From: Thiocapsa marina 5811
GTDB lineage: Bacteria > Pseudomonadota > Gammaproteobacteria > Chromatiales > Chromatiaceae
Assembly (NCBI RefSeq): GCF_000223985.1
Contig: NZ_AFWV01000001.1
Span: 434,001 to 498,000, forward strand
DNA: 64,000 bases
Direction: 5' to 3'
Of the stretch, positions 1-64,000 are shown piece by piece. The notes under the pieces were generated by a model. It was not told the DNA's origin, did not search any database, and worked only from the letters and a program-made list of their open reading frames with translations. Both the position numbers and the translations under genes were made by a program. Every line of letters begins with the position of its first letter. Position 1 is the stretch's first letter.

Positions 1-1
1 G

Positions 2-136
2 ACGTTCGTCCGCGAGGTCGTGGTCCCCGCCGATGCGCTCTGGATCATGGGTGCCACCCGCGACAGCTTCGACTCGCGCTACTGGGGGCCGCTGCCCCGT
101 CATCAGATTATCGGGCGGGCCTATGCGGTGTTCTGA
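2..136 (+). CDS. Conjugative signal peptidase, S26 family (C-terminal end only)
   Basis: The window opens inside a reading frame that ends with TGA at 134-136. Its last 44 residues include DSRYWGPLPRHQIIGRAYAVF-type sequence, the typical C-terminal block of the S26 signal peptidases (TrhF/TraF type) that process pilin or transfer proteins at the inner membrane. The catalytic Ser and Lys would lie upstream of the window. The next gene starts inside this one, so the two are translationally coupled. In SXT/R391-type transfer operons a trhF-like gene sits in the same place, just before traW, which supports the call. Confidence 0.75.
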   Translation, partial: TFVREVVVPADALWIMGATRDSFDSRYWGPLPRHQIIGRAYAVF

Positions 137-1307
137 CCTTCGCTACCCTGCTCTGCTTGGCGCGTTGCTCCAGATCGCAACGGCGGCCTCCGTCCAGGCG
201 AGCGAGCGCGCCGACCTGCGGGCACTGCGCGATCAGGCCGGTGCCATCCAAGAGGCGGTCTCCGGCACGCCACTCCCGGACTGGCTCCGGCCGGGCTCCG
301 AGACCTCGGCGCGCGCGGGCGAGGTGCTCGGCGTGGCCGAACGCGAACGAATGCAGCGACTGACCACCGCGCAAAAGCCCGCCGTCCCAGGTCCGGACGC
401 AACCCCAACGCAGACGATCACGCTCCTGGTCTCGCGCGCCTTGGGCGCGGCTGCCCTGCGCGACATCTTCGCCACGGCCGCCCGACCCGACGTGCGAGTG
501 GTCTTTCGGGGTGTGGCCGAAGGCGAACCGCTGATGGATTTCATGCGCGCGATCCATGCCGAGCTTGAGGGCCTCGATCCGCTGCCCACGGTTGAACTCG
601 ACCCGACACCCTTTCGCGAGGCCTGCGCCGAGGCCGTCCCGCTGATGATCCTGTCCGGACCCGACGGGGAGATCGCGCGGGTCGCCGGCCTGTCGGATCC
701 GGCCTGGCTGCAGGCGCAGGTGGCGGCCGGCCGGACCGGGGATCTGGGCGTGCGCGGACCGGTCGAGACGATCTCCGAACCGGACATGCTCGAGGAGATC
801 GCGCGTCGGATCGCCGCGCTGGATCTCACGGCACTGCGCGAGCATGCGCTCGCGCGCTATTGGACACGCGCGGCCTTCGAACATCTGCCGGCCGCGCGGG
901 AGGCTCGCACGCGGGTGATCGATCCCGTGATCGAGGCCAAGGCCGATATCGCCCTGCCGGACGGCACCGTCCTGGTGCGGGCCGGCGAGCGGCTCAACCC
1001 GCTCGATCGCCTGGCCTTCGGGCTGCGTCTGGTGGTGTTCGATCCGACCGAAGCAGCCCAGGTCCGCACGGCCCATCGTCTGGGCGAGAGCGCCGGGACG
1101 TTGCGGACGGTCTATCTGGCGACCCGTTTGGATCGCGAGGCCGGCTGGGAGGGCTTTCGCGCGATCGAGGATGCCCTGGAGGAGACGGTCTATCTGCTCA
1201 CCCCCGACGTGCGCGAACGCTTCGCCCTGGAGCGCGTGCCGGCGAGCGTCGAGGCCGCCGGTCGTGTCTTCCTGGTGCGCGAGCATCCCCCGGAGGAACC
1301 CCGATGA
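123..1307 (+). CDS. traW: TraW/TrbC-type conjugative pilus assembly protein
   Basis: Periplasmic pilus assembly protein of the F-type type IV secretion system, 394 residues. I chose ATG 123, which overlaps the end of the signal peptidase gene and gives an N-terminal signal-peptide-like stretch (residues 1-26, ending SVQASE). The middle part (about 95-215) looks like TrbC, with SRALGAAALRDIFATA and a thioredoxin-like strand pattern; the C-terminal half (about 235-390) looks like TraW, with ARYWTRAAFEHLP and RAGERLNPLDRL. TrbC-TraW fusions are usual in SXT-like elements. It overlaps traU by 4 nt (ATGA). Confidence 0.85.
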   Translation: MRCSDLRYPALLGALLQIATAASVQASERADLRALRDQAGAIQEAVSGTPLPDWLRPGSETSARAGEVLGVAERERMQRLTTAQKPAVPGPDATPTQTITLLVSRALGAAALRDIFATAARPDVRVVFRGVAEGEPLMDFMRAIHAELEGLDPLPTVELDPTPFREACAEAVPLMILSGPDGEIARVAGLSDPAWLQAQVAAGRTGDLGVRGPVETISEPDMLEEIARRIAALDLTALREHALARYWTRAAFEHLPAAREARTRVIDPVIEAKADIALPDGTVLVRAGERLNPLDRLAFGLRLVVFDPTEAAQVRTAHRLGESAGTLRTVYLATRLDREAGWEGFRAIEDALEETVYLLTPDVRERFALERVPASVEAAGRVFLVREHPPEEPR

Positions 1308-2335
1308 AGGCACCCACCCTGCCCCGCCTCGTCGGCCCTGCTCTGCTCCTCGCGGCCCTTCTGACGGCACCCCTCGGCGTGGCCGATGCCGCCGATCCCG
1401 CCTGCCCGGACGCCGAGTTGTTCTCGGGCAAACTGATCACCGACATCTGCTGGGCCTGTCTGTTTCCGATCCGCATCGCCGGCATGCCCCTGTTCGGAGG
1501 AACCGCACCGGCGGGTGCGGCCTCGGCTCCGTTCTGCGCCTGCAACGACGGCCTCGGCGTGCCGCATCCGGGCTTCACCGTCGGGATGTGGGAGCCCGCA
1601 CGGCTGATCGAGCTGGTCCATGCGCCGCGCTGCGCGCCGGCCTTGGGCGGGATCCGCCTGCCGCTCGGCAGTCGCCGGCTGCTCGGCACCGCGGGACAAG
1701 CGGAATACGACGCAAGCGATACGTCCTTCTACAACTTCCACTGGTACGCCTTCCCGCTCCTCATCCTGCTGGATCTGTTCTGGGACGACCGCTGCAACCC
1801 GGACGGCTACGTCGATCTGGACCTGCTCTATCTCTCCGAGCTGGATCCGACCTGGAACCACGACGAGCTGGCCTTCTTCACCAATCCGGAGGCCGCCTGG
1901 CTCGCCAATCCGGTCGCCCTGGCCGCCTGTTTGGCCGATGCCGCGGCAGCCACCGCGGGCACCCCGATCGACGCGCTCTTCTGGTGTGCCGGGACCTGGG
2001 GCAACCTCTATCCCTTCACCGGGCGCGGGCCGACCCTCGGCTCGCGTGCCCGCGAAACCAGTCTCGCCGCGGCCCGGTCGCTGGCGGCCCTGCACCGCCG
2101 AGGACTCGCGCGCCGCACGATGGGCGACGACGCGCTGTGCGGCTCCCCGATCGCACCCTTCCTCCCGAAGAGCCAGTACAAGCTCTCGATGTTCTACCCC
2201 CTGCCCGAGACACAGCGCGCCCATGTGATCGGCGAGAGCCCGCTGACCTGGGGGGAGTGGCGCAACATCCCGGCGGTCGGGGAGGACCATCTCTATCTGC
2301 TGTGGCGTTGGAACGACTGCTGTGCAACCTTCTGA
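1304..2335 (+). CDS. traU: TraU, conjugative DNA transfer/pilus assembly protein
   Basis: Periplasmic protein of F-type conjugation needed for pilus assembly and DNA transfer; 343 residues, the normal family length. It starts at ATG 1304 in a 4-nt overlap with traW. A signal peptide ends near residue 29 (GVADAADPACP). Cysteine-rich motifs such as ITDICWACLFPIRIAG and FCACNDGLGVPHPGF, and the C-terminal YLLWRWNDCC, are hallmarks of TraU, whose disulfides are thought to be formed in the periplasm. The gene ends 14 nt inside the start of traN, so translation is probably coupled. Confidence 0.92.
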   Translation: MKAPTLPRLVGPALLLAALLTAPLGVADAADPACPDAELFSGKLITDICWACLFPIRIAGMPLFGGTAPAGAASAPFCACNDGLGVPHPGFTVGMWEPARLIELVHAPRCAPALGGIRLPLGSRRLLGTAGQAEYDASDTSFYNFHWYAFPLLILLDLFWDDRCNPDGYVDLDLLYLSELDPTWNHDELAFFTNPEAAWLANPVALAACLADAAAATAGTPIDALFWCAGTWGNLYPFTGRGPTLGSRARETSLAAARSLAALHRRGLARRTMGDDALCGSPIAPFLPKSQYKLSMFYPLPETQRAHVIGESPLTWGEWRNIPAVGEDHLYLLWRWNDCCATF

Positions 2336-5081
2336 ACGGTATCCCCTCCCGGTTCGGGTCCTGACCGGCCTCCTCTGCATCGCCCTGGCCTGGACCCCCT
2401 GGGCGTTGGTGTGGGGCGATGACTTCGCCGACGCCGTCGACGCTGGCCAACAGGCAGGGCGCGACGCGGCCGGTACGCTGACGCTGCCGGCGCTCTCCGG
2501 CGATGCACTGACAATGCCCGGCGGAAACCTGCGGCTCGACGCACTCTTTCCCGGCGCCGCCGGCGGCGATCCGGCGCGCTTCTCGGAGCTCTACGGCAAT
2601 CACCACGGCACCCTGATCCAAGGCCAACAGGCCCAAGTTGAGTTGATCTCCGAGGGCTCGCCGACCGGCGAGGCGTACCGCACCCTGCGCGGATCGGTGG
2701 AGCGCTCCCGTGCCGACATGCGCATCGACCCGCTGTGGGCGCAAACCGACGACGTGCTCGACGACTTCGAGGCGATCGCCGAGACCTTCGGCCACTGCGA
2801 GACCGAGACGACCTTCGAGAACGGGACCCGCGAGGTCCACATCCCGGACCTGCGCACTTGCGATCGGTTGACCCCGCAAGGCGGGTCCTGCTCCTGGTAT
2901 CACGACTATGTGCTCCCGGCCCCGGACAGTCTCGTGTCGGTCACCGGCGGAGCTGAGTTGGAGAGCTGCGGACCCGGCTGCAAGCGGGTCGTGCTGGAGC
3001 GCGCCGGAGCCTGGCACGGATCCGCGCCGCTGGACCTGCAGACGCCTTTGGAGGGCGGCTTCGGCGTGAGCGATCCGTCGCGCGTGACGGACATTCGGGT
3101 GACCCTTGCCTTCGAGGAGCGCCCGGCGCAGCCCGAGCCCGAGGAGGGATTCTTCTTCGAGCACTATCAAGGGCGGTATTCGGCGACCTTTCCGGGCACG
3201 AACCGCGTGCAGAGCACCGCGTTCGGCTATTCGGCGCAGCCGATGACCCAGGCGCTGCGCAACGGGGGCGATTTCACCCTGCGCCACGGCCATGTCTGGA
3301 CCTTCGGCGACGGGACCCTGCCGGAGCCGGGCTGCGCCTGGTGCATTCAGCAGCTCTACGATGCCGCCTGGACCGGCGGCATCCGGCTCGAGGTGGAGAT
3401 CCGTTATGCCTCCCCGCCGCTGCGCAGTCTCTGGGGTCCGAACGACGGCTGCTACGACCTGCTCGAAATCCTCGGCAGCGACTTCTGCAGCGGGACGCTC
3501 GAGTGCTTGGGCTCGCCCCCGCTCGCCGCGGACGGCTGTTACGAGAACGCCGACGTTCGCGTTTGCCCGGACGCCATGGCCGCTCCGCCCGTGGCCGATC
3601 AGAACCCCTTCTGCACCGAGATCAAGGTCACCGCGAGCTGCTCGGGCTTCAACCAAGGGCCGATGCCGTGCTGGACCGATCCGCAGGGACAGCTGCAGTG
3701 TCCCTACAACGACGGCGATCAACCCTCCGACTGCATCGCCTTGGAGGCCGATCCGGCCTGCGGCTTCATCAAGTCCGAATGCGTCGAGGGGGCCGTCGAC
3801 AACCGCGGCATCTGTTTTCTGTTCGAAGAGACCTGGGACTGCGGCACCGCGCGCACCATCCCGTCTCTGGAGCGCAACCGCACGCTCGACTGTGCCGGTC
3901 CGGTGCGCTGCCTCGGCACGGATTGCGCCGAATTTCCCGAGGAACAGTCCGCGGACTTCGCCAAGGCGGTCGGGGCCTTGCAGACCGTGCAGATGGCGGT
4001 CTCGGACATGCAGTGCACACCGGGCGGCAGCTGTCGGGTGTTCTCGGGCAGCGCCCATCAATGCAAACGCGCGGTCGGGGGGATCGTCAACTGCTGCACG
4101 CGACCCGAAGGCGTTTCGCTGGCGGATTACATCAGTCTGATCTTCGCGCTCGGGAAGATCGATGCGGCGATCATGGGGCTCGACAAAGGGGCCATGATCC
4201 GCGGCTCCTGGGAGACCCTGCGCCAGCCGGTCACCGCCACCTGGAGCGCGGTCAAGGAGTCCTTCGTCAGCGTCGCCAACAGCTTCACCGGCAAGACCGC
4301 GGCGGCCGCGACCGATGCCGCGGCCGAGTTTGGAGTGAATGCGGTCAAACAAGCGCTTCTGAAGCAGACCGCGGAATGGGCCGCGCAGCTCTTCGGCGAT
4401 GCCGCGGTCAATGCGCTCTTCTCGACCACGAGCGGCGGGGTGGCGGTCACCGGCGGCGTGGTGGCGGAAGGCTCGGTGCTGCAGCTCGGCGGCGGCACGG
4501 CCTGGCTCGGCACGGCGATGGCCTGGGCGATGTATGCCTACATGATCTACACGGTCGTGATGATCCTGATCCGCATCATCTGGACCTGCGAGCAGAGCGA
4601 GTTCGAGCTGGGTGCGAAGCGGGAGCTGCGCGCCTGCCATCGCGTCGGTTCCTACTGCAGGAAGGAGGTGCTGACCTGGTGCGTAGAGAAGCGCGAGAGC
4701 TATTGCTGCTTCAACACCCCGCTTGCGCGGATCCTCAACCAACAGATCCGCCCGCAGCTCGGGCGCGACTGGGGCGAGGCGCAATCACCGGAGTGCTCCG
4801 GGATCGACATCCGGGACTTCGCGCGGGTCGACTGGACCCGGGTGAATCTGGACGAGTGGCTGGCGATCCTTTACGAGACCGGACACTTCCCGACCCTGGA
4901 CACCCTCACCGTCGAGGACCTCACCGGCGCGGGCAGCGCGCTGAGCGTCCGAAGCGAGGGCCGGGCGGATGCGGCGACGCGCACCGTGCAACGCAGCGAC
5001 GGACTCGACAGCGAGGAGGTCCGCAAGGAGGCCGAGTCCGAGTTGTGGCGCGAGACGCTTCCGGCTCTGCCGGCCGAGTAG
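2322..5081 (+). CDS. traN: TraN, mating-pair stabilisation outer-membrane protein
   Basis: Outer-membrane adhesin that stabilises mating pairs in F-type conjugation; 919 residues. Start is GTG 2322 inside the end of traU; it gives a signal peptide with hydrophobic core LTGLLCIALAWTPWALV. The mature protein is very cysteine-rich (for example CSWYHDY, CWTDPQGQLQCPYND, CTPGGSCRVF, CKRAVGGIVNCC), as in all TraN proteins. A hydrophobic stretch near residues 730-760 precedes a conserved C-terminal block with CCFNTPLARILNQQ and RPQLGRDWG. The central region (about 240-420) would carry receptor specificity. It is the last transfer gene visible here; traF, traH and traG do not follow. Confidence 0.92.
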   Translation: MQPSERYPLPVRVLTGLLCIALAWTPWALVWGDDFADAVDAGQQAGRDAAGTLTLPALSGDALTMPGGNLRLDALFPGAAGGDPARFSELYGNHHGTLIQGQQAQVELISEGSPTGEAYRTLRGSVERSRADMRIDPLWAQTDDVLDDFEAIAETFGHCETETTFENGTREVHIPDLRTCDRLTPQGGSCSWYHDYVLPAPDSLVSVTGGAELESCGPGCKRVVLERAGAWHGSAPLDLQTPLEGGFGVSDPSRVTDIRVTLAFEERPAQPEPEEGFFFEHYQGRYSATFPGTNRVQSTAFGYSAQPMTQALRNGGDFTLRHGHVWTFGDGTLPEPGCAWCIQQLYDAAWTGGIRLEVEIRYASPPLRSLWGPNDGCYDLLEILGSDFCSGTLECLGSPPLAADGCYENADVRVCPDAMAAPPVADQNPFCTEIKVTASCSGFNQGPMPCWTDPQGQLQCPYNDGDQPSDCIALEADPACGFIKSECVEGAVDNRGICFLFEETWDCGTARTIPSLERNRTLDCAGPVRCLGTDCAEFPEEQSADFAKAVGALQTVQMAVSDMQCTPGGSCRVFSGSAHQCKRAVGGIVNCCTRPEGVSLADYISLIFALGKIDAAIMGLDKGAMIRGSWETLRQPVTATWSAVKESFVSVANSFTGKTAAAATDAAAEFGVNAVKQALLKQTAEWAAQLFGDAAVNALFSTTSGGVAVTGGVVAEGSVLQLGGGTAWLGTAMAWAMYAYMIYTVVMILIRIIWTCEQSEFELGAKRELRACHRVGSYCRKEVLTWCVEKRESYCCFNTPLARILNQQIRPQLGRDWGEAQSPECSGIDIRDFARVDWTRVNLDEWLAILYETGHFPTLDTLTVEDLTGAGSALSVRSEGRADAATRTVQRSDGLDSEEVRKEAESELWRETLPALPAE

Positions 5082-5306
5082 GCGCGGGTCGGGATCGTTC
5101 ACCCCGAGATCCTTCGCCGCCGAGCCGTGAATGCGCCCGCTGCGCGCCTCCGCGCGAGCGCTTCGGCATCTTGATGCCGTCCGGAAAAGCCACACCGGTC
5201 GATCATTCACGGAATTCGAACCAGGTCAAAGAACGGCTTGCCATCTTCCGCATCATTCGGATCTTACGTATCATATCGAAATGACAGATCTCGAGGACGC
5301 AAGGTT

Positions 5307-5564
5307 ATGGTCACCATTAGTTCCGCCGAATTTCAGAGACACTTCGGCCGTTATCAAGATGTTGCCCTCACGGAGCCGGTCGCGGTCACGCGCAACGGAC
5401 GCGAGCGGCTGGTGGTCTTGTCGGTGGATGAATACCAACGGCTGAAGAAACGTGACCGGCAGGTCATGCAGCTGGCGGATTTCACCGAGGCCGACCTCCA
5501 AGCCATCCGCGCCGTCGAGGCATCACCTCACGCCGCCACGTTCGACGCTGAAGTGACCGGCTAG
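5307..5564 (+). CDS. Phd/YefM-family antitoxin
   Basis: Small antitoxin, 85 residues. ATG 5307 is chosen because the Phd fold starts there: MVTISSAEFQRHFGRYQD, followed by PVAVTRNGRERLVVLSVDEY, the DNA-binding N-terminal domain of the Phd/YefM family. The C-terminal part is acidic and probably wraps the toxin. The toxin gene follows after 4 nt, so this is one operon. Likely autorepressed, as usual for this family. Confidence 0.85.
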   Translation: MVTISSAEFQRHFGRYQDVALTEPVAVTRNGRERLVVLSVDEYQRLKKRDRQVMQLADFTEADLQAIRAVEASPHAATFDAEVTG

Positions 5565-5568
5565 AACA

Positions 5569-6006
5569 GTGACATTGCCGGAGCCAATCCCGGGTCTGGT
5601 GATTCGCTACGCCTACTTATGGGGAGATGCACACCGACGCGGCCAAGAGGAAGGACTCAAGGACCGCCCCTGCGCCGTGATTTTGGTCACGACAAACCAG
5701 GAGGGAGAGCGAATCGTCACGGTTCTGCCGGTCACCCACAGTCCGCCGGCAGACCCGTCCCTGGCCGTCGAGCTTCCGCCTGCGACCAAGCGCCGTCTCG
5801 CACTGGACAACGAGCGATCCTGGGTGATCTTAACCGAAGCCAACCGATTTACGTGGCCGGGTCCGGATTTGCGCTTCGCGCGTCCCGGCGACTTGGGGAG
5901 CGTGGCCTATGGCGAGTTACCCGGGGTTCTGTTCAAGGAGATCAAGACCAAATTGCTGCGAGCACTCGAGGCCCGCCGCGTCGGTCTCGTGCCGCGAACC
6001 GAATGA
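5569..6006 (+). CDS. PemK/MazF-like toxin
   Basis: Putative growth-inhibiting toxin of 145 residues, probably a MazF/PemK-fold ribonuclease. It starts at GTG 5569, 4 nt after the antitoxin stop. Visible family features are LVIRYAYLWGDAHRRGQEEG near the N-terminus, RPCAVILV followed by VTVLPVTHSPP, the core strands of the MazF barrel, and WVILTEANRFTWPGPDLR, which resembles the conserved second half. The pairing with a Phd-type antitoxin is a common mix-and-match combination. The RNase assignment rests on family resemblance only. Confidence 0.75.
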   Translation: MTLPEPIPGLVIRYAYLWGDAHRRGQEEGLKDRPCAVILVTTNQEGERIVTVLPVTHSPPADPSLAVELPPATKRRLALDNERSWVILTEANRFTWPGPDLRFARPGDLGSVAYGELPGVLFKEIKTKLLRALEARRVGLVPRTE

Positions 6007-6630
6007 GGATGCCATGACCAAGCTTGTTTCGCTGCTCGCGGCATCCGCCGGTCCCGGCCGACCTCCATCGGCAACGCCGCTACCGGAGTTGGAAGCAACT
6101 TGACGCCATATTTGAAATCGCCCCGCTCTTCCTGGCCAGATGTACAACTGTCCTGTTTCACAAACCCGACGATTATTCTTTGGAAGGGCCACGGCCGCTT
6201 CGGCCGATGAGCCGGCAATGGTGGGCGCCGCATCAAAAGCAGCTCAACCCCCTGAAGCCGCCATTCATTACCCCGAAGTCTGAATGGCCCTTGGGGTTGT
6301 TACTTGTCACTGGTTGAAGCGCGCTCGATTTTCCGTTGCCAGGATCGAACGGTCACTCGTGGTCTCTCCGGAACTGACCGAGTCGACGACGCCGACTTCG
6401 TCATCCCTGCTTTCTGTCGATTGACAGGTCACGCATGCACCTTGGAAGAGCGGCCGGAGAGGCCGAGTAAGCAGACACCTTCGCCAGGCGCTGTATCCAA
6501 GCGTCAGATCTCCGCGGTCAGGTCATCGCTGTCAGCCAGCGGCAGCGAAACAGCTCAGCAGACGCGGTCGGCGACCGTCCGAAGATCTAACTGACCCCCG
6601 GCGCCGTGCTCGCCGCGAGCGCGGACGCAA
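6007..6630. other. Intergenic stretch, no supportable gene
   Basis: About 620 nt between the PemK-like gene and the convergent GNAT gene. Short open frames here show no family signature and unlike codon use. It contains the left copy of a diverged repeat (about 6303-6360) whose partner lies on the other side of the DUF1778/GNAT pair. Confidence 0.6.
6303..6360 (+). repeat. Diverged direct repeat, left copy
   Basis: TTGTCACTGGTTGA is followed by GCG.GC and TTTTCCGTTGCCAGGAT, then GGTCAC. About three quarters of this ~57-nt block recurs at 7798-7855 in the same orientation. The pair brackets the DUF1778/GNAT toxin-antitoxin genes. Confidence 0.6.
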
Positions 6631-7143
6631 TCACAGATCCGCGATAGGGAGTAGCCGGCGCAGGTTTTTGACCAGGAGGAACAGATGAAGCGGATCGGTC
6701 GGCGAGGGCGCAAAACCAAAGTGAGCGTAGAAACGCCGGGCGTCGTCGTCCTTTTCATGGACCGCGAAGGCGCGGATACCGCCAGTCTCGGCGGCCTGTA
6801 GCGTGCGGCGCATAGCGTCTTTGAGCAAGCCCGCGCCGATCCCACGACGCTGGCAAGTGACGGCGACTGCGAGCCGGGCGAGCAGCATGATGAGCACGGG
6901 ATGGCCGGCGAACCCCTTGGTCAGTCGCTCCGGAGCATCGTCATACGCCACCTCACCCACCACGAGGGTGTAGAAGCCGATCACCTCTTTATCATGCAGA
7001 CCGAGATAGGTCTGCGAGGCGTTGGCCTGCTGATTGGTGAAGGCATAGCGCAGGAGGAAGCGATCGAGCGTCTCACGGCCGCTCAAGAACGCGTCGAGCA
7101 GATGGTCGCGCCGCAGCTTCTCGATCCGGAAGCCGACCGTCAT
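6631..7143 (-). CDS. GNAT-family acetyltransferase toxin (TacT/AtaT-like)
   Basis: GNAT acetyltransferase of 170 residues that, with its DUF1778 partner, forms a type II toxin-antitoxin pair; relatives acetylate the amino group of charged tRNAs and block translation. The acetyl-CoA-binding motif A is clear: LARLAVAVTCQRRGIGAGLLKDA (Q/RxxGxG/A type), followed by AFAVHEKDDDARRFYAHFGFAP with the conserved Tyr. The N-terminus has the toxin-typical LDRFLLRYAFTNQQANASQTYL. Its ATG overlaps the antitoxin stop by 4 nt. Which tRNA is modified cannot be read from sequence. Confidence 0.88.
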   Translation of the reverse strand: MTVGFRIEKLRRDHLLDAFLSGRETLDRFLLRYAFTNQQANASQTYLGLHDKEVIGFYTLVVGEVAYDDAPERLTKGFAGHPVLIMLLARLAVAVTCQRRGIGAGLLKDAMRRTLQAAETGGIRAFAVHEKDDDARRFYAHFGFAPSPTDPLHLFLLVKNLRRLLPIADL

Positions 7144-7430
7144 GCAGAGTCGGGCGGATCGAAGGGCGTCGGCTCACGTAAGAGACGCTCGAGGCGCGGC
7201 AGCGCGCGGGGCGGCATCTCAAGCGCGGCCATGAAGGCGCTCCAGCGCTCGGCATTGAGCCCAAAGTGGCGCCGATCGGCCAGGGTCTCGTCGGCGCGCT
7301 CCAGTGCGCTGCTCAATACAAACTGGCCCACCGATTGGTGGCGCTCCCAGGCCGCAGCACTGAGCCGCGCCTTCGCCTCGGGCGTGAGCCGCAGATCGAG
7401 CTTCGTGCTTCGGGCTTGAGGGTTCGGCAT
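7140..7430 (-). CDS. DUF1778 antitoxin
   Basis: Antitoxin of 96 residues in the TacA/AtaR-like DUF1778 family, upstream of and overlapping the GNAT toxin. The start chosen is ATG 7430, giving MPNPQARSTKLDLRLTPEAK, a ribbon-helix-helix DNA-binding N-terminus; an earlier ATG at 7457 lacks family similarity. The C-terminal PPRALPRLERLLREPTPFD is the kind of tail that neutralises the acetyltransferase. The pair is expected to repress its own promoter. Confidence 0.87.
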   Translation of the reverse strand: MPNPQARSTKLDLRLTPEAKARLSAAAWERHQSVGQFVLSSALERADETLADRRHFGLNAERWSAFMAALEMPPRALPRLERLLREPTPFDPPDSA

Positions 7431-7457
7431 GCTCGTCTCCAGTTGATCTATCTCCAT

Positions 7458-8166
7458 GATATTCGACAGACATTGTCATGACAACACGCACTTCATTTCG
7501 TATCGGGTCCCGGTGACCGAAGAGCGCAAGCGGCCTCTGTGCACGATGGAAAGCTGGTCGCTTTCTGGGCGAGGCGCTTGCGCGCGACCATCCCTATGGC
7601 GGCATCTCGCCGCTGCACTATCGGGGCGGCGAGGAAAGACAGACAAACAGCACGGTCGTCAATCGTGCTGCCGTCGAGGAGGAAGAGCCGATCTCTGCTG
7701 CCGGGAGGTTGGACGATCCAGCGCCGTTACGGGCGGCAGCTCTGTGTCGCATTGCGGCCAATCACTGGCTGATTTTCAGTGTCAGCTCTGGGTCGTGACT
7801 TGTCACTCGTTGAGCCGCGAGCGACTTTCCGTTGTCAGGATTGAAGAGTCACCGCCTTTCGGGCGCTGGGTGACCGCTCATGGCCGTCCCTTACCCCCAG
7901 ACCTTCCGGATACAGGAACCGCTCCTCGGGCCCAGATGCCAGTGATCAACCCAACAAACTCGATAGGTCTGACCAACCCCCATTCCCGGCCCCCCAGCCA
8001 CGTGCCGCGACGCAGGTCCCCTGTCGCTTTATGACGCTCCGCTGCGCCCTCTCCTTCGTGATGACAGGAACTACCACTGTCGGCGGAGTACCGATCACGA
8101 ATCAGTCAACCGGCAACGCGACGGCAAGGTGAGGCGACGACGAGGAGCCCGCCGCGGATCCCTCCG
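7458..8166. other. Intergenic remnant region
   Basis: About 700 nt without a recognisable gene. It holds the right copy of the diverged repeat (7798-7855). Around 7621-7790 on the plus strand an open frame reads YRGGEERQTNSTVVNRAAVE and continues with coding-like composition to a stop after IFSVSSGS; it may be a remnant of an unknown gene but has no usable start. Confidence 0.5.
7798..7855 (+). repeat. Diverged direct repeat, right copy
   Basis: Block beginning TTGTCACTCGTTGAGC and containing TTTCCGTTGTCAGGATTGAA, matching 6303-6360 in the same orientation with scattered substitutions. Confidence 0.6.
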
Positions 8167-8466
8167 TCAGGCCGCAAGGTGCATGGGCTTAATCTGTTCA
8201 AGTGAATCGCCGAGCAGATCCTTCGCGCGTTCCAGATCCTAACGCTATTGAAGGTTCCTCCAGAGATCCACCTCGGTTCCGAAAAAGCGGGCGAGCCGCA
8301 GGGCGGTCTCGGCCGTGATCCCGCGCTTTTCGCGCACGATCTCGTTGATCCGTGCCGGAGTAACGCCGATCGCACGCGCGAGGGCGTTGCTGGAGAGGCC
8401 CAGCGGCAGCATAAAGTCCTCGCGCAGGATCTCGCCGGGGTGAATCGGGGGCAGTTTGTCGGTCAT
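8167..8466 (-). pseudogene. higA: higA antitoxin with two in-frame TAG codons
   Basis: HigA-type XRE antitoxin (start MTDKLPPIHPGEILREDF; HTH ALARAIGVTPARINEIVREK; EVDLWRNLQ). The frame then meets TAG, one Arg codon and a second TAG, after which the normal HigA C-terminus continues in the same frame (DLERAKDLLGDSLEQIKPMH) to TGA at 8167. With both TAGs read through, the length is about 99 residues, the usual HigA size. The 73-residue product up to the first stop keeps the DNA-binding domain but loses the C-terminus. The partner higB is split (8479-8559 and 22774-22983). Confidence 0.82.
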
Positions 8467-8478
8467 TGCAGTGGTACC

Positions 8479-8559
8479 CTAATGATCGTCGACGATCTCG
8501 ACCTCCGTCGGCCCGTCGGCTGACCAGACGAAGCACACACGCCATCGATCATCGATCCT
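8479..8559 (-). pseudogene. higB: higB toxin, 3' fragment
   Basis: The 26 codons before higA read RIDDRWRVCFVWSADGPTEV followed by EIVDDH and a stop, the C-terminal third of a HigB/RelE-type toxin. The frame loses similarity upstream of 8559. The matching N-terminal 67-70 codons are 14.2 kb away on the same strand (22774-22983). Joined at the shared Arg-Ile, the two pieces give 93 residues, the normal HigB length. Confidence 0.85.
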
Positions 8560-8608
8560 AGAAAGAGCAGTTGACCGCTTCGTGCACCGTGCAACCGATT
8601 GAGTGTTT

Positions 8609-8856
8609 GAACATCCCCAGCAAAATCTGAGCGCCTTGTGGACTCGACCAGCTCGCCCGATTCAGCTCCCGATGGTAACGCTCGAAGCGTCGCACCTCCC
8701 CGATCCTCATCACCCGCAGCGCCCCGTCACCGTGCGCGGTCCTTGGGCCAGCAACGTGCCGACCAACAGCACGCGCGCATGCTCCCGGGTCGGACGTGTG
8801 AACAGGCAGGCAAACGGCTGCAGAACGGATACAATCGAGGCAGGCAGAACGGGCAT
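8609..8856 (-). pseudogene. IS701-like transposase, N-terminal remnant with frameshift
   Basis: On the minus strand from ATG 8856 the frame reads MPVLPASIVSVLQPFACLFT, then REHARVLLVGTLLAQGPRTV, then shifts frame and continues ALRVMRIGEVRRFERYHREL and NRASWSS up to LLGMF. This is the conserved N-terminus of IS701-type DDE transposases. The catalytic domain is missing. It marks the left edge of the exopolysaccharide island. Confidence 0.7.
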
Positions 8857-9107
8857 CGGCGGTCATGGATGGGGTTTTGGTCGACATCAGACCATATCGC
8901 CTGCCTCCCTTTGCCGCCAACTCAACCAATCTCAACATTACCCTTATGGGCATCACTCAGCTCTTCCTCCAAGGCCCGAAAACGGCCAAAGCCGAGCTAA
9001 AGCGACCCGTTTGACTCAACCAAAACGGAGGATGCGAGGCGGGCAGCCTAGCCGCGCTGCGCGCTCTCCCTCCCGGCCTTGACGGCTGGGTTTCTCGCGT
9101 AAGATCA

Positions 9108-10580
9108 ATGAAGACACACCGCGACGACGGCCTTGTCCGAACCGCAATCCCGAGCGAGTCGACACCTGTCCCGAGCGCTTTGGCCTGGCTGCAGGTCTGG
9201 GTCATCGGCTCGGTCGCGGCCGTCTTGATGGTCATGATGGGCGGTGTGCATCCGGGCCCGCGCGCATTGGCGGGCGCGGCGATCACCGGGCTGTTCTTCT
9301 TGACCTGGACCTGGCGCCTCGCTCGCGGCTCGGGGGCGGATCATCGGGACCGCGGTTGGTTGTGGGTCTGGCTGGCTGTGTCGGGGTGGGTCGGGTTGCA
9401 GCTTCTGCCGTTGCCGCGGGCGGTCTTCGATTGGATCGGCGCCTATCCGCTCGATCTGCTCGCGCAGTATTCCGAGCTGCCGATCACCCGCCTTTCACCC
9501 AACATCTCCGCCACACTCGGATACTGGGGGATGTTTACGACCTATTGGGCTGCGGCCTCCTTGGTAGCGGCGCTGCCGCGGCGACAGCTGGCGGTGTTGG
9601 TGGGGATTCTGGTTGCGCTGGTTTTCGCCGAGGCCCTCTACGGATTCATTGCCCACATGGGGCGCTTCGAGACTGTCCTGGGGCTTTGGCCGGCGCCTGC
9701 CAATCACGGTGTCGTGGTCGGCACCTTTTGGAACCGCAACCACCTGGCGGGACTCCTGGCGCTCGGTTGGTCCCTCGGGATCGCGTATCTCTTGTTCGGC
9801 ACCCGGATGCGCCCGGTGCGCGTTCATGAGGTGCGCTACCTTCTTGTCCTCATCTTCAGTCTGGTCATGGCCTTGGCCCTGTTTAATTCGCTGTCCCGCT
9901 TGGGGACGGCCTCGGCGCTCTTCGGGCTGTTCGTCTTCGTTCTGCTGGCGCGGGCGAATCGGGTCGGGCGGGTGGCCGGATTGGAGCGGTTGTGGCTGTT
10001 CTCGGCGGGGTTGGTGGCCTTGGGATTGGCGATCGCCTTCGGGCTCGCGCCGTTGTTGCTGAGGTACTCGACGGTTGTGACCGACACCGGCCGTTTGGAG
10101 GCGCTGCTTCCCCTGGGGCACCTGCCGGCGAAGACGTGGATCGCCGGCGCCGGCGCCGGCGGGTTCGAGGACATCTTCAAATTGGTTCAGCCGGCTTCGC
10201 TCGCCCCGACCTTCGACTATCTGCACAACGACTGGGTGCAGTTTGTGCTCGAATTCGGCGTGCTCGGGACCGTTCTGGTGTCGTCGGCGTTGGTGGTGTG
10301 GTGGTGGCGGGCGTGGCCGAGCCGCCTCAACCGGCTGCGCGCCGGCGCGGCCGGCGGGATCGCCGCGATCGCTCTGCATAGCTTGGGTGATTTCAACCTG
10401 CAGATTCCGGGCACCGCCTTCGTTTTCTGGGTGGTCGTCGGGGTTGTGTGCAACCGGGCGCTCGAGCGCGAGGACGCCGCGCTCAGCGACGCCAAGGCAA
10501 GAAGCCGAGCCAGCGGCGTCGGGCCGGCGCCGTTCGAGGGTCGGCGCGGGGCGCGAGGCTCACGAGATCCTCGCCGTTGA
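9108..10580 (+). CDS. O-antigen ligase/polymerase-family membrane protein
   Basis: Integral membrane protein of 490 residues with about 10-12 hydrophobic segments, of the Wzy/WaaL (O-antigen ligase) superfamily, which polymerise or ligate undecaprenyl-linked glycans at the periplasmic face. The family signature loop is present: NHGVVVGTFWNRNHLAGLLAL, with later GAGAGGFEDIFKLVQP and YLHNDWVQFVLEFGVLG, which carry the conserved Asn-Arg-Asn-His-Leu and His-Asn-Asp patterns. Given the Wza/Wzc partners it is probably the exopolysaccharide polymerase. Its 3' end overlaps the convergent phosphatase gene by 98 nt. Confidence 0.82.
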   Translation: MKTHRDDGLVRTAIPSESTPVPSALAWLQVWVIGSVAAVLMVMMGGVHPGPRALAGAAITGLFFLTWTWRLARGSGADHRDRGWLWVWLAVSGWVGLQLLPLPRAVFDWIGAYPLDLLAQYSELPITRLSPNISATLGYWGMFTTYWAAASLVAALPRRQLAVLVGILVALVFAEALYGFIAHMGRFETVLGLWPAPANHGVVVGTFWNRNHLAGLLALGWSLGIAYLLFGTRMRPVRVHEVRYLLVLIFSLVMALALFNSLSRLGTASALFGLFVFVLLARANRVGRVAGLERLWLFSAGLVALGLAIAFGLAPLLLRYSTVVTDTGRLEALLPLGHLPAKTWIAGAGAGGFEDIFKLVQPASLAPTFDYLHNDWVQFVLEFGVLGTVLVSSALVVWWWRAWPSRLNRLRAGAAGGIAAIALHSLGDFNLQIPGTAFVFWVVVGVVCNRALEREDAALSDAKARSRASGVGPAPFEGRRGARGSRDPRR

Positions 10581-11283
10581 GCAAACGTCGCGGGTTCTCG
10601 CAGGTCAGCAATGTTGCTGCCTCCTCGCCCAGCCACTCGGCGACGCTGGCACGCCCGGCTGCCAGGGTGTCCGGGCTGCGCCCCGCCGCGCGATGCGCGT
10701 CCGAGGCGATCAGATGCACCCATCCCGACTCCAGCCAGCGCCGGCAGAGGCGCTGCATGCGCTCGCCGAAATCACCGCTGCAACTCTGTGCCGTGAGCTG
10801 TGCCTTGCATCCCCGGGCGATCCATTCCGCCAGTTGTTCCGGTCGTCGCGCAAGCCTCAGATTGCGCTCGGGATGGGCGATCACCGGCGTCACCCCGCGA
10901 TAGAGGAGCTGCTCGAGGATGGTCTCAGCGCCCATCGGGATCGTGGCCTTGGGGAGCTCGATCAGCGCGGCCTTGCCGAGGTCGTTGTAGGTCATCGCGG
11001 CGCCGTCCAGCAACTGGCGCGGCAACTCGGGCACCAGATGCAGCTCGGAGCCGGGATAAACGCGAAGCGGGATACCGACCTCGAGCAGACATTTCTGCAG
11101 GTTTGCCGACGCTTGCCGAATCGCGTCGGCGGGGTTGTCGTAGACCCCGTTCAGGTGATGAGGGGTGCAGACGAGCTCCTCGATCCCGCTCGTGGACGCG
11201 GCGCGGGCCATGTCCAGGGCTGCCTCGAGCGTGTGCGCGCCGTCGTCGATCCCCGGGAGGATGTGGCAGTGGCAATCGATCAT
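10483..11283 (-). CDS. PHP-family protein-tyrosine phosphatase (CpsB/YwqE-like)
   Basis: Manganese-dependent phosphotyrosine phosphatase of the polymerase/histidinol-phosphatase fold, 266 residues. Metal-binding motifs are visible: MIDCHCHILPGIDDGA at the N-terminus, ELVCTPHHLNGVY, VIAHPERN and LIASDAHR near the C-terminus. Enzymes of this family dephosphorylate the tyrosine-rich tail of the copolymerase kinase (here the Wzc-like protein at 13648-15978) and so control chain length and export. It is transcribed opposite to the rest of the cluster, and its last 98 nt overlap the polymerase gene tail to tail. Confidence 0.87.
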   Translation of the reverse strand: MIDCHCHILPGIDDGAHTLEAALDMARAASTSGIEELVCTPHHLNGVYDNPADAIRQASANLQKCLLEVGIPLRVYPGSELHLVPELPRQLLDGAAMTYNDLGKAALIELPKATIPMGAETILEQLLYRGVTPVIAHPERNLRLARRPEQLAEWIARGCKAQLTAQSCSGDFGERMQRLCRRWLESGWVHLIASDAHRAAGRSPDTLAAGRASVAEWLGEEAATLLTCENPRRLLNGEDLVSLAPRADPRTAPARRRWLGFLPWRR

Positions 11284-11557
11284 CGATTTCTATTCCAGTC
11301 CATTCCGTTGTGGGCCTGCTCCGCTCCTTCCAGTGCCCAGCCCCGCGAGCGGCCCCCTTCGTCAGGCAGCGCCTCGGGCCGCCGGTCGGTCATACGGGAA
11401 GCAATACTCGCGCCACAATCGGCCTAGTCGCGTGCAGACATCGACCGACATGCCGGTTCGGAACGAACGCGGCCCCTATGCTTCATCGTCTATACTTGGA
11501 GAACAGCGTTTCTTGACGTAAGCTCGCGAACATCAACACATGGATAGGAGATTTGAG
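11284..11557 (+). promoter_or_regulatory. Promoter region of the exopolysaccharide operon
   Basis: Divergent spacer between the phosphatase gene and the operon starting at 11558. It has a -10-like TATACT at 11491-11496 and a strong Shine-Dalgarno-like TAGGAG just before the chosen ATG. No convincing -35 box is seen, so the promoter position is tentative. Confidence 0.35.
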
Positions 11558-12373
11558 ATGCCGATGCGCCAATCCCGCGGACTTTCAGTCGTCGCGCTTC
11601 TCGTGTCCCTCGGCTTGTCGCTCGATGTCGGGGCGGCGGAGATCATCGGCAACCTGGCGACCGATCAGGCGGCAACGGTGACCGGGCAGGGCCTCGAGGT
11701 CAAGGTGCGACCCGGTCAGGATTACGTAGTGTTCTCCGGCGACAACATCCAAACCGTTGCTGGTGAGGGATTATCCGTTCTGACGATCCCCTGCAGGGGT
11801 ATCGTCAAGCTCTCCCCGGATTCCGCGGCCAGCGTCGAGCTCTCGGATGGCCGCTATCTGCTCGCGGTAGCGCACGGCGAAGTCGGGTTCGAGGTCCACC
11901 CGGGCGCGAACGTCTTCCTGGTGAACGGCGACGGGCTGATCGATCTGGGGCAGGGTACGGGCAAGGGCGGTGTGGCCGTCTCCGCCGATGGCGAAGATGG
12001 TTATTTGGTGTTGGTCGATGCGTCGGGCGGCGTCCAGGTCATCCAGCTGCAGACGAGTGCCTTGGTCTACGAAGGTCAGCCGAAGATCGACATGATCGAG
12101 GCTAGAGCCGGTGCCGCCGGCGGCTCCGTCGGCGTTGCCGGCGCTACCGGCGCCGCGGGCGGCTCCGTCGGCGTTGCAGGTGCCGCCGGCGGTGCCGGTG
12201 CCGCTGGCTTTGGCGTTGCCGGCGCGGGTGTTTCCGGGGCCGGCATCCTCGGGGGCCTCGGTGCAGCCACCTTGCCGTTAGCGGTGACCGCGACAGTTGC
12301 CGCAGTCACGGTCGCCGAGACCGTGAGGAGACGGAACGATGACGCCGGGCCGGCGAGCCCGGTGGTCCCCTGA
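11558..12373 (+). CDS. Secreted FecR-like protein with Gly/Ala-rich repeat tail
   Basis: Predicted periplasmic or secreted protein, about 271 residues. ATG 11558 is chosen because TAGGAG precedes it at a good distance; an in-frame ATG lies at 11540. The signal peptide is MPMRQSRGLSVVALLVSLG, continuing to GAAEI. The central region (about 40-175) is a beta-rich FecR-like domain (LEVKVRPGQDYVVFSGD, GIVKLSPDSAASVELSDGRY). The tail has collagen-like repeats (GAAGGSVGVAGATGAAGG) and a hydrophobic segment before a charged end. First gene of the operon. It could anchor or organise the polymer at the cell surface; I do not recognise a named family for the whole protein. Confidence 0.65.
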   Translation: MPMRQSRGLSVVALLVSLGLSLDVGAAEIIGNLATDQAATVTGQGLEVKVRPGQDYVVFSGDNIQTVAGEGLSVLTIPCRGIVKLSPDSAASVELSDGRYLLAVAHGEVGFEVHPGANVFLVNGDGLIDLGQGTGKGGVAVSADGEDGYLVLVDASGGVQVIQLQTSALVYEGQPKIDMIEARAGAAGGSVGVAGATGAAGGSVGVAGAAGGAGAAGFGVAGAGVSGAGILGGLGAATLPLAVTATVAAVTVAETVRRRNDDAGPASPVVP

Positions 12374-12581
12374 TTCAAGGCGAGGCGGTGTTCCCGTGAT
12401 CTCGAGTCGATCGGGCGGGCGCGCCGCGACCCACTCCGGGTGATCGTCTCGAGCGCCTTTACACCCTCCGAGTGCTTTGATGTCCTCTACTGCCGGTCTC
12501 TCGGCGTGCCTTTCCGCTCCGACGTATCCGCGACGAGAACCACTGGTTCACGGGCGGATCGCCTTAACGGTGTCTGAAGTG

Positions 12582-13625
12582 ATGAGTCGTAAGCCCTTCG
12601 CCGGCTGGTGTGTGCCGTTGCTAGTGTCCGTGATCGCGCTCGCGGGTTGCGCGACTCCCCGGAGCGATGGATCGGACGCCGCCGCGGCCGCGTCGATTGC
12701 CGCGGAGGCACAGGCTCGTGCGGACCAGGCGCGGGTGATGGATCTCAATCGCCAGCTCACCATGGCTGCCGCGGCGCAATCCTCGAACCTCTCCAGCCAC
12801 GACTACCGTCTGGGTCCGGGCGACGTGGTCAAGATCGAGGCCCCTCAGGCACCGGAGATCAATAGTCTCAGCGTGCGCATCACTGGTCCGGGCACCGTGA
12901 ATCTGCCCCTGGTCGGGGAGATTCGCCTGGGGGGTCTCACCACCGCCGAAGCCGAGCAGGCGTTGATGCAGCGCCTGAGCAGGTACATCCATTCGCCCCA
13001 GGTTGCGATCTTCATCGACCAATATGCCTCCCAGGAGGTCACGGTGACTGGAGCGGTCGCCAATCCCGGCGTCTTTCCGATGCAGCGACCGAGGACCCTC
13101 TTCGAGGTGCTCTCCATGGCCGGCGGCTTGGCGCCGAATGCAGGCTCGACGGTCAGTGTGCGCACCGGGGTGCGCGATCCGCAAACCGGCCAGGTCGCGA
13201 CCCATAACCTCATCGTCGACCTGCGCGACCTGGTGAAGGATCCGGGCGCCCAGGCGTTGGCCCTGCGCGGCGGCGACAGCGTCTATGTCCCGGAGGCAGG
13301 CGTCTTCTTCGTCGAGGGCGCGGTCGGCAAATCAGGCTCCTTCCCGCTGCGCCCGGACATGACCGTCCTCAAGGCGATCGCCATGGCGGGCGGAACGGAT
13401 TGGACGTCGGTCGAGAAGAATATCCGGGTGATCCGGCACGACGGGACCGGGTCGCCTCGGGAGATTCCGGTCGACCTCGTCGCGATCCGCGATCTCGGGC
13501 AGGAGGATATGCTTCTCCAGGACGGCGACGTGGTGGTGGTCGATACCAACTATGCCAAGAAGGGCGCCGTGGTGATGTGGAACCAAGCGCTCAGAGTGCT
13601 CTCGCTCGGCATTCTCTACCAATAA
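12582..13625 (+). CDS. Polysaccharide export outer-membrane lipoprotein (Wza-like)
   Basis: Wza-family exporter of 347 residues. ATG 12582 is chosen since it gives a short lipoprotein signal with lipobox LAGC (VSVIALAGCATPRS); the frame is open further upstream but without a signal. A polysaccharide-export domain follows (YRLGPGDVVKIEAPQAPEIN, VRITGPGTVNLPLVGEIRLG), then two SLBB-type domains (VTVTGAVANPGVFPMQRPRT and FFVEGAVGKSGSFPL). Forms the outer-membrane pore that works with the Wzc-like protein encoded 22 nt downstream. Confidence 0.9.
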   Translation: MSRKPFAGWCVPLLVSVIALAGCATPRSDGSDAAAAASIAAEAQARADQARVMDLNRQLTMAAAAQSSNLSSHDYRLGPGDVVKIEAPQAPEINSLSVRITGPGTVNLPLVGEIRLGGLTTAEAEQALMQRLSRYIHSPQVAIFIDQYASQEVTVTGAVANPGVFPMQRPRTLFEVLSMAGGLAPNAGSTVSVRTGVRDPQTGQVATHNLIVDLRDLVKDPGAQALALRGGDSVYVPEAGVFFVEGAVGKSGSFPLRPDMTVLKAIAMAGGTDWTSVEKNIRVIRHDGTGSPREIPVDLVAIRDLGQEDMLLQDGDVVVVDTNYAKKGAVVMWNQALRVLSLGILYQ

Positions 13626-13647
13626 AACACTCGAAAAGGACGATCGC

Positions 13648-15978
13648 GTGAAGCCTCTGCCGCCGCCCACCCCGTCAGCCTCGGCGCGGGTCCCCCAGTT
13701 GCGCCAGCCGGATCGGTTGGCGCCCTACGAGCCGCTGTATTACCCGGAGGCGGTGGAGGACGACGGCCTCGATTTGCGGGAGCTCTGGCGGATCGCGCTG
13801 AAGAATCGGCGAACCATCCTGCTGTTCGCCGCGATCGTCATCGTCACCGTGGCCTCCGCGACCCTCATCATGCGCCCGGTGTATCGGGCCACGACGGTGC
13901 TCGAGGTCTCGCCGCAGAGTCAGGGGATTGTTCAATTCCAGAATGTTCAAAGCACCACACAGGATTCGGCCACCTTTCAGCGCACCCAGATCGAGATCAT
14001 CAAGAGTCGAGTCGTCGCCGAGGCCGTCGTCAAACGATTGGATCTCGGCGAACACCCGGCCTTCAACGGCGAGCTTCGGCAACGCGATCTTGCGGCCGGA
14101 CTCCGCGAAATCTCCGGGATGCTGATTCGTCCGATCAAGGACGGTATCACTGGACTCTTCACCGGCGGTGCAGGGGGGCAGACCGCGAACGCCGATCTCT
14201 CCGGGAACAGTGCGGCCCCTTCCGAGGACCGCAAGATGCGTGCCCTGGTTGGCAGGGTACAAGGCGGCCTCACGGTGAACCCGATCCGCGCATCCAACCT
14301 GATCGAAATCAGTTTCGAGAGCCTCGATCGTCAACTCGCGGCCACCGTGACCAACGCGGTCGCCGACGCCTATCTCGCGCTCAGCGCCCGCAAGCGATTC
14401 GAGCTGTCGAGCGGCGCCGAGTCCTATCTCAAGAGCGAGATCGAGGAGCTACAGGGCAAGCTCGAGACCTCCGAGAAAGACCTTTACGCCTTCGCGCGCC
14501 AGAATCAAGTCGTGGATCTGGAGGACCGCAACAACATCATCGCAACCCGTCTGACCGAGCTGAACATCAACCTCTCCAAGGTCAAGGGCGAGCGGATCGC
14601 GGCCGAGTCGCTCTATCAACAGTTGGCGCAGGCGAACGTCGACAGTCTGCCGACCGTCCTGCAGGACAGCCGGATCACGGACCTCAAGGGCCAACTCTCC
14701 AGCCTGCGCGGCGAATACGCGCGCTTGGGCCAGACCTACACCTCCGAGTACCCGCGCATGCAGGAGCTGCAGCGCCAGATGGACGACATTCGAGCCACCC
14801 TGGAAAAAGAGCTCGGAGATCTCGTGGAGAGTCTGGAGGTGAATTACCGCCAGCTCGCCGATCGCGAGGAGCGGCTCACCCAAGCGGTCGAGCAGCAGAA
14901 GCAGGATCTTCTGGAGCTCCAGGATCGTGCCGTTCAATACAATATCCTCAAGCGCGAGTGGGAAACCAACAGCCAGCTCTACAGCGGACTGCTCGAACGC
15001 ATGAAGGAGGTCGGTGTCGCCGCAGGCATGGAGCGCGACTCGGCCTCGGTCATCGACCGTGCGCTCGTGCCCAACGGCCCGTTCGCGCCCAGGCTCAGCA
15101 GAAATCTCGCGATCGCGACCGTGCTTGGCCTGATGGGCGGGATCGGGCTCGCGCTGCTCCTGAATCTTCTGGACAACAGCGTTCGAGACCCCGAGGAGGT
15201 GGAGCGCTTGGTGCACCTCGTCAGTCTCGGGTTGTTGCCGCGCGTCGATCCCAAGGCGAACGTGCCCAGCGTGCCGATCGAGCTGATGGCCCATCTGCAA
15301 CGCGATCAGGGTCTTTCCGAGGCATTCCGGTCTATTCGCACCAGCCTCATGTTCGCGACCCCAGGGGGTGCTCCGAAGACTCTGATGGTCACCAGTGCCG
15401 TACCAGGGGAGGGCAAGAGCACCTCCTCGGTCAGTCTGGGCATCGTCCTGGCGCAGACCGGTGCCTCCGTCCTCTTGATCGACGGGGATCTGCGCAAACC
15501 GCGTCTCTACGGGATCTTCAATGTGCCGCGCGCCCCGGGGCTTACGGAATATCTGGTGCAGGGCGAGTCCGATGTCTTTTACCCGACGGCCATCGAAAAT
15601 CTAACCCTGATGGTCGCCGGGACGCCGCCTCCGAATCCCGCCGAGCTTCTGAGCTCGGGCGCGACCGACCGGATGCTCGAGGAGATGTCGCGTCGGTTCG
15701 ACTATGTGATCGTCGACAGCAGCCCCGTCATGGGACTCGCCGACCCTATCGTGCTGGCGACCAAGGTTAAGGGCGTACTTCTGGTTTCGGCTGCAGGATT
15801 GGTGAGCCGCGGTGCGTTGCGCGAGGCCGTGAAACGCTTGCGGGCGGTCGATGCACCCTTGGTCGGCTCCGTGCTCAATATGGTCGAGCCGCACAGCAGC
15901 GAGTACAACTACTACAACCGCTATTACTACAACTACGGTTCATACAAAGAGACGGCCCTGTATCGCGAGGTCGCCTGA
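13648..15978 (+). CDS. Wzc-like polysaccharide copolymerase/tyrosine autokinase
   Basis: Inner-membrane polysaccharide copolymerase fused to a BY-kinase; 776 residues from GTG 13648. A Wzz domain starts with LDLRELWRIALKNRRTILLF and the first membrane helix; a long coiled coil spans about 250-440; a second helix (LAIATVLGLMGGIGLALLL) precedes the kinase. Kinase motifs: Walker A SAVPGEGKSTSS near 588, Walker A' LLIDGDLRKP near 611, Walker B VIVDSSPVMGLAD near 686, and a C-terminal tyrosine cluster (EYNYYNRYYYNYGSY). Tyrosine phosphorylation would control assembly; the likely phosphatase is at 10483-11283. Confidence 0.93.
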   Translation: MKPLPPPTPSASARVPQLRQPDRLAPYEPLYYPEAVEDDGLDLRELWRIALKNRRTILLFAAIVIVTVASATLIMRPVYRATTVLEVSPQSQGIVQFQNVQSTTQDSATFQRTQIEIIKSRVVAEAVVKRLDLGEHPAFNGELRQRDLAAGLREISGMLIRPIKDGITGLFTGGAGGQTANADLSGNSAAPSEDRKMRALVGRVQGGLTVNPIRASNLIEISFESLDRQLAATVTNAVADAYLALSARKRFELSSGAESYLKSEIEELQGKLETSEKDLYAFARQNQVVDLEDRNNIIATRLTELNINLSKVKGERIAAESLYQQLAQANVDSLPTVLQDSRITDLKGQLSSLRGEYARLGQTYTSEYPRMQELQRQMDDIRATLEKELGDLVESLEVNYRQLADREERLTQAVEQQKQDLLELQDRAVQYNILKREWETNSQLYSGLLERMKEVGVAAGMERDSASVIDRALVPNGPFAPRLSRNLAIATVLGLMGGIGLALLLNLLDNSVRDPEEVERLVHLVSLGLLPRVDPKANVPSVPIELMAHLQRDQGLSEAFRSIRTSLMFATPGGAPKTLMVTSAVPGEGKSTSSVSLGIVLAQTGASVLLIDGDLRKPRLYGIFNVPRAPGLTEYLVQGESDVFYPTAIENLTLMVAGTPPPNPAELLSSGATDRMLEEMSRRFDYVIVDSSPVMGLADPIVLATKVKGVLLVSAAGLVSRGALREAVKRLRAVDAPLVGSVLNMVEPHSSEYNYYNRYYYNYGSYKETALYREVA

Positions 15979-16122
15979 GCCGAGGCGATGCGCAGACCGA
16001 AAACACTTGTTTCAGGCCCCCGGAGGCTGCACGACCAACCTTCGGCAGACGCCGTGTTTCCGATCGTCGGGGCGCCGTTCACAATACCGGCCGGTCGGGT
16101 GGACGAGGCCGGACGGGTGGAC

Positions 16123-16356
16123 GAGGCCGGTAGGGTGGACGAGCGAGAGCGAAGTCCACCGAACCCCGCGCCGGCGCCGGTGGACTGCGCTGCGCTTGTC
16201 CACCCTACAACGCAACGTCATCGCGGTGGCCGGCGTTATGAGGCCGGTAGGGTGGACGAGCGAGAGCGAAGTCCACCGAACCCCGCGCCGGCGCCGGTGG
16301 ACTGCGCTGCGCTTGTTCACCCTACAACGCAACGTCATCGCGGTGGCCGGCGTTAT
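16123..16356 (+). repeat. Two tandem 117-bp GTAG-hairpin repeats
   Basis: Unit 1 begins at 16123 and unit 2 at 16240, with one visible mismatch (CTTGTCCACC versus CTTGTTCACC). Each unit holds GTAGGGTGGAC...GTCCACC and GGTGGAC...GTCCACCCTAC, that is, REP-like hairpins with a GTAG tetranucleotide. Three shorter partial copies of the GGTGGACGAGGCCGG part precede unit 1 (about 16090-16125). They fill the gap between the Wzc-like gene and 16481. Confidence 0.85.
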
Positions 16357-16480
16357 GAGCACCGCGCGATCGTCGGCATAAACGGCGGGGGTCGGCGTTT
16401 TCGGCAATGGCCTGAGTGCGATCCGCAGGGATCGTTCGCTCGGGGTCTCCTCCGTCCCTTCGACAAGGCGTCCGTAACCC

Positions 16481-17782
16481 GTGTCCCGTGCTCTCGCCAT
16501 CGTCGCCTTGACCCTCTCTACCCTGCTCTGGGCGACGGCCGCCCTTCAGGGTTGGTGGGTGGATCGCCTGGCGGGAGAGGCGACACGCGATGCTCTCCCC
16601 GTCGATACCCTCGTCGATCCTGCGGCCCTGCCCACGCCGCCGCGTCTGCCTTGGAGCGGCGGCGAAGCCGCACGCGAATGGGCGCGTCGTCTCGTGCCCC
16701 TGTCAGGCGACACGTCCGAGCCTCGCGCGCTGTTGGAGGCCAGTCTACGCGAACGCCCCCTCTACGCCCCGATCTGGCTCGACCTCGCCGAGCTGCTTGC
16801 GTCTTCGGGTGATCAGGAGGGTGCCGCACGCAGTATTCGCGTCGCCCGCGCATTGTGGCCCGAGCGCGCGGTCCTGCAGCAGCGCGCAGCTTGGATGCAG
16901 GTCGTCTTGGGGCCGCCCGATGCGGCACTGGCCGCGCTCATGGACTATTGGGCGATTGCCCCCGGGGATGGGCTGCGGACATTAGGTCTCGCACGTCGTC
17001 TCGAGCCGGCGCCCGAGGCCCTGGTCGATGCTGCGGCGCACGTCTGGTCGCGTGCCCCGAACGAGGCCTCGGTGTATCAGCGTGGCCTCCTCGACCTCGC
17101 TCGCCGAGCCGGTGATTTGGCATTGGCCCAGGCCCTCTGGGCTCGGCTCGACGACAAGAGTCGCGCCTCGGAGGACCTCTTGTTTCCCTATCTTCAAATG
17201 CTCGCGACCCAAGGACGTCACGCGCAGGCCGATGCGGTTTGGGAGCAGGCGCTCGGTGAACCCCCCGGACTCGTCAACGGTCGCTTCGAGGAGCCGCTTG
17301 TGCCGCTCGGTCCCGACTTCAGGCCCGGTTGGGCCACGCCCGGGTGGCGCTATCACGCCACGGGCGACGGTTTCAGGATCGGCGTCGAAGGCCCGCAGGG
17401 CGATGCGCGGCACCACAGCCTGCGCATCGATTTCCTCGGCACCGAGAATGTCGATCTCGCTCAACCCAGCCAGATCATGCGCGTGCGGCCGGGCAGCTCC
17501 TACCGTCTGCGCGGCTACTGGTCAGGCGAGGACATCACGACGCGCTCGGGGGTCTTTGTCGAGCTTTACACCATCGCGACCCGTCCGGTGGTCCGGGCGC
17601 AAACCCCGCCGCGCCGGGGAAGCTGGGCCCGTGAACCCTTCGAGCTCGAGATCCAGGTACCGGAAGACTGTCTGCTCGTCACCATGCGGATTCGGCGCGT
17701 CGCGACCAACGCCCTGGACCGACGCTTGAGCGGGACACTCCGACTCGACACGCTTGAATTTCAGCCCCTGCCCAATGATTGA
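16481..17782 (+). CDS. TPR-like exopolysaccharide-cluster protein
   Basis: Exported or membrane-anchored protein of 433 residues starting at GTG 16481, with an N-terminal hydrophobic helix (AIVALTLSTLLWATAALQG). Residues about 75-265 are helical TPR-like repeats (APIWLDLAELLASSGDQEGA, ARRAGDLALAQALWARL). The C-terminal 160 residues look like a jelly-roll carbohydrate-binding module (GLVNGRFEEPL, then PGWRYH, RPGSSYRLRGYWSGEDI). That combination occurs in exopolysaccharide operons and may hold the polymer near the export machinery. The gene overlaps the next by 8 nt. No enzymatic function is visible. Confidence 0.7.
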   Translation: MSRALAIVALTLSTLLWATAALQGWWVDRLAGEATRDALPVDTLVDPAALPTPPRLPWSGGEAAREWARRLVPLSGDTSEPRALLEASLRERPLYAPIWLDLAELLASSGDQEGAARSIRVARALWPERAVLQQRAAWMQVVLGPPDAALAALMDYWAIAPGDGLRTLGLARRLEPAPEALVDAAAHVWSRAPNEASVYQRGLLDLARRAGDLALAQALWARLDDKSRASEDLLFPYLQMLATQGRHAQADAVWEQALGEPPGLVNGRFEEPLVPLGPDFRPGWATPGWRYHATGDGFRIGVEGPQGDARHHSLRIDFLGTENVDLAQPSQIMRVRPGSSYRLRGYWSGEDITTRSGVFVELYTIATRPVVRAQTPPRRGSWAREPFELEIQVPEDCLLVTMRIRRVATNALDRRLSGTLRLDTLEFQPLPND

Positions 17783-19616
17783 CGACTGGCCACGACATCT
17801 CGCGCGGACCCTGGTGTCCGGCATCGCCACAGCCACGCTCGAGCAACAGCTCGATGCCCTATTGATTTGGCTGGGCAACCCGGACAATCCGAAAGTCGCT
17901 GCGCTTGACGAGGCGATTGCACGAACGGGACTCACGCGTTTGGAAGCCGCGAGGCGTGCCTACGACATCCTGGATCGTCTTCTCTTCGCGCGACCGAGCG
18001 GGTCTCCCGAACAGATCCTCGGCCTGCGCGACACGGCCGGCGTCGTGGCCGCGAAGCAGCGCTACCGCTGTTTGATCCAGGCTTACCATCCGGATCGTCA
18101 CCCCGCGCGCGCCCTCGTGCACAACGAGCGCACCGAGCAGATCAATATCGCCTATGCCGCCTTCGAACGCGGCGCGTCGGCGTCCGGCCCCTTGTCGACG
18201 CGACAAACGGTCCGCGCTCGTCGCGGTCGATCACCGAAACAGGTCGATCCCTACCCCATGGGTGCCGCGAGGGTGAATCAGTCATTCGGCGCGCGACTGC
18301 GTCGGTACCTGGGCGGCGCCGAGTCCTTCCAGGTACGTTTCTTCGTCGGCTTGATCCTCTTCTGCGCCTTGATTCTGGCATCCTTGCTCTACCCCGAACC
18401 CTCTCCGCACCGGGTTGCGTCAGCGCGCGAGGTTACCGCGATGCCGGCGTCCGAGGCACGGCTCGACGGTGTTGAAAGGCCGGACGCCTCGTCGGACAAT
18501 GCGATTCTGCGGCTCGATGCGCCGCCGACGGCGATTGCCCCGATACGCGCTCCAAACCCGACTCCGCCGGTCTTGGTTGCTGCACTCGCCGACGCTGGGA
18601 CGGAGGCGATCAACAGGCCAACGCCCGATGCGCAGGTGCCGCCGCCAGCCCCTTTGGTTCCGCCTGGGCCCTGGCCCGAACCAATACGCGCACCTGAGCC
18701 GGCGCTTGTGCCCGAGCGCAAGGCGGTTGAGCGGCTTCCCCCGGCACCGACGCCGCCCCGCCTGCGCGCTGTGCCGCCCCCGGCGCTGTTCGATCAGTCC
18801 CGATCCCAAGTTGCAAGCCGCCCGGATGCGCCGGCTCTTCCGATTCGGGTTGCGCCGATCCGCCCGATACCGGCGCTCGACAGTGGGCACGCGTTGGGAC
18901 GATCGCCGGATTCCTCGACCCACGAGCCCCTCGTCGAGGTCGACGCGCGCATGCGCGCCCCGTCCGCAGCGTCCGTGATTCCGCCGGTCGCGATGGCCAA
19001 AACGGCCGAGCATCCGACCAGCCCGGCGGTAACCGAGAGGGTGCGTCGGGCCGATCCCCCGGCGAGCCCTGCCGCGCAGGCACCGGCCCGATCGAAGGTT
19101 TCCGCAGACGCGCCCGTCCAGCCGCTTCGCAAGCGCCCCTCCGCGGTCGAGGAGACATCGAGTGCCGCGGCGGTCAAGACGCCGCCCGTGACCGGCAGGG
19201 TTCCGGGACCGACATCGACACCGCGCCGATCGCCCGTGGCGACATCCGAAACTCCCGAGATTCCGGGCTGCGAGCCGACAGCCGGTGTGCTCGATCGCTT
19301 CCGGAGTGCTTACAATGCAGGCGCACTCGACCGCCTCATGGCCCTCTACAGTGCGAATGCGCAAGAGAACGAGACACGCGGTCGGTCGGGCATCCGCCAG
19401 CTCTACGTGCGTTGGTTCGACCAAACCAGCGATCGTCGAATCGTCTTTGCCGGCACACGTATCCGCCCGGAAGGAAACGGCCGTTGCGGCGCACGGGCAG
19501 GGTTCAGCGTGAGTTATCGCGACGCCCAAGGACGCAAGATCGATCGCACGGGCACCATCGACATCCTGTTCGACGGTCGGGGGGCGGACGCTCGGATCCT
19601 GCGGATCGCGTACTGA
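17775..19616 (+). CDS. J-domain membrane protein with NTF2-like C-terminus
   Basis: Unusual 613-residue protein. It starts at ATG 17775, overlapping the previous gene by 8 nt. Residues about 75-135 form a J-domain with the diagnostic HPD (LIQAYHPDRHPARALVHNER), which would recruit an Hsp70. A membrane helix lies near 195-215 (FFVGLILFCALILASLLY). A proline- and alanine-rich, probably disordered region of about 280 residues follows. The last 115 residues (GVLDRFRSAYNAGALDRLMA ... GFSVSYRD) look like an NTF2/SnoaL-like fold. The J-domain would be cytoplasmic and the NTF2-like domain periplasmic. Its role in exopolysaccharide production is unknown. Confidence 0.7.
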   Translation: MIDDWPRHLARTLVSGIATATLEQQLDALLIWLGNPDNPKVAALDEAIARTGLTRLEAARRAYDILDRLLFARPSGSPEQILGLRDTAGVVAAKQRYRCLIQAYHPDRHPARALVHNERTEQINIAYAAFERGASASGPLSTRQTVRARRGRSPKQVDPYPMGAARVNQSFGARLRRYLGGAESFQVRFFVGLILFCALILASLLYPEPSPHRVASAREVTAMPASEARLDGVERPDASSDNAILRLDAPPTAIAPIRAPNPTPPVLVAALADAGTEAINRPTPDAQVPPPAPLVPPGPWPEPIRAPEPALVPERKAVERLPPAPTPPRLRAVPPPALFDQSRSQVASRPDAPALPIRVAPIRPIPALDSGHALGRSPDSSTHEPLVEVDARMRAPSAASVIPPVAMAKTAEHPTSPAVTERVRRADPPASPAAQAPARSKVSADAPVQPLRKRPSAVEETSSAAAVKTPPVTGRVPGPTSTPRRSPVATSETPEIPGCEPTAGVLDRFRSAYNAGALDRLMALYSANAQENETRGRSGIRQLYVRWFDQTSDRRIVFAGTRIRPEGNGRCGARAGFSVSYRDAQGRKIDRTGTIDILFDGRGADARILRIAY

Positions 19617-19917
19617 CGTTTCGGGGGCGGCCGTCACCGATCCGCTTTGAGGCAGACGGCGCGTTGACCGGATAGCGTTCGGGGGTAAATTGTTGCGTAT
19701 TCACAATAAAAATTCACGGCTTGTGGTTTTCCCCTGAACCCGTTTAAATGTCGCTTTGTGTACTTGGGATCAAACTTTCCTCCCCTTGGTTACGCGGGAT
19801 CTGGACAAAGGGATCCCGGTGTCGAGAGGCACGCTGTGGAATTCTGTGCAAGGAGATGGATATGTTCGCACATGATCTGAAGACGCCTCCTGATTTCACG
19901 CTGGAAGGCATCCGGTG
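19617..19917 (+). promoter_or_regulatory. AT-richer spacer before the wecA-like gene
   Basis: About 300 nt. The part near 19685-19760 (GGTAAATTGTTGCGTATTCA and neighbouring AT-rich sequence) has markedly lower GC than its surroundings and could hold a promoter for the WecA-RfaH genes. No terminator or other named element was recognised. Confidence 0.35.
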
Positions 19918-20985
19918 ATGACAATTCTGGGTATTGTCGTCGCGTTTCTCGCAAGCAGCATTGTTCTCGCAGTGCTTTATCCGTTGGCGCCCGTGATCGG
20001 CCTGATGGATCACCCGGGCGAGCGGCGCAAAGTTCACAGCCACGCCGTGCCGCCGATCGGCGGGATCGCCGTTTTTTTGGGTCTCGTCGCGGGCAGTCTG
20101 CTGAGTCTGCCGCTGATCACGCCGCAGCACCTCTTCAGAATGGCAGGGGCAGCGCTTCTGGTGGTGGTCGGTGCCTTCGACGACCGATTCGGTCTCGGAC
20201 CGAGGTCGCGTTTCGTGGCGCAAGTCGTTGCTGCACTCTTTTTGACCCTCGGGTGCGAGGTCACGCTCACCTCGCTCGGCGATTTGCTGGGCTTCGGACC
20301 GATCGATCTCGGTGTGCTTTCGGTGCCTTTCACCGTGTTTGCGATGGTCGGTCTCATCAACGCCATCAATATGATCGACGGTATTGATGGCCTGGCCGGC
20401 GGCCTGGTCCTGATTGCGCTCGGAACACTGCTCCTCCTCGCACCCGAGATCGGCGCGATCCAAATCCTGTTGCTCATGACGATCGCGGCGCTGGTGCCCT
20501 ATCTGATCTGCAATTTGGAGCTTTTCGGCGTCACCGGGCGCAAGGTCTTTCTCGGGGACGCCGGGAGCCTCCTGTTGGGCTACATCCTGGTTTGGGCGCT
20601 GGTCGATGCCGCCGGACCGGCCGGGAGCATCGACCCAGTGACGGCGCTCTGGCTTGTCGCCATCCCCCTGCTGGACACGCTGCGGATCATGGCCCGGAGG
20701 ATAATGCAAGGGGTGTCTCCCTTCAGTGCGGATGCCGGCCATCTCCACCACTTTTTGTCCCGCGTCTTCGGAAGTGCACGTAAGGCGCTGGTCCTGATCC
20801 TGGCTGCCGCGATTGTGTTGACGGGGGTCGGGGTCTTCGGCTTGCTGACCCAGATCGGCCAAGCCGTCATGTTCTACGCGGCCTTGTCGGTTTTCGTCGC
20901 CTATCTGCTGGTTGCGCGCAACGTGCGCAGTCTGTCGGATGCGTTGGAGCAACGGAGTCGAAGTATGGTCAGTGAACTGACCTGA
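19918..20985 (+). CDS. Undecaprenyl-phosphate glycosyl-1-phosphate transferase (WecA/TagO family)
   Basis: Polytopic MraY/WecA/TagO-family enzyme, 355 residues, which loads a sugar-1-phosphate (usually GlcNAc-1-P) onto undecaprenyl phosphate to begin glycan synthesis on the inner leaflet. Motifs: GAFDDRFGLGPRSRF (catalytic Asp pair), NAINMIDGIDGLAGG, KVFLGDAGSLLLG and the WecA-type histidine motif DAGHLHHFLSRVF. ATG 19918 is preferred over the adjacent GTG 19915. A RfaH-like gene follows after 15 nt. Confidence 0.9.
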   Translation: MTILGIVVAFLASSIVLAVLYPLAPVIGLMDHPGERRKVHSHAVPPIGGIAVFLGLVAGSLLSLPLITPQHLFRMAGAALLVVVGAFDDRFGLGPRSRFVAQVVAALFLTLGCEVTLTSLGDLLGFGPIDLGVLSVPFTVFAMVGLINAINMIDGIDGLAGGLVLIALGTLLLLAPEIGAIQILLLMTIAALVPYLICNLELFGVTGRKVFLGDAGSLLLGYILVWALVDAAGPAGSIDPVTALWLVAIPLLDTLRIMARRIMQGVSPFSADAGHLHHFLSRVFGSARKALVLILAAAIVLTGVGVFGLLTQIGQAVMFYAALSVFVAYLLVARNVRSLSDALEQRSRSMVSELT

Positions 20986-21000
20986 ACGAGGCGCTGCAGG

Positions 21001-21516
21001 ATGAACCGCGAGACCGGCATCGAGGCCGTGCCCCAATGGTATCTGGTCCAGTCCAAGCCGCGGCAAGCCGAGCGCGCCGCGGCGAATCTCGTCCAGCAGG
21101 GTTACAGCGTCTTCCACCCGCAAATGATGGTCGAGCGCATCCACCGCAGGCGACGCGTGATGGTCGAGGAATCGCTTTTCCCCAACTATCTGTTCATCCG
21201 ACTGCGGCGCTGGGTCGACAACTGGTATCCCTTGCGCTCCACCCGAGGTGTCGCCCGCTTGGTCGCCTTCGGTCGTGAGCCCTTGGCTGTCCATGATGGG
21301 TTAATCGAGGAGATACAGCGTCGTCTCGAGGCCGCTCCGGCCGAACTAAACCTCTGTCCGGGGCAGAAGGTCGAGATCATCGAAGGGCCATTCCGCGGGC
21401 TCGAGGCCATCTTCAAAGTCCATCAAGGCGAGCGCCGGGCACAGCTCTTGATCGAACTGCTGCATCGCCAAGTCACGCTGACGCTGCCTCTCGCAGACAT
21501 TCGTCGCTCCGCCTGA
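21001..21516 (+). CDS. rfaH: RfaH-like transcription antiterminator
   Basis: NusG-paralogue of 171 residues. The N-terminal NGN domain (WYLVQSKPRQAERAAANLVQ, FPNYLFIRLRRW) and C-terminal KOW domain (CPGQKVEIIEGPFRGLEAIF) are both intact; the pattern matches RfaH rather than NusG in length. RfaH-type factors load at ops sites and stop premature termination of long polysaccharide operons, which fits its position in this cluster. I did not find a clear ops element. Followed by repeats and a transposase remnant. Confidence 0.88.
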   Translation: MNRETGIEAVPQWYLVQSKPRQAERAAANLVQQGYSVFHPQMMVERIHRRRRVMVEESLFPNYLFIRLRRWVDNWYPLRSTRGVARLVAFGREPLAVHDGLIEEIQRRLEAAPAELNLCPGQKVEIIEGPFRGLEAIFKVHQGERRAQLLIELLHRQVTLTLPLADIRRSA

Positions 21517-21567
21517 TTGCAGGCATTCGTTCCGCCAACTGTGCCGCGTCGAGCCTCTCGGCAACGC

Positions 21568-21682
21568 TTCGGCGGACTGAAGTCCGCCTGCCCCAGAGGC
21601 CGGTTGAAACCGGCGTACCCAGGGCCGGTCCGCCGACTTCAGTCGGCCCCGGCGGGTACGCCGACTTTAGTCGGCTCTTCGC
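21568..21682. repeat. Palindromic repeats with GACTnnAGTC cores
   Basis: Hairpins such as GGCGGACTGAAGTCCGCC, GCCGACTTCAGTCGGC and GCCGACTTTAGTCGGC are packed into about 110 nt together with GGCCGGTTGAAACCGGC. The same core recurs at 59.2-59.8, 60.8, 62.3 and 62.7 kb. Confidence 0.8.
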
Positions 21683-21990
21683 TCGGCCGATCCTTGGCGT
21701 CGGAAACACGCTGCGCCTGAAAGCTGGCTGAACTTCGTTCCAAAGCTCTAAACAGGTTCGTCGATCCACCCGGTTGAGCGCTCGCTGCCTCCAACGATCC
21801 GGGCACGCGCAAGGCCGCGAGACGCATTACCTCACGCGTCCGAGTCACCCGGAAGACCGTTCAGCATCACCGGATTGTCGATCAAGCTGTGCGATCCCGC
21901 CCCGACGGATCTTCCAGCGGAAGCCCCGGCGTATTCGCTTATAAGCAATTGATAAAAGATGTCATAAATCAAATACGTCAGCCGGCTCAG

Positions 21991-22697
21991 CGCCGCAAGT
22001 TGGGCGTGCCCTGGATTCTCGATGCCGACGTGACGGTCAAGCCGCTCTACGGGCATCAAGAGGGTGCGGTCAAAGGCTACAACCCGCACAAGCCGGGGCG
22101 CCCCTCGCACACCGACCATATCTATTTCGTCGCCGGTCTGCGTCTGATCCTGGACGTGGAGGTGCTGGACGGCAACCAGACCGCGTCCAAGTACAGCGTA
22201 CCGGGGCTGTGGGAGTTGCTCGCGCGCCTGCCGCGGGGCCACTGGCCGCTGTGCATTCGCGCCGACGCGGAAAATCCCTTCGACGAGCTCAAGATCCATT
22301 GGGGTTGGGCGGCTTCACCACCCAAGACATCAAGCGCTGCCGCTTCATGGCACGCATCACCGCGCTGACCTACAACTGGTGTAGCCTGTTCGTGCGCCTG
22401 GCCGATCCGAGTCAGCACACCGAGGCCATCACCAGCCGCCCACTGCTGCTCAGCGCACCGGCGCGACTGACCCGTCACGGCGGGCAGACCCGCCTTACCG
22501 TCAGCCATCCCCACGCCGAGGCGGCGTGGGTGGAGGCAACCTGCCGCGAGATCGCGGCCTTCTTCAATACCCTGCGTCGAACTGCGGAGCAGTTCGATCC
22601 CCTGCACTGCTGGTACCGGCTGCTCTCTCGGGCGCTGGTGAAGTACCTCGACGGCCGCCAATTGCAGCCACCAGCAGTGCTGCCGGCCCCGGCGTAG
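21991..22697 (+). pseudogene. IS4/IS1380-like transposase remnant, frameshifted
   Basis: Transposase lacking its N-terminus. Frame 1 carries GVPWILDADVTVKPLYGHQE and GYNPHKPGRPSHTDHIYFVA with a catalytic Asp, up to FDELKIHWG. A one-base deletion near 22303 shifts to the frame GLGGFTTQDIKRCRFMARIT, which continues to the stop at 22695-22697. The upstream AT-rich 21940-21990 does not look like transposase. It forms the right edge of the exopolysaccharide island, about 75 nt from the higB junction. Confidence 0.78.
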
Positions 22698-22773
22698 CCG
22701 CCGAATCAGTCGCATTGTGTACTCGCCCGTGGGCCGGAAACGGCCCACGACGGGCGCTAACCGCTCTTTTTGG

Positions 22774-22983
22774 GTTGATGCGAATGCTGTGCTGGCCGGA
22801 CCGGCCACCCCGCAAGGCTTCGAGACGATTGCCCGGAGGGATGCGCAGATCCGACAGATCACGGGCCGCATCGAGATAACTCAGTTTACGCCGCGCCGCA
22901 CCCTCGATATTCACGAAGCGCTTCTCCCGCAGGCGCTCGAACAAGCGTCTCGTCTCGGCGCATCGGAAGGATTGGATCGCCAT
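22774..22983 (-). pseudogene. higB: higB toxin, 5' fragment
   Basis: From ATG 22983 the frame reads MAIQSFRCAETRRLFERLRE, then RKLSYLDAARDLSDLRIPPG and NRLEALRGGRSGQHSIRIN, a HigB/RelE-type toxin up to residue 70. Similarity stops there and the frame runs into island sequence. The remaining C-terminal part is at 8479-8559. This half keeps its natural 5' flank (22990-23280), where no other gene is seen. Confidence 0.87.
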
Positions 22984-23283
22984 AGCCTAATCGCATATCG
23001 ATATACGATACATCGCAACGGCAACGGGTTACTCTGCAATAACGCTCGACCGCAGCCCGGAATCCTGCTCTTGATCCTCCCGCCGGCAGCAATCATGACC
23101 ATGGGTTATAAGGCAACCGGGCACCGAGCCCGTTGCTCGTTGCAGAAATCCGCTACCTGCGGTCGGCGTGGCCACCGTGGTGCCGCGACACGCCGTCGGG
23201 GGCTCGCCCCTCACCGATCGTGATCGAACCCCCGGTTTCACCGAGCCCTCGTCCGGCCCGGAGGGGAGGTCGATCACCGAACG

Positions 23284-23901
23284 TTATCCTGCCTCCTCCT
23301 CGTCTCCTTCCAACCCGCCCTCCTCGTCCATCACCACCACGGAGGTGGCCGCGGCATCCCCGGCGGCGATCTCCTCCTCCTTGCCTTGGCGCCGCGCGAA
23401 ATCGCGGGCACGCGCTTCGATCTCGACGATGCGTCGACCGACGGAGAGGAGCTCGTTGCGCCAGGTGTAGACCGCATCGGCCCGTTGGCGGTTGCTGAAG
23501 AGACCGCTCAGCCAGAGGGTGTCGATGCCGACGGTGAGTCGGTCCAGCGCCTGGATCAGATTGGCGTATTGAGAGAGCTGGGGCGAGGAGATGCGAAAGG
23601 TGACCCGACTCGGGTTGGTATAGCGCGGCACGGCGGCGATGCCGTTGGCGCTCTTCAACGCCTCCACGCGGGCGATTTCCTCATCCAAGCGTTGGGCGAA
23701 GGCGCCGAGCAGGCCATCGACCAGGCCCTCGACCTCCTCCATCTGCCGGGCATCGCCGATCGCGTGGAGCACCACGTCGATCCCGTAGAGGGCGCGCGCG
23801 ACACGGATCAGGCTGCGGCCGACGACGCGGTGGGCATGTGCCGATTGCAGGGTGACGGGGACGTGGAATTCGGGGCGGCTGTAACCTCTCGGGGCGGGCA
23901 T
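23284..23901 (-). CDS. AcaB/DUF1845-like protein of integrative elements
   Basis: Protein of 205 residues in the DUF1845 (AcaB) family, found next to conjugation and recombination genes in integrative elements; AcaB-type proteins are implicated in regulation. Recognisable blocks are HVPVTLQSAHAHRVVGRSLI, RFAQ-like RLDEEIARVEALKSANGI, PRYTNPSRVTFRISSPQ and ALDRLTVGIDTLWLSGLFSN, with helical RQRADAVYTWRNELLSVGRR. The tail is strongly acidic (EEGGLEGDEEEAG). It is transcribed away from the Bet/exonuclease operon. The family call is from memory of the motif pattern. Confidence 0.65.
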   Translation of the reverse strand: MPAPRGYSRPEFHVPVTLQSAHAHRVVGRSLIRVARALYGIDVVLHAIGDARQMEEVEGLVDGLLGAFAQRLDEEIARVEALKSANGIAAVPRYTNPSRVTFRISSPQLSQYANLIQALDRLTVGIDTLWLSGLFSNRQRADAVYTWRNELLSVGRRIVEIEARARDFARRQGKEEEIAAGDAAATSVVVMDEEGGLEGDEEEAG

Positions 23902-24435
23902 GGGGATGCTCTTTTCGGCTGATCGGGGTCTTCAGCCTATCCCGGTCCCGAGCACGCTCGCATCGGGGAAAAGAGCCCCGAAACGCCGTTTTTCGAGCAG
24001 GCCGCAGCCTTGCAATCGCCCTTCGCCTGCGCTGGAATACGCATGCGGTAGCTGGCCGCGGCCCCCGGGAGCCGAAACGTCCGCCCGGACGTGACAGCCG
24101 AAACCAAGTCCCTCCGAGCGCATGCGGTCGCAGTGACGGCCATCCAGGCCGATCGCGCTCCCGTCTCCATCGCACGTTCCGCAACACACCGACCTCAACC
24201 CCACGATCGACGCCGCGCCCTGTCGCTGCGTGCGTCCGCGCGCGCTCCTGCGAACCCCGTCGATTCCCCTGTCCCCTGCGCACCGAGGGCGTCCGTGACC
24301 CGCACGGTCCGCAGCGGACAGGCGATTCACGCGTCATCCGTTCGGCTCTCCCTGTGCGAGACCGACCGACGGGGCCGCTGACCCCAGGCGTTTGCCCGAA
24401 CACAGCCGAAACCAACCGCCGGCCCTGCCGGCTCA
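23902..24435. other. Spacer between divergent regulator and recombination operon
   Basis: About 530 nt with no supportable gene. This is where the promoter of the recombination operon should lie. I see no clear -35/-10 pair or operator. Confidence 0.5.
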
Positions 24436-24439
24436 CCCG

Positions 24440-24513
24440 TCCCGGGGAGACTGCCGCTCCCACGGGGGAGAGGTGCGTCTCCTCGGGTTCACCCACCCGA
24501 TGGAGACCACACC
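24440..24513 (+). promoter_or_regulatory. Structured leader 1 (bet)
   Basis: Arm A GGGGAGAC (24444-24451), inner stem CTCCC/GGGAG (24457-24461/24466-24470), arm B GTCTCC (24477-24482), segment C GGAGAC (24502-24507) 7 nt before ATG. B is complementary to both A and C, so the two pairings exclude each other. Confidence 0.8.
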
Positions 24514-25548
24514 ATGGCCACACGCCGCAGCAGCCCGACCCAAGCCCTGACCAGCTCGCTCGTCCCCAGCCGCCTCCCGGTCGCCCCGACCGTCCTCGCC
24601 GAGATCGGCCTGGACGCCGGAACCTGGGCGGTGCTCGCCGACTCGATCTTCCCCAACGCCAAGACACCCGAGGGCGTGATCCTCGCGGTGCGCTACTGCC
24701 AGGCGCGCGGCCTGGACGTGATGAAGCGCCCGGTGCACGTCGTCTCCATGTGGTCGACCGCGCTCGGACGGTATGTCGAAACGGTTTGGCCCGGCATCGC
24801 CGAGGTCCAGATCACGGCGGCGCGCACCGGCCTGTGGGCCGGGCTCGACTCGCCGCGGTTCGGGCCGGAGCTGACCAAGACCTTCACCGGGACGGTCAAG
24901 CGCGACGACAAGTGGACCGACATCGCCGTCACCGTGACCTTCCCCGAGTGGGCCGAAACGACGGTCTATCGGATGGTCAACGGGGTGCGCTGCCCCTTCT
25001 CGGAGATGGTCTTCTGGGAGGAGACCTATGCCCGACAAGGCCGTGCGGAGGTGCCCAACGAGATGTGGCAGAAGCGTCCGAAGGGACAACTGCTCAAATG
25101 CGCCAAAGCGGCGAGCCTGCGGGCGGCCTTTCCCGAGGAAGCCGGCTACACCGCCGAGGAGATGGAAGGCAAGGCCATCGAGGGCCATGCCCCCGTCGAC
25201 GCCGCCGTGATCGCGGGCGAGGTGGTCACCGCGCAACCGACCACGAAGGAGCCGAGCGACACGGCCACCCCGAGTCCGGTCGACGAGACCTCCGTCTCCG
25301 CAACCGCCCCGGCGGATCCCGCACAGCGGGATGCCGTCATCGACGCGCAGGTCGCCAAGCAGGTCGCCACGCTCGTGGAGCGGGCCTGCAAGGTCGGCGC
25401 CTGGGGTCAGGCCGAGGACTATGCCCGCGCCCGCTTCAACGGGGCGCATCTCGCCTACGCCCTCGCCGAGTTGGAGCAGGCGGCCGCACTGTCGGTCGTC
25501 ACGAGGAAAGCCAAGACCGCCGAGGCTCCCGTCGCCGAAGCCGCGTAG
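24514..25548 (+). CDS. bet: Bet/RecT-type single-strand annealing recombinase
   Basis: ATP-independent annealing protein of the Red-beta/RecT superfamily, 344 residues. Family blocks include SIFPNAKTPEGVILAVRYCQ, GLDVMKRPVHVVSMWSTALG, VWPGIAEVQITAARTG, and PNEMWQKRPKGQLLKCAKAA followed by SLRAAFPEEAGYTAEEM. It would anneal complementary strands during recombination with the exonuclease encoded next. A Bet-Exo pair is a core feature of SXT/R391-like elements. The last about 110 residues are low-complexity then helical and could be the partner-binding domain. Preceded by structured leader 1. Confidence 0.88.
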   Translation: MATRRSSPTQALTSSLVPSRLPVAPTVLAEIGLDAGTWAVLADSIFPNAKTPEGVILAVRYCQARGLDVMKRPVHVVSMWSTALGRYVETVWPGIAEVQITAARTGLWAGLDSPRFGPELTKTFTGTVKRDDKWTDIAVTVTFPEWAETTVYRMVNGVRCPFSEMVFWEETYARQGRAEVPNEMWQKRPKGQLLKCAKAASLRAAFPEEAGYTAEEMEGKAIEGHAPVDAAVIAGEVVTAQPTTKEPSDTATPSPVDETSVSATAPADPAQRDAVIDAQVAKQVATLVERACKVGAWGQAEDYARARFNGAHLAYALAELEQAAALSVVTRKAKTAEAPVAEAA

Positions 25549-25600
25549 CGCCCATGACCGCCACGGACGGCGGTCATCGGATTCCGATCATCCACCCCCC

Positions 25601-25656
25601 CATGGGGCACGCGCTGCCCCTCGGGGACGTTGCCCCTGTTTGTTTCAGGAGCACCC
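25601..25656 (+). promoter_or_regulatory. Structured leader 2 (exonuclease)
   Basis: Arm A GGGGCA (25604-25609), inner stem CCCC/GGGG (25617-25620/25623-25626), arm B TGCCCC (25631-25636), segment C GGAGCA (25648-25653) directly before ATG. B pairs perfectly with A and with one mismatch with C. Confidence 0.75.
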
Positions 25657-26673
25657 ATGCATGTCATCGACATCACCCAACGCACCCCCGAGTGGCTCGC
25701 CTGGCGTAACGCCGGGGTTTCGGCCTCCGATGCCGCGGTCGTTCTCGGCGTCTCGCCCTACAAGACGCCGTGGCGGCTGTGGGCGGAGAAGATCGGGATG
25801 CTGTTGCCCGAAGACCTGAGCGGCAATCCCGTCGTGCGACGCGGCAACGCGCTCGAAGACACCGCCCGCCGGGGCTTCGAGGAGCGCCACGACACCTTGC
25901 TGCTGCCGCTCTGCGGCGAGTCCGATACCCACCCGGTGATCCGCGCGTCCTTCGACGGCCTGAACGACGACGGGTGCCCGGTCGAGCTCAAGGTCCCGCA
26001 CGAGAGCACCTATCTCCAGGTCCTGGAGCACGGCATCGCCTCGCAGGCCTACCGCCTCTATTGGCATCAGGTCCAGTGCCAGATCTACGTCGCCGACGCC
26101 GCCGAAGGCTGGCTGGTGTTTCATCGAGCCCCGGGCATCGCGGTCGACTTTCGCATCCCGCGCGACGAGACCTTCATCCGGGACACCCTGGTGCCGCGCT
26201 GCCTGGAGTTTCGCAAGCGCGTGGAGAAAAAGCAGGAACCCGAGCGCGATCCGGAGCGGGACCTCTACACCCCGTCCGGCGCGGCGCTGGCGACCTGGAC
26301 GCGGCTGTCCGGGGAGTACCGCAGGCTCGCCGCCGAGAAGGCCAAGCTTGACGCCGCACACAAGACCCTGAAGTCGGGTCTGGACGGCATCGAGTCGCAA
26401 CTGGTCGCCCTGCTGGGCGACTTCGCGATGGGCGAGAGCGCCGGGCTGCGGGTCCTGCACTACGCCGTGGCCGGAGCGATCGACTACAAAGCCGCGTTGT
26501 CGGACCTCGACCCGGATCTCGATCCGCTGCGTCTGGAGCGCTATCGCCGCGCGTCCTCCGACCGGGTCAAGATCACGACCCTGAAGGACGGCACGGCAAG
26601 TGTTCCGTTCAATGCGGCCGCGCTCGTCGCGATGCCGGATCCCGCAGAGACGGAGAACGGCTTCTACTTCTGA
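25657..26673 (+). CDS. YqaJ-type (lambda-exonuclease-like) recombination nuclease
   Basis: PD-(D/E)XK exonuclease of 338 residues, partner of the Bet recombinase. The start is ATG 25657, which begins MHVIDITQRTPEWLAWRNAG and puts ASDAAVVLGVSPYKTPWRLW in the position typical of YqaJ proteins. Active-site features: RASFDGLNDDGCPVELKVPH (D...ExK) and a downstream helix with YRLYWHQVQCQIYVADA. It should resect double-strand ends 5' to 3'. The protein ends ETENGFYF, an acidic-aromatic tail also found on the two small-module proteins downstream (27919 and 28366). Confidence 0.9.
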   Translation: MHVIDITQRTPEWLAWRNAGVSASDAAVVLGVSPYKTPWRLWAEKIGMLLPEDLSGNPVVRRGNALEDTARRGFEERHDTLLLPLCGESDTHPVIRASFDGLNDDGCPVELKVPHESTYLQVLEHGIASQAYRLYWHQVQCQIYVADAAEGWLVFHRAPGIAVDFRIPRDETFIRDTLVPRCLEFRKRVEKKQEPERDPERDLYTPSGAALATWTRLSGEYRRLAAEKAKLDAAHKTLKSGLDGIESQLVALLGDFAMGESAGLRVLHYAVAGAIDYKAALSDLDPDLDPLRLERYRRASSDRVKITTLKDGTASVPFNAAALVAMPDPAETENGFYF

Positions 26674-26894
26674 CCCCACGGATCCAGGCCCATGGACGGG
26701 CCCAGGATCCGCCGATTCCGCATCCCGATACACCCCGGCCCCGGCCGGTGGCTGTCCCGTCCGGACTGATGTTTAAGCCGTCCCGATCGGACAGCCGAAT
26801 GACGTGATGTCCCTGCCGGACATGACGACTCCGCGAGCTGAACGGGCCGACTCTCGGCGACACAGCCAACCCCAACCCTCTGCAACCCAAGCCC

Positions 26895-26968
26895 CCCGGG
26901 GAGACCTGCGCTCCCCTCACGGGAGGCGTGCGTCTCCTCGGGTTCACCCACCCGATGGAGACCACACC
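26895..26968 (+). promoter_or_regulatory. Structured leader 3 (CobS-like ATPase)
   Basis: Nearly the same as leader 1, including the 40 nt before the start codon. Arm A GGGGAGAC (26898-26905), inner stem CTCCC/GGGAG (26911-26915/26921-26925), arm B GTCTCC (26932-26937), segment C GGAGAC (26957-26962). Confidence 0.8.
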
Positions 26969-27922
26969 ATGACCGCCAGCCAACGTTTCGATGTCGCGAC
27001 CACCTTCAACGTCAAGGCCCGTCCGGGTCTGGAAGTGATCGGTTTCGCCGACGACACCCATCCGCACATCCCGGTGCGCAAGCCCTACGTCTTCAGACCC
27101 GAGTTGCTGCGCGACGTGCTGGCCTTCCTGCACGAGGCCGGCGGCGACGGCCTGTTCCTGACCGGCCCGACCGGATCGGGCAAGACCAGCCTGATCCTGC
27201 AGATTGCCGCCCGGCTCGCCTGGCCGGTGCAGTCGGTGACCTGCCACGGACGCATGGAGCTGGCGGCCCTGGTCGGCCAGTTCGTATTGGTCGACGGAAG
27301 CACCCGCTTCGTGCACGGACCCCTGTCCACGGCGGCGCGCGACGGGCACCTCCTGGTGCTCAACGAGAGCGATCTGATGGACCCGGCCGAGCTGGCGGGT
27401 CTGAACGACATCCTCGAGGGCCATCCGCTGGTGATTGCGGAGAACGGCGGGGAGGTGATCCGACCCCACCCCAAATTCCGGGTCGTGGCGACCGGCAACA
27501 CCGCCGGTGCCGGCGACCGCTCGGGTCTCTACCAAGGGGTGCTGCGACAGAACCTCGCCTTCATGGACCGCTTCCGGGTGGTGCAGGTCGGCTATCCGGA
27601 GCCCGAGACGGAGCAGGATCTGATCGCCGCGGCGGTCCCGAAGCTGCCTGCGGAGATCATCGCGAAGATGATCCTCGTGGCCGAGGAAGTGCGGCGCCTG
27701 TTCCTGGGCGCCGGTACGGAATCCGGGGAGCTGACCGTGACCATGAGCACCCGGACCCTGGTGCGCTGGGCGACGCTGAGTCTGGCGTTCAAAGGCGCAC
27801 CGAACGTCTTCGAGTATGCCCTGCAGCAGTCCTTGACCGCCCGCGCGGAGCCGGAGCAGCGCGAGGCGATCCACCGGATCGCCGCCGATGTCTTCGGCGA
27901 CTACTGGGGTGCGAAACCATGA
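26969..27922 (+). CDS. CobS/MoxR-like AAA+ ATPase
   Basis: AAA+ ATPase of 317 residues in the MoxR/CobS group. Walker A GPTGSGKT near residue 65, Walker B LLVLNE near 130, sensor-like KFRVVATGNTAGAGDRSG, and RQNLAFMDRFRVVQVGYPEP typical of CobS. Such ATPases act as hexamers with a VWA partner, here most likely the HExxH+VWA protein at 29545-31377, as CobS does with CobT or RavA with ViaA. The substrate is unknown; in SXT-like elements a cobS-like gene also follows bet and exo. Its stop overlaps the next start (ATGA). Confidence 0.88.
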   Translation: MTASQRFDVATTFNVKARPGLEVIGFADDTHPHIPVRKPYVFRPELLRDVLAFLHEAGGDGLFLTGPTGSGKTSLILQIAARLAWPVQSVTCHGRMELAALVGQFVLVDGSTRFVHGPLSTAARDGHLLVLNESDLMDPAELAGLNDILEGHPLVIAENGGEVIRPHPKFRVVATGNTAGAGDRSGLYQGVLRQNLAFMDRFRVVQVGYPEPETEQDLIAAAVPKLPAEIIAKMILVAEEVRRLFLGAGTESGELTVTMSTRTLVRWATLSLAFKGAPNVFEYALQQSLTARAEPEQREAIHRIAADVFGDYWGAKP

Positions 27923-28281
27923 GTCCGCTGTATCGGCTCTACCGGTACGAGCACGGCGACGGGACCGCCAGGGAATGGGCCTACGCCGATCTCGGCAACG
28001 GGACGGCGCAGATCCGTTGGGGACCGGCCGGTCGCCTCCGGCAAACCCAATCCAAGCCGTTGCCGATCGCCCTCGAGCGGGCACCCGTGAAGCTGCTGAA
28101 GGGCTACGTCGCCATCGGCCGGGCGGACATCGATGCGACCGGGGCCGTGGCGCTGCTGTCGCGGGATGGTCCGGATCAGCGGGTGACTCCCGTCGTACCC
28201 GCTGCGCCCAAGCTCGACCCCAAACCAGCCCGCGACATCGCCGCCCTCTTGGGTGGTGACGAAGACGGGTTTTACTTCTAA
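27919..28281 (+). CDS. Small WGR-like protein
   Basis: Protein of 120 residues starting in a 4-nt overlap with the ATPase gene; it is the only cistron of this module without its own leader. The N-terminal 70 residues (YRLYRYEHGDGTAREWAYAD, TAQIRWGPAGRL) resemble a WGR nucleic-acid-binding fold, with IRWG in the WGR position. A proline-rich linker leads to the tail GGDEDGFYF, which matches the tails of the exonuclease and the DUF3150 protein. Exact function unknown. Confidence 0.65.
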   Translation: MSPLYRLYRYEHGDGTAREWAYADLGNGTAQIRWGPAGRLRQTQSKPLPIALERAPVKLLKGYVAIGRADIDATGAVALLSRDGPDQRVTPVVPAAPKLDPKPARDIAALLGGDEDGFYF

Positions 28282-28302
28282 CCCATCTCGACACACGGCC
28301 GA

Positions 28303-28365
28303 CCGCGGCGCACGTCTTCGCCGCCCGGCGATCGCGTGCGTCCCGGTTCGCCCGGGAGCCCACCG
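28303..28365 (+). promoter_or_regulatory. Structured leader 4 (DUF3150)
   Basis: Arm A CGCACG (28309-28314), inner stem GCCG/CGGC (28320-28323/28326-28329), arm B CGTGCG (28335-28340), ribosome-binding segment GGGAGCCCACC (28354-28364). A and B differ completely from the GGGGAGAC type yet still pair. B-C pairing is weak in this copy. Confidence 0.7.
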
Positions 28366-29430
28366 ATGCACACGATCACTCACGTCACCGACCGAATCAC
28401 CCTGGTCATGTTGAACGTCGCCATCTGGTCCGGACGCAAGAAACTGCGTGCCGAAGACCTGAAACTCGGCACCGACGTCCCGCCCGAGGAGCTGGTCTCC
28501 TTGGGATCGAAACGGGTCTGCGACCCCGAGCCGCTCAAGATCTTTCACCGCATCAAGAAGGGTGCGGAGCGCACCTGCCTGCAGGTCGGAACCCGCTTTC
28601 TCGGCGGGTTTGCCGTGCCGCATGCCCGGTCCGAGTCCATCGCCGAGAGCTTGGCGGCGCTGAAGGTGGAATTCGACGCCGAAACACGGTCCTTCCTGGC
28701 CGGTTACGACCGGGCGTTGGAGGAGTGGATCTCCAATCTGCCCGCCTGGGAGGAACCGATCCGTCGGGCGATCGAGCCGGCGGAGATCGTCGGCACGCGT
28801 CTGCGTTTCGGCTACCAGATCGTGCGGATCGCCCCGGCGGAGCAACCGGGGACGCTGGAGGAGGAGGTCCAGGGGCTCGGCGACGGCATCTTCGCCGAAG
28901 TCGAGCAGATGGCCCGCGAGCTCGAAGGCAGCTTCGAGGGCAAGGAGAAGCTGCATCGCCGTGCGCTCGGCACCTTCCGGCGCATCCGCGAGAAGCTCGC
29001 CTGCCTGTCCTTCGTGGACCGGCGGATCCATCCGGTGGTGGACACCCTCGATGACTGGTTCGCCCGCCTGCCGGACGGCCCGATCGAAGGCCCGATCTTC
29101 AACGAAGGCATGGGGCTCGCACTGCTCCTCGCGGATGCCGAGCGCATGGCGCGCCACGGGGCGGGCCAGTGGGCGGTGCAGCAGGACGGCGAGCCGAACG
29201 ACAGCGACATGGAATCGGACGCCACGCCGACCGAGGTCACGCCGTTGCCGCTCGCCGTGCAGTCCACGATGGACTTCGAGGCCGAGATGGACGCCTTGTT
29301 CGGCGATGTGCCGATTGAGGCCGAGACAGGCTCCGAAGCGCGGCTCAACCAGCCGGACAACCCGCCGGAGCCCGCGTTCGCCAGGCCCGTCGAGGAGACG
29401 GTCGCGGACGTCGAGGGCTTCTTCTTCTGA
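28366..29430 (+). CDS. DUF3150-like protein
   Basis: Protein of 354 residues that I assign to the DUF3150 family, usually encoded beside CobS-like ATPases and VWA proteins in mobile elements. It begins MHTITHVTDRITLVMLNVAI followed by WSGRKKLRAEDL, a typical opening; helices with long charged stretches fill residues 90-270 (for example GSFEGKEKLHRRALGTFRRI). The C-terminal 80 residues are acidic and disordered-looking and end ADVEGFFF, the same kind of tail as on the exonuclease and the WGR-like protein. It may bridge the ATPase and VWA protein; no catalytic motif is visible. Confidence 0.72.
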   Translation: MHTITHVTDRITLVMLNVAIWSGRKKLRAEDLKLGTDVPPEELVSLGSKRVCDPEPLKIFHRIKKGAERTCLQVGTRFLGGFAVPHARSESIAESLAALKVEFDAETRSFLAGYDRALEEWISNLPAWEEPIRRAIEPAEIVGTRLRFGYQIVRIAPAEQPGTLEEEVQGLGDGIFAEVEQMARELEGSFEGKEKLHRRALGTFRRIREKLACLSFVDRRIHPVVDTLDDWFARLPDGPIEGPIFNEGMGLALLLADAERMARHGAGQWAVQQDGEPNDSDMESDATPTEVTPLPLAVQSTMDFEAEMDALFGDVPIEAETGSEARLNQPDNPPEPAFARPVEETVADVEGFFF

Positions 29431-29488
29431 TCCGACCCTGAACCCGAGCCGGCGCATCCCCGCCGGCTTCCCGTCAATCCACCCGACC

Positions 29489-29544
29489 GGGGTACACCGA
29501 CCCCGCCGGGGCGGTGTGCCCCTTTTTTGACTCAGGAGCACACC
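29489..29544 (+). promoter_or_regulatory. Structured leader 5 (HExxH+VWA)
   Basis: Arm A GGGGTACACCG (29489-29499), inner CCCC/GGGG (29501-29504/29508-29511), arm B CGGTGTGCCCC (29512-29522), segment C GGAGCACACC (29535-29544) ending at the ATG. B pairs over 11 nt with A (one G-U) and over 10 nt with C (one mismatch). The A-B stem is followed by TTTTTT, so this copy could also terminate transcription. Confidence 0.85.
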
Positions 29545-31377
29545 ATGACACCCAAGACCTTGACCGACGCACTGCCGATCGTCGCCGCCGCCTACGGGCG
29601 CAAATTCGGCATCTCCGTGCGGGTCGGCGGCACGCAAGCCCTCACCGACGGGGGCGTGATCGTCATTCCCGCGATCGGCACCGACCCGACGGCCCGGACG
29701 CTGGCGTGGGGCTATCTGGCCCACGAAGCGGCCCATGTCCGCTACACCGACTTCGCCCTGCCGAGGGCGCACACGCCGCTGGAGCGGTTCATCCAAGGCG
29801 TCATCGAAGACATCCGGATCGAGGGCGAGCTGATCGCCGCCTATCCGGGCACCCGCAGGACGCTCGACGCGGTCGTGGCCGCCTTGGTGGCCGACGGGTC
29901 GCTGTCGGCGGTGTGCGAGACCGAGCGCCCGTCCGACATCCTCGGCAACGGGTTCCTCGCCCTGGCCCGGCACCGCTACCGCAAGCAGGATGCGCTGGCG
30001 AGTCACGCCAAGGAGGCCGATCGCGTCATGCGGGCTGTCTTCCAAGCGCGCTTCGTCCACCGGCTGCAGGGACTCATGTCCGAGATCCCGAGGCTCGCGA
30101 GCACGGCGGCGTCGATCGACCTCGCCCGGCGGATCGTCGGGTTGATCGAGGAGGACTCGCAGGAGCAGCCGCCTCCGGCGCCGCAACAGTCCGACGCGGA
30201 TCACGGTGCAGGTTCCGACCCGGCATCCGATCCGGACACCGGGAACGGAGCGGGGCAAAACGACGACGATGCTCAGGAGACGTCCACGAACAGTCGGTCC
30301 GTAGACGACGCCGAACAGGGTGATGCCGGAGACGGAGGATCCGAGAACGGCGCATCCGCAGGCGATGGAGGAGAGGATCGGGACAAGGAGGACGAAAAGG
30401 GCCAAGACGGTCGAAGCGCCGACTCCGGTACCGGCTCGTCCGAACAGAGCCTGAACCAGGGTCGAGAGACCGAGCAGACCACCGACCCCGACAGCACCAC
30501 GGCAGGCAACGACGCCCGCCGCGCACTCCAGCAGGTGCTGTCCGCCACCGACGCCGACCTTCCGGAGGACCTCTTCGCGTCGGTCGCCCAAGCCTTGAAC
30601 GGGCAAACCCGCGATCCGGCGACGCTGCTTCCCGCAGCGGAAGCCTACCTCGGGGACCTGCGCTCGGGACGGATGACCCTGGACCGCGTCAAGGGACGGT
30701 CGGCAAAGCTTACGGCGCGTCTGCAGGGCTTGATCGAGACCCGTACCCAGGAACGCACCCGAGCGGGTCGACGTGGACAATCCTTGAGTCCACGTCACCT
30801 GCACCGCGCCGGTGTCGGCGACCCGCGGGTGTTCCGGATCCGCGAGCAAGCGATCGCGCCGAATACGGCGCTGCACCTGCTGGTGGATCTGTCCTCGTCC
30901 ATGAGCGCCGGCCGAGATGCGATCGCGTTGGATGCGGCCGCGGCATTGGCGTTGGCCCTGGAGCCCGTCAAAGGCGTCTCGCGCGCGGTGACGGCGTTCC
31001 CGAGCCTGCAGGGTCACGCCGAGAAGGTGACCCGGATCCTGGCGCACGGCGAGCGGGTGGCGTCCCGCGTCGGGGCGTTCGTCCAACGCGGTCGCGGCGG
31101 CACGCCGATGACCGGGGCGCTGTGGTTCGCCGCGGCGGATCTGCTGGCCCGTCGCGAGACGCGCAAGGTGATCATCACCCTCACCGACGGACAACCCGAC
31201 GACCTGTGCACCGCCGCCGACCTGATCGAACAGGCCGGCGCGGCCGGCATCGAGATGATCGGCGTGGGCATCGCCGTGGACGTCGGGCGTCTGTTCCCGA
31301 TCGCCGTGCGCATCGATGCCGTCGCGGATCTGAAGACCGCGCTGTTCGGGATCGCCGAGCAGCTTCTGCTGACCTGA
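29545..31377 (+). CDS. HExxH + von Willebrand A protein (CobT-like)
   Basis: Protein of 610 residues pairing with the CobS-like ATPase. Near residue 60 is LAHEAAHVRYTDF, a zinc-metallopeptidase HExxH motif, followed by VIEDIRIEG, a candidate third ligand region. Residues about 190-320 are highly acidic and low complexity, as in CobT. The C-terminal VWA domain has an intact MIDAS: DLSSSMS near 448, GGTPMTG near 518 and TLTDGQPDD near 546. ATG 29545 is preferred as it follows the leader and ribosome-binding segment. Whether the peptidase site is active is unknown. Confidence 0.85.
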   Translation: MTPKTLTDALPIVAAAYGRKFGISVRVGGTQALTDGGVIVIPAIGTDPTARTLAWGYLAHEAAHVRYTDFALPRAHTPLERFIQGVIEDIRIEGELIAAYPGTRRTLDAVVAALVADGSLSAVCETERPSDILGNGFLALARHRYRKQDALASHAKEADRVMRAVFQARFVHRLQGLMSEIPRLASTAASIDLARRIVGLIEEDSQEQPPPAPQQSDADHGAGSDPASDPDTGNGAGQNDDDAQETSTNSRSVDDAEQGDAGDGGSENGASAGDGGEDRDKEDEKGQDGRSADSGTGSSEQSLNQGRETEQTTDPDSTTAGNDARRALQQVLSATDADLPEDLFASVAQALNGQTRDPATLLPAAEAYLGDLRSGRMTLDRVKGRSAKLTARLQGLIETRTQERTRAGRRGQSLSPRHLHRAGVGDPRVFRIREQAIAPNTALHLLVDLSSSMSAGRDAIALDAAAALALALEPVKGVSRAVTAFPSLQGHAEKVTRILAHGERVASRVGAFVQRGRGGTPMTGALWFAAADLLARRETRKVIITLTDGQPDDLCTAADLIEQAGAAGIEMIGVGIAVDVGRLFPIAVRIDAVADLKTALFGIAEQLLLT

Positions 31378-31572
31378 CCCCAGCCATCGGGCCCGCGGGC
31401 CGGTCGTCCTTCGCGGACGGCCGGTCCGGGTCCGGGAGGTGTGCTCGCCGTGGGCGCGCTCGCGCGTTCATCGCCGGCACGGTTCCCCGGATCCTCGCTG
31501 TCGAGGATCTCCGAGAAGCGGTCGCTGGCCGCCCGGTTTGCCGGAAACACAGCCGAACCCACTGCTGCACAC

Positions 31573-31635
31573 CACCCCGCGGGGAGAGGCACTCTCCCCC
31601 GGGGACGGTGCGTCTCCCCTTCACCGGAGAGACGC
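31573..31635 (+). promoter_or_regulatory. Structured leader 6 (methyltransferase-like)
   Basis: Arm A GGGGAGA (31581-31587), short inner CCC/GGG-type stem (31595-31605), arm B GTCTCCCC (31612-31619). The stretch GCGTCTC (31610-31616) is fully complementary to GAGACGC (31629-31635), which touches the ATG. Confidence 0.75.
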
Positions 31636-32421
31636 ATGTCCACACCCCACCCCGCCCACGCGCTTGCGGGCATGATCGAAACCCTCGCACGTCGCGGCGA
31701 CTATCGCCCCGACGAATGGCTGCGCTTCCTGACCATGGATGTCCTCGCCGGCTTCGGCGAGCGACTCGAAACCCCCTGGGACGAGCGGCGTCACGCGGCG
31801 CTGTTCGAGCTCTCCGGCCTCTACGGACGGCTCGTCGCCGAGAACCCCTGGCGCGACATCCTGGGCGCCGTCTACATGGAGCTGAGCGCGCACGGCCAAC
31901 GCAAATGGATGGGGCAGTACTTCACGCCCCAGTCGGTCGCGGACTTCATGGCCGAGATCAACACCGGCGATCTGGATCCGTCCGCCCATCCGAAGGACCG
32001 CTTCATCACGATCCTGGAGCCGACCAGCGGTGCGGGAATCCTGCTGCTGTCGGTCTGCAACACCGTCGCGATCAAGCATGGCACCGATGCGCTGCGGCGT
32101 CTGTCGCTCACGGCGATCGATCTGGATCCGCTGTGCGCGCGCATGACCGCCTGCCAGCTGCTCGCCAATGCGGCCCTGCACGGACCGCTCGGGGAGATCC
32201 TGGTCTACCGCGGCAACGCGCTCGGCAACCCGGCCGATCTGGAGGTGGTGACCCATCGCCTCGCCGCACCCCGACGCGTCGCAGGCCAACCCGAGCCGAT
32301 CCCCGAGGTCCTCCCGGCCCTCGCGCCACTTCGCCTCGCGGCCGTCATGTCGGCCACCGAGAGCCGTCAGTTGAGCCTCTTCGACGACGCGGCGCTGCCG
32401 CCGCTGCAACGCACGGCCTGA
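31636..32421 (+). CDS. N-6 DNA methyltransferase-like protein without a clear catalytic motif
   Basis: Protein of 261 residues resembling the N-terminal half of type I modification subunits. It has [18 protein letters not shown] and the SAM-binding motif [17 protein letters not shown], followed by [17 protein letters not shown]. The (N/D)PP(Y/F) catalytic motif IV expected after about 25 more residues is not seen; the matching position reads [13 protein letters not shown]. It may bind SAM or DNA without methylating. The C-terminus contains RQLSLFDDA, a match to the sliding-clamp-binding consensus QL(S/D)LF. Related proteins occur in integrative elements next to RadC. Confidence 0.7.
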
Positions 32422-32436
32422 CGCGCCGACATCCAT

Positions 32437-32506
32437 CCACCCCGCGGGGACATCCTTCCCCGCACCGGGGGACGTGTCTCCCCGCTCGACCCCGGAGACA
32501 CCACCC
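32437..32506 (+). promoter_or_regulatory. Structured leader 7 (radC)
   Basis: Arm A GCGGGGACA (32444-32452), inner CCCCG/CGGGG (32458-32462/32466-32470), arm B TGTCTCCCCGC (32475-32485), segment C GGAGACAC (32494-32501). GTGTCTCC (32474-32481) is a perfect 8-nt complement of C; B-A pairing needs a 2-nt bulge. Confidence 0.82.
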
Positions 32507-33010
32507 ATGAAGAAACCGCAACTGTCCCTGCCCCTGGAACCCGACCACATGCGCCGGGCGGACCTGCCGGAAAGCGACCAGGAGCTGGTGGCAAGCGCCA
32601 TCCGCTGCCTGGAGCAGAAGTACCTGGTCAAGCAGGACAGCCTGACCAGCCCGGAGGCCACGCGCAACTTCCTCAAGCTGCGGCTCTACGGCCTGCACTA
32701 CGAGGTGTTCGCCTGCCTGTATCTGGACAACCGCCATCGCGTCATCCGCTACGAGGAGCTGTTCCGCGGCACCATCGACGGGGCCAGCGTGCATCCCAGA
32801 GAGGTTCTTCGGAAGGTGGTGGAGACCGGTGCGGCGGCGGTCATCTTCGCCCACAACCACCCCTCGGGCGTTCCCGAGCCCTCCCAAGCCGATCTTCGAC
32901 TCACCCAGCGACTGCGCGAAGGTCTGTCGCTGTTCGACGTGCGGGTGATCGATCACATGATCGTCGGCGACGGCGAGGCCGTCTCCATGGCCGAGCGCGG
33001 CGTGCTCTGA
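32507..33010 (+). CDS. radC: RadC-family JAB/MPN-domain protein
   Basis: RadC-like protein of 167 residues. ATG 32507 follows the leader; an upstream in-frame ATG at 32474 lies inside the leader and is rejected. The MPN/JAMM metal site is intact: [20 protein letters not shown] near residue 115, with [15 protein letters not shown] before it. The short N-terminus [11 protein letters not shown] contains QLSLPL, identical to the clamp-binding hexapeptide known from Hda. RadC-type genes are common accessory genes in SXT-like elements; the biochemical role of the family remains unclear. Confidence 0.9.
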
Positions 33011-33047
33011 CGGTCGCACACGCATTGCAAAGAACCCAATCCACTCA

Positions 33048-33110
33048 ACCCCGCGGGGCGGATCTCCCCGTCGGGGAGGTGTGCCCCGCCTGACTTTGGA
33101 GACACACCGC
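33048..33110 (+). promoter_or_regulatory. Structured leader 8 (Toprim protein)
   Basis: Arm A GCGGGGC (33053-33059), inner CTCCCC/GGGGAG (33064-33069/33073-33078), arm B GTGTGCCCCGC (33079-33089). GCCCCGC pairs perfectly with A, while GTGTG pairs with CACAC (33103-33107) of the ribosome-binding segment GGAGACACACC. Confidence 0.8.
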
Positions 33111-34157
33111 ATGAATCCATCCAGACTACGGATGACCATCGACGCACAAACCATCCGCGAGCAAGCCCGCGGACGCTGGATTGGCATCCTCGGTCGGCTC
33201 ACGCCGACCTTGGAGCCTGCACTGGCCCGTCCGGGTCGCCACGTGCCATGCCCGGTCCATGGCGGATCGGACGGGTTCCGGGTTTTCCGGGATGTGGCGG
33301 AAACCGGCGGCGGGATCTGCAACAGCTGCGGCCCCCGTCGCGACGGCTTCGCGTTGCTGATGTGGGCCAACGACTGGGGCTTTCGCGAGACCCTGGAGGC
33401 CGTCGCCCGGGAACTCGGACTCGACACGGAACACCCGCCGACCATCGCGGCGCGACCGAGGCCGGTCGTCGTCGCACGCACGGACCAAGACCCGACCATG
33501 GCCGAGACCGCCCTTCGGCGCGTCTGGTCCGAGACCCTGGACCCGGACGACCGACGGGCACTCCCGCTGCGGCGGTATCTGTCCCGTCGCGGAATCGATG
33601 CCGAACCCGACCCGCGCGTGCTCCGGTTTCATCCGGGGCTTGCCTACTACGACAGCACGACGCGCATCGCGACCTTCCCGGCGCTCGTCGCCAAGGTGTC
33701 GGATGCCGAGGGTCGGTCGGTCTCGCTGCACCGGATCTACCTCGATCCCGCGGGACACAAGGCCCCGGTGGCCCATCCGAAGAAGATGATGCCGCCGATC
33801 GGCACGCTCTGCGGGGGCGCCGTGCGGCTCTACCCGGCCGGTCCGACACTGGGGATCACCGAAGGCATCGAGACCGCACTGGTGATCCGCCAGCGCACCG
33901 CGATGCCGGTCTGGGCCGGGATCTCCGCGACCCTGCTGCAGCGGTTCGTGCCGCCGCCCGGGGTCGAGCTGGTCGTGATCTGGGCCGATCTGGATCGCTC
34001 GGGAACCGGGGAGCAGACCGCCCTCGCACTGCGCGAGCGGCTTGTCTCCCGAGGTATGCGGGTAGCGCTGCATCTACCGAAGGGGCCGATCCCGGAAGGG
34101 AGCAAAAGTCTCGACTGGTGCGACCTGTGGCGCCTCGACCTGCGCGCCGTGGCCTGA
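33111..34157 (+). CDS. CHC2/Toprim primase-like protein
   Basis: Protein of 348 residues with a primase-like layout. An N-terminal zinc-ribbon (VPCPVHGGSDGF ... ICNSCG, residues about 46-73) is followed by DGFALLMWANDWGFRETLEA and a C-terminal Toprim domain with TEGIETALVIRQ (Glu) near 250 and VIWADLDRSGTGEQTA (DxD) near 292. Such proteins are found in phages and integrative elements and may prime DNA synthesis on the transferred strand. Start ATG 33111 fits the leader. The operon ends with a terminator 70 nt downstream. Confidence 0.82.
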   Translation: MNPSRLRMTIDAQTIREQARGRWIGILGRLTPTLEPALARPGRHVPCPVHGGSDGFRVFRDVAETGGGICNSCGPRRDGFALLMWANDWGFRETLEAVARELGLDTEHPPTIAARPRPVVVARTDQDPTMAETALRRVWSETLDPDDRRALPLRRYLSRRGIDAEPDPRVLRFHPGLAYYDSTTRIATFPALVAKVSDAEGRSVSLHRIYLDPAGHKAPVAHPKKMMPPIGTLCGGAVRLYPAGPTLGITEGIETALVIRQRTAMPVWAGISATLLQRFVPPPGVELVVIWADLDRSGTGEQTALALRERLVSRGMRVALHLPKGPIPEGSKSLDWCDLWRLDLRAVA

Positions 34158-34228
34158 CCCAGCGGTGAGCTCATCGACTCGCACCCGCACGGGTGCGCGA
34201 TCGACGGGGTCACCCGTCAACCCAAGCA

Positions 34229-34262
34229 AACCCGCCGGGGCGCAAGCTCCGGTGGGTTTTTT
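34229..34262 (+). terminator. Rho-independent terminator of the recombination operon
   Basis: AACCCGCCGGGGC-gcaa-GCTCCGGTGGGTT stem with one wobble, followed by a run of T. It lies just after the Toprim gene. Confidence 0.85.
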
Positions 34263-34321
34263 GTTGTGTAGACGATCGACGCGCGATACTGAGGGCTTCG
34301 CCTGTTCACCAACAATGCCCG

Positions 34322-34580
34322 ATGACCGCAACGACAGCGCTTGATTGGTTCGACGCCGGCAGTCGCGTCCTCGAAGGCGCTCGGACGCCCGACCTGTTCC
34401 CGCCGCTCGACGACGCGCACGCCCGGCGCATGGCTCGCCGGGTTCGCGGGCGCCTGGGCGGAAGGCGGCAGCGACGAGGCTGCCGAGGATGACCTGGTCG
34501 CGGCGCTGGCGGGGCGCCCTGCCCTGCTGAGACAGCTTTGGGAGCGAGGTCCGGGAAAGATCGCGCGCAGCCGGTCCTGA
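34322..34580 (+). pseudogene. Small hypothetical protein, probably frameshifted
   Basis: ATG 34322 opens a frame reading MTATTALDWFDAGSRVLEGA followed by RTPDLFPPLDDAHARR; coding-like sequence then continues in another frame (WLAGFAGAWAEGGSDEAAED, then LVAALAGRPALLRQLWERG) to a stop at 34578-34580. Both parts look like one acidic, helical small protein separated by a frameshift near 34410-34440. No family recognised. Confidence 0.45.
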
Positions 34581-34794
34581 TCTCGGGGAACCCACCGGGC
34601 GTCGCGGGTCCCGGGCGGAGCGGTGCATGCTCCCGACGGTACACGCTCGGGACCCCGCCCGGCAGAGTCAGTTCGACAGATTGAGCGCGAGAAGCGGCGC
34701 CAGATTCAGCAAGATCAAGGTTCCGATCCGGTTCAAGCGGTGCCGTGTGCGCGGCTATGCCCGTGGGTGATATCCTCGGTGCACGTCATGAGCA

Positions 34795-35073
34795 ATGGTG
34801 GCACGTCTTCGGATGCCAGTGGTCTCGCAACAGGGGCAGCGCTGGATCAATGCCGAAAAGGCTCGCTATTACCGGGTCGTCTTGGAACAGGATCTGTTCG
34901 GAGACTGGAACCTCATCGCCTGCTGGGGTGCACTGCACTCGCGCCGCGGGGGGATGCGGGTCACCGCGCTGCCATCGCTCGATGCCGGCGTCGCGGCGCT
35001 GGACGGGATCGCGAAACGACGGCGGCAGCGGGGGTATGTGCCGGTACATCCTCCGCCTGACCCCTCGGCGTGA
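34795..35073 (+). CDS. WGR-domain protein
   Basis: Small protein of 92 residues made almost entirely of a WGR domain: INAEKARYYRVVLEQDLFGD, WNLIACWGALHSRRGGMRVT and AKRRRQRGYVPV. WGR domains bind nucleic acid in PARPs and in many small bacterial proteins linked to MolR-type regulators. The Trp-Gly is present, but the third WGR residue is Ala (CWGALHSRRG). ATG 34795 is the first in-frame start; a later start at 34813 is possible. Stand-alone gene between the recombination operon and the AAA/RloB pair. Confidence 0.75.
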   Translation: MVARLRMPVVSQQGQRWINAEKARYYRVVLEQDLFGDWNLIACWGALHSRRGGMRVTALPSLDAGVAALDGIAKRRRQRGYVPVHPPPDPSA

Positions 35074-35382
35074 TGAACGCACCCGCTGCAGATGCCCCCG
35101 ATCGTCAAGTGGCAGACCTCTCCGATCATGGGCTGCCGCCAACCGCCGGATTCCGACTCCGTGCGCTGCGAACCGCGTCATACCCGCCAACTGCACCTTC
35201 GCCGTCGTCATCCGAGGCGCTAATCGACGCTTGATGCCGATCCATCGGGAGTGCCGAGCCCGGCACCGATAAGTCTGGCGACCGAGCCACCGAGGCGTCG
35301 GACACCGAGGAAGTATTCCCAAGTGCCGCCACCAAAACTGCATCAACAGGTCAAAGGCGCGAGGCTAGCAACAAATAAATTG
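35074..35382. other. Spacer without gene
   Basis: About 300 nt with nothing recognisable; base composition falls from about 60% GC to strongly AT-rich towards the AAA/RloB genes. Confidence 0.5.
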
Positions 35383-35412
35383 ATATTTTGCACACCAAGC
35401 GCAAAATATAAA
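35380..35412 (+). promoter_or_regulatory. AT-rich promoter with perfect 9-bp inverted repeat
   Basis: ATATTTTGC (35383-35391) and GCAAAATAT (35401-35409) are perfect inverted repeats separated by 9 nt, beside a -35-like TTGATA (35380-35385). They sit about 30 nt before the AAA ATPase start and could be an operator. Confidence 0.6.
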
Positions 35413-35440
35413 TATATATTAGAAGCAGCGAGCAAAATCC

Positions 35441-36709
35441 ATGCTTGTCGAGTTCCGCGTCAAGAACTTCCGCAGCCTGCGTGACGAGCAGGTCCTCAGC
35501 CTTGTCGCATCCAAAGACAAGACCATGCACGATACCCACACCTTGAGCACCGGCCTAAAGGCTGCGCCGTACTTGCTGCGCAGCGCCGTACTGTATGGCG
35601 CCAATGCCGGCGGTAAATCAAACATGATCAAAGCACTGCAATACATGCGGGGCGTCGTGCTCGAATCAGCGACCAGTATTCAGCCCGGCCAGACATTCGC
35701 CGTGCAACCCTTCAAGCTCGATGCTCATTCTGCCGGCCAGCCGACGGAGCTCGAAGTCACGTTCATCCTGGACGGCGTGCGCTACCAGTACGGCTTTTCC
35801 ATGACGCCGCAACGCATCGTCAGCGAGCACCTCCTGGTTTACAAAGCGTTCAAGCCGCAGCGCTGGTTCGAGCGCCGTTTCGACTCTGAAAGTGGCAAGG
35901 ACGTGTACGACTTCGGCCCCGGGCTGAAGGGGACCAAGAACCTTTGGGAAGGGGCCACCCGACCCAACGCCTTGTTCCTGTCGATGGCCGTGCAGCTCAA
36001 CAGCGAGTCCCTGCGACCGGTGTTCGATTGGTTCGCCAATCATCTGGTGATCATCAACGAACAGGCGCGGCTGAATCCGCAGACCTCGATTCACATGATC
36101 AAGCAGGCCGAAGGCCGCAAGCAGATCTGCGACGTTCTCGCCGCGGCCGACATCAGCATTGCCGACATCGAGGTCGTCACCCGCAAAGTGCCGGGGCATG
36201 CCGTTCATTTCGATCTTGTCGCCGGCAAGACCGAGGTCCGCAGCGAGGAAGTGGAAGAGGACCAGTTGCGCTTCTCGCATGTGACCGAGCAAGGCCAAGC
36301 GGTGTTCGAGCTGACGGACGAGTCCAGCGGTACCCGCAACCTGCTGTTCCTGATCGGGCCCGCGCTAAACATCCTGAAGAAGGGCTTGATCCTGGTCATC
36401 GATGAGCTCGACAACAGTCTGCATACGCTCCTGCTGCGCGAGCTGGTTCGCCTGTTTCATCGACCCGACATCAACACCGGCGGCGCACAGCTCATCTTCA
36501 CGACCCATGACACCGCGCTGCTGGATGCACCCGACCTGTTCCGGCGCGATCAGATCTGGTTCGTGGAGAAAGACCGGGATCAGGCATCCGCACTGGTGGC
36601 GCTCTCCGAATTCAGCCCGCGCAAGAACGAAGCGCTGGAGCGCGGCTATCTGCGGGGACGCTACGGAGGCGTGCCCTTTTTGAGCCATACCCTCGGGCTC
36701 AAGCACTGA
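35441..36709 (+). CDS. AAA-family ATPase of an RloA/AbiL-like defence pair
   Basis: SMC/OLD-like ATPase of 422 residues. N-terminal MLVEFRVKNFRSLRDEQVLS leads to Walker A LYGANAGGKSNMIKAL (about 52-62); the signature-like FELTDESSGTRNLLFLI, Walker B LILVIDELDNSLHTLLL (about 318) and IFTTHDTALLDAPDLFRRDQ are all intact. In related pairs (RloA-RloB, AbiLi-AbiLii) the ATPase acts with a Toprim-like RloB partner in abortive infection against phage. The RloB gene follows with a 1-nt stop/start overlap. The upstream region is AT-rich, suggesting separate acquisition. Confidence 0.85.
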   Translation: MLVEFRVKNFRSLRDEQVLSLVASKDKTMHDTHTLSTGLKAAPYLLRSAVLYGANAGGKSNMIKALQYMRGVVLESATSIQPGQTFAVQPFKLDAHSAGQPTELEVTFILDGVRYQYGFSMTPQRIVSEHLLVYKAFKPQRWFERRFDSESGKDVYDFGPGLKGTKNLWEGATRPNALFLSMAVQLNSESLRPVFDWFANHLVIINEQARLNPQTSIHMIKQAEGRKQICDVLAAADISIADIEVVTRKVPGHAVHFDLVAGKTEVRSEEVEEDQLRFSHVTEQGQAVFELTDESSGTRNLLFLIGPALNILKKGLILVIDELDNSLHTLLLRELVRLFHRPDINTGGAQLIFTTHDTALLDAPDLFRRDQIWFVEKDRDQASALVALSEFSPRKNEALERGYLRGRYGGVPFLSHTLGLKH

Positions 36710-37095
36710 TGGCGCGCGACCGCGACGAGCATGACAGCTATTTCGACGCCTTGAATCAGGCCGCGTCCTTGGATGGCAAGCTGCGCAACGACAACAAACA
36801 ATCGGTGATCTTCAGGGCGATTGCCTCGATACCCAACTTCGAGCTGTGGCTGTTGCTGCACTACGAGGACATTCAGGCACCGATCCACCGCGACGAGGTG
36901 ATGCGCCGTCTGAAACAACACATTCCGGGCTACGAAAAAGGCGCCGGCAGCGCCTTTGCCACCACCTGCGAACGGCTCGACATTGCCACACAGCGGGCAA
37001 ACGCGCTGGCGACCCGATTCAATGCCAAGACCGATCCCGAACCGTACACCGCCATTGTCGATCTGGTAACCCTGTTGACCAGCCTACGCGGGTGA
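36709..37095 (+). CDS. RloB-like protein, apparently lacking its N-terminal part
   Basis: Protein of 128 residues whose ATG overlaps the stop of the ATPase gene (TGATG). It starts MARDRDEHDSYFDALNQAAS, which in RloB proteins is the internal Asp-containing region of a Toprim-like fold, and continues SIPNFELWLLLHYED, a family hallmark, and PGYEKGAGSAF. Full-length RloB is about 200-230 residues and has an upstream Glu-containing strand that is absent here. It is either a truncated gene that re-used an internal start, or a compact variant. Activity is therefore uncertain. Confidence 0.72.
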   Translation: MARDRDEHDSYFDALNQAASLDGKLRNDNKQSVIFRAIASIPNFELWLLLHYEDIQAPIHRDEVMRRLKQHIPGYEKGAGSAFATTCERLDIATQRANALATRFNAKTDPEPYTAIVDLVTLLTSLRG

Positions 37096-37368
37096 GCAAC
37101 CCGCACGACCGGCGACGAGGATACTCGGGAAAGCTACGCGACGCTCCGCGTCGCGCCCCGCACCTGGGGAACCCCGACCCGATCGAGATGCTCACGCGTT
37201 CATGGGGGCGAAGTGTCCGCGACTCTCCCACCCCCCAAGCCCCGGCACCATAAGGCAACGGCCGGGTCGACCGTGGTCACTGTCTTCCGTGCCCAGACGA
37301 GAGAACCGAGCCTAAGCCCGGTTCCGTCACCTCACGCCCCGTGCCGACGACAACGCCGCCACCCGCAG
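37096..37368. other. Spacer with repeat fragments
   Basis: Holds a REP-like fragment (GCGACGCTCCGCGTCGCG near 37138) and AACCGAGCCTAAGCCCGGTT (about 37305-37324). The latter and its flank recur at 60645-60690 beside the other glycosyltransferase block. Confidence 0.5.
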
Positions 37369-38340
37369 TCAGATTCGAGCGTCCCGTGACCGCCGCAGCA
37401 AGGCATCAAAATACCCGATCGTCGGCGTCAACCCATCCCGCAACGCCACCGTCGGCTCCCACCCGAGACTCGCACGGGCCAAGCCGATGTCCGGTTGCCG
37501 CTGCTTGGGGTCATCCTGCGGCAACGCCTCATGCACCAGTGCGGAGCGCGAGCCGGTCAGCTCGAGGATCGTTTCGGCCAACTCGATCATGGTGAACTCG
37601 CCGGGGTTGCCGAGGTTCACCGGCCCGGTCAGGTCGTCCGGGCTGTCCATCAAACGAATGAAGCCCTCGATCAGATCGTCGACATAGCAGAAGGAGCGCG
37701 TCTGCGTGCCCTCGCCGTAGATGGTGATCGGCTCGTTCCGCAGCGCCTGGACGATGAAGTTCGAGACCACGCGCCCGTCGTTGGGGTGCATCCGCGGCCC
37801 GTAGGTGTTGAAGATGCGCGCGACCTTGATGCGCATGCCGTGCTGGCGGCGATAGTCGAAGAAGAGCGTCTCGGCGCAGCGCTTGCCCTCGTCGTAGCAG
37901 GAGCGCGGACCGATCGGGTTGACGTGGCCCCAGTAGTGCTCGGGCTGCGGGTGGATGTTCGGGTCGCCGTAGACCTCGCTGGTGGAGGCTTGGAAGATCT
38001 TGGCCTTCACCCGCTTGGCCAGGCCGAGCATATTGATGGCGCCGTGCACGCTGGTCTTGGTGGTCTGCACCGGGTCGAACTGATAGTGGATCGGGGATGC
38101 CGGGCAGGCCAGGTTGTAGATTTCGTCGACCTCGACATAGAGCGGAAAGGTGACGTCGTGACGCATCAGCTCGAAGTACGGGCTCTCGAGCAGATGGGCG
38201 ATGTTGTCCTTGGTCCCGGTGAAGAAGTTGTCGAGACAGATGACGTCGTGGCCTTCGGCGAGCAGACGCTCGCAGAGGTGACTGCCGAGGAAGCCGGCGC
38301 CGCCGGTGACCAGAATGCGTTTGCGCAGTGCGTAGTTCAT
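37369..38340 (-). CDS. UDP-glucuronate decarboxylase (UDP-xylose synthase)
   Basis: Extended SDR enzyme, 323 residues, converting UDP-glucuronate to UDP-xylose in the cytoplasm. ATG 38340 is chosen ([20 protein letters not shown]); upstream codons add no similarity. It has the NAD-binding [24 protein letters not shown], catalytic YDEGKR (YxxxK), and the UXS-typical [20 protein letters not shown] and [13 protein letters not shown]. It supplies a pentose precursor for the glycan. Decayed copies of the same gene are found at 56729-56780 and 62095-62912, so this appears to be the only intact one. Confidence 0.93.
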
Positions 38341-38618
38341 CGTACAGTCGTGTACCTCATTTGATTTCACGTGAATCAAACAACCGGGGCTTCAAGCCCC
38401 CGCCAAGCACCCCCGCGGCCAGGATAGATGTCACCTCCCCGTCGCTGCCACCGGCGCGGCTTATCCCGCCAAGCGATGCGCCCGCTCCGACGGCCACGCG
38501 ACACGCAACGCCGAGGCTACAATTCCTCGCGGAGAGTGGAAGCGAGTTACAGGAAAAATCGCTCAAGCGCTTGAAATCCGCACGCGGTACCAGCGCATAT
38601 AGCGTCAGTAGCACGCTC

Positions 38619-38891
38619 TTAGGACGGTCCTCTTGATCGATTCTGGATCTCCCAGATCGAGCTTCTGAAGATCCTGGCAAGCGCCGGATGCAGGGGATCG
38701 TCTTCGCGGACGTCGGATTTCGCCTTCTCCGACAGCTCCATTGTTTTCCAGAGCAGACCGAAAGGCAGCTCCTTGTGCTGCGAGTCGATCACCGTCTCCA
38801 GCTCCTCGACAGTCGCCCGATCCAGCGGGCGCTTGCGAAGCCCCTTGGCGAGCCGTCGCTGATGAGCAAACTTGCCGAAACCCAAGAACAT
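38619..38891 (-). CDS. Small hypothetical protein
   Basis: Protein of 90 residues. ATG 38891 is supported by a strong GGAGGG Shine-Dalgarno sequence. It starts MFLGFGKFAHQRRLAKGLRK and is charged and helical (LDRATVEELETVIDSQHKEL), with no membrane segment or known motif. It lies between the UXS gene and the heparinase-like gene on the same strand. Function unknown. Confidence 0.6.
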   Translation of the reverse strand: MFLGFGKFAHQRRLAKGLRKRPLDRATVEELETVIDSQHKELPFGLLWKTMELSEKAKSDVREDDPLHPALARIFRSSIWEIQNRSRGPS

Positions 38892-39052
38892 AGAACCCTC
38901 CTTCCCCCTCGTCATCCCGAAAGCTTTACTCTGTCGAAACGCTGCGACATCAGTTGCGTTGCCTTCAACGCTTGGCGACTCCCAGGTGAAGGATACCAAG
39001 CACATTGCGTCCGAGCCCCTTTTCACACGGCTCATCGCGAAACCCGAAATCA

Positions 39053-40882
39053 TCACCCCCAATCGAGGACCATTGTGCACTCGCCGTCCGAGATCTCGAC
39101 CTCCAGGCACTGCGCCGGCAAAGAGCGGCCGAACTCCGGATGCCACAGATCGGGGACGAGCCGGGCTTGTCCCTTGGCGATGGACCAGCGGGCGCTCTGC
39201 CCGGCGGGCAATAAGAGGTGGCCCTGCATCCCTCCCCCGTCGGCCTGGATCTGCGGATGTAGATGGAAGCGAGCGATCGCCTTGCCGTATTCGCCCTCCA
39301 GTCTGTCGGTCACCGTCAGCCGATCCGCCGTCATCTCCCAGGTACGACGGTGCAACGGACGTCCGGGCAGGCGCCGATAGCCATCGTGGGCGGCCGAGAC
39401 GCGCAGCTGAACCGCTGCCGGCCTACCGGGCTCGGATGAAGCGCCGCCGAGCGTGTCCCGGTCCAGAAACTGATCGCGGCCGAAGTTGGGCACCGTCTCC
39501 ACCCGCACATCCGACGGTCGCGCCCGGCGTGCGACGCGGAAACCGCCCCACACCTCGCTTGAATCGGCGCCATCGATCTGGACCGTGCTGTGCGCGGCGG
39601 TCCCCCGCTCGGCGAGACGCTCCGAACCGCTGCCGTATCGCGAAGTGCCGCCGTTGACGATGACCCGCTGGCCGAACAGTGACAGCTCGAACGACAAGGT
39701 ATCGGCGTGTGCGTGGCCGGGAAGATAATCAGGCCCGATCGGCGCGACGTCCAGGAGCGCTAGGGCAGAACCGGCTTCCAGACGCACATATCCGGAGTCG
39801 CGCACCCAGGACGCGAGGGGGACCTCGGGGTCTAGTCCGGGGTTGGGAGGACCCGGGGCGTCCGTTGGACGCTCACCCTCCTGTGCGTGACAGGGATTAG
39901 GTGGAGCATGGGCGTGAGACAGCGAGGAGGCGGAGGAGCGAACAAAGTCTGGAGCTCGGCAGGGAACGGAAAAGCCGAGTCGCCGGCGGTAATCGGTCAA
40001 CTGCGCCAGTGTCGGCGCAATCCCGAAGGCGGCGTCGTTGAAGAAGCCGATCTCGCCATCCGGGTGACACATCGCCTGCAGCCAGGACGTCATGGCGTCG
40101 GCCCGATCGCGGTAGAACGCGACGGCCGCCGGCTCCGCGGTGTCCGGGTAGGCTCCGGCCAGGTCGATCAGATCCAGCACATCATCCAGCAGGATGGCGT
40201 GGTACATGGGGCTGCGCTCGAAATGCCCGCCGTCGGGCAGGATCTGCTCATGCAACTCGCGCGCGAGTAACCGCCGACCCGCGGCCAGCCAGCGGTCTGA
40301 CTCCGGCCCAACGAAAAAGGCCCCGGCGAAAACCAGGGCCTTGGCATTGGCGAACAGATGATTGCCGAGCAGATGATGCTCGAGACGTCGTCGCAGCCAC
40401 CGCGTCTGCACCGCCAGGCTCTGCACGCAGTCGGGCGGCAGCTCATTGCCCGCCAGCGCCCACTTGATCCAGTTCACGATGCGCAGCGAGGTCGGATAGG
40501 GCTCCCAGCCGTTGCCCGCAACGGGCGGGTTCTCCGCGACCCAGCGCTGCAGCAGCGCGCGATGCCAATCGGCACGCGCCGCCGCGTCCAGCGCGTTCAG
40601 ATCGTCGAAATAGTGTAGGTTGTAGAGCCAGAGCTTATCGCGCGACGGATCGTTCCACGCGCTCGGCCCGAGAACCCGGTGCTCGGCGTTCAGGAACCGA
40701 AAGGTCTCCGGCCCCTGCATGGACACCGCAGGCTCCGTCGGCGCCACCCAGGCACCCGTGGCCGCACGCAAACCCGGCGCCGGGCGCAAATCCGGCCGGG
40801 GTCGATACAACCGAAACCAGAGTCGACCGTAGAACTGCACCGGACGCAGATGGCGCAGCGTATGCCAGTAACGCAGCAGCAT
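39053..40882 (-). CDS. Heparinase II/III-family protein
   Basis: Alginate-lyase/heparinase II/III-like protein of 609 residues, of the kind found in exopolysaccharide clusters. The N-terminal helical toroid includes YNLHYFDDLNA, NPPVAGNGWEPYPTSLRIVN and HHLLGNHLFANAKALVFAGA; the C-terminal beta domain has LPGHAHADTLSFELS with the conserved His. Between about 320 and 355 is a low-complexity Pro-rich insertion (HAPPNPCHAQEGERPTDAPG). It may act as a lyase or as a polymer-modifying enzyme in the periplasm; no clear signal peptide is seen. It overlaps the preceding glycosyltransferase gene (TGATG). Confidence 0.85.
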   Translation of the reverse strand: MLLRYWHTLRHLRPVQFYGRLWFRLYRPRPDLRPAPGLRAATGAWVAPTEPAVSMQGPETFRFLNAEHRVLGPSAWNDPSRDKLWLYNLHYFDDLNALDAAARADWHRALLQRWVAENPPVAGNGWEPYPTSLRIVNWIKWALAGNELPPDCVQSLAVQTRWLRRRLEHHLLGNHLFANAKALVFAGAFFVGPESDRWLAAGRRLLARELHEQILPDGGHFERSPMYHAILLDDVLDLIDLAGAYPDTAEPAAVAFYRDRADAMTSWLQAMCHPDGEIGFFNDAAFGIAPTLAQLTDYRRRLGFSVPCRAPDFVRSSASSLSHAHAPPNPCHAQEGERPTDAPGPPNPGLDPEVPLASWVRDSGYVRLEAGSALALLDVAPIGPDYLPGHAHADTLSFELSLFGQRVIVNGGTSRYGSGSERLAERGTAAHSTVQIDGADSSEVWGGFRVARRARPSDVRVETVPNFGRDQFLDRDTLGGASSEPGRPAAVQLRVSAAHDGYRRLPGRPLHRRTWEMTADRLTVTDRLEGEYGKAIARFHLHPQIQADGGGMQGHLLLPAGQSARWSIAKGQARLVPDLWHPEFGRSLPAQCLEVEISDGECTMVLDWG

Positions 40883-41257
40883 CAGTGCCCCCTCCCCCCG
40901 ACGACGCCTTCGAGCACACGCAACATGCGTCGGGCCAGTTCCGTGCGGTCATAGCGCGGCGCAGCCTCCAAGCAATGCGTGCGTAGATCTTGATAAAGCG
41001 CAGGATCCCGCGCCAGCCGCAGCACGCCGTCGCACAAAGCCTCGGCGTTCTCCGGCTCGAACACCAGCCCCACCCGTTCGCGCTCGACGATCTCGGCGGA
41101 TTCGCCCGCCACGCCATGCAACACCGGGATCCCCATGCCCATGCACTCGAAGAGCTTCGAGGGGATAACCTGCGTGAAGTTGTCGGCCTTACGCAGATGA
41201 ATGATGGACATGTCCAGCAGCGACCAGTACCGCGGCACCTCGGCCTTCGGCACCGAG
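40882..41257 (-). pseudogene. Glycosyltransferase 3' part, split by IS21
   Basis: C-terminal 125 codons of a WbuB-like GT4 glycosyltransferase: VPKAEVPRYWSLLDMSIIHL, KLFECMGMGIPVLHGVAGES, VFEPENAEALCDGV. It ends with a stop overlapping the heparinase start. It continues from 43893-44762. Removing the IS and one 7-bp target copy restores a single frame of 412 codons. Confidence 0.92.
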
Positions 41258-41446
41258 TGCGTATTCCACGCCCATTCGGCCACCCATTCCACGGGCATTC
41301 GGCCACTGATTCCACGCTGATTCGGCCACCCGTTCCACGGCGATCCGGCCACTGATTCCACGGCCATTCGGCCACCCCCGGGCAGGGGGCGACGCAGGAC
41401 CACGATCCACTAGGATCGACCCCTTTTTCGAAGCGAGGGGTCGAGA

Positions 41447-42982
41447 ATGGAGCGGTTGTCCATGCGTAAGATTCGCGAGTATTTACGGCTGCGATTCGAG
41501 GCCGGCTTGTCCGCGCGGCAGGTCGCGGCGAGCCTGCAGGTGTCGCGCAGCAGCGTCGGGGAGTACGACCGGCGCTTTGCCGCTGCGGGGCTGAGTTGGC
41601 CGTTGCCCGAGGCCTTGAGCGACACGCAGCTGGAGCGTCTGTTGTTTCCGCCGCCACCGGCGGTGCCGTCCGACACCCGCGTGGTGCCGGACTGGGCGGC
41701 GGTGCATCAAGAGCTGCGCCGTCCCGGTGTCACGCTGATGCTGTTGTGGGAGGAGTACCGGGCCGCACATCCCGAGGGCTTCGGCTACAGCTGGTTCTGC
41801 AAGCGCTACGAGGCCTGGAGCGGGTCGCTCGACGTGGTGATGCGCCAGACCCACCGCGCCGGGGAGAAGCTCTTCGTCGACTACGCCGGGCACACGGTGG
41901 AGGTCGTCGATCCGGCCAGCGGGGAGATCCGCACCGCACAGATCTTCGTGGCGGTGCTCGGGGCGTCGAACTACACCTATGCCGAGGCGACCTGGTCGCA
42001 AGGCCTGTCCGACTGGATCGGCTCGCATGTGCGGGCCTTCGCGTACTTCGATGGGGTGCCGGCCATTCTGGTCCCGGACAATCTGCGCAGCGGCGTGAGC
42101 AAGGCGCATCGCTACGAGCCGGATGTCAATCCCACCTATCTGGAGCTGGCCAACCACTACGGTGTCGCAGTCGTGCCGGCACGGGTGCGCAAACCACGCG
42201 ACAAGGCCAAGGCGGAAACCGGGGTGCAGATCGTCGAGCGCTGGATCCTCGCGGCCCTGCGCCACCAAAGCTTCTTCAGCCTGAGCGAGTTGAACACGGC
42301 GATCGCTACCCTGCTGGAACGACTCAATCAGCGGCCCTTCAAAAAACTGCCCGGTTCGCGACGCACGGCCTTCGAGACGATCGATCGTCCGGCGCTGCGC
42401 CCGCTCCCCCTGACCCCCTACGTCTACGCCACCTGGAAACGGGTACGGGTCAACATCGACTATCACGTCGAGGTCGACGGGCACTACTACTCCGTGCCCT
42501 ACACCCTGGTGAAGCAGGCCCTGGACGTGCGCCTCACCGAGCACACGGTCGAGTGCTTCCACCACCGCCATCGCATCGCCAGCCATGTGCGCTCGCCGCT
42601 GAAGGGCCGCCACACCACCGTCCCCGAGCACATGCCCAAGGCCCATCGGGAGTTCGCCGAGTGGACCCCGGAACGCCTGGTGCGTTGGGCCGAAAAGACC
42701 GGACCGGCCACCGCCGGGGTCATCGGCCACATCATGGCCAACCGTCCGCATCCCCAGCAGGGCTTCCGCTCCTGTCTAGGGATCCTGCGCCTGGGCGAGC
42801 GTTACGGCAACGACCGCTTGGAGGCCGCCTGCCGGCGGGCCCTGCGCCTTGATGCCTGCCGCTACAAGAGCATCGAGTCCATCCTGCAACGCGGCCTCGA
42901 CCGCCAAGCCCTCCCCGAACAGCAGAGCCTGGATCTACCCGCCGCCCACGACCACCTGCGTGGTCCGGGCTATTTCCACTGA
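41447..42982 (+). CDS. istA: IS21 transposase IstA
   Basis: DDE transposase of 511 residues. The N-terminus has an HTH domain ([33 protein letters not shown]). The rve catalytic core shows [14 protein letters not shown] (first Asp), [15 protein letters not shown] (second Asp) and [14 protein letters not shown] (Glu), all present. A Mu-type C-terminal beta domain ([20 protein letters not shown]) follows. The frame is intact, so the element may be active. istB starts 22 nt downstream. Confidence 0.96.
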
Positions 42983-43004
42983 ACATCACTCGGAGTCAGA
43001 CCCT

Positions 43005-43763
43005 ATGTTGCATCATCCCACCCTGGACAAGCTCCAACAGCTGCGCCTCACCGGCATGTCCACCGCCCTGCGCGAACAGCTCGACCTGCCCGAGATCCAC
43101 ACCCTGAGCTTCGAGGAGCGCCTCGGCCTGCTCGTGGACCGGGAGCTGACCACGCGCGAGGATCGCCGCCTGCAGACCCGTCTGCGCCAGGCCAAACTCA
43201 AGCACAGCGCCTGCCTGGAAGACATCGATTACACCACCCCACGCGGTCTGGATCGCGCCCTGGTCACCCAACTGGCCACCGGCCAATGGATCCGCGAGGG
43301 TCTCAATTGCCTGGTCCTCGGCCCGACCGGCATCGGGAAGACGTGGCTGGCGTGCGCCCTGGCACAGCAGGCGTGCCGACAGGGTTTCACCACGCGCTAT
43401 CTGCGCGCCCCGCGCCTGTTCGAGGAACTGCGCCTCGCCCACGCCGACGGCGGCTTCCCCAAGCTCATGCGCAGCTTCGCCAACACCGATTTGCTGCTGA
43501 TCGACGACTGGGGGCTCATGGGGCTGGACGCCGAGGCTCGGCGCGATCTGCTCGAGCTGCTCGACGACCGCCACGGCCAGCGCGCCACGCTCATCACCAG
43601 CCAGCTGCCCCTCGAGCATTGGCACGACCTGATCGGGGATCCCACCCTCGCCGATGCGATCCTCGACCGACTGGTCCACAACGCCTACCGGATCACCCTC
43701 AAAGGCGAGTCGATGCGCAAACGCCACGCCCGGACGTTGACGCCGAGCGTACCCGCCGAGTAA
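43005..43763 (+). CDS. istB: IS21 helper ATPase IstB
   Basis: DnaC-like AAA+ ATPase of 252 residues that selects the target and stimulates IstA. ATG 43005 (MLHHPTLDKLQQLRLTGMST) is the canonical start; the longer open frame upstream overlaps istA without similarity. Walker A GPTGIGKTWLACALA near 100, Walker B LLLIDDWGLMGLD, sensor TLITSQLPLEHWHDLIGDP and the C-terminal DRLVHNAYRITLKGESMRK are all intact. Confidence 0.96.
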   Translation: MLHHPTLDKLQQLRLTGMSTALREQLDLPEIHTLSFEERLGLLVDRELTTREDRRLQTRLRQAKLKHSACLEDIDYTTPRGLDRALVTQLATGQWIREGLNCLVLGPTGIGKTWLACALAQQACRQGFTTRYLRAPRLFEELRLAHADGGFPKLMRSFANTDLLLIDDWGLMGLDAEARRDLLELLDDRHGQRATLITSQLPLEHWHDLIGDPTLADAILDRLVHNAYRITLKGESMRKRHARTLTPSVPAE

Positions 43764-43892
43764 CAATGACACGCCTGCGTCGCTTCGCTCCGACTGCCCC
43801 GGCCGAATGGCCGTGGAACGGGTGGCCGAATGCCGGTGGAATCGCCGGCCGGATGTTGGTGGAACAGGTGGCCGAATGGCGTGGAATGCGCA

Positions 43893-44762
43893 CACCGAGT
43901 CGAGGAAGACGACGTTGGCCAAACCCATCTGCTCTGCGGTCGCCTTCAGCGCCTGCTTCTGCGCCCCGTCACCCAAAAGCACGAAGCGCACGTCCCGGCC
44001 CTCGGGCAATGCCGCCATCCGGCGTGCCGCCTCCAGGACCGTCTCCAATGCGTGCGCCATCCCGTGGGTGCCGATGTAGCCGGCGACCAGCTTGCCGGTC
44101 AGCCCGAGCCGTTCGGCCAGTTCCGGATCGCGCTCCATCGGCCGAAAGCGGGTCAGGTCGACACCGTTGGTGACGACCTGGATCTTTTCGCCGTCGATTC
44201 CGCGCGAAATCAGATTACGGCGGAAGGACTCGGTCACCGCGACCACCACGGCGGCTCGGCGATAGAGAAACAGCTCTAGATGCTCCATCAACCGGAGCGC
44301 GGCTGAATCCTCCATCGCGCCGACGGTCTTGATCGACTCCGGCCAGAGATCGCGCAGCTCGAACACGAACGGCCGCCAGCGAAAGACCGACAGCATCCAG
44401 GCCGCACAGTTGGTGAAGAACTGCGGCGAGGTCCCGACGATGACGTCCGGGCGTCGCTGCACCAGCCCCGCCAGGAAGCCTGTGACCATGAAGGACAGAT
44501 AATCGAGCGTTCGTTTGGCGAAACCCGAATTCGCGGCGATGTAGGTCCAGACCCGCACTACCTCGATGCCGTCCATGCTCTCGCGCTGCCACGGGCGGTT
44601 GCGGTAGCCGGCAAAGACCTTACCGGTCGGGAAGTTCGGTGCCCCCGTTATCACCGTCACCCGATGACCCGCCCGCACCCACTCGCGGCAGTGTTCGAAG
44701 GTGCGCGAAGCCGGGGCATTGACCTCGGGGGGGAAGTTGTCGGTCAAGAAGAGAATGTGCAT
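43893..44762 (-). pseudogene. Glycosyltransferase 5' part, split by IS21
   Basis: First 290 codons of a GT4/WbuB-like glycosyltransferase from ATG 44762: MHILFLTDNFPPEVNAPASR, VTVITGAPNFPTGKVFAGYR, RRPDVIVGTSPQFFTNCAAW, KLVAGYIGTHGMAHALETVL. The frame is cut at VVFLDSV by the IS21 element; the rest is at 40882-41257. The enzyme would add a sugar to a lipid-linked precursor in the cytoplasm. Confidence 0.92.
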
Positions 44763-44847
44763 CACGAATCCATGTTTACCCAAATGATATGCAGAGACGG
44801 TCCCATCCAGCGCTAGCTCGCTCACACGCGTCGGCTCCCAACCGGCG

Positions 44848-45052
44848 CCCACGCTTCCCCCTCAACTGGCTCCCACGCTTACCCCCATCTGGCTCCCACG
44901 CTCTGCGTGGGAGCCTCCTCGGGACGCTCCGCGTCCCTGCCGCCGTCGCTCGGCGAATCAATGATGGTCTTGCCGGATCCTTGGCCTCGCGACGCGGAGC
45001 GTCGGGGCTTCACTCCCACGCGGAGCGTGGGAGCGAGCCAGCCAAGTGAGCT
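44848..45052. repeat. REP cluster upstream of the RAYT gene
   Basis: Several copies of the GCTCCCACGCTCTGCGTGGGAGC hairpin class and the shorter GACGCTCCGCGTC class, in both orientations (for example 44896-44940 and 44994-45037). Similar pairs follow the gene at about 45655-45735. Confidence 0.85.
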
Positions 45053-45118
45053 TGTCGGCAGGTTACCGAGTGCGAAATGGCGGATGCCGAAGTCATCCGT
45101 ATCGTGTACATTCCGGCC

Positions 45119-45649
45119 ATGGGCCGCGACCGCTACCGTTTCCTCGAGCCAGACGCTCCGCACTTCCTGACGTGCACGGCAGTCAAATGGCTGCCGCTCT
45201 TCGCTCAACCCGCCAACGCACTGATCTTGATCGACTCCCTGCGGTTCCTGCAACACGAGCGGGGCCTCTTGATCCACGGCTACGTCATCATGGAGAACCA
45301 CTGCCACCTGATTGCCGGCGGACCCAGGCTCGCACGGTCGATCAGCAGCTTCAAGTCCTTCACCGCTCGACAGATGGTCGATCGGATGCGCGAGCGGAAC
45401 TCTCCGGCGCTTTCGCTTTTAGTCTGGTACCGGGGCCGGCACAAGCGCGATCGCGAGCACCAAGTGTGGCAGGAGGGATCGCACCCCGAGCAGATCGAGG
45501 GCGAAACCATGATGCGGCATAAGCTCGAATACATTCACAACAACCCGGTGAAACGGGGTTATGTCGATGACCCCCTGTGTTGGCGATACTCCAGCGCGCG
45601 AAACTACGAAGGGTTGGAGGGTTTGCTTGACGTGGTGACGGATTGGTAG
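45119..45649 (+). CDS. REP-associated tyrosine transposase (RAYT)
   Basis: Y1/HUH-type transposase of the RAYT group, 176 residues from ATG 45119 (an in-frame ATG also exists at 45077). It starts MGRDRYRFLEPDAPHFLTCT, has the HUH-like metal motif in VIMENHCHLIAGG, the catalytic-tyrosine helix region SFKSFTARQMVDRM and the RAYT-typical HNNPVKRGYVDDPLCWRYSS. RAYTs are single-copy chromosomal genes that recognise and spread REP hairpins preceded by a GTAG or GGAG tetranucleotide. REP pairs flank it on both sides and recur across the right half of the window, which supports the assignment. Confidence 0.9.
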   Translation: MGRDRYRFLEPDAPHFLTCTAVKWLPLFAQPANALILIDSLRFLQHERGLLIHGYVIMENHCHLIAGGPRLARSISSFKSFTARQMVDRMRERNSPALSLLVWYRGRHKRDREHQVWQEGSHPEQIEGETMMRHKLEYIHNNPVKRGYVDDPLCWRYSSARNYEGLEGLLDVVTDW

Positions 45650-45651
45650 TG

Positions 45652-45735
45652 CCACGCGACGCAGCGCGTCGGGGCGACACTCCCACGCGGAGCGTGGGAG
45701 CGAGTTCCGGGGCTCTGCGTAGGAGCGAGTTGGGG
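45652..45735. repeat. REP pair downstream of the RAYT gene
   Basis: GACGCAGCGCGTCGGGGCG followed by CTCCCACGCGGAGCGTGGGAG, in inverted order relative to the upstream cluster. Part of the REP-RAYT unit. Confidence 0.8.
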
Positions 45736-45776
45736 AACGGGCGAGCGTGGGGCCTCTCAGCTGCTCGCGGCCGGGA

Positions 45777-46886
45777 TCATGGAGCGGTAAGCAGCGTTTC
45801 AAGCGCCGAGACGATGCGCTCGCCGGTGTGGCCGTCCCACAGCTCGGGGATCTCGCCGGTCTGCCAATCACCTGCAAACAGCCGATCCAGTGCCGGACCG
45901 AGCTTCGCGGGGTCGGTGCCGATCAGTGCGTTGGTGCCGATGCTGACCGTCTCGGGTCGCTCGGTGGTATCGCGCAGCGTCATGCAAGGCACGCCCATGA
46001 CCGTCGTCTCTTCCGTGATGCCACCGGAGTCCGTGATCACCGCCTTGGCGTGCTTCACCAGATAGTTGAACTCCAGATAAGGCTGTGGCTCGACCAGATG
46101 CAGGCTCGCCGGCAAGTGCGCCAGCTCCGACAAGGTCTTGGCGGTGCGTGGATGCACGGGGAAGATGACGGGGAGACCACGCGTCCCCTCGGCGATCGCC
46201 GCCAGCATCCGGGCCAGCGCATCACCCTCGTCGACGTTCGCCGGGCGATGCAGGGTCACCACGAAATACTCGCCCGCCTGCAACCGGAGCTCGTCCCAGA
46301 AAGCGGGCGGACGTAGCCGCTCCAGGTTGGTCAAGAGGGTGTCGATCATGGTGTTGCCGACGAAGAGGATCCGCTCATCCCCGACCCCGGCCTTGCGCAG
46401 ATTCGTGTTCGCGAACTCGCTCGTGGTGAAGAACCAATTGGTGATGGCGTCCGTCACCATCCGGTTGATCTCCTCCGGCATGGTCCAGTCGCCGGAGCGA
46501 ATGCCGCCCTCCACATGCGCCACCGGCACGCACAGCTTCTGCGCCGCAATCGCGCAGGCCATGGTCGAGGTCACGTCCCCCACCACCAGGCAAAGATCGG
46601 AGCCTGCATCGAGCAGCAACCGCTCGTAACGGGTCATGATCGCCGCCGTCTGCTCGGCCTGAGTTCCGGACCCGACCTCCAGATTCACATCCGGCGCCGG
46701 GATGCAGAGCTGCTCAAAAAAAGCCCCCGACAGGCGGGGGTCATAGTGTTGGCCGGTATGCACCAGGCGGTACCGCAGCGGACCGCCCGCCGCTTCTCGC
46801 GCCTGTAGCGCCTTGATAATCGGCGCCACCTTCATGAAGTTTGGCCGCGCGCCGGCGATGATGTCGATCCGCTTCGTTCCAGGCAT
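45777..46886 (-). CDS. wecB: UDP-N-acetylglucosamine 2-epimerase (non-hydrolysing)
   Basis: Cytoplasmic enzyme of about 369 residues interconverting UDP-GlcNAc and UDP-ManNAc. ATG 46886 (MPGTKRIDIIAGARPNFMKV) is preferred, with an alternative 9 nt upstream. Signature motifs: GARPNFMKVAPI, YRLVHTGQHYDPRLSGAFFE, VPVAHVEGGIRSGDWTMPEE, FVVTLHRPANVD, VITDSGGITEETTVMGVPCM and LRDTTERPETV. All active-site regions are intact. It supplies ManNAc precursors for the surface glycan. Confidence 0.95.
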   Translation of the reverse strand: MPGTKRIDIIAGARPNFMKVAPIIKALQAREAAGGPLRYRLVHTGQHYDPRLSGAFFEQLCIPAPDVNLEVGSGTQAEQTAAIMTRYERLLLDAGSDLCLVVGDVTSTMACAIAAQKLCVPVAHVEGGIRSGDWTMPEEINRMVTDAITNWFFTTSEFANTNLRKAGVGDERILFVGNTMIDTLLTNLERLRPPAFWDELRLQAGEYFVVTLHRPANVDEGDALARMLAAIAEGTRGLPVIFPVHPRTAKTLSELAHLPASLHLVEPQPYLEFNYLVKHAKAVITDSGGITEETTVMGVPCMTLRDTTERPETVSIGTNALIGTDPAKLGPALDRLFAGDWQTGEIPELWDGHTGERIVSALETLLTAP

Positions 46887-46913
46887 TACATCCACTCCGC
46901 TTAATTCGCGCCT

Positions 46914-47009
46914 CTATTCCCGGTCGCCCTTCAGAACATGCATTGCACCGTGGATAACGGCAATGACATCAATTTGATCCGATTTGATGTGATATATATT
47001 CAGGTAATC
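46914..47009 (-). pseudogene. RelE/ParE-like toxin, 3' fragment
   Basis: The last 31 codons, DYLNIYHIKSDQIDVIAVIH followed by GAMHVLKGDRE, match the C-terminus of RelE/ParE toxins (the IYHI...VIAVIHGAR pattern). The first two thirds are missing; the fragment overlaps, in another frame, the end of the antitoxin gene. An internal deletion has fused the two genes. Confidence 0.7.
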
Positions 47010-47184
47010 CGTATTTTCTTCTGATCTCGCCAACATCCTTCGTTCTTCCTGCGTTGCTATCCTCGACCCCTTGCTCAATCGCTTCTCGAACGTAGATTTC
47101 ATACATCAAGTCTTCCCAAGTTGCATTGCTGGGAAGCCGATCAATCAGCTTGTAAGCATCTGCCTTGTTGAGTATCGCAGACAT
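46969..47184 (-). CDS. Antitoxin with deletion-altered C-terminus
   Basis: Antitoxin-like protein of 71 residues starting at ATG 47184 behind a GAGG ribosome-binding site: MSAILNKADAYKLIDRLPSN, ATWEDLMYEIYVREAIEQGV. This is a common antitoxin of RelE/ParE-type pairs. The last residues (EYISHQIGSN) are read out of frame from toxin sequence because of a deletion, so the partner toxin is gone (remnant at 46914-47009). Confidence 0.7.
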   Translation of the reverse strand: MSAILNKADAYKLIDRLPSNATWEDLMYEIYVREAIEQGVEDSNAGRTKDVGEIRRKYGLPEYISHQIGSN

Positions 47185-47245
47185 CTTCAACCTCGAACTA
47201 GATGAAAAACCGGAGGAACAAGATAAGCGTCCGGTGTGAAGTCAC

Positions 47246-47707
47246 TCACTGTCCGTCTCCAGTAAATAATGGAACTTGAAGCGTCGGTAGACGTGCCTTT
47301 CCGATCAGATCGAAGACATGTTGCCGCCAAAAAGGCCAAACATTGTGAACCGCATTAAAATCCGAAAATGCCCTAAGTGCATCCTGCGAGATTGGGCAGA
47401 TCATGTCGTAGACAACAAAGTAGTCGGCTTCAATACCGAAATAAACCTTTGGATCTTGATCAGTTACACAATCAACGACCCGTTCGCCAAGCGAAACCAT
47501 GACGTGAAGCTCACGCGTGGAGCTCCCTGCGCGATCCTGTTCTTCAACACTGAAGCGAACCCCGCGCTTGTGCTGTTGGAGTGCTTCGACTTCGTCCTGC
47601 GCCGGCATCACGTCCCCACGAAACAGACGCGATTCGTATAAGACGATGTCTCGCAAGCGCAAACCGGCGATTGCTTCGTTGATCGGGTTCTCGGCTTCAG
47701 ATTTCAC
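47246..47707 (-). CDS. SecB-like chaperone of an MqsRA-type system
   Basis: Protein of 153 residues. GTG 47707 is chosen because it overlaps the mqsA stop (GTGA); the longer open frame upstream lies inside mqsA. It has an N-terminal NPINEAIAGLRLRDIVLYES, alternating beta strands (ELHVMVSLGERVVDCVTDQD) and the SecB-like ending NVWPFWRQHVFDLIGKARLP followed by TLQVPLFTG, comparable to the PYxR...L...GFPPL end of SecB. In tripartite toxin-antitoxin-chaperone systems this protein folds the antitoxin. The fold call is by pattern only. Confidence 0.72.
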   Translation of the reverse strand: MKSEAENPINEAIAGLRLRDIVLYESRLFRGDVMPAQDEVEALQQHKRGVRFSVEEQDRAGSSTRELHVMVSLGERVVDCVTDQDPKVYFGIEADYFVVYDMICPISQDALRAFSDFNAVHNVWPFWRQHVFDLIGKARLPTLQVPLFTGDGQ

Positions 47708-48270
47708 GCCGCATGCGCCCGTTTCCATTGGTCGATCTCGACAACCGTCGCGAGGTCTCCTCGCACAGTTGTTCCGCGCGATATCCCGGCGATCCAAACG
47801 CGATTGCCGTCGACATACTCACTATCGCTATTGACCGGTATCAGACCCTGAAGCTGTTCAGTGTCTTTCAAATCGGCCATCAACTGTGGATATCGACCGA
47901 CGAGTCGCAGCAGCCGATCCATCGCAGCACTCTGAACGACCTGCCCACGCTCGTACTTCGAAAAGGCGTTGGCGCCACCTCCAAAAAGCTCCGATGCCTC
48001 CTTCTGTGTCAGCCCTAGACGGTCGCGCAGCGCACGAATCTCTTCACCGGTCAGAAGACCATCCGCTCGCCGCCGCGCATCCAAAATGCGAGCGTGATTC
48101 CGACGGATCTGATCATCGAAGATCGGGTCCGCTCCGCAACATTCGCATTCATAGCCTTCCAAGCCGCTGACGTGCAGCTCGGCCCCATGGTGCTGGAATG
48201 TCTCGCTGTAGGTCACGGGTGTCAGCGTTCCCCGTTCACACATCGGACAAGTCAGATCTTTGTGGGACAT
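47704..48270 (-). CDS. mqsA: MqsA-type antitoxin with C-terminal extension
   Basis: Antitoxin of 188 residues. The N-terminal zinc domain has CPMCERGTLTPV and YECECCGADPIFDDQI (CxxC...CxxC-type); the XRE-HTH has the MqsA hallmark LTQKEASELFGGGANAFSKY. E. coli MqsA is about 131 residues; this one has about 50 more (LQGLIPVNSDSEYVDGNRVW onward to WKRAHAA), in the position where chaperone-addicted antitoxins carry the chaperone-binding segment. It overlaps mqsR by 1 nt and the SecB-like gene by 4 nt. Confidence 0.9.
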   Translation of the reverse strand: MSHKDLTCPMCERGTLTPVTYSETFQHHGAELHVSGLEGYECECCGADPIFDDQIRRNHARILDARRRADGLLTGEEIRALRDRLGLTQKEASELFGGGANAFSKYERGQVVQSAAMDRLLRLVGRYPQLMADLKDTEQLQGLIPVNSDSEYVDGNRVWIAGISRGTTVRGDLATVVEIDQWKRAHAA

Positions 48271-48614
48271 TAGCGTTCTCGGTGAAACGAAGCGAGGTTC
48301 ACAACAACGCAGTCGCGATCGAGTTTCAGTTTCACGTAAAGGTCATCAACGACGCCGGTCGGACCGGAATACGGCACCAGATAGACATCGAACCAGGGTC
48401 CAGCAGCCCCATAGCGTTCGGCGTGCTTAAAATGGCAGTCGTTCAGCAACTGTAAACATCGGTGAACGTCCTCGGGTGCATAGCCGAGGTTCTCCACGTC
48501 TTGCTGCACTCTACGACTGAGGTAGTGGACGCACCCTTGCTTCGCGAGCTCACAAACCCGGGAAACGGAGTACTCCGCGATTGCTCGACGCTCAGCATCT
48601 GGACTTCTAACCAT
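48270..48614 (-). CDS. mqsR: MqsR-type mRNA interferase toxin
   Basis: Toxin of 114 residues, MqsR family (RelE-like fold ribonuclease, GCU-specific in E. coli). The C-terminal half is diagnostic: NDCHFKHAERY, PWFDVYLVPYSG and LYVKLKLDRDCVVVNLASFH, parallel to the WQDVY...VYLKI...LIVSFKEK pattern. First gene of a probable toxin-antitoxin-chaperone operon. The start ATG 48614 lies inside a palindrome that probably is the MqsA operator. Confidence 0.9.
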   Translation of the reverse strand: MVRSPDAERRAIAEYSVSRVCELAKQGCVHYLSRRVQQDVENLGYAPEDVHRCLQLLNDCHFKHAERYGAAGPWFDVYLVPYSGPTGVVDDLYVKLKLDRDCVVVNLASFHRER

Positions 48615-48621
48615 TATGGTT
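48609..48621. promoter_or_regulatory. Likely MqsA operator overlapping the mqsR start
   Basis: Perfect palindrome AACCATTATGGTT. MqsA of E. coli binds AACCT(N)AGGTT-type palindromes. The start codon of mqsR is inside it. Further half-sites AACCAT (48698-48703) and ATGGTT (48719-48724) lie upstream. Confidence 0.65.
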
Positions 48622-48766
48622 AGTCAGATCGAGAAAAGCAACCCGCCAGCGACCTCTCAGGGACATCCCTACCCGTCCAGTCATAAGTCTTCTAAAAAAC
48701 CATAAAAAGTGAGCAGCAATGGTTTGGTGTGTCGTCGGGACGCGGTACTTGGGAAGAACTTACAAA

Positions 48767-49366
48767 CTATGCGGTCTCCGCCATCTCGATCGCCACCCGA
48801 CTCACCTCCAAAATCTCCTCCAGCGGAATCGGCGCCGGCCCGCCGCTGCGCAGCGCTTCCACGAAGGCGGCGGCGCAGGCGCGCTGTCCCTTGTCCTGGC
48901 GCCAGAGGTTCATGGACTTGAAGCCGGGCCAGCCGAAGCCGACGAGGCGACGGAAGTTATCCAGTTGCAGCACCCGCCCGGCGGCGAAGACCTCGAGCCG
49001 CTCTTTCGAAAACGCCTTGCTGCCGTTGGCGAGGTCATGCACGGTGCCGAGCGAGCCGTCGGAAAAGCTCTGGCTGATGCAGACTGAATTACCGATTGCC
49101 GAGTCCATCGTCAGCGCCTCGGCGCGCGCGATCGGTGCGTCGGCGAGAAACCGCAGCAGATCGGTGAAGTCGCAGGCTTCGCCGATGATGCGCCCGCCGC
49201 CGACCGCCGGATCCTACGTGCAGCGATCCGCCGGGATCGCCCCCCGCATTCACCGTCATCACGAACGCCTTCGGCCCGATCACACCCGCCAACAGCGCCT
49301 TGATCTTCTGCACCTGCGGCGCGAATCGGCGATTGAAGCCGACCATTAGGAGAGGCACTGAGGCAC
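48767..49366 (-). pseudogene. Partial duplicate of the two-domain oxidoreductase 3' end
   Basis: About 600 nt roughly 95% identical to the 3' end of the gene at 51601-54099, same strand. It starts with part of the octamer-repeat block (PQCLSASVP), then VGFNRRFAPQVQKIKALLAG. One extra C in a C run near 49240 shifts the frame and CAG has become TAG near 49215. The rest is open to the stop at 48767. It forms the left half of a direct repeat bracketing 49.4-51.6 kb. Confidence 0.88.
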
Positions 49367-49546
49367 TGAGGCACTGAGGCATTAAGGACTCACCGCGACT
49401 GCGACAGGTTTAATCCTTCAACCTGGTGCGAGAGTCTCCGGAAATCTCCTCAGGTCCCAACGCAATCCTCGACCGACCGATAAAAAAAATGATGTGACTC
49501 GCCAGGGGATTGAGGTCGGATTCAGCGAGGGGATGCAGGGGGCATG

Positions 49547-49990
49547 TCAGGCATCTCCAGGCAACCAATCGTCCTCCAGCAAATGATCCGGCACGTAAGG
49601 CAACGCCTCGGGGAAGTGCGCCGGCGACAATCCAGTTTCCTTGCTCGCCAATGTCGCGCCATCTCGATAGGCGGACGCGGCAGCCTCTGCGAACAGAGGC
49701 TTGAGGCTGGGAGAGTCCTGAAGCAGGTCGCGTATGCGTAGCCTTTGCTCCAGGATGGAACCTCGCCAGGAACTGGACCGATGCGCTGGCTGGTACTGCC
49801 ATTTGAGCAGATGCCCCAGCAGAATTTTCAGCCGACTGATCAACTCCTGGCGATCACGACGCCCCATCGTTTCCAGCTCCTCGACTAAATGCTCGATGTC
49901 CAACTCCTGGAATCGACGTTGCCGGAGCAGCTCCGCGGTCTGTTGTGTCCAGGCATGAATGTCGTGCTCGTAAAGATTGGTCATCGTCAT
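49547..49990 (-). CDS. DUF29-family protein
   Basis: Protein of 147 residues with the DUF29 pattern: NLYEHDIHAWTQQTAELLRQ, RRFQELDIEHLVEELETMGR, and RDRQELISRLKILLGHLLKW, then YQPAHRSSSWRGSILEQRLR. All-helical and soluble; function of the family is not established, though it is abundant in phototrophs and cyanobacteria and often sits near mobile elements. ATG 49990 or 49984 are both possible starts. Confidence 0.88.
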   Translation of the reverse strand: MTMTNLYEHDIHAWTQQTAELLRQRRFQELDIEHLVEELETMGRRDRQELISRLKILLGHLLKWQYQPAHRSSSWRGSILEQRLRIRDLLQDSPSLKPLFAEAAASAYRDGATLASKETGLSPAHFPEALPYVPDHLLEDDWLPGDA

Positions 49991-50011
49991 TCAGCAATCC
50001 TCGTCGTGTCG

Positions 50012-50071
50012 GCTCCCCTCGTTCCCCTCGTTCCCCTCGTTCCCCTCGTTCCCCTCGTTCCCCTCGTTCCC
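50012..50071. repeat. 9-bp tandem repeat CGTTCCCCT
   Basis: About six and a half perfect head-to-tail copies of CGTTCCCCT immediately upstream of the DUF29 gene. A likely variable-number tandem repeat. Confidence 0.92.
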
Positions 50072-50278
50072 AAGCTTCGCTTGGTACCGCTGTCCGCAAA
50101 GCCTCGCTTTGCGAATCCCGCGCCACCTCATCAGACATCGCTCGGGCACGTGAAGCAAGCGAGAATCACGGCAACGCAGTCGCGATCGAACTTCACCTTC
50201 CGCTGGTTCGCTCTAGCATGGCACGGGCTCGATGCGCCAAAGATGCGACCGTTTCATCTTAGCCCTTCAGCGTCTCGA

Positions 50279-50710
50279 TCAATCGCTTCTCGCGCCTCTG
50301 ATGCGCAAGGGACGACCAATCAACTCAGCGCCGTCCACCTCGGCAACCACGCGCAAAACCGTTTCCTCATCCACCTGAAATGGAGACAGGACCACAACCA
50401 ACGCGATCCGAAGCAGTTGTTCTTCGGGTACCTCTTCAGGGTTGGTGCTCCTGACTTCTTCAGACGGCGGCAGTAATCCATCCGACTCCAGCAGACAGTG
50501 GTCACCCTGCATAATCCTGATTCGCGCCGAAGTAACATCATCACTTTTCGGCAGGATCAGCGTTGAAACCAAGCAAAGCTTGGGGAGTACCACCGGAAGC
50601 GCTTCGGCAACAATAAGATCGCCAAGATAAACGCCGATGAAGCTCTGCTTGTTGCCGATTTCCTGGCGAACGTCATCGCAGTAAATAACCTCAAGCTGAC
50701 GTCCGGTCAT
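50279..50710 (-). CDS. DUF6941-like protein, third gene of a toxin-antitoxin operon
   Basis: Protein of 143 residues, resembling DUF6941: LEVIYCDDVRQEIGNKQSFI and VYLGDLIVAEALPVVLPKL followed by strand-rich sequence and LLRIALVVVLSPFQVDEETV. Probably an all-beta cytoplasmic protein. Its ATG overlaps the stop of the XRE antitoxin by 4 nt (ATGA), so it is translated with the antitoxin. A third gene in this position is a chaperone in some systems, but this one shows no SecB pattern. Function unknown. Confidence 0.65.
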   Translation of the reverse strand: MTGRQLEVIYCDDVRQEIGNKQSFIGVYLGDLIVAEALPVVLPKLCLVSTLILPKSDDVTSARIRIMQGDHCLLESDGLLPPSEEVRSTNPEEVPEEQLLRIALVVVLSPFQVDEETVLRVVAEVDGAELIGRPLRIRGARSD

Positions 50711-51186
50711 GACTGCTTCTCGCGCTTGGCGGCAACAGCATCGGAAATGGTATTGAGGTCCACGGAAAGCGCATCCGCAAGCTTTCGTGCAGTCGAGAGT
50801 AGCGGATCGTCCAACCCGGCCTCGATGCGCGACAATCGCGACTGCGACGTCCCGATCCGTTGTGCCAACTCTTTCTGAGAGAGCCCCTCACGCATCCGCA
50901 GTGCCGCCAATGACCCATCGGGATATAACGTTTTTGCCAAGCGCCCGCGTGCGTTTGCCAGCGCCCTCGAACGCTTCGGATTCGTTTCAGCCTCGGCCAA
51001 CCGCTCCTCGATCGATCGGTAACCTGAAGGCTGAGGTGGATGAACGAACGAGGCTTCCAAACGCATGAAGCTCTTGTCCGATGCTGTCGTTGGATCCCCG
51101 CTGATGATTCGACGGACAAACTCAGGGGATTCCAAGCGCTTGGTAGGAGTTGACGATTCGCTGAGTGAAGTGGTGTTTGGGGTCAT
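50707..51186 (-). CDS. XRE-family antitoxin
   Basis: Antitoxin-like protein of 159 residues. The C-terminal HTH is clear: ALRMREGLSQKELAQRIGTS, QSRLSRIEAGLDDPLLSTAR. An N-terminal extension of about 90 residues (FVRRIISGDPTTASDKSFMR, ...) is unlike standard HigA. ATG 51186 (MTPNTTSLSESSTPTKRLES) is chosen, which overlaps the toxin gene by 65 nt; a start further downstream is possible. Coupled by ATGA to the DUF6941-like gene. Confidence 0.72.
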   Translation of the reverse strand: MTPNTTSLSESSTPTKRLESPEFVRRIISGDPTTASDKSFMRLEASFVHPPQPSGYRSIEERLAEAETNPKRSRALANARGRLAKTLYPDGSLAALRMREGLSQKELAQRIGTSQSRLSRIEAGLDDPLLSTARKLADALSVDLNTISDAVAAKREKQS

Positions 51187-51544
51187 AGTCAAAATCCCTC
51201 GGCACGATGCCCAGGATGTAATAGCGCCGTTGCTTGCCATGAAAAGCGTAGATGACGCGATAAGACGCCGCGTCGCCCGCAAAGCCGAACAACCGAAGCC
51301 GCCAAAGACCATAGTGTTTCCACAGGCTCTCCCAGCGACGCACCTCGAAGTCGAACCCCGCATCATAGCTGCGGTATCGATTTTCCAAGAGGTGATCAAG
51401 TACCGTCTGCGAGGACGCCGCTTCCTCCAGAAAGACGTCGATACCCGCGGCTCCTTTCTCGTCGACCTCATACAGCGCCTCGAGATCTTTTTCAGCATCC
51501 TCATGGATGCTCATGCTGTAGGCGCTGACCCGAGAGTATTTCAT
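51122..51544 (-). CDS. RelE/HigB-like toxin
   Basis: Toxin-like protein of 140 residues: MSIHEDAEKDLEALYEVDEK near the start, then LWKHYGLWRLRLFGFAGDAA, SYRVIYAFHGKQRRYYILGI and VPRDFDYDPKHHFTQRIV, the strand order of RelE/HigB ribonucleases (WRLRL...YRVIYAFHGKQR). First gene of a three-gene operon with an XRE antitoxin and a DUF6941-like protein. The start is ATG 51544, with an alternative ATG at 51514. Confidence 0.78.
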   Translation of the reverse strand: MKYSRVSAYSMSIHEDAEKDLEALYEVDEKGAAGIDVFLEEAASSQTVLDHLLENRYRSYDAGFDFEVRRWESLWKHYGLWRLRLFGFAGDAASYRVIYAFHGKQRRYYILGIVPRDFDYDPKHHFTQRIVNSYQALGIP

Positions 51545-51600
51545 ACCGTCCTCGGTATGGCTATGTGGTTTTTCATGTTCCTTCGCAAGCGTGCTGGCGC

Positions 51601-54099
51601 CTACGGCTGCGCGACCTCGATCGCCACCCGACTGACCTCCAAAATCTCCTCCAGCGGAATCGGCGCCGGCCCGCCGTTGCGCAGAGCTTCCACAAAGGCG
51701 GCGGCGCAGGCGCGCTGTCCCTTGTCCTGGCGCCAGAGGTTCATGGACTTGAAGCCGGGCCAGCCGAAGCCGACGAGGCGACGGAAGTTGTCCAGTTGTA
51801 GCACCCGTCCGGCGGCGAAGACCTCGAGCCGCTCTTTCGGGAACGCTTTGCTGCCGTTGGCGAGGTAATGCACGGTGCCGATCGAGCCGTCGGAAAAGCT
51901 CAGGCTGATGCTGACCGAATCACCGGTTGCCGAGTCCATCGCCAGTGCCTCGGCGCGCGCGATCGGTGCGTCGGCCAGAAACCGCAGCAGATCGACAAAG
52001 TGGCAGGCTTCGCCGATGATGCGCCCGCCGCCGACCGCCGGATCCTGCGTCCAGTGATCCGCCGGGATCGCCCCCGCGTTCACCGTCATCACAAACGCCT
52101 TCGGCCCGGTCACACCCGCCAGCAGCGCCTTCATCTTCTGCACCTGCGGCGCGAACCGGCGATTGAAGCCGACCATCAAAAGAGGCACTGAGGGGGAAGG
52201 CACTGAGGCATTAGCAGAAGGCACTGAGGCACTAAGGCACTGAGGCACTGCGGGCTCACCCCCACTCTGCTCATTGCCGCCCTGCCTCAGTGCCTCAGTG
52301 CCTCTCTCACTCGCCGAACTCGCTCCCACGCTCCGCGTGGGAGTGTAGTCCCGACGCTCCGCGTCCCGTGCCACCAACCCCAGCGCAACCTCAATCTCCC
52401 CCAACTCCCCCAACGTCAAACACAACGGCTTCTCGACAAACACCGCCTTCCCCGCCGCCAAGCCCTGCAAAACCATCCGTGCATGGCTGTCGTGCCGAGT
52501 CGTGACCACCAGGGCATCCGAATCCGGATCCGTAAACAGCGCCTCCGTATCCGTCGTCGTGCGCGCGAAGCCGAACTTCTTCCCGGCATGGACCCCGCTC
52601 ACCCCGCCGCTGGAGGCGACTGCGACCAAGCGTGCGCCCGCGGCCTTGAAGGCGGGGATCAGCACGCCGGATGCGTAGTTCCCGGAGCCGATGAAGCTTA
52701 GAGAAGGCACTGAGGCACCGGAAGAAGGCACTGAGGCACTGAGGGACTGAGGGACTAAGTGCTCGAACGCCCCCCTCTTCTCAGTGCCTAAGTGCCTAAG
52801 TGCCTCAGTGCCTTGCAAAGGAACCGTCCTAGCCAGCAACCGCCCCTCATCCCCACCGGGATACTCCAGCACAATCCCCAACGAAGGCTCGGCGCCGCCG
52901 ACCACCGCATAGGCCCGCTCGGCATCGCCCAACGCGAACCGATGCGACACCAACGGCCCGACATCAAGCCGCCCGTCGGCCAGCATGTCCAGCACCGCCT
53001 CGAAGTTGCGCTGCTCGGTCCAGCGCACGAAGCCCATCGGATAATCTTGCCCCTGCTCCTCGTAGAGCGGGTCATAACGCCCCGGCCCGTAGGAGCAGGA
53101 GACCTGAAAGCTCAGCTCCTTCTCGTAGAAATCAGCCCGCGACAGCTCTAGCCCGACCACGCCCACCAGCACGATCCGCCCGCGCTTGCGGGACATGAGC
53201 GCCGCCTGATGCACCGGCCCGTTGCTGCGGGTCGCGGCCGTGATGATCACGGCATCTACCCCGCGTCCGCGCGAGAAGCCCTCGGCGACTGCCACCGGAT
53301 CCTGACCGGCCGACAGATCCACCGTCTCGGCACCGAACTGCCGCGCCAACGCCAGCTTCGTCGGATCCATGTCGATGCCCAACACCCGGCAGCCGTGCGC
53401 TCGCAGCAGTTGGACCGTCATCAATCCGATTAACCCAAGCCCAGTCACCACCACAGCCTCGCCCAGCGTCGGCGCCGCCAGCCGAATCCCCTGCAAGGCT
53501 ATGGCTCCGATCACGGTAAAGGCCGCCGCCTCATCCGAGACCGCGTCCGGGATCCGCGCGCAGAGGTTCACAGGCACGCTCACCATCTCGGCGTGTTTGC
53601 CGTTGGATGCGACACGATCGCCAACACGAAAAGGCACTGAGGCACTAAGGCACTGAGGCACTAAGTGCCCGTCCGAGCCCCTCTGCTCAGTGCCTTCCTG
53701 CCTCAGTGCCTCAGTGCCTTTTCCCCCTCCCTGCCTCAGTGCCTCAGTGCCTATCTTCTCAGTGCCTCTCCTCCCTGCCCCAGTGCCTATGCTCTCCACC
53801 ACCCCGACATTGCAATATCCCAACGCGAGCGGCTGCCCTAGCTTATTGCGCACTGCCTCCACCGTTGGCACCAAACCGTCGGTCTTCACCTTCTCCAGCA
53901 CCTGCCGCACCTTATCCGGCTGCTGGCGCGCCTTCTCCAACGGATTGGCCTTGCCGAAGTCCACTACCATGCGCTCCGTCCCCGCGGAGATCAGCGAGCA
54001 TGTGGTCCGGATCAACACAGCCCCGCGTCCGACGCGCGGGCAAGGCACCTCGGCAAGCTCGGTGCTGCCGTCTTGAAGATTCTGGAGGATTTGTTTCAC
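51601..54099 (-). CDS. Two-domain oxidoreductase (MDR dehydrogenase + Gfo/Idh/MocA) with in-frame repeat insertions
   Basis: Fusion of a zinc-type alcohol-dehydrogenase-like domain (AVLIRTTCSLISAGTERMVV, VGDRVASNGKHAEMVSVPVN, VVTGLGLIGLMTVQLLRAHG) and a Gfo/Idh/MocA domain (LSFIGSGNYASGVLIPAFKA, FVEKPLCL, MVGFNRRFAP), common in glycan clusters. The family is about 700-720 residues; this is 832. The excess is three blocks of repeat-derived sequence at residues about 106-156, 429-468 and 586-640, rich in GTEALRQ and PQCLSASVP. The blocks sit in a loop, at the domain junction and in a second loop, and the frame stays open throughout. A partial copy is at 48767-49366. Confidence 0.85.
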   Translation of the reverse strand: MKQILQNLQDGSTELAEVPCPRVGRGAVLIRTTCSLISAGTERMVVDFGKANPLEKARQQPDKVRQVLEKVKTDGLVPTVEAVRNKLGQPLALGYCNVGVVESIGTGAGRRGTEKIGTEALRQGGGKGTEALRQEGTEQRGSDGHLVPQCLSASVPFRVGDRVASNGKHAEMVSVPVNLCARIPDAVSDEAAAFTVIGAIALQGIRLAAPTLGEAVVVTGLGLIGLMTVQLLRAHGCRVLGIDMDPTKLALARQFGAETVDLSAGQDPVAVAEGFSRGRGVDAVIITAATRSNGPVHQAALMSRKRGRIVLVGVVGLELSRADFYEKELSFQVSCSYGPGRYDPLYEEQGQDYPMGFVRWTEQRNFEAVLDMLADGRLDVGPLVSHRFALGDAERAYAVVGGAEPSLGIVLEYPGGDEGRLLARTVPLQGTEALRHLGTEKRGAFEHLVPQSLSASVPSSGASVPSLSFIGSGNYASGVLIPAFKAAGARLVAVASSGGVSGVHAGKKFGFARTTTDTEALFTDPDSDALVVTTRHDSHARMVLQGLAAGKAVFVEKPLCLTLGELGEIEVALGLVARDAERRDYTPTRSVGASSASERGTEALRQGGNEQSGGEPAVPQCLSASVPSANASVPSPSVPLLMVGFNRRFAPQVQKMKALLAGVTGPKAFVMTVNAGAIPADHWTQDPAVGGGRIIGEACHFVDLLRFLADAPIARAEALAMDSATGDSVSISLSFSDGSIGTVHYLANGSKAFPKERLEVFAAGRVLQLDNFRRLVGFGWPGFKSMNLWRQDKGQRACAAAFVEALRNGGPAPIPLEEILEVSRVAIEVAQP
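52180..52372. repeat. Octamer repeats plus REP inside the oxidoreductase gene (block 3)
   Basis: GGCACTGA-type octamers (about 52184-52250 and 52286-52310) in opposite orientations, directly followed by a REP pair CTCCCACGCTCCGCGTGGGAG and GACGCTCCGCGTC. Read on the coding strand the REP encodes ARDAERRDYTPTRSVGA. Confidence 0.9.
52694..52815. repeat. Octamer repeats inside the oxidoreductase gene (block 2)
   Basis: Inverted arrays of GGCACTGA and AGTGCCTN octamers placed between the dehydrogenase domain and the Gfo/Idh/MocA domain; frame preserved. Confidence 0.9.
53632..53784. repeat. Octamer repeats inside the oxidoreductase gene (block 1)
   Basis: Array of GGCACTGA/GGCACTAA octamers (53634-53668), then the inverse AGTGCCTC type interleaved with CCTGCCTC variants (53690-53784). 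Adds about 51 residues between VGVVESIG and FRVGDRV. Confidence 0.9.
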
Positions 54100-54455
54100 T
54101 GCGATCCCGATTCAATGCGAAAAATGCTAACGGATGTGGCCGCGAGGATCCTGTCGGCCGTGTAGAACACGGACCCCGTGAAGAACTGCGCTCGGCGGCT
54201 CACGAGCAAAGCCGCGCCGAAATTGGCTGAAGCCCAACCCACTGCCATGCGACGCGGAGCGGTACTCGCGACCACGCTCCACTTGGCTATGCAGCCGGGA
54301 ACCTCACCGCGTCACTGCCATCAGGCCGCCACGCGCCGCCGCAACCGATCCGCGAAGCAGAGCGTCGGGCGACCCTCCCCGGCGAAGCATCGGCGCGAGT
54401 TCATGCTCACCTCGCCAGATCCCACCAACATCCGCCTGACTCAGATCCCCGCCCC
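54100..54455. other. Spacer without recognised gene
   Basis: About 350 nt between the oxidoreductase gene and the methyltransferase pseudogene. I see no gene, promoter or repeat that I can name. Confidence 0.5.
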
Positions 54456-55014
54456 TCACCCCGCCTTCCGCAACTCCGCCACCAACAACACCCGAAACCG
54501 ATCCAACCCCGGCACCAAATTCACCAACCGCTCATACACCCACCCGACCAAATACGTCGGAGCCGAGAACCGCAGATACTCCGGCCGCCCCTCGATCAGA
54601 TCGACGCGCACCACATCCAGACCCGCACCCGCCGCCTACCGCGCGATATCCGCCCGTGAATTAGCCCGATACCCTGTCGGAAAGACATCATCCGACGCCC
54701 TGCCCCGCCAACGCACCACCCAGCGGTGAAACGCATGCGGCGTCAGCTGAGCGATCAGCGGAACATAGCGCCATTTGTTCGGAGTCTTCCCGAGCAACAC
54801 CCCGCCCGGCCGCAACACCCGCGCGACCTCCGCAAAGACCCGCGCCGGATCCGGAAGATGCTCAAGCACGTTGTCCGCAAACACCAGATCAAAGCTGCCG
54901 TCCGGATAGGGAATGGACTCGCCGACCCCGACCCGCCCCTCATCCAGGTAGGGATTCTCGACCACCCGTGGATCCGGATCGATCCCCCAGATGCGCCGTG
55001 CACGTCCATCGACT
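54456..55014 (-). pseudogene. Class I SAM methyltransferase, 5'-truncated with one TAG
   Basis: Type 11 methyltransferase: RRIWGIDPDPRVVENPYLDE, YPDGSFDLVFADNVLEHLPD, LRPGGVLLGKTPNKWRYVPL, then SRADIAR followed by TAG (54636-54638), after which the same frame continues AAGAGLDVVRVDLIEGRPEY and on to LLVAELRKAG and TGA at 54456. The N-terminal motif I is cut off by the neighbouring gene. Probably modified a glycan or lipid carrier before decay. Confidence 0.82.
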
Positions 55015-55237
55015 AGGAACCCGCCGATTTCAAAACCATCCGCACGGTTCTTCCTAACTCGTCGTACTCCCTTTCCATCTCGCGGGCTGCCTCTTGCATG
55101 GCGGCTGTCGGCTCACCAGGCACGAAAAGGGTCACCAAGGCTTCACCAGGCAGCGCAAAGGAGACTTCACCGCGCAGCCCAGAGAGGCCGAAACGATCTT
55201 CGAAATGCTCGACCGCAAATGCTACAAGTTCATTCAT
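55013..55237 (-). CDS. Small hypothetical protein
   Basis: Protein of 74 residues from ATG 55237, supported by GGAG 8 nt before: MNELVAFAVEHFEDRFGLSG, LRGEVSFALPGEALVTLFVP, then helical MQEAAREMEREYDEL. It looks like a small globular alpha/beta protein. The stop abuts the truncated methyltransferase, so the C-terminus may be native or altered. No family recognised. Confidence 0.5.
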   Translation of the reverse strand: MNELVAFAVEHFEDRFGLSGLRGEVSFALPGEALVTLFVPGEPTAAMQEAAREMEREYDELGRTVRMVLKSAGS

Positions 55238-55341
55238 ATCCTTACTCCAACTCTTAACCCCTTCGGAAACATCGATCTGGAGATTTATCTTCGCCTTCGC
55301 GTCCCGAGTATCCACTAACGGCACCAATAAACCATGATTAA

Positions 55342-55445
55342 GGTGATTTCCGGGAAAGCATCGACCAACATGTAGGGGCGACTTTAGTCGCCCGGTAAGC
55401 ATTGGCAACACGCACGGCCGGGATGATCATTCCCGGAAATCGCCT
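55342..55445. mobile_element. MITE-like element, copy 1
   Basis: 104 bp flanked by TAA on both sides. Ends are inverted: GGTGATTTCCGGGAA and, on the other strand, GGCGATTTCCGGGAA. The inside holds a GTAGGGGCGACTTTAGTCGCCC hairpin. The same element is at 62636-62748, with a partial copy at 62278-62333. Confidence 0.82.
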
Positions 55446-55659
55446 AAACAGTATCCCGCGGCTCAAGATCCGGTGAGGTGGCATCCAATCCCGCCTTATA
55501 CGCGACGGATCAAAGCCCCAAGCCCCAATCACGCACCGCCCGCCCGCTATCATCCCTGTACGCGCATGCCAGATCCACGTCCATAAACTGCCGGATCCGC
55601 AATTGCCGTCTCGGAACGTGCCACCACCTCCGAGTCGGCATAGCAATCCTTGTCCCAGA

Positions 55660-55809
55660 GCGTTACGGCGGAGCGCCGTGATTCTGCCTTTGGACGAACT
55701 TACGGCCCTACTGGAAGACCTCGACGATTTGGCCGCTGTGGCCGAACGGCGCGACGAGCCCAGCGTTTCGCATACTGATCTGCTCGACGGGCTCGAGCGC
55801 GGGTGGTGA
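55660..55809 (+). pseudogene. Phd-like antitoxin remnant
   Basis: Plus-strand frame SAVILPLDELTALLEDLDDL, AAVAERRDEPSVSHTDLLDG, LERGW, stop. This matches the C-terminal two thirds of Phd/YefM-type antitoxins. The start and any toxin are missing. Confidence 0.6.
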
Positions 55810-55894
55810 CCGCAGCGTGGCTCTCCTTGCCCTGGATTCCGGCCTCCCGACCGGCATGCCTCTTCCCTTCATCATGTCGTCCCGTCCCGCGCCC

Positions 55895-56671
55895 TCAGCC
55901 GCGCTGAAAAAACTGCGGCACCTTGGACAGATTCTTCCACGCCAGCGCGCCCACCGCCCCCATCGGCCCCAGGCTCAGCGCGTCGCCCCGGCCCTGGCGG
56001 CGCAGGATCTGGTAATCCTCCCAGGACTTGCGGGCGATGTGCCTCAAGTTGCGGTTGCTCTTGCCACCGAGGCGCATGCGCACCAGCACCTGGGGCAGAT
56101 ACACCACCCGCCCCTCCAGCCGGCTCAGCACCCGCAGCATCAGGTCGTAATCCGCCGCGATGCGATAGCGGGTATCGAAGCCCCCCAGCCGCTCATACAC
56201 CGCGCGGCGTAGATACAGGGTCGGATGCGGCGGCATCCACCCGCGGCGCAGGCGCGTCGGGTCGAAGGGCCCCGCCCGCCAGTGGCGCACCACCCGCGTC
56301 GGGTCGCTCTGGCTGACGTACTCCAGGTCGCCATACACCGCCATGACCCTCGGGTCGGCGAAGGCCGCGGCGATGCGCGCCAACACCTCGCGGTCGCCAT
56401 AGACATCGTCGCCATGCAGCACGCCCACCACCTCGCCACTGGCCTGGGCCAGGCCCTTGTTCAGGGCGTAATAGATACCCTGATCCGGCTCGCTGACCAG
56501 GACCGCCAACTGGGCCTGGCGCGCCCTCAGCACCGCCAGGGTGCCGTCCGGGCTAGCGCCGTCGATGACGATCTGCTCGCGGTCGGGATAGGTCTGCGCG
56601 GCCACAGCATCCAGGCAGGCGCCGACCGTGGCGGCGCATTCAAAGGTGGCCGTGATGATGGAAATCTTCAT
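55895..56671 (-). CDS. Family 2 glycosyltransferase
   Basis: GT2 enzyme of 258 residues: MKISIITATFECAATVGACL, EQIVIDGASPDGTLAVL, SEPDQGIYYALNKGLAQASG, HGDDVYGDREVLARI (DxD-like), RGWMPPHPTLYLRRAVYERL and IAADYDLMLRVLSRLEG. A typical WcaA-type cytoplasmic transferase for surface glycans. A close paralogue at 59858-60613 is broken by one stop codon at the Tyr of the AADYDL motif. Confidence 0.92.
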   Translation of the reverse strand: MKISIITATFECAATVGACLDAVAAQTYPDREQIVIDGASPDGTLAVLRARQAQLAVLVSEPDQGIYYALNKGLAQASGEVVGVLHGDDVYGDREVLARIAAAFADPRVMAVYGDLEYVSQSDPTRVVRHWRAGPFDPTRLRRGWMPPHPTLYLRRAVYERLGGFDTRYRIAADYDLMLRVLSRLEGRVVYLPQVLVRMRLGGKSNRNLRHIARKSWEDYQILRRQGRGDALSLGPMGAVGALAWKNLSKVPQFFQRG

Positions 56672-56728
56672 GGTTTATCACTTGGTATGGTTGCTCTCCT
56701 GCGTCTCGACTCAGTGCACCGCCACCTT

Positions 56729-56780
56729 GAAAGCCGGCACCGCCGGTGACCAGGATGCGTTTGCGCAGGGCGTATTTCAT
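56729..56780 (-). pseudogene. UDP-xylose synthase 5' remnant
   Basis: [17 protein letters not shown] on the minus strand from ATG 56780, identical in pattern to the start of the UXS gene at 37369-38340, then unrelated sequence. Only 17 codons remain. Confidence 0.8.
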
Positions 56781-56821
56781 GGTTTCTCTATCATTGACGA
56801 CGCCAGGCCGTCGCCGTTTCT

Positions 56822-56916
56822 TTCAAAGTGCTCGCAGGGCCCAGGGCAGCGCCAGGCTGCCATCGCTGCGCGCAGCGTCGAGGTCGCGCACGTAGAGGAC
56901 GTTGCCGGAAGCGTGG
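56822..56916 (-). pseudogene. FkbM-type methyltransferase 3' remnant
   Basis: SGNVLYVRDLDAARSDGSLA then LPWALRAL and stop, similar to the C-terminal GGNTLYVRDAARLA of the FkbM gene at 63006-63896. The upstream part is gone. Confidence 0.6.
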
Positions 56917-56977
56917 CCATAAAAAAAATGAGAATGCGCTTAAAACAGTAGTCACAATTCATCGGAGGTCACTCAAG

Positions 56978-57244
56978 ATGCAGGTCGCCGTCCGCGAACT
57001 AAAAGCCCATCTCTCGCGCATCCTGTCCCGCGCCCAGGGCGGGGAGCCAATCGAGGTCACCTCGCACAACCGGTTGATCGCCCGTATCGTCGGCATCCCG
57101 GGCGACACGGCTGACGGCCTGCGTGCGCCGATCGCCAATGGCACCCTGTCCTGGAACGGCCGTAAGCCGTGTCCGGCGGCGCCGGTCGAACTAACCGCGC
57201 AGGGTACCCCCGTCAGCCGAATGGTCGCGGAGGATCGCGGTTGA
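56978..57244 (+). CDS. Phd/YefM-family antitoxin
   Basis: Antitoxin of 88 residues from ATG 56978: MQVAVRELKAHLSRILSRAQ, GEPIEVTSHNRLIARIVGIP, a complete Phd DNA-binding domain, then a proline-rich tail (GRKPCPAAPVELTAQGTPVS). A GGAGG ribosome-binding site lies 10 nt upstream. Its stop overlaps the TTG start of the PIN-domain toxin. Confidence 0.87.
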   Translation: MQVAVRELKAHLSRILSRAQGGEPIEVTSHNRLIARIVGIPGDTADGLRAPIANGTLSWNGRKPCPAAPVELTAQGTPVSRMVAEDRG

Positions 57245-57681
57245 TCCTGTTTTGCGACACCTCAGCGCTGGTCAAGCTCTACGTTCGCGAGGCGTTCACC
57301 GACGAGATGCTCGCCGCGGTGGCAACCGCCTCAGCGACCGCGGTCTGCCGGATCGCTTGGGCAGAAGCCATGGCCGCACTGGCCCGGCGCTCGCGCGAGT
57401 CCCCCGCCGATGCCGATGCCATCGCCACCGTCCGCGAACGCTTGCACGCGGATTGGAGCGATGACGCGATCGTCGAGGTCACCCAGACACTGGTCGAGCG
57501 CGCTGGCGAGTATGCAGACACCTTCGCCTTGCGTGGCTATGACAGCGTCCAACTCGCCGCAGCGCACATCTTGTCCAGCGCTAGTCCAGAACCGGTCCAG
57601 TTCGCCTGCTTCGATCGGCGCCTGAGTAACGCCGCAAGGGTACTGAGCCTGGAGCCGCCCTTTGCAGCCCGTTCGGGCTGA
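57241..57681 (+). CDS. vapC: VapC-type PIN-domain toxin
   Basis: PIN-domain ribonuclease of 146 residues. TTG 57241 overlaps the antitoxin stop (TTGA); no better start exists. The acidic catalytic residues are present: MILFCDTSALVKLYVREAFT (Asp), AWAEAMAAL (Glu), RGYDSVQLAAAHIL (Asp) and FACFDRRLSNAARVL (Asp). Cleaves tRNA or rRNA in characterised relatives. Confidence 0.92.
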   Translation: MILFCDTSALVKLYVREAFTDEMLAAVATASATAVCRIAWAEAMAALARRSRESPADADAIATVRERLHADWSDDAIVEVTQTLVERAGEYADTFALRGYDSVQLAAAHILSSASPEPVQFACFDRRLSNAARVLSLEPPFAARSG

Positions 57682-58278
57682 GCACTGCATGAGCGGGGCC
57701 ATCCAGCTGCGCACAAATCGCGACTACCCCGCAGCGACAAGGCCTCAGGTGATTTCCGGAAAAGAACCTACCCTAATCGAGATTCAAGTCGAAGGCTCGC
57801 GGAGCCTGAGCGTGTCTCGTGTTGGGCAGGTGGTCAGTTTTACGTCAGCGGGTCCATCCGTCAGACACAGGATAGGCGATCGCGCCCGTCATCCGCTCTG
57901 AGTTTCGATCTGGTATTGGTTGCCGGCGTCATCGCGATGTCCTGTCGGTCGCGATGGCCCGCCGTCCGTTGCGCTGCAGCGGGTCGGCCCGCGGGGTCGT
58001 GCGCCCCGATTCGGAACACGCTGTAACTCGCTCCCACGCTCCGCGTGGGAGTGTAGCCCCGACGCTCCGCGTCGAACCTCGCAGGCCGGGAAACCCGGAC
58101 CCGATAAACACGCCCACGCACCCATCGGGCGTCGGACGCGGAGCGTCCACACGATACACCTACGCAGACAGTGGGCGGAGCGAGTCCGAGTCAGTACGTC
58201 CCGATGGTCCGCACAGCGGATCTACGGGTGTGATTCCGGGGGCCCCGGTGTCGCCCGCGGATGGAGCCGTGCAACGCG
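57682..58278. repeat. Spacer with REP pair
   Basis: No gene. Contains CTCCCACGCTCCGCGTGGGAG followed by TGTAGCCCCGACGCTCCGCGTC (58026-58079), the same pair as inside the oxidoreductase gene, and a further GACGCGGAGCGTC near 58136. GTGATTTCCGGAAAAG near 57750 resembles a MITE end. Confidence 0.75.
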
Positions 58279-59223
58279 TCAGCGAAAGAGCGCATCCGCG
58301 GTGTCGGCGGTGAGGATGCGCACGGACCAGCGGCGCAGACTGTCGTTGTCGGCCGATTCGATCCGTTCGCGCAGGGCCTCGGCGGAGTCGGCACCGAATT
58401 TGTTCTCGATCTGCCACAGCAGGAGGTCGGCCTCGCCTTGGCGATACCCTTTCTTGATCCCGGCGCGTTCGGCGCTGGTGACGTATGGCATCTGTTTGCT
58501 CTCCTCGTAGGTGTAGAGCTCCTGAAGGAAAGAGTCCTCCAGGGTTCCGGGCAGTCTGATCATCCAATCAATGACGCGGAACAGCTCCAGGATGTCCTTG
58601 CGTGCGTAGCCGCGATCATACATCAGGCGAATCAAGCGAAACTTCCAGGCTTTGCGGGTTTCGGCATCCTTGGTGGCCTTGGCGCGGATCTGGGCCATGA
58701 CGACCAGGGCGAAGGGGTTGTCGCTGGCCTCCAGCGCGGGCCAGCGCTCGGGGGTGTCCCAGTCGATGAGCTTGACCATCGGGAAGCGGAAGTCGACCGC
58801 ACAGCCCCAGAGGTCGTCGTGATAGTGCTCGGGACGAAAGCGCGGATCGGTATCGGCGAGCACGGCGAGGCTGGCGACGGGCACGCCGTGGGCGTCGCGG
58901 ATCTTGTGGTTGTAGACGAACATGCGCTCGGCGAAGGCCGTCTCGGGCTCGCCCTGCACCTCCACGTGCACCAGCACCCAGGCCGGCTGACCGTCGAGTC
59001 GGTGCAGACCGACGAGTTTGTCGGCGTAGCGGCGACCGACGTCGGCGTCGCGAACGATCTGCTGGAGCTCCTTGTCGAGGAATCGGTAGCCGAGGGACCA
59101 GTCGATGCCGGCATGGATGCGTGGAAAGAGCAGCGCGAGGAACTCCGGGAAATAGCCCTCCAGCGCCTCCTTCCAAGGGCTGTCGTGGTCGCTGCGCGGG
59201 GTGGGCTCGGCGGTGTCGGTCAT
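58279..59223 (-). CDS. Rpn-family (DUF4351) putative nuclease
   Basis: Protein of 314 residues of the recombination-promoting nuclease (PDDEXK) group: WKEALEGYFPEFLALLFPRI, YADKLVGLHRLDGQPAWVLV, HVEVQGEPETAFAERMFVYN (the HVEVQ strand with catalytic Glu/Gln), VVMAQIRAKATKDAETR. A C-terminal DUF4351-like region follows (ADLLLWQIENKFGADS). Characterised Rpn proteins are DNA endonucleases, with proposed roles in phage defence or recombination. Intact. Confidence 0.87.
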   Translation of the reverse strand: MTDTAEPTPRSDHDSPWKEALEGYFPEFLALLFPRIHAGIDWSLGYRFLDKELQQIVRDADVGRRYADKLVGLHRLDGQPAWVLVHVEVQGEPETAFAERMFVYNHKIRDAHGVPVASLAVLADTDPRFRPEHYHDDLWGCAVDFRFPMVKLIDWDTPERWPALEASDNPFALVVMAQIRAKATKDAETRKAWKFRLIRLMYDRGYARKDILELFRVIDWMIRLPGTLEDSFLQELYTYEESKQMPYVTSAERAGIKKGYRQGEADLLLWQIENKFGADSAEALRERIESADNDSLRRWSVRILTADTADALFR

Positions 59224-59247
59224 GCGGGGCTCCTGTGACGGGCGGGG

Positions 59248-59338
59248 GTAGGGGCGACTTCAGTCGCCCGGAAACCAAGCCGCGGGAGCGAGGGGGCGAC
59301 TGAAGTCGCCCCTACACGCCCCTACACGCCCCTACACA
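59248..59338. repeat. Inverted REP-like unit, copy A
   Basis: GTAGGGGCGACTTCAGTCGCCC, then GGAAACCAAGCCGCGGGAG, then GGGGCGACTGAAGTCGCCCC, followed by three CCCCTACACG copies. Copy B is at about 60842-60912. Confidence 0.88.
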
Positions 59339-59857
59339 TCCCTACCCGTCTCCATGAAGTTCCCCCGGAATTGACGTCGACGGAACCTTGTCCAGCAACC
59401 GCTCCCCGTTGGCGCGCCCGGCACGGCGGGGCGTCGGCGCCGACATCGAATCAGGGATGCGCCGGCCCCAAGCAGATCGCTCGGAAGCAGGCGAGGCCGA
59501 TTCGTTGTCGATCGCGATGACCGTGGGACGTCCTCGGTTTGATGAACACTCAACGTGCCGAATCGGGGCGCTTGAGGACGGATGGTCCGCGCAGCAGACG
59601 GCCTTGGACATCCTTTCGTTCAGGCCTCGTGAGGTTCCCGATCGGGCGCGAGATTCCGGCCGCACGCCGGGTACGCCGACTTCAGTCGGCGCGTGTAACG
59701 AGCGCGGCCGCACGCAGGGTACGCCGACTTCAGTCGGCGCGTGTCACGAGCGGTCCCGACGCGCCGGATCGGCCCGCTCGCCCGGGCTCCGTGCCGACTG
59801 AAGTCGGCGGACCCGGAGATCGTGCTGTTTCCGGGGGCGTCGACCACCCCGCAGACA
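59339..59857. repeat. Spacer with GTACGCCGACTTCAGTCGGC repeats
   Basis: No supportable gene. GTACGCCGACTTCAGTCGGC occurs twice in a direct repeat with its flank (about 59668-59695 and 59720-59745), and GCCGACTGAAGTCGGC once more near 59792. Same class as at 21.6 kb. Confidence 0.8.
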
Positions 59858-60613
59858 TCACCCCCGCCGAACAAACTGCGGCAGCTTGGAGAGATTCTTC
59901 CACGCCAGCGCCCCCAGCCCGCCGACCCGGTTCGACCGCAGCGCCCGATAATCCTCCCGGGACTTCTGCAGGATCTTCCCCACCGAGCGGTTGCTCACCC
60001 CGCCCACGCGCATGCGCACCAGCACCTCCGGCAGGTAGACCACCCGCCCCGACATCCGCGTGAGCATCCGCAGCATCAGATCCTAGTCCGCCGCGATGCG
60101 ATAGCGGGTATCGAAGACACCGAAGCGCCCGTAGAGCGTGCGGCGCAGATACAGCGTCGGATGCGGCGGCATCCAGCCCCGACGCAGCCGCGCCGGCCGA
60201 AACGTCCCGGAGCGCCAATAGCGGATCACCCGCCCCGTATCCTCGCGCGCCACGTACACCAGATCACCGTAGACCGCCTCCACCGCCGGATCCGCAAAGG
60301 CCGCGGCCACCCGCGCGAGCACCTCCGCATCGGCATAGACATCGTCCGCATGCAGCAGACCCACGACCTCCCCGGTCGCCCGCGCGAGGCCCTTGTTCAG
60401 CGCATCGTAAATCCCCCCGTCCGGCTCGCTCACCAGCACCGCGAGCCGGTCGCGATGGGCCTTCAGCACCTGCAGCGTCCCGTCCCGGCTCCCGCCGTCG
60501 ATCAGGATGTGCTCGAGGTCCGAATAGGACTGCCCGGCCACCGAGGCCAAGCAATCGCCGACCGTCTCGACGCAGTTCCAGGTGGCCGTGATGACCGAGA
60601 TCTTCATAAGCAC
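59858..60613 (-). pseudogene. Family 2 glycosyltransferase with one premature TAG
   Basis: Paralogue of the gene at 55895-56671. MKISVITATWNCVETVGDCL, SEPDGGIYDALNKGLARATG, HADDVYADAEVLARV, GWMPPHPTLYLRRTLYGRFG, then IAAD followed by TAG (60080-60082) where the paralogue has Tyr, and in the same frame DLMLRMLTRMSGRVVYLPEV through to LSKLPQFVRRG. Otherwise intact, about 251 codons, so the loss looks recent. Confidence 0.88.
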
Positions 60614-60644
60614 AGACCAAACACCGAAGCCAAAAACAAAGAAA

Positions 60645-60912
60645 CCGAGCCTAAGCCCGGTTCCGTAACCTTACGTCCCGCGCCGGCGGCGAGAGCGCCG
60701 GCAACCGGGTCAGACGAACTCACTCCCACGCGGAGAGAATGCCAATGCGCCCCCACCCATCCACATCGCGTTCTCAAAACCGCCCAAAGGTAGAGGCGAC
60801 TTCAGTCGCTCAGATGTAGGGGCGACTTCAGTCGCCCAGATGTAAGGGCGACTTCAGTCGCCAGGAAACCAAGCTGCGGGAGCGAGGGGGCGACTAAAGT
60901 CGCCTCTACAAC
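60645..60912. repeat. Repeat-filled spacer
   Basis: AACCGAGCCTAAGCCCGGTT (60646-60665; also at 37305) and then three GGGCGACTTCAGTCGCC-type hairpins with GTAG or GTAA in front (60793-60870), ending in inverted unit copy B with GGCGACTAAAGTCGCC. No gene to 61032. Confidence 0.82.
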
Positions 60913-61032
60913 CGCTACACCCCCCTAAACGTCGGCCAGGGGGCCCGTGCTTAGCAGCGCCTTCATGGTTCAGATCCTCCCCCGGTAGGAACGAGCCTCA
61001 TAACTCGCTCCCACGCTCCGTCCACCACCTCG

Positions 61033-61413
61033 CTACCAAGAGGTGCGATGCGCTGTTGTCTCGAAAACGATGACACCCCCACTGTCCAACTCGACGTAGC
61101 GGGGGCTTTCGGCGAGGGCGCAGGCCAAGGCATCCCAATGCTCCTCGAACAAGGCGAGTAGAGCGGTATTCGACAGGTTGCCCAAAGTCACGCGCAACAG
61201 CCGGGCGGGTGTCCCGCTCAGAAAATGGCTATCGCGAAAATCCCTGTCCTTGCTGATCAAGACCATTGCGTTTGCATCGGCGAACGCGGCAACCTCGGAG
61301 TCTTTGGTCTCGGAACCGTCCAGGATCCTGTTCACATGGGTCGCGTCTACGCCTCGCTCACGACGTTGGTTCACCAACCGATAGGGCATATGCACGTCGC
61401 ACAGGACCTTCAT
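61033..61413 (-). CDS. DUF5615 PIN-like toxin
   Basis: PIN-like protein of 126 residues: MKVLCDVHMPYRLVNQRRER, GVDATHVNRILDGSETKDSE, VAAFADANAMVLISKDRDFR, the acidic positions (Asp in LCDVH, Asp in SKDRDF) matching the DUF5615 (Mut7-C-like) fold. ATG 61413 shares one base with the stop of the DUF433 gene (TGATG), making an operon. DUF433-DUF5615 pairs are predicted toxin-antitoxin modules. Confidence 0.85.
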   Translation of the reverse strand: MKVLCDVHMPYRLVNQRRERGVDATHVNRILDGSETKDSEVAAFADANAMVLISKDRDFRDSHFLSGTPARLLRVTLGNLSNTALLALFEEHWDALACALAESPRYVELDSGGVIVFETTAHRTSW

Positions 61414-61640
61414 CAGGCGACCCGGCGCAGCGGCTCGCCGGAAACCAAAAGCCTGGCGTAGTGCAGACAAGCCAGGATGTCTTCACGCTCCAGTTCCGGG
61501 TGGTCGGCAAGGATTTCATCCAGTCCCATACCGGCCGCCACGAGGTCGAGGATGACTTCCACTGGCCAGCGCATGTGCCGGACGCAGGGTTTACCGTGAC
61601 AAATGTTTGGGTCGAGGGTAATGCGGCTTAGATCTGGCAT
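61413..61640 (-). CDS. DUF433-family antitoxin
   Basis: Small protein of 75 residues: MPDLSRITLDPNICHGKPCV, RHMRWPVEVILDLVAAGMGL, DEILADHPELEREDILACLH. The IC.GKPC.R....V..IL......G....EIL.D.P.L...DI pattern is DUF433, a HTH-like antitoxin. ATG 61640 is chosen as the family start; the frame is open upstream without similarity. Overlaps the toxin start by 1 nt. Confidence 0.88.
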   Translation of the reverse strand: MPDLSRITLDPNICHGKPCVRHMRWPVEVILDLVAAGMGLDEILADHPELEREDILACLHYARLLVSGEPLRRVA

Positions 61641-62094
61641 GACGGGACCTCGGGATGACGCGTCGCTCAGGCAGCAAGCCCCGCGTTCCGAAACAGGCCA
61701 TGGGCTCGAAACCGCAGTATAAGGCTCCCACGCGGAGAGACTGTGCAAGTATTCGCCGTAGGTCGGGTTAGCGCAGCGTAACCCGACATCCCGGCGCCGC
61801 ATGTCGGGTGACGGTGCGCGCCAACCTGTTCTTTCTCAACGGCGACGGTGCCGGCGCACCTAACCCGACCGACGCGATCGGCGCTTCGGTCGACACCGTC
61901 GGGGAATACTTGCACGATCTCGGAGCATGGGAGCCGGTTTGCATGGACGACCGGCCGTCCGCGGCGCGCCAGCGCGATCGGCTCCCGCCGCGCCCGATCG
62001 ATCAACGCCGCGAAACGGCTCTGGGCTTTGACCGAAGAATCCTCCTCAGGATGATGATCCTCGCCCTGAAGGCCGGGCTAAGAGATAGCCGACC
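61641..62094. repeat. Spacer with GTAGGTCGGGTTA hairpin
   Basis: No gene. GTAGGTCGGGTTAGCGCAGC followed by GTAACCCGACA (61750-61781) is another GTAG-plus-hairpin repeat type; a partial REP end (CTCCCACGCGGAGAG) lies at about 61726. Confidence 0.7.
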
Positions 62095-62277
62095 GGGACC
62101 ACAAGCAGAAGGAGCGCGTCTGCGTCCCCTCGCCGTAGATCGTAATCGGCTCGTTGCGCAGCGCCTGGACGATGAAGTTCGAGACCACGCGCCCGTCGTT
62201 GGGGTGCATCCGCGGCCCGTAGGTGTTGAAGATGCGGGCGACCTTGATGCGCATCCCGTGCTGGCGGCGGTAGGCAT

Positions 62278-62333
62278 GTAGGGGCGAATTCATTCGCCCC
62301 TAAATCCCGGCAGATCCCTTCCCGGAAATCATG
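62278..62333. mobile_element. MITE-like element, partial copy
   Basis: GTAGGGGCGAATTCATTCGCCCC and one TTCCCGGAAAT end. A 17-nt host duplication, CCGTGCTGGCGGCGGTA, lies on either side. Confidence 0.7.
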
Positions 62334-62635
62334 CCGTGCTGGCGGCGGTAGTCGAAGAGTGATTCGGGAATGCCGGACAGGCCAGGTTGTAGTGCTCCGG
62401 CTGCGGGTGGATGGCCGGGTCGCCGTAGACCTCGCTGGTGGAGGCTTGAAAGATCTTGGCCTTCACCCGCTTGGCCAGGCCAAGCATGTTGATGGCGCCG
62501 TGCACGCTGGTCTTGGTGGTCTGCACCGGGTCGAACTGATAATGGATCGGCGATGCCGGGCAGGCCAGGTTGTCGATCTCGTCGACCTCGACATAGAGCG
62601 GAAAGGTCACGTCGTGGCGCATCAGCTCAAAGTAA

Positions 62636-62748
62636 GGCGATTTCCGGGAAAGGATCGACCGGCGTGTAGGGGCGAATTTATTCGCCCCTACAGTCCCCAC
62701 AGATCTTCCGGGTATGCGGAGGCGGGATGACTATTCACTGAAATCGCC
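62636..62748. mobile_element. MITE-like element, copy 2
   Basis: 113 bp flanked by TAA (62633-62635 and 62749-62751). Inverted ends GGCGATTTCCGGG and GGCGATTTCAGTG; inside is GTAGGGGCGAATTTATTCGC. It is inserted in the UXS pseudogene, and the host sequence on both sides aligns with the intact UXS gene, which fixes the ends. Confidence 0.88.
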
Positions 62749-63005
62749 TAAGAACTTTCGAGCAGATAGGCGATGTTGCCCTTAGCTTCGGTGAAGAAGT
62801 TGTCCAGACAAATAACGTCATGGCCTTCGGCGAGCAGACGCTCGCAGAGGCGACTGCCGAGGAAGCCGGCGCCGCCGGTGACCAGAATGCGCTTGCGCAG
62901 TGCGTGTTTATCGCCGAATCATTATCTCATGCTAACGGCATCGCCGAGGCAGGCGGTCGAAAACCACTCAAACCACTGACGGAATATCGTCCGAGAAACG
63001 GAAAT

Positions 63006-63896
63006 CTAAATCTCGCCGCCCGTCCCCAATCGAAACCGCGGCGCACACCGAACCCGCTCCGCCAACCGCGCCGCATCCCGCACATACAAGGTGTTACCGC
63101 CACCCGAGCGCGCCCCGTTCAACGGCTCCAGCACCCGCTCGAACGGCCGATAGCGATAGGTTGCGAACCCACGCGCCAACACATCCCGATGCAGCGCGTC
63201 TTCGTCGAACCCATAGCGCGAGCCACTGCCGTTGAGCTCCATGATGATGGCCAACAGACCTGGATCCGCCAAAGTCCGCTCCGCGCCCGCAAGCACCTCG
63301 GTCTCGAACCCTTCGACATCCATCTTGATCAGGACCGGCGACTGCCCGTCGAGCACACTGTCCAGGGTCCGCACCGGAACCTCCATCAGGTTCTCGGCCG
63401 CCTCGCCCTCCGCGAGCACGTGATTCACCGTGTCCAGTCCGCCGGTAAAGCGAAGCCGACCGTCTTCGCGGCCAAGCCCCAGGTTGAGCGCCCGCACCCG
63501 ATCACCGAAGGCGTTGATCGCGATGTTCTGCGTCAGCCACGAGAAGGTACTCGGAATCGGCTCGATCGAGAGGCAGTGCGCGCCCGTCGCTCCGCCCAGC
63601 ATCGAGTAAGAACCCACGTTCGCCCCGATGTCGACGAACAGATCACCTGGCCGTAAGGCATGGAGAACCAGCGCCATGTCCTCGAGCTCATGCAGGCCGC
63701 AATAGATGTTGCCGGTCGCCCCCGTCATTCCGGGCGAAGCGATCAGACGCACATCGTTTACAAACGGCAGTACTACAGGGCCGGGGAGAATGCGGCTGCC
63801 CAATTGCCATCGCAGCCACCGAATCAGAGTGGCGCCAGGGTGACCGCGGTTGAGCGGATGACGGACGATAAAAGAAAGCGAGCTAAGGAGACTCAT
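63006..63896 (-). CDS. FkbM-family methyltransferase
   Basis: SAM-dependent methyltransferase of 296 residues, family FkbM, usually O-methylating sugars or lipids. Motif I LFVDIGANVGSYSMLGGATG, then CLSIEPIPSTFSWLTQNIAI, and PVLIKMDVEGFETEVLAGAE, LLAIIMELNGSG, all characteristic. ATG 63896. A degraded C-terminal fragment of a relative is at 56822-56916. Likely decorates the glycan made by this cluster. Confidence 0.9.
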   Translation of the reverse strand: MSLLSSLSFIVRHPLNRGHPGATLIRWLRWQLGSRILPGPVVLPFVNDVRLIASPGMTGATGNIYCGLHELEDMALVLHALRPGDLFVDIGANVGSYSMLGGATGAHCLSIEPIPSTFSWLTQNIAINAFGDRVRALNLGLGREDGRLRFTGGLDTVNHVLAEGEAAENLMEVPVRTLDSVLDGQSPVLIKMDVEGFETEVLAGAERTLADPGLLAIIMELNGSGSRYGFDEDALHRDVLARGFATYRYRPFERVLEPLNGARSGGGNTLYVRDAARLAERVRCAPRFRLGTGGEI

Positions 63897-64000
63897 CGTA
63901 CCACCTGAATTCTATGGACCCGCTCAATCGACGCAACCGCATCGCCACCGCGACCCTACCAAATAACTCGTCAACTCCCAGTCCTCGGCGTCCACCAGAA
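63897..64000. other. Window end, nothing recognised
   Basis: About 100 nt upstream of the FkbM gene. No gene or signal that I can support. Confidence 0.5.

Follow-up and report, generated by a model that had tools for sequence, protein, structure and literature searches.

In translational attenuators of the ErmC and cat type, a base-paired Shine-Dalgarno (SD) sequence is freed by alternative pairing, and translational riboswitches and ribosomal-protein leaders change between folds in which the SD is hidden or accessible. Much work on IncC plasmids and SXT-like elements has dealt with transcriptional control by AcaCD and SetCD. The relevant passage of a review describes a strong attenuator of translation that precedes bet in SXT and is present in IncA/C plasmids as well (PMC4542580). 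The structured motif STAXI (RF01728) was considered earlier as folded single-stranded DNA, as stated in the relevant portion of its source (PMC2864571).

We analysed the DNA-recombination gene module of a conjugative element within a 64-kb window, a term used here for the whole stretch of DNA under analysis. Inspection of the sequence showed structured leaders, with the arms quoted in an initial annotation, before all eight ATGs at 24514, 25657, 26969, 28366, 29545, 31636, 32507 and 33111. Each leader is ordered Z-A-I5-I3-B-C, with Z and I5 rich in C, A and I3 rich in G, and the SD within segment C, which ends at or adjoining the start codon. Pairing of A with B, with the I5:I3 hairpin between them, gives the open fold, in which C and its SD are free. 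The closed fold, which is mutually exclusive with the open one, has Z:I3 around A:I5, and B:C covers the SD. Seven of the eight window leaders passed a stricter parse, which failed for the copy before 28366, and six form the second hairpin (H2). The E values given for the leaders refer to R1, a covariance model built from ten leaders including the window's own 29545 copy, run on the 64-kb window with filters off.

All genes and leaders of the module lie on the plus strand. Leader 1 (24434-24513), upstream of the gene for the bet/RecT single-strand annealing protein (24514-25548; Pfam RecT 6.8e-12, NCBIfam bet_lambda), comprises Z 24434-24442, A 24443-24451, I5 24456-24461, I3 24465-24470, B 24472-24482 (GGTGCGTCTCC) and C 24502-24513 (GGAGACCACACC); it was parsed, forms H2 and matched R1 at E 0.015. 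The gene for a YqaJ/lambda-exonuclease family nuclease (25657-26673; Pfam YqaJ 6.1e-23, NCBIfam) follows leader 2 (25592-25656, E 8.1e-08), with Z 25592-25600, A 25604-25609, I5 25615-25620, I3 25623-25626, B 25629-25638 and C 25646-25656, where the pairing of B with C is imperfect. Leader 3 (26891-26968, E 0.0005) stands before the gene for a CbbQ/CobS-like AAA+ ATPase (26969-27922; Pfam AAA_5 and CbbQ_C) and consists of Z 26891-26897, A 26898-26905, I5 26910-26916, I3 26921-26925, B 26928-26937 and C 26957-26968. As the annotation had noted, the next gene (27919-28281, no Pfam or NCBIfam family match) has no leader, its ATG overlapping the preceding stop (ATGA). The divergent leader 4 (28300-28365), before the gene for a DUF3150 protein (28366-29430; Pfam DUF3150 2.1e-92), has CGCACG as A (28309-28314) and CGTGCG as B (28335-28340), and matched R1 only at E 2.4.

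Leader 5 (29480-29544) is an R1 training sequence and matched at E 3.7e-13; it precedes the gene for a CobT-like VWA-domain protein (29545-31377; Pfam CobT, CobT_C, VWA) and contains Z 29480-29488, A 29489-29498, I5 29501-29504, I3 29508-29511, B 29513-29522 (GGTGTGCCCC), followed by TTTTTT, and C 29535-29544 (GGAGCACACC). Upstream of an N-6 DNA methylase-like gene (31636-32421; Pfam N6_Mtase 1.8e-06), leader 6 (31573-31635, E 0.00026) was parsed and not scored as H2; its segments are Z 31573-31580, A 31581-31592, I5 31593-31600, I3 31601-31604, B 31607-31619 and C 31626-31635. The gene for a RadC-like JAB-domain protein (32507-33010; Pfam RadC 1.4e-43) is preceded by leader 7 (32438-32506, E 0.0035), with Z 32438-32445, A 32446-32452, I5 32456-32461, I3 32466-32472, B 32474-32483 and C 32494-32506. 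Leader 8 (33046-33110, E 4.7e-07), with Z 33046-33054, A 33055-33059, I5 33063-33069, I3 33073-33078, B 33079-33087 and C 33098-33110, stands before the gene for a primase-like protein (33111-34157; Pfam Zn_Ribbon_Prim, DUF7146, Toprim_3).

The covariance-model check proposed in the annotation recovered the leaders of the window (seven of eight, at E 3.7e-13 to 0.015) and of a second module copy. Four other R1 matches up to E 5 were found in the window, all on the minus strand: two are leader hairpins read on the opposite strand, and the others lie elsewhere (37588, E 1.1; 59221, E 0.49). The whole 5.6-Mb genome gave at least 12 matches at E<=1 among the 150 of 3794 first-look candidates scored, all within two module copies, C62 (5) and C43 (7), and a third copy in the same genome (C46) had no R1 match; genome-wide leader counts are lower bounds, with 150, 45 or 19 candidates scored per genome. 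The first alignment (A1, 38 leaders) gave no RNAalifold structure because MAFFT placed the B arms out of register, and A2 held ten leaders of equal geometry. In alignment A3, 10 of 12 pairs had both-side changes and 93.6% of cells were paired versus 83.3% after shuffling; because this count was fitted to the model, whose ten training sequences are among those aligned, weight was put on permutation tests.

An alignment-free test started from 217 Chromatiaceae leaders with an ATG start and at least 100 nt, which were reduced to 126 non-redundant ones by removing any leader with at least 35% of its 6-mers in common with one already kept. Pairing of segment C was stronger within its own leader than with the leaders of others (0/10000 permutations), also within genes. 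A parse-free pairing map over 96 of the 126 leaders supported the pairings first described, A:B (z -7.7) and B:C (-6.0), and showed A:I5 in addition (-5.2), with no signal for the coding start. After parsing on A:B, I5:I3 and Z, which 63 of 105 Chromatiaceae leaders passed, B:C reached z -10.3 and A:I5 -5.2 (0/5000 each), and Z:I3 gave -2.2 (94/5000), equal to the control pairing I5:C (-2.2, 71/5000); the z values of A:B and I5:I3 are inflated because both are selection criteria of the parse. An independent set from IncC, Halomonas, P. veronii, Desulfovibrio and four further loci sets (113 input, 102 non-redundant and 82 parsed leaders) gave z -10.4 for B:C, -9.3 for Z:I3 and -5.0 for A:I5 (each 0/5000), with the control I3:B reaching -2.3 (57/5000). 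Covariation of Z:I3 is clear in one data set and weak in the other (Chromatiaceae).

B:C was stronger than rc(A):C in 52/63 and 67/82 leaders; C therefore follows B and does not merely resemble A, and a B:C signal arising as a by-product of that likeness was rejected. For genes taken alone, B:C was significant for cobT, exo and radC and not significant for bet (z -0.7, 16 leaders), prim (-0.9, 9 leaders), cobS (-1.8, 21 leaders) and DUF3150 (-0.6, 21 leaders); the leaderless coupled gene g4 gave -1.8 (369/10000). The DUF3150 value, reached by 1311/5000 permutations, and the failed parse speak against the 28366 copy as an SD lock. Leaders share descent, which permutation removes in part, and by these tests the covariation claimed between copies was borne out between copies and orthologues. 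The leaders have two covarying folds that exclude each other, with the SD covered in one of them, as expected of a bistable SD-hiding RNA switch. Of the switch proposed from the sequence, the freeing of the SD by A:B and its hiding by B:C hold as pairings, and Z:I3 and A:I5 had been missed.

Orthologues of the module genes in Chromatiaceae elements have related leaders (43 loci in the ortholog listing, which left aside L046, loci from outside Chromatiaceae and short duplicates of regions already included). Such leaders also occur on IncA/IncC plasmids and a P. veronii plasmid and in Halomonas and Desulfovibrio, and several relatives have other or degenerate upstream regions. On one IncC plasmid, a parsable leader was present in 28 of the 32 genes with a spacer of at least 30 nt, compared with 0/6 closely coupled genes and 1/34 genes of the tra region. 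These counts come from the parse with controls and replaced an earlier regex count, which was discarded because 24% of shuffles also match the regex by itself. Together with the leaderless window gene at 27919, they support one leader per independently initiated cistron. The same plasmid alone gave z -7.0 for B:C over its 28 leaders and -5.7 over all 38 (0/10000), versus +1.0 for the tra region as a negative control (34 genes). A DUF3150 search of viral contigs found no relative, and E. coli genomes searched for an SXT-type ICE contained 88 bet-exo records, 87 on plasmids and one chromosomal.

Folded alone, the left part forms Z:I3 and A:I5 in 59/63 (0.937) Chromatiaceae leaders and in 73/82 of the second set. 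The MFE structure of the full leader pairs B with C in 53/63 and 62/82 leaders and B with A in 9/63 and 18/82, respectively, and transcripts ending at B have the open A:B fold as MFE in 47/63 leaders. Since the SD-hidden fold is usually the MFE, the default state is probably off. Most likely, each independently initiated gene has its own leader acting as a bistable, default-off attenuator of translation. The closed fold would lower translation, and some event, such as co-transcriptional timing, an element-encoded factor or a host RNA chaperone, may shift the leader to A:B and open the gene. The block could be transcribed as a long operon with each gene gated separately at translation, since a lock stands before almost all cistrons that have a spacer of their own. 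More tentatively, the leaders might be a widespread unnamed RNA family of per-gene co-transcriptional timers, in which the nascent leader is open at A:B and closes once C is made. On the same tentative footing, only fresh transcripts would be translated, for example just after entry or induction of the element, and a single factor common to them all could fix the time window for about 30 genes together.

The predominance of the closed fold as MFE would also fit static SD sequestration, in which B:C keeps translation low and A:B is a folding intermediate without a regulated open state, and no trigger was found. However, low translation would be reached more cheaply through a weak SD, and a static lock would not require A:B, which forms near-perfect long hairpins in many leaders and covaries at z -7.7 in the parse-free map; we consider this explanation unlikely. 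Less likely again is that a ribosome finishing the upstream gene melts Z:I3 and A:I5 and so opens the next gene. In IncC, Z lies -5 to 20 nt from the upstream stop in 13 of the 25 leaders with Z located, but the remaining distances extend to hundreds of nt (one of the 25, -72, is a script artefact), which is too variable for such a relay; in the window, five genes have Z about 16-49 nt from the upstream stop, and at N6mt and cobS it is about 195-217 nt away.

Hairpins between genes may also serve as intrinsic terminators, RNA processing sites or mRNA-stabilising structures, with C having no role. A hairpin followed by a T-run occurs at some orthologous positions (cobT in L036, L042 and L094), and the 29545 copy carries TTTTTT, on which the annotation had based possible termination. 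However, TTTT within 10 nt after B was found in only 9/63 leaders, and B:C covariation would be left unexplained, which makes this a very improbable account; the U-run is a property of single copies such as 29545, and an intrinsic terminator or transcription attenuator was rejected as a general function. The presence of ssb, bet and primase-like genes nearby is compatible with an element acting as folded single-stranded DNA during transfer, as an ssDNA promoter or recognition site, but a covarying C on the SD beside the start codon, gene after gene, and the absence of leaders from coupled genes (0/6 in IncC) render this still more improbable. An ErmC-type attenuator with a ribosome stalled on a leader peptide, which has a similar SD-freeing logic, can be dismissed almost entirely, as an upstream ORF of at least four codons ending between Z and B was found in 1/63 leaders and none had an SD-like site.

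If each gene of the roughly 28-kb block has a translational lock, transcript levels there would not be indicative of protein, and a coordinated post-transcriptional layer would have been overlooked in IncC plasmids and SXT-like elements. Were control tight and off by default, this would point to block products (Bet, Exo, SSB, CobS/CobT-like and DUF3150 proteins) that are needed briefly or are costly. About a hundred natural variants of a two-fold RNA also offer a way to study how the sequence decides which fold is favoured.

In comparison with known systems, Rfam 15 at gathering thresholds gave no match in the 64-kb window and only a tRNA among seven relatives. Relaxed scans gave two sub-threshold matches in the module and further ones in the relatives, all to unrelated families, which agrees with the first impression that this is not a named RNA family. 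The leaders share the hidden-SD logic of ErmC/cat-type attenuators, whose leader peptide was not found in them. Compared with riboswitches and ribosomal-protein leaders, no conserved ligand-binding core was seen, and sequence conservation lies mostly in the pairing segments themselves. STAXI, as its source portrays it, is similarly a repeated structured motif near ssb, topoisomerase, antirestriction and integrase genes, but it is a pseudoknot occurring two or three in tandem, whereas here one two-state leader per gene ends in the SD (PMC2864571); identity with STAXI was excluded, as RF01728 had no match in the window, the relaxed scans or the relatives.

Among the papers searched, none described the two-fold architecture, the one-per-gene scale or the spread of the leaders. 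The view of an undescribed element holds with respect to Rfam and has to be qualified for one gene, since the attenuator reported for SXT bet is a functional precedent (PMC4542580). A leader lies directly upstream of bet in the window, IncC and IncA, at the location of the SXT/IncA-C attenuator, and the IncC bet leader is a member of the Z-A-I5-I3-B-C family. The two are alike in gene, element class and level of control. As the review passage describes it, however, the SXT attenuator is a single one, at bet, whereas the present leaders precede nearly every spaced gene, have two covarying folds and occur in several element lineages (PMC4542580).

All eight leaders claimed in the initial annotation are present in the window, in front of bet, exo, cobS, the DUF3150 gene (28366), cobT (29545), the N6 methylase gene, radC and prim. 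Apart from the divergent 28366 copy, each comprises segments Z, A, I5, I3, B and C, the last containing the Shine-Dalgarno sequence (SD). In the open fold, A pairs with B around I5:I3, leaving the SD free, whereas the closed fold combines Z:I3 around A:I5 with B:C, hiding it. The SDs of the window leaders are predicted to be mostly paired; in the plotted minimum free energy structures several of these pairings are B:C, and cobT and prim retain A:B. R1, a covariance model built from ten training leaders including the cobT copy, recovers seven of the eight at E≤0.015 and the eighth weakly. Across the genome it gives at least 12 matches at E≤1, those listed lying in two module copies. A third CobS gene copy (C46:4358-5305, 81% identity) belongs to a more diverged module, in which R1 finds no match. 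The bet and cobS leaders are identical over their last 40 nt through ATG (24477-24516 and 26932-26971), which suggests that leaders have been copied between genes within the locus.

The leader block (24.5-34.2 kb) encodes RecT/Bet, YqaJ exonuclease, a CbbQ/CobS-like AAA ATPase, an orphan, DUF3150, CobT-like VWA, N6 methylase, RadC and primase-like proteins, with an AAA_21 (AbiEii-like) ATPase gene (35441-36709) a short way further downstream. The source genome is close to T. roseopersicina: along its full length, the CobS-like protein shows 100% identity to its counterpart in strain DSM 217. Upstream lie family matches to F-type TrbC- and TraN-like genes (33-1307 and 2322-5081, plus strand) in an order resembling IncC plasmids, where traN is followed by the same families as the window block (CobS, ssb, Bet, exonuclease, DUF3150, VWA). 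This shared gene content points to an IncC/SXT-like conjugative element. Between TraN and the block (9108-15978), perhaps as element cargo, lie genes with family matches to polysaccharide export and Wzz/GNVR chain-length proteins and to Wzy_C, the last scoring under the curated threshold.

Pairing between segments was evaluated by permutation, negative z values indicating better pairing than with shuffled partners. In a parse-free set of 126 non-redundant leaders out of 217, C paired with its own leader at −14.2 versus −12.6 kcal/mol with others (0/10000 permutations), and the effect holds when permuting within genes. Taken gene by gene, it is significant for radC (z −3.8), exo (−3.6) and cobT (−3.1), and not for cobS (−1.8), prim (−0.9), bet (−0.7) or DUF3150 (−0.6). 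A two-dimensional map of 96 leaders gave signals for A-B, A-I5, I5-I3 and B-C, and none with the coding start. This map also revealed an extra covarying hairpin upstream of Z in Chromatiaceae leaders (about −88/−72 from ATG, z −4.9), which may stabilise the 3' end of the preceding gene. In the 63 of 105 Chromatiaceae leaders that could be parsed, z was −10.3 for B:C, −5.2 for A:I5 and −2.2 for Z:I3 (A:B −12.6 and I5:I3 −9.7, both selection criteria), with control pairings A:C −1.3, Z:C −0.3, Z:A +0.8, I3:B −1.3, I5:C −2.2 and Z:upstream +0.3. The 82 parsed leaders of other elements gave B:C −10.4, Z:I3 −9.3 and A:I5 −5.0 (A:B −20.1 and I5:I3 −13.4, again selection criteria; controls A:C −0.8, Z:C −0.9, Z:A +0.3, I3:B −2.3). 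By element, B:C reached −7.0 in 28 IncC leaders, −4.4 in P. veronii (21 genes), −3.1 in Desulfovibrio (10) and −2.2 in Halomonas (16; 159/10000), and −5.2 in 28 leaders from five further loci, near-identical copies counted. As negative controls, IncC tra genes gave +1.0 (n=34) and g4, the coupled gene lacking a leader, −1.8 (n=33; 369/10000).

When the 5' part was folded alone, Z:I3 around A:I5 formed in 59/63 and 73/82 leaders. Transcripts ending at B preferred A:B in 47 and A:I5 in 16 of 63 cases. In folds extended through ATG, B:C formed in 53 leaders, A:B in 9 and neither pairing in 1; the corresponding numbers in the second set were 62, 18 and 2. The closed fold was on average 7.3 kcal/mol lower than the open one, and lower in 87% of the 63, an approximate value summed from separately folded parts. 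The best reading is a bistable, SD-hiding leader, off by default, before every cistron without coupling to its upstream neighbour. These pairings and energies are computed; repression, opening and trigger are what we infer. The closed fold would repress the gene by default, and opening by some trigger would free the SD. The predicted passage of the nascent leader through A:B, ahead of C synthesis, suggests a co-transcriptional timer as a bolder and less likely reading.

Segment order is constant, and the letters differ, among orthologues at 43 loci, nearly all from Chromatiaceae. At E≤0.05, R1 gave 122 matches in 40 sources (the ten training leaders included), some of them preceding ssb. Part of the relatives have an incomplete set, plain T-run hairpins or no leaders. 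At four loci (L036, L042, L094, L101) the cobT leader position holds a simple GC hairpin followed by a T-run, resembling an intrinsic terminator. R1 matches at E≤0.001 occur in at least 24 of 116 Chromatiaceae genomes. In a class-wide draw, at least 13 of 274 genomes contain one at E≤0.02, with clusters in several and lone matches possibly due to chance. One contig from another gammaproteobacterial family (L150, 55-7378) carries nine near-alike leaders before unrelated genes.

Leader clusters also occur beyond Chromatiaceae, in Halomonas LBP4 and Desulfovibrio sp. A2. At E≤1, R1 gave 16 matches in the Halomonas genome, all on one strand of C44:90.0-129.5 kb, six in Desulfovibrio, four of them in one cluster, and six in the whole P. 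veronii plasmid record, all at 185.8-202.4 kb. CobS was found at E≤1e-30 in 1098 plasmid records, 967 of them predicted conjugative; leaders were examined in three plasmids (L137/L143, L138/L144, L149) and the A. vinosum plasmid locus L101. The whole IncC record NZ_CP026225.1 has 18 matches at E≤1, all at 95.5-122.2 kb and 17 on the plus strand. Spacers of at least 30 nt precede 32 of the 38 gene starts in this block; 28 of these 32 genes pass the parse, which requires A:B, an inner hairpin and Z; 24 additionally form Z:I3 and A:I5, and none of the six genes with shorter spacers passes. The same two tests gave 1/34 and 0/34 in the IncC tra region, and 8% and 1% in 640 shuffles. Across 25 paired genes, IncA and IncC leaders differ mainly in linkers, and compensatory changes are visible by eye in h6 at A:B and in h2 at B:C. 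In the IncC locus (L143), several leaders (for example 2210, 7045, 10865, 15279, 19059) are also preceded by a further repeated motif, CAAAAACAAACAGC or similar.

Rfam 15 holds no family for these leaders, and STAXI, as far as the consulted part of its description goes, differs from them. For SXT, a review reports that bet is preceded by a strong translational attenuator, which is also present, with putative function, in IncA/C plasmids (PMC4542580). Our literature search, which covered sources partially and few subscription papers, yielded no description of such a leader before genes other than bet.
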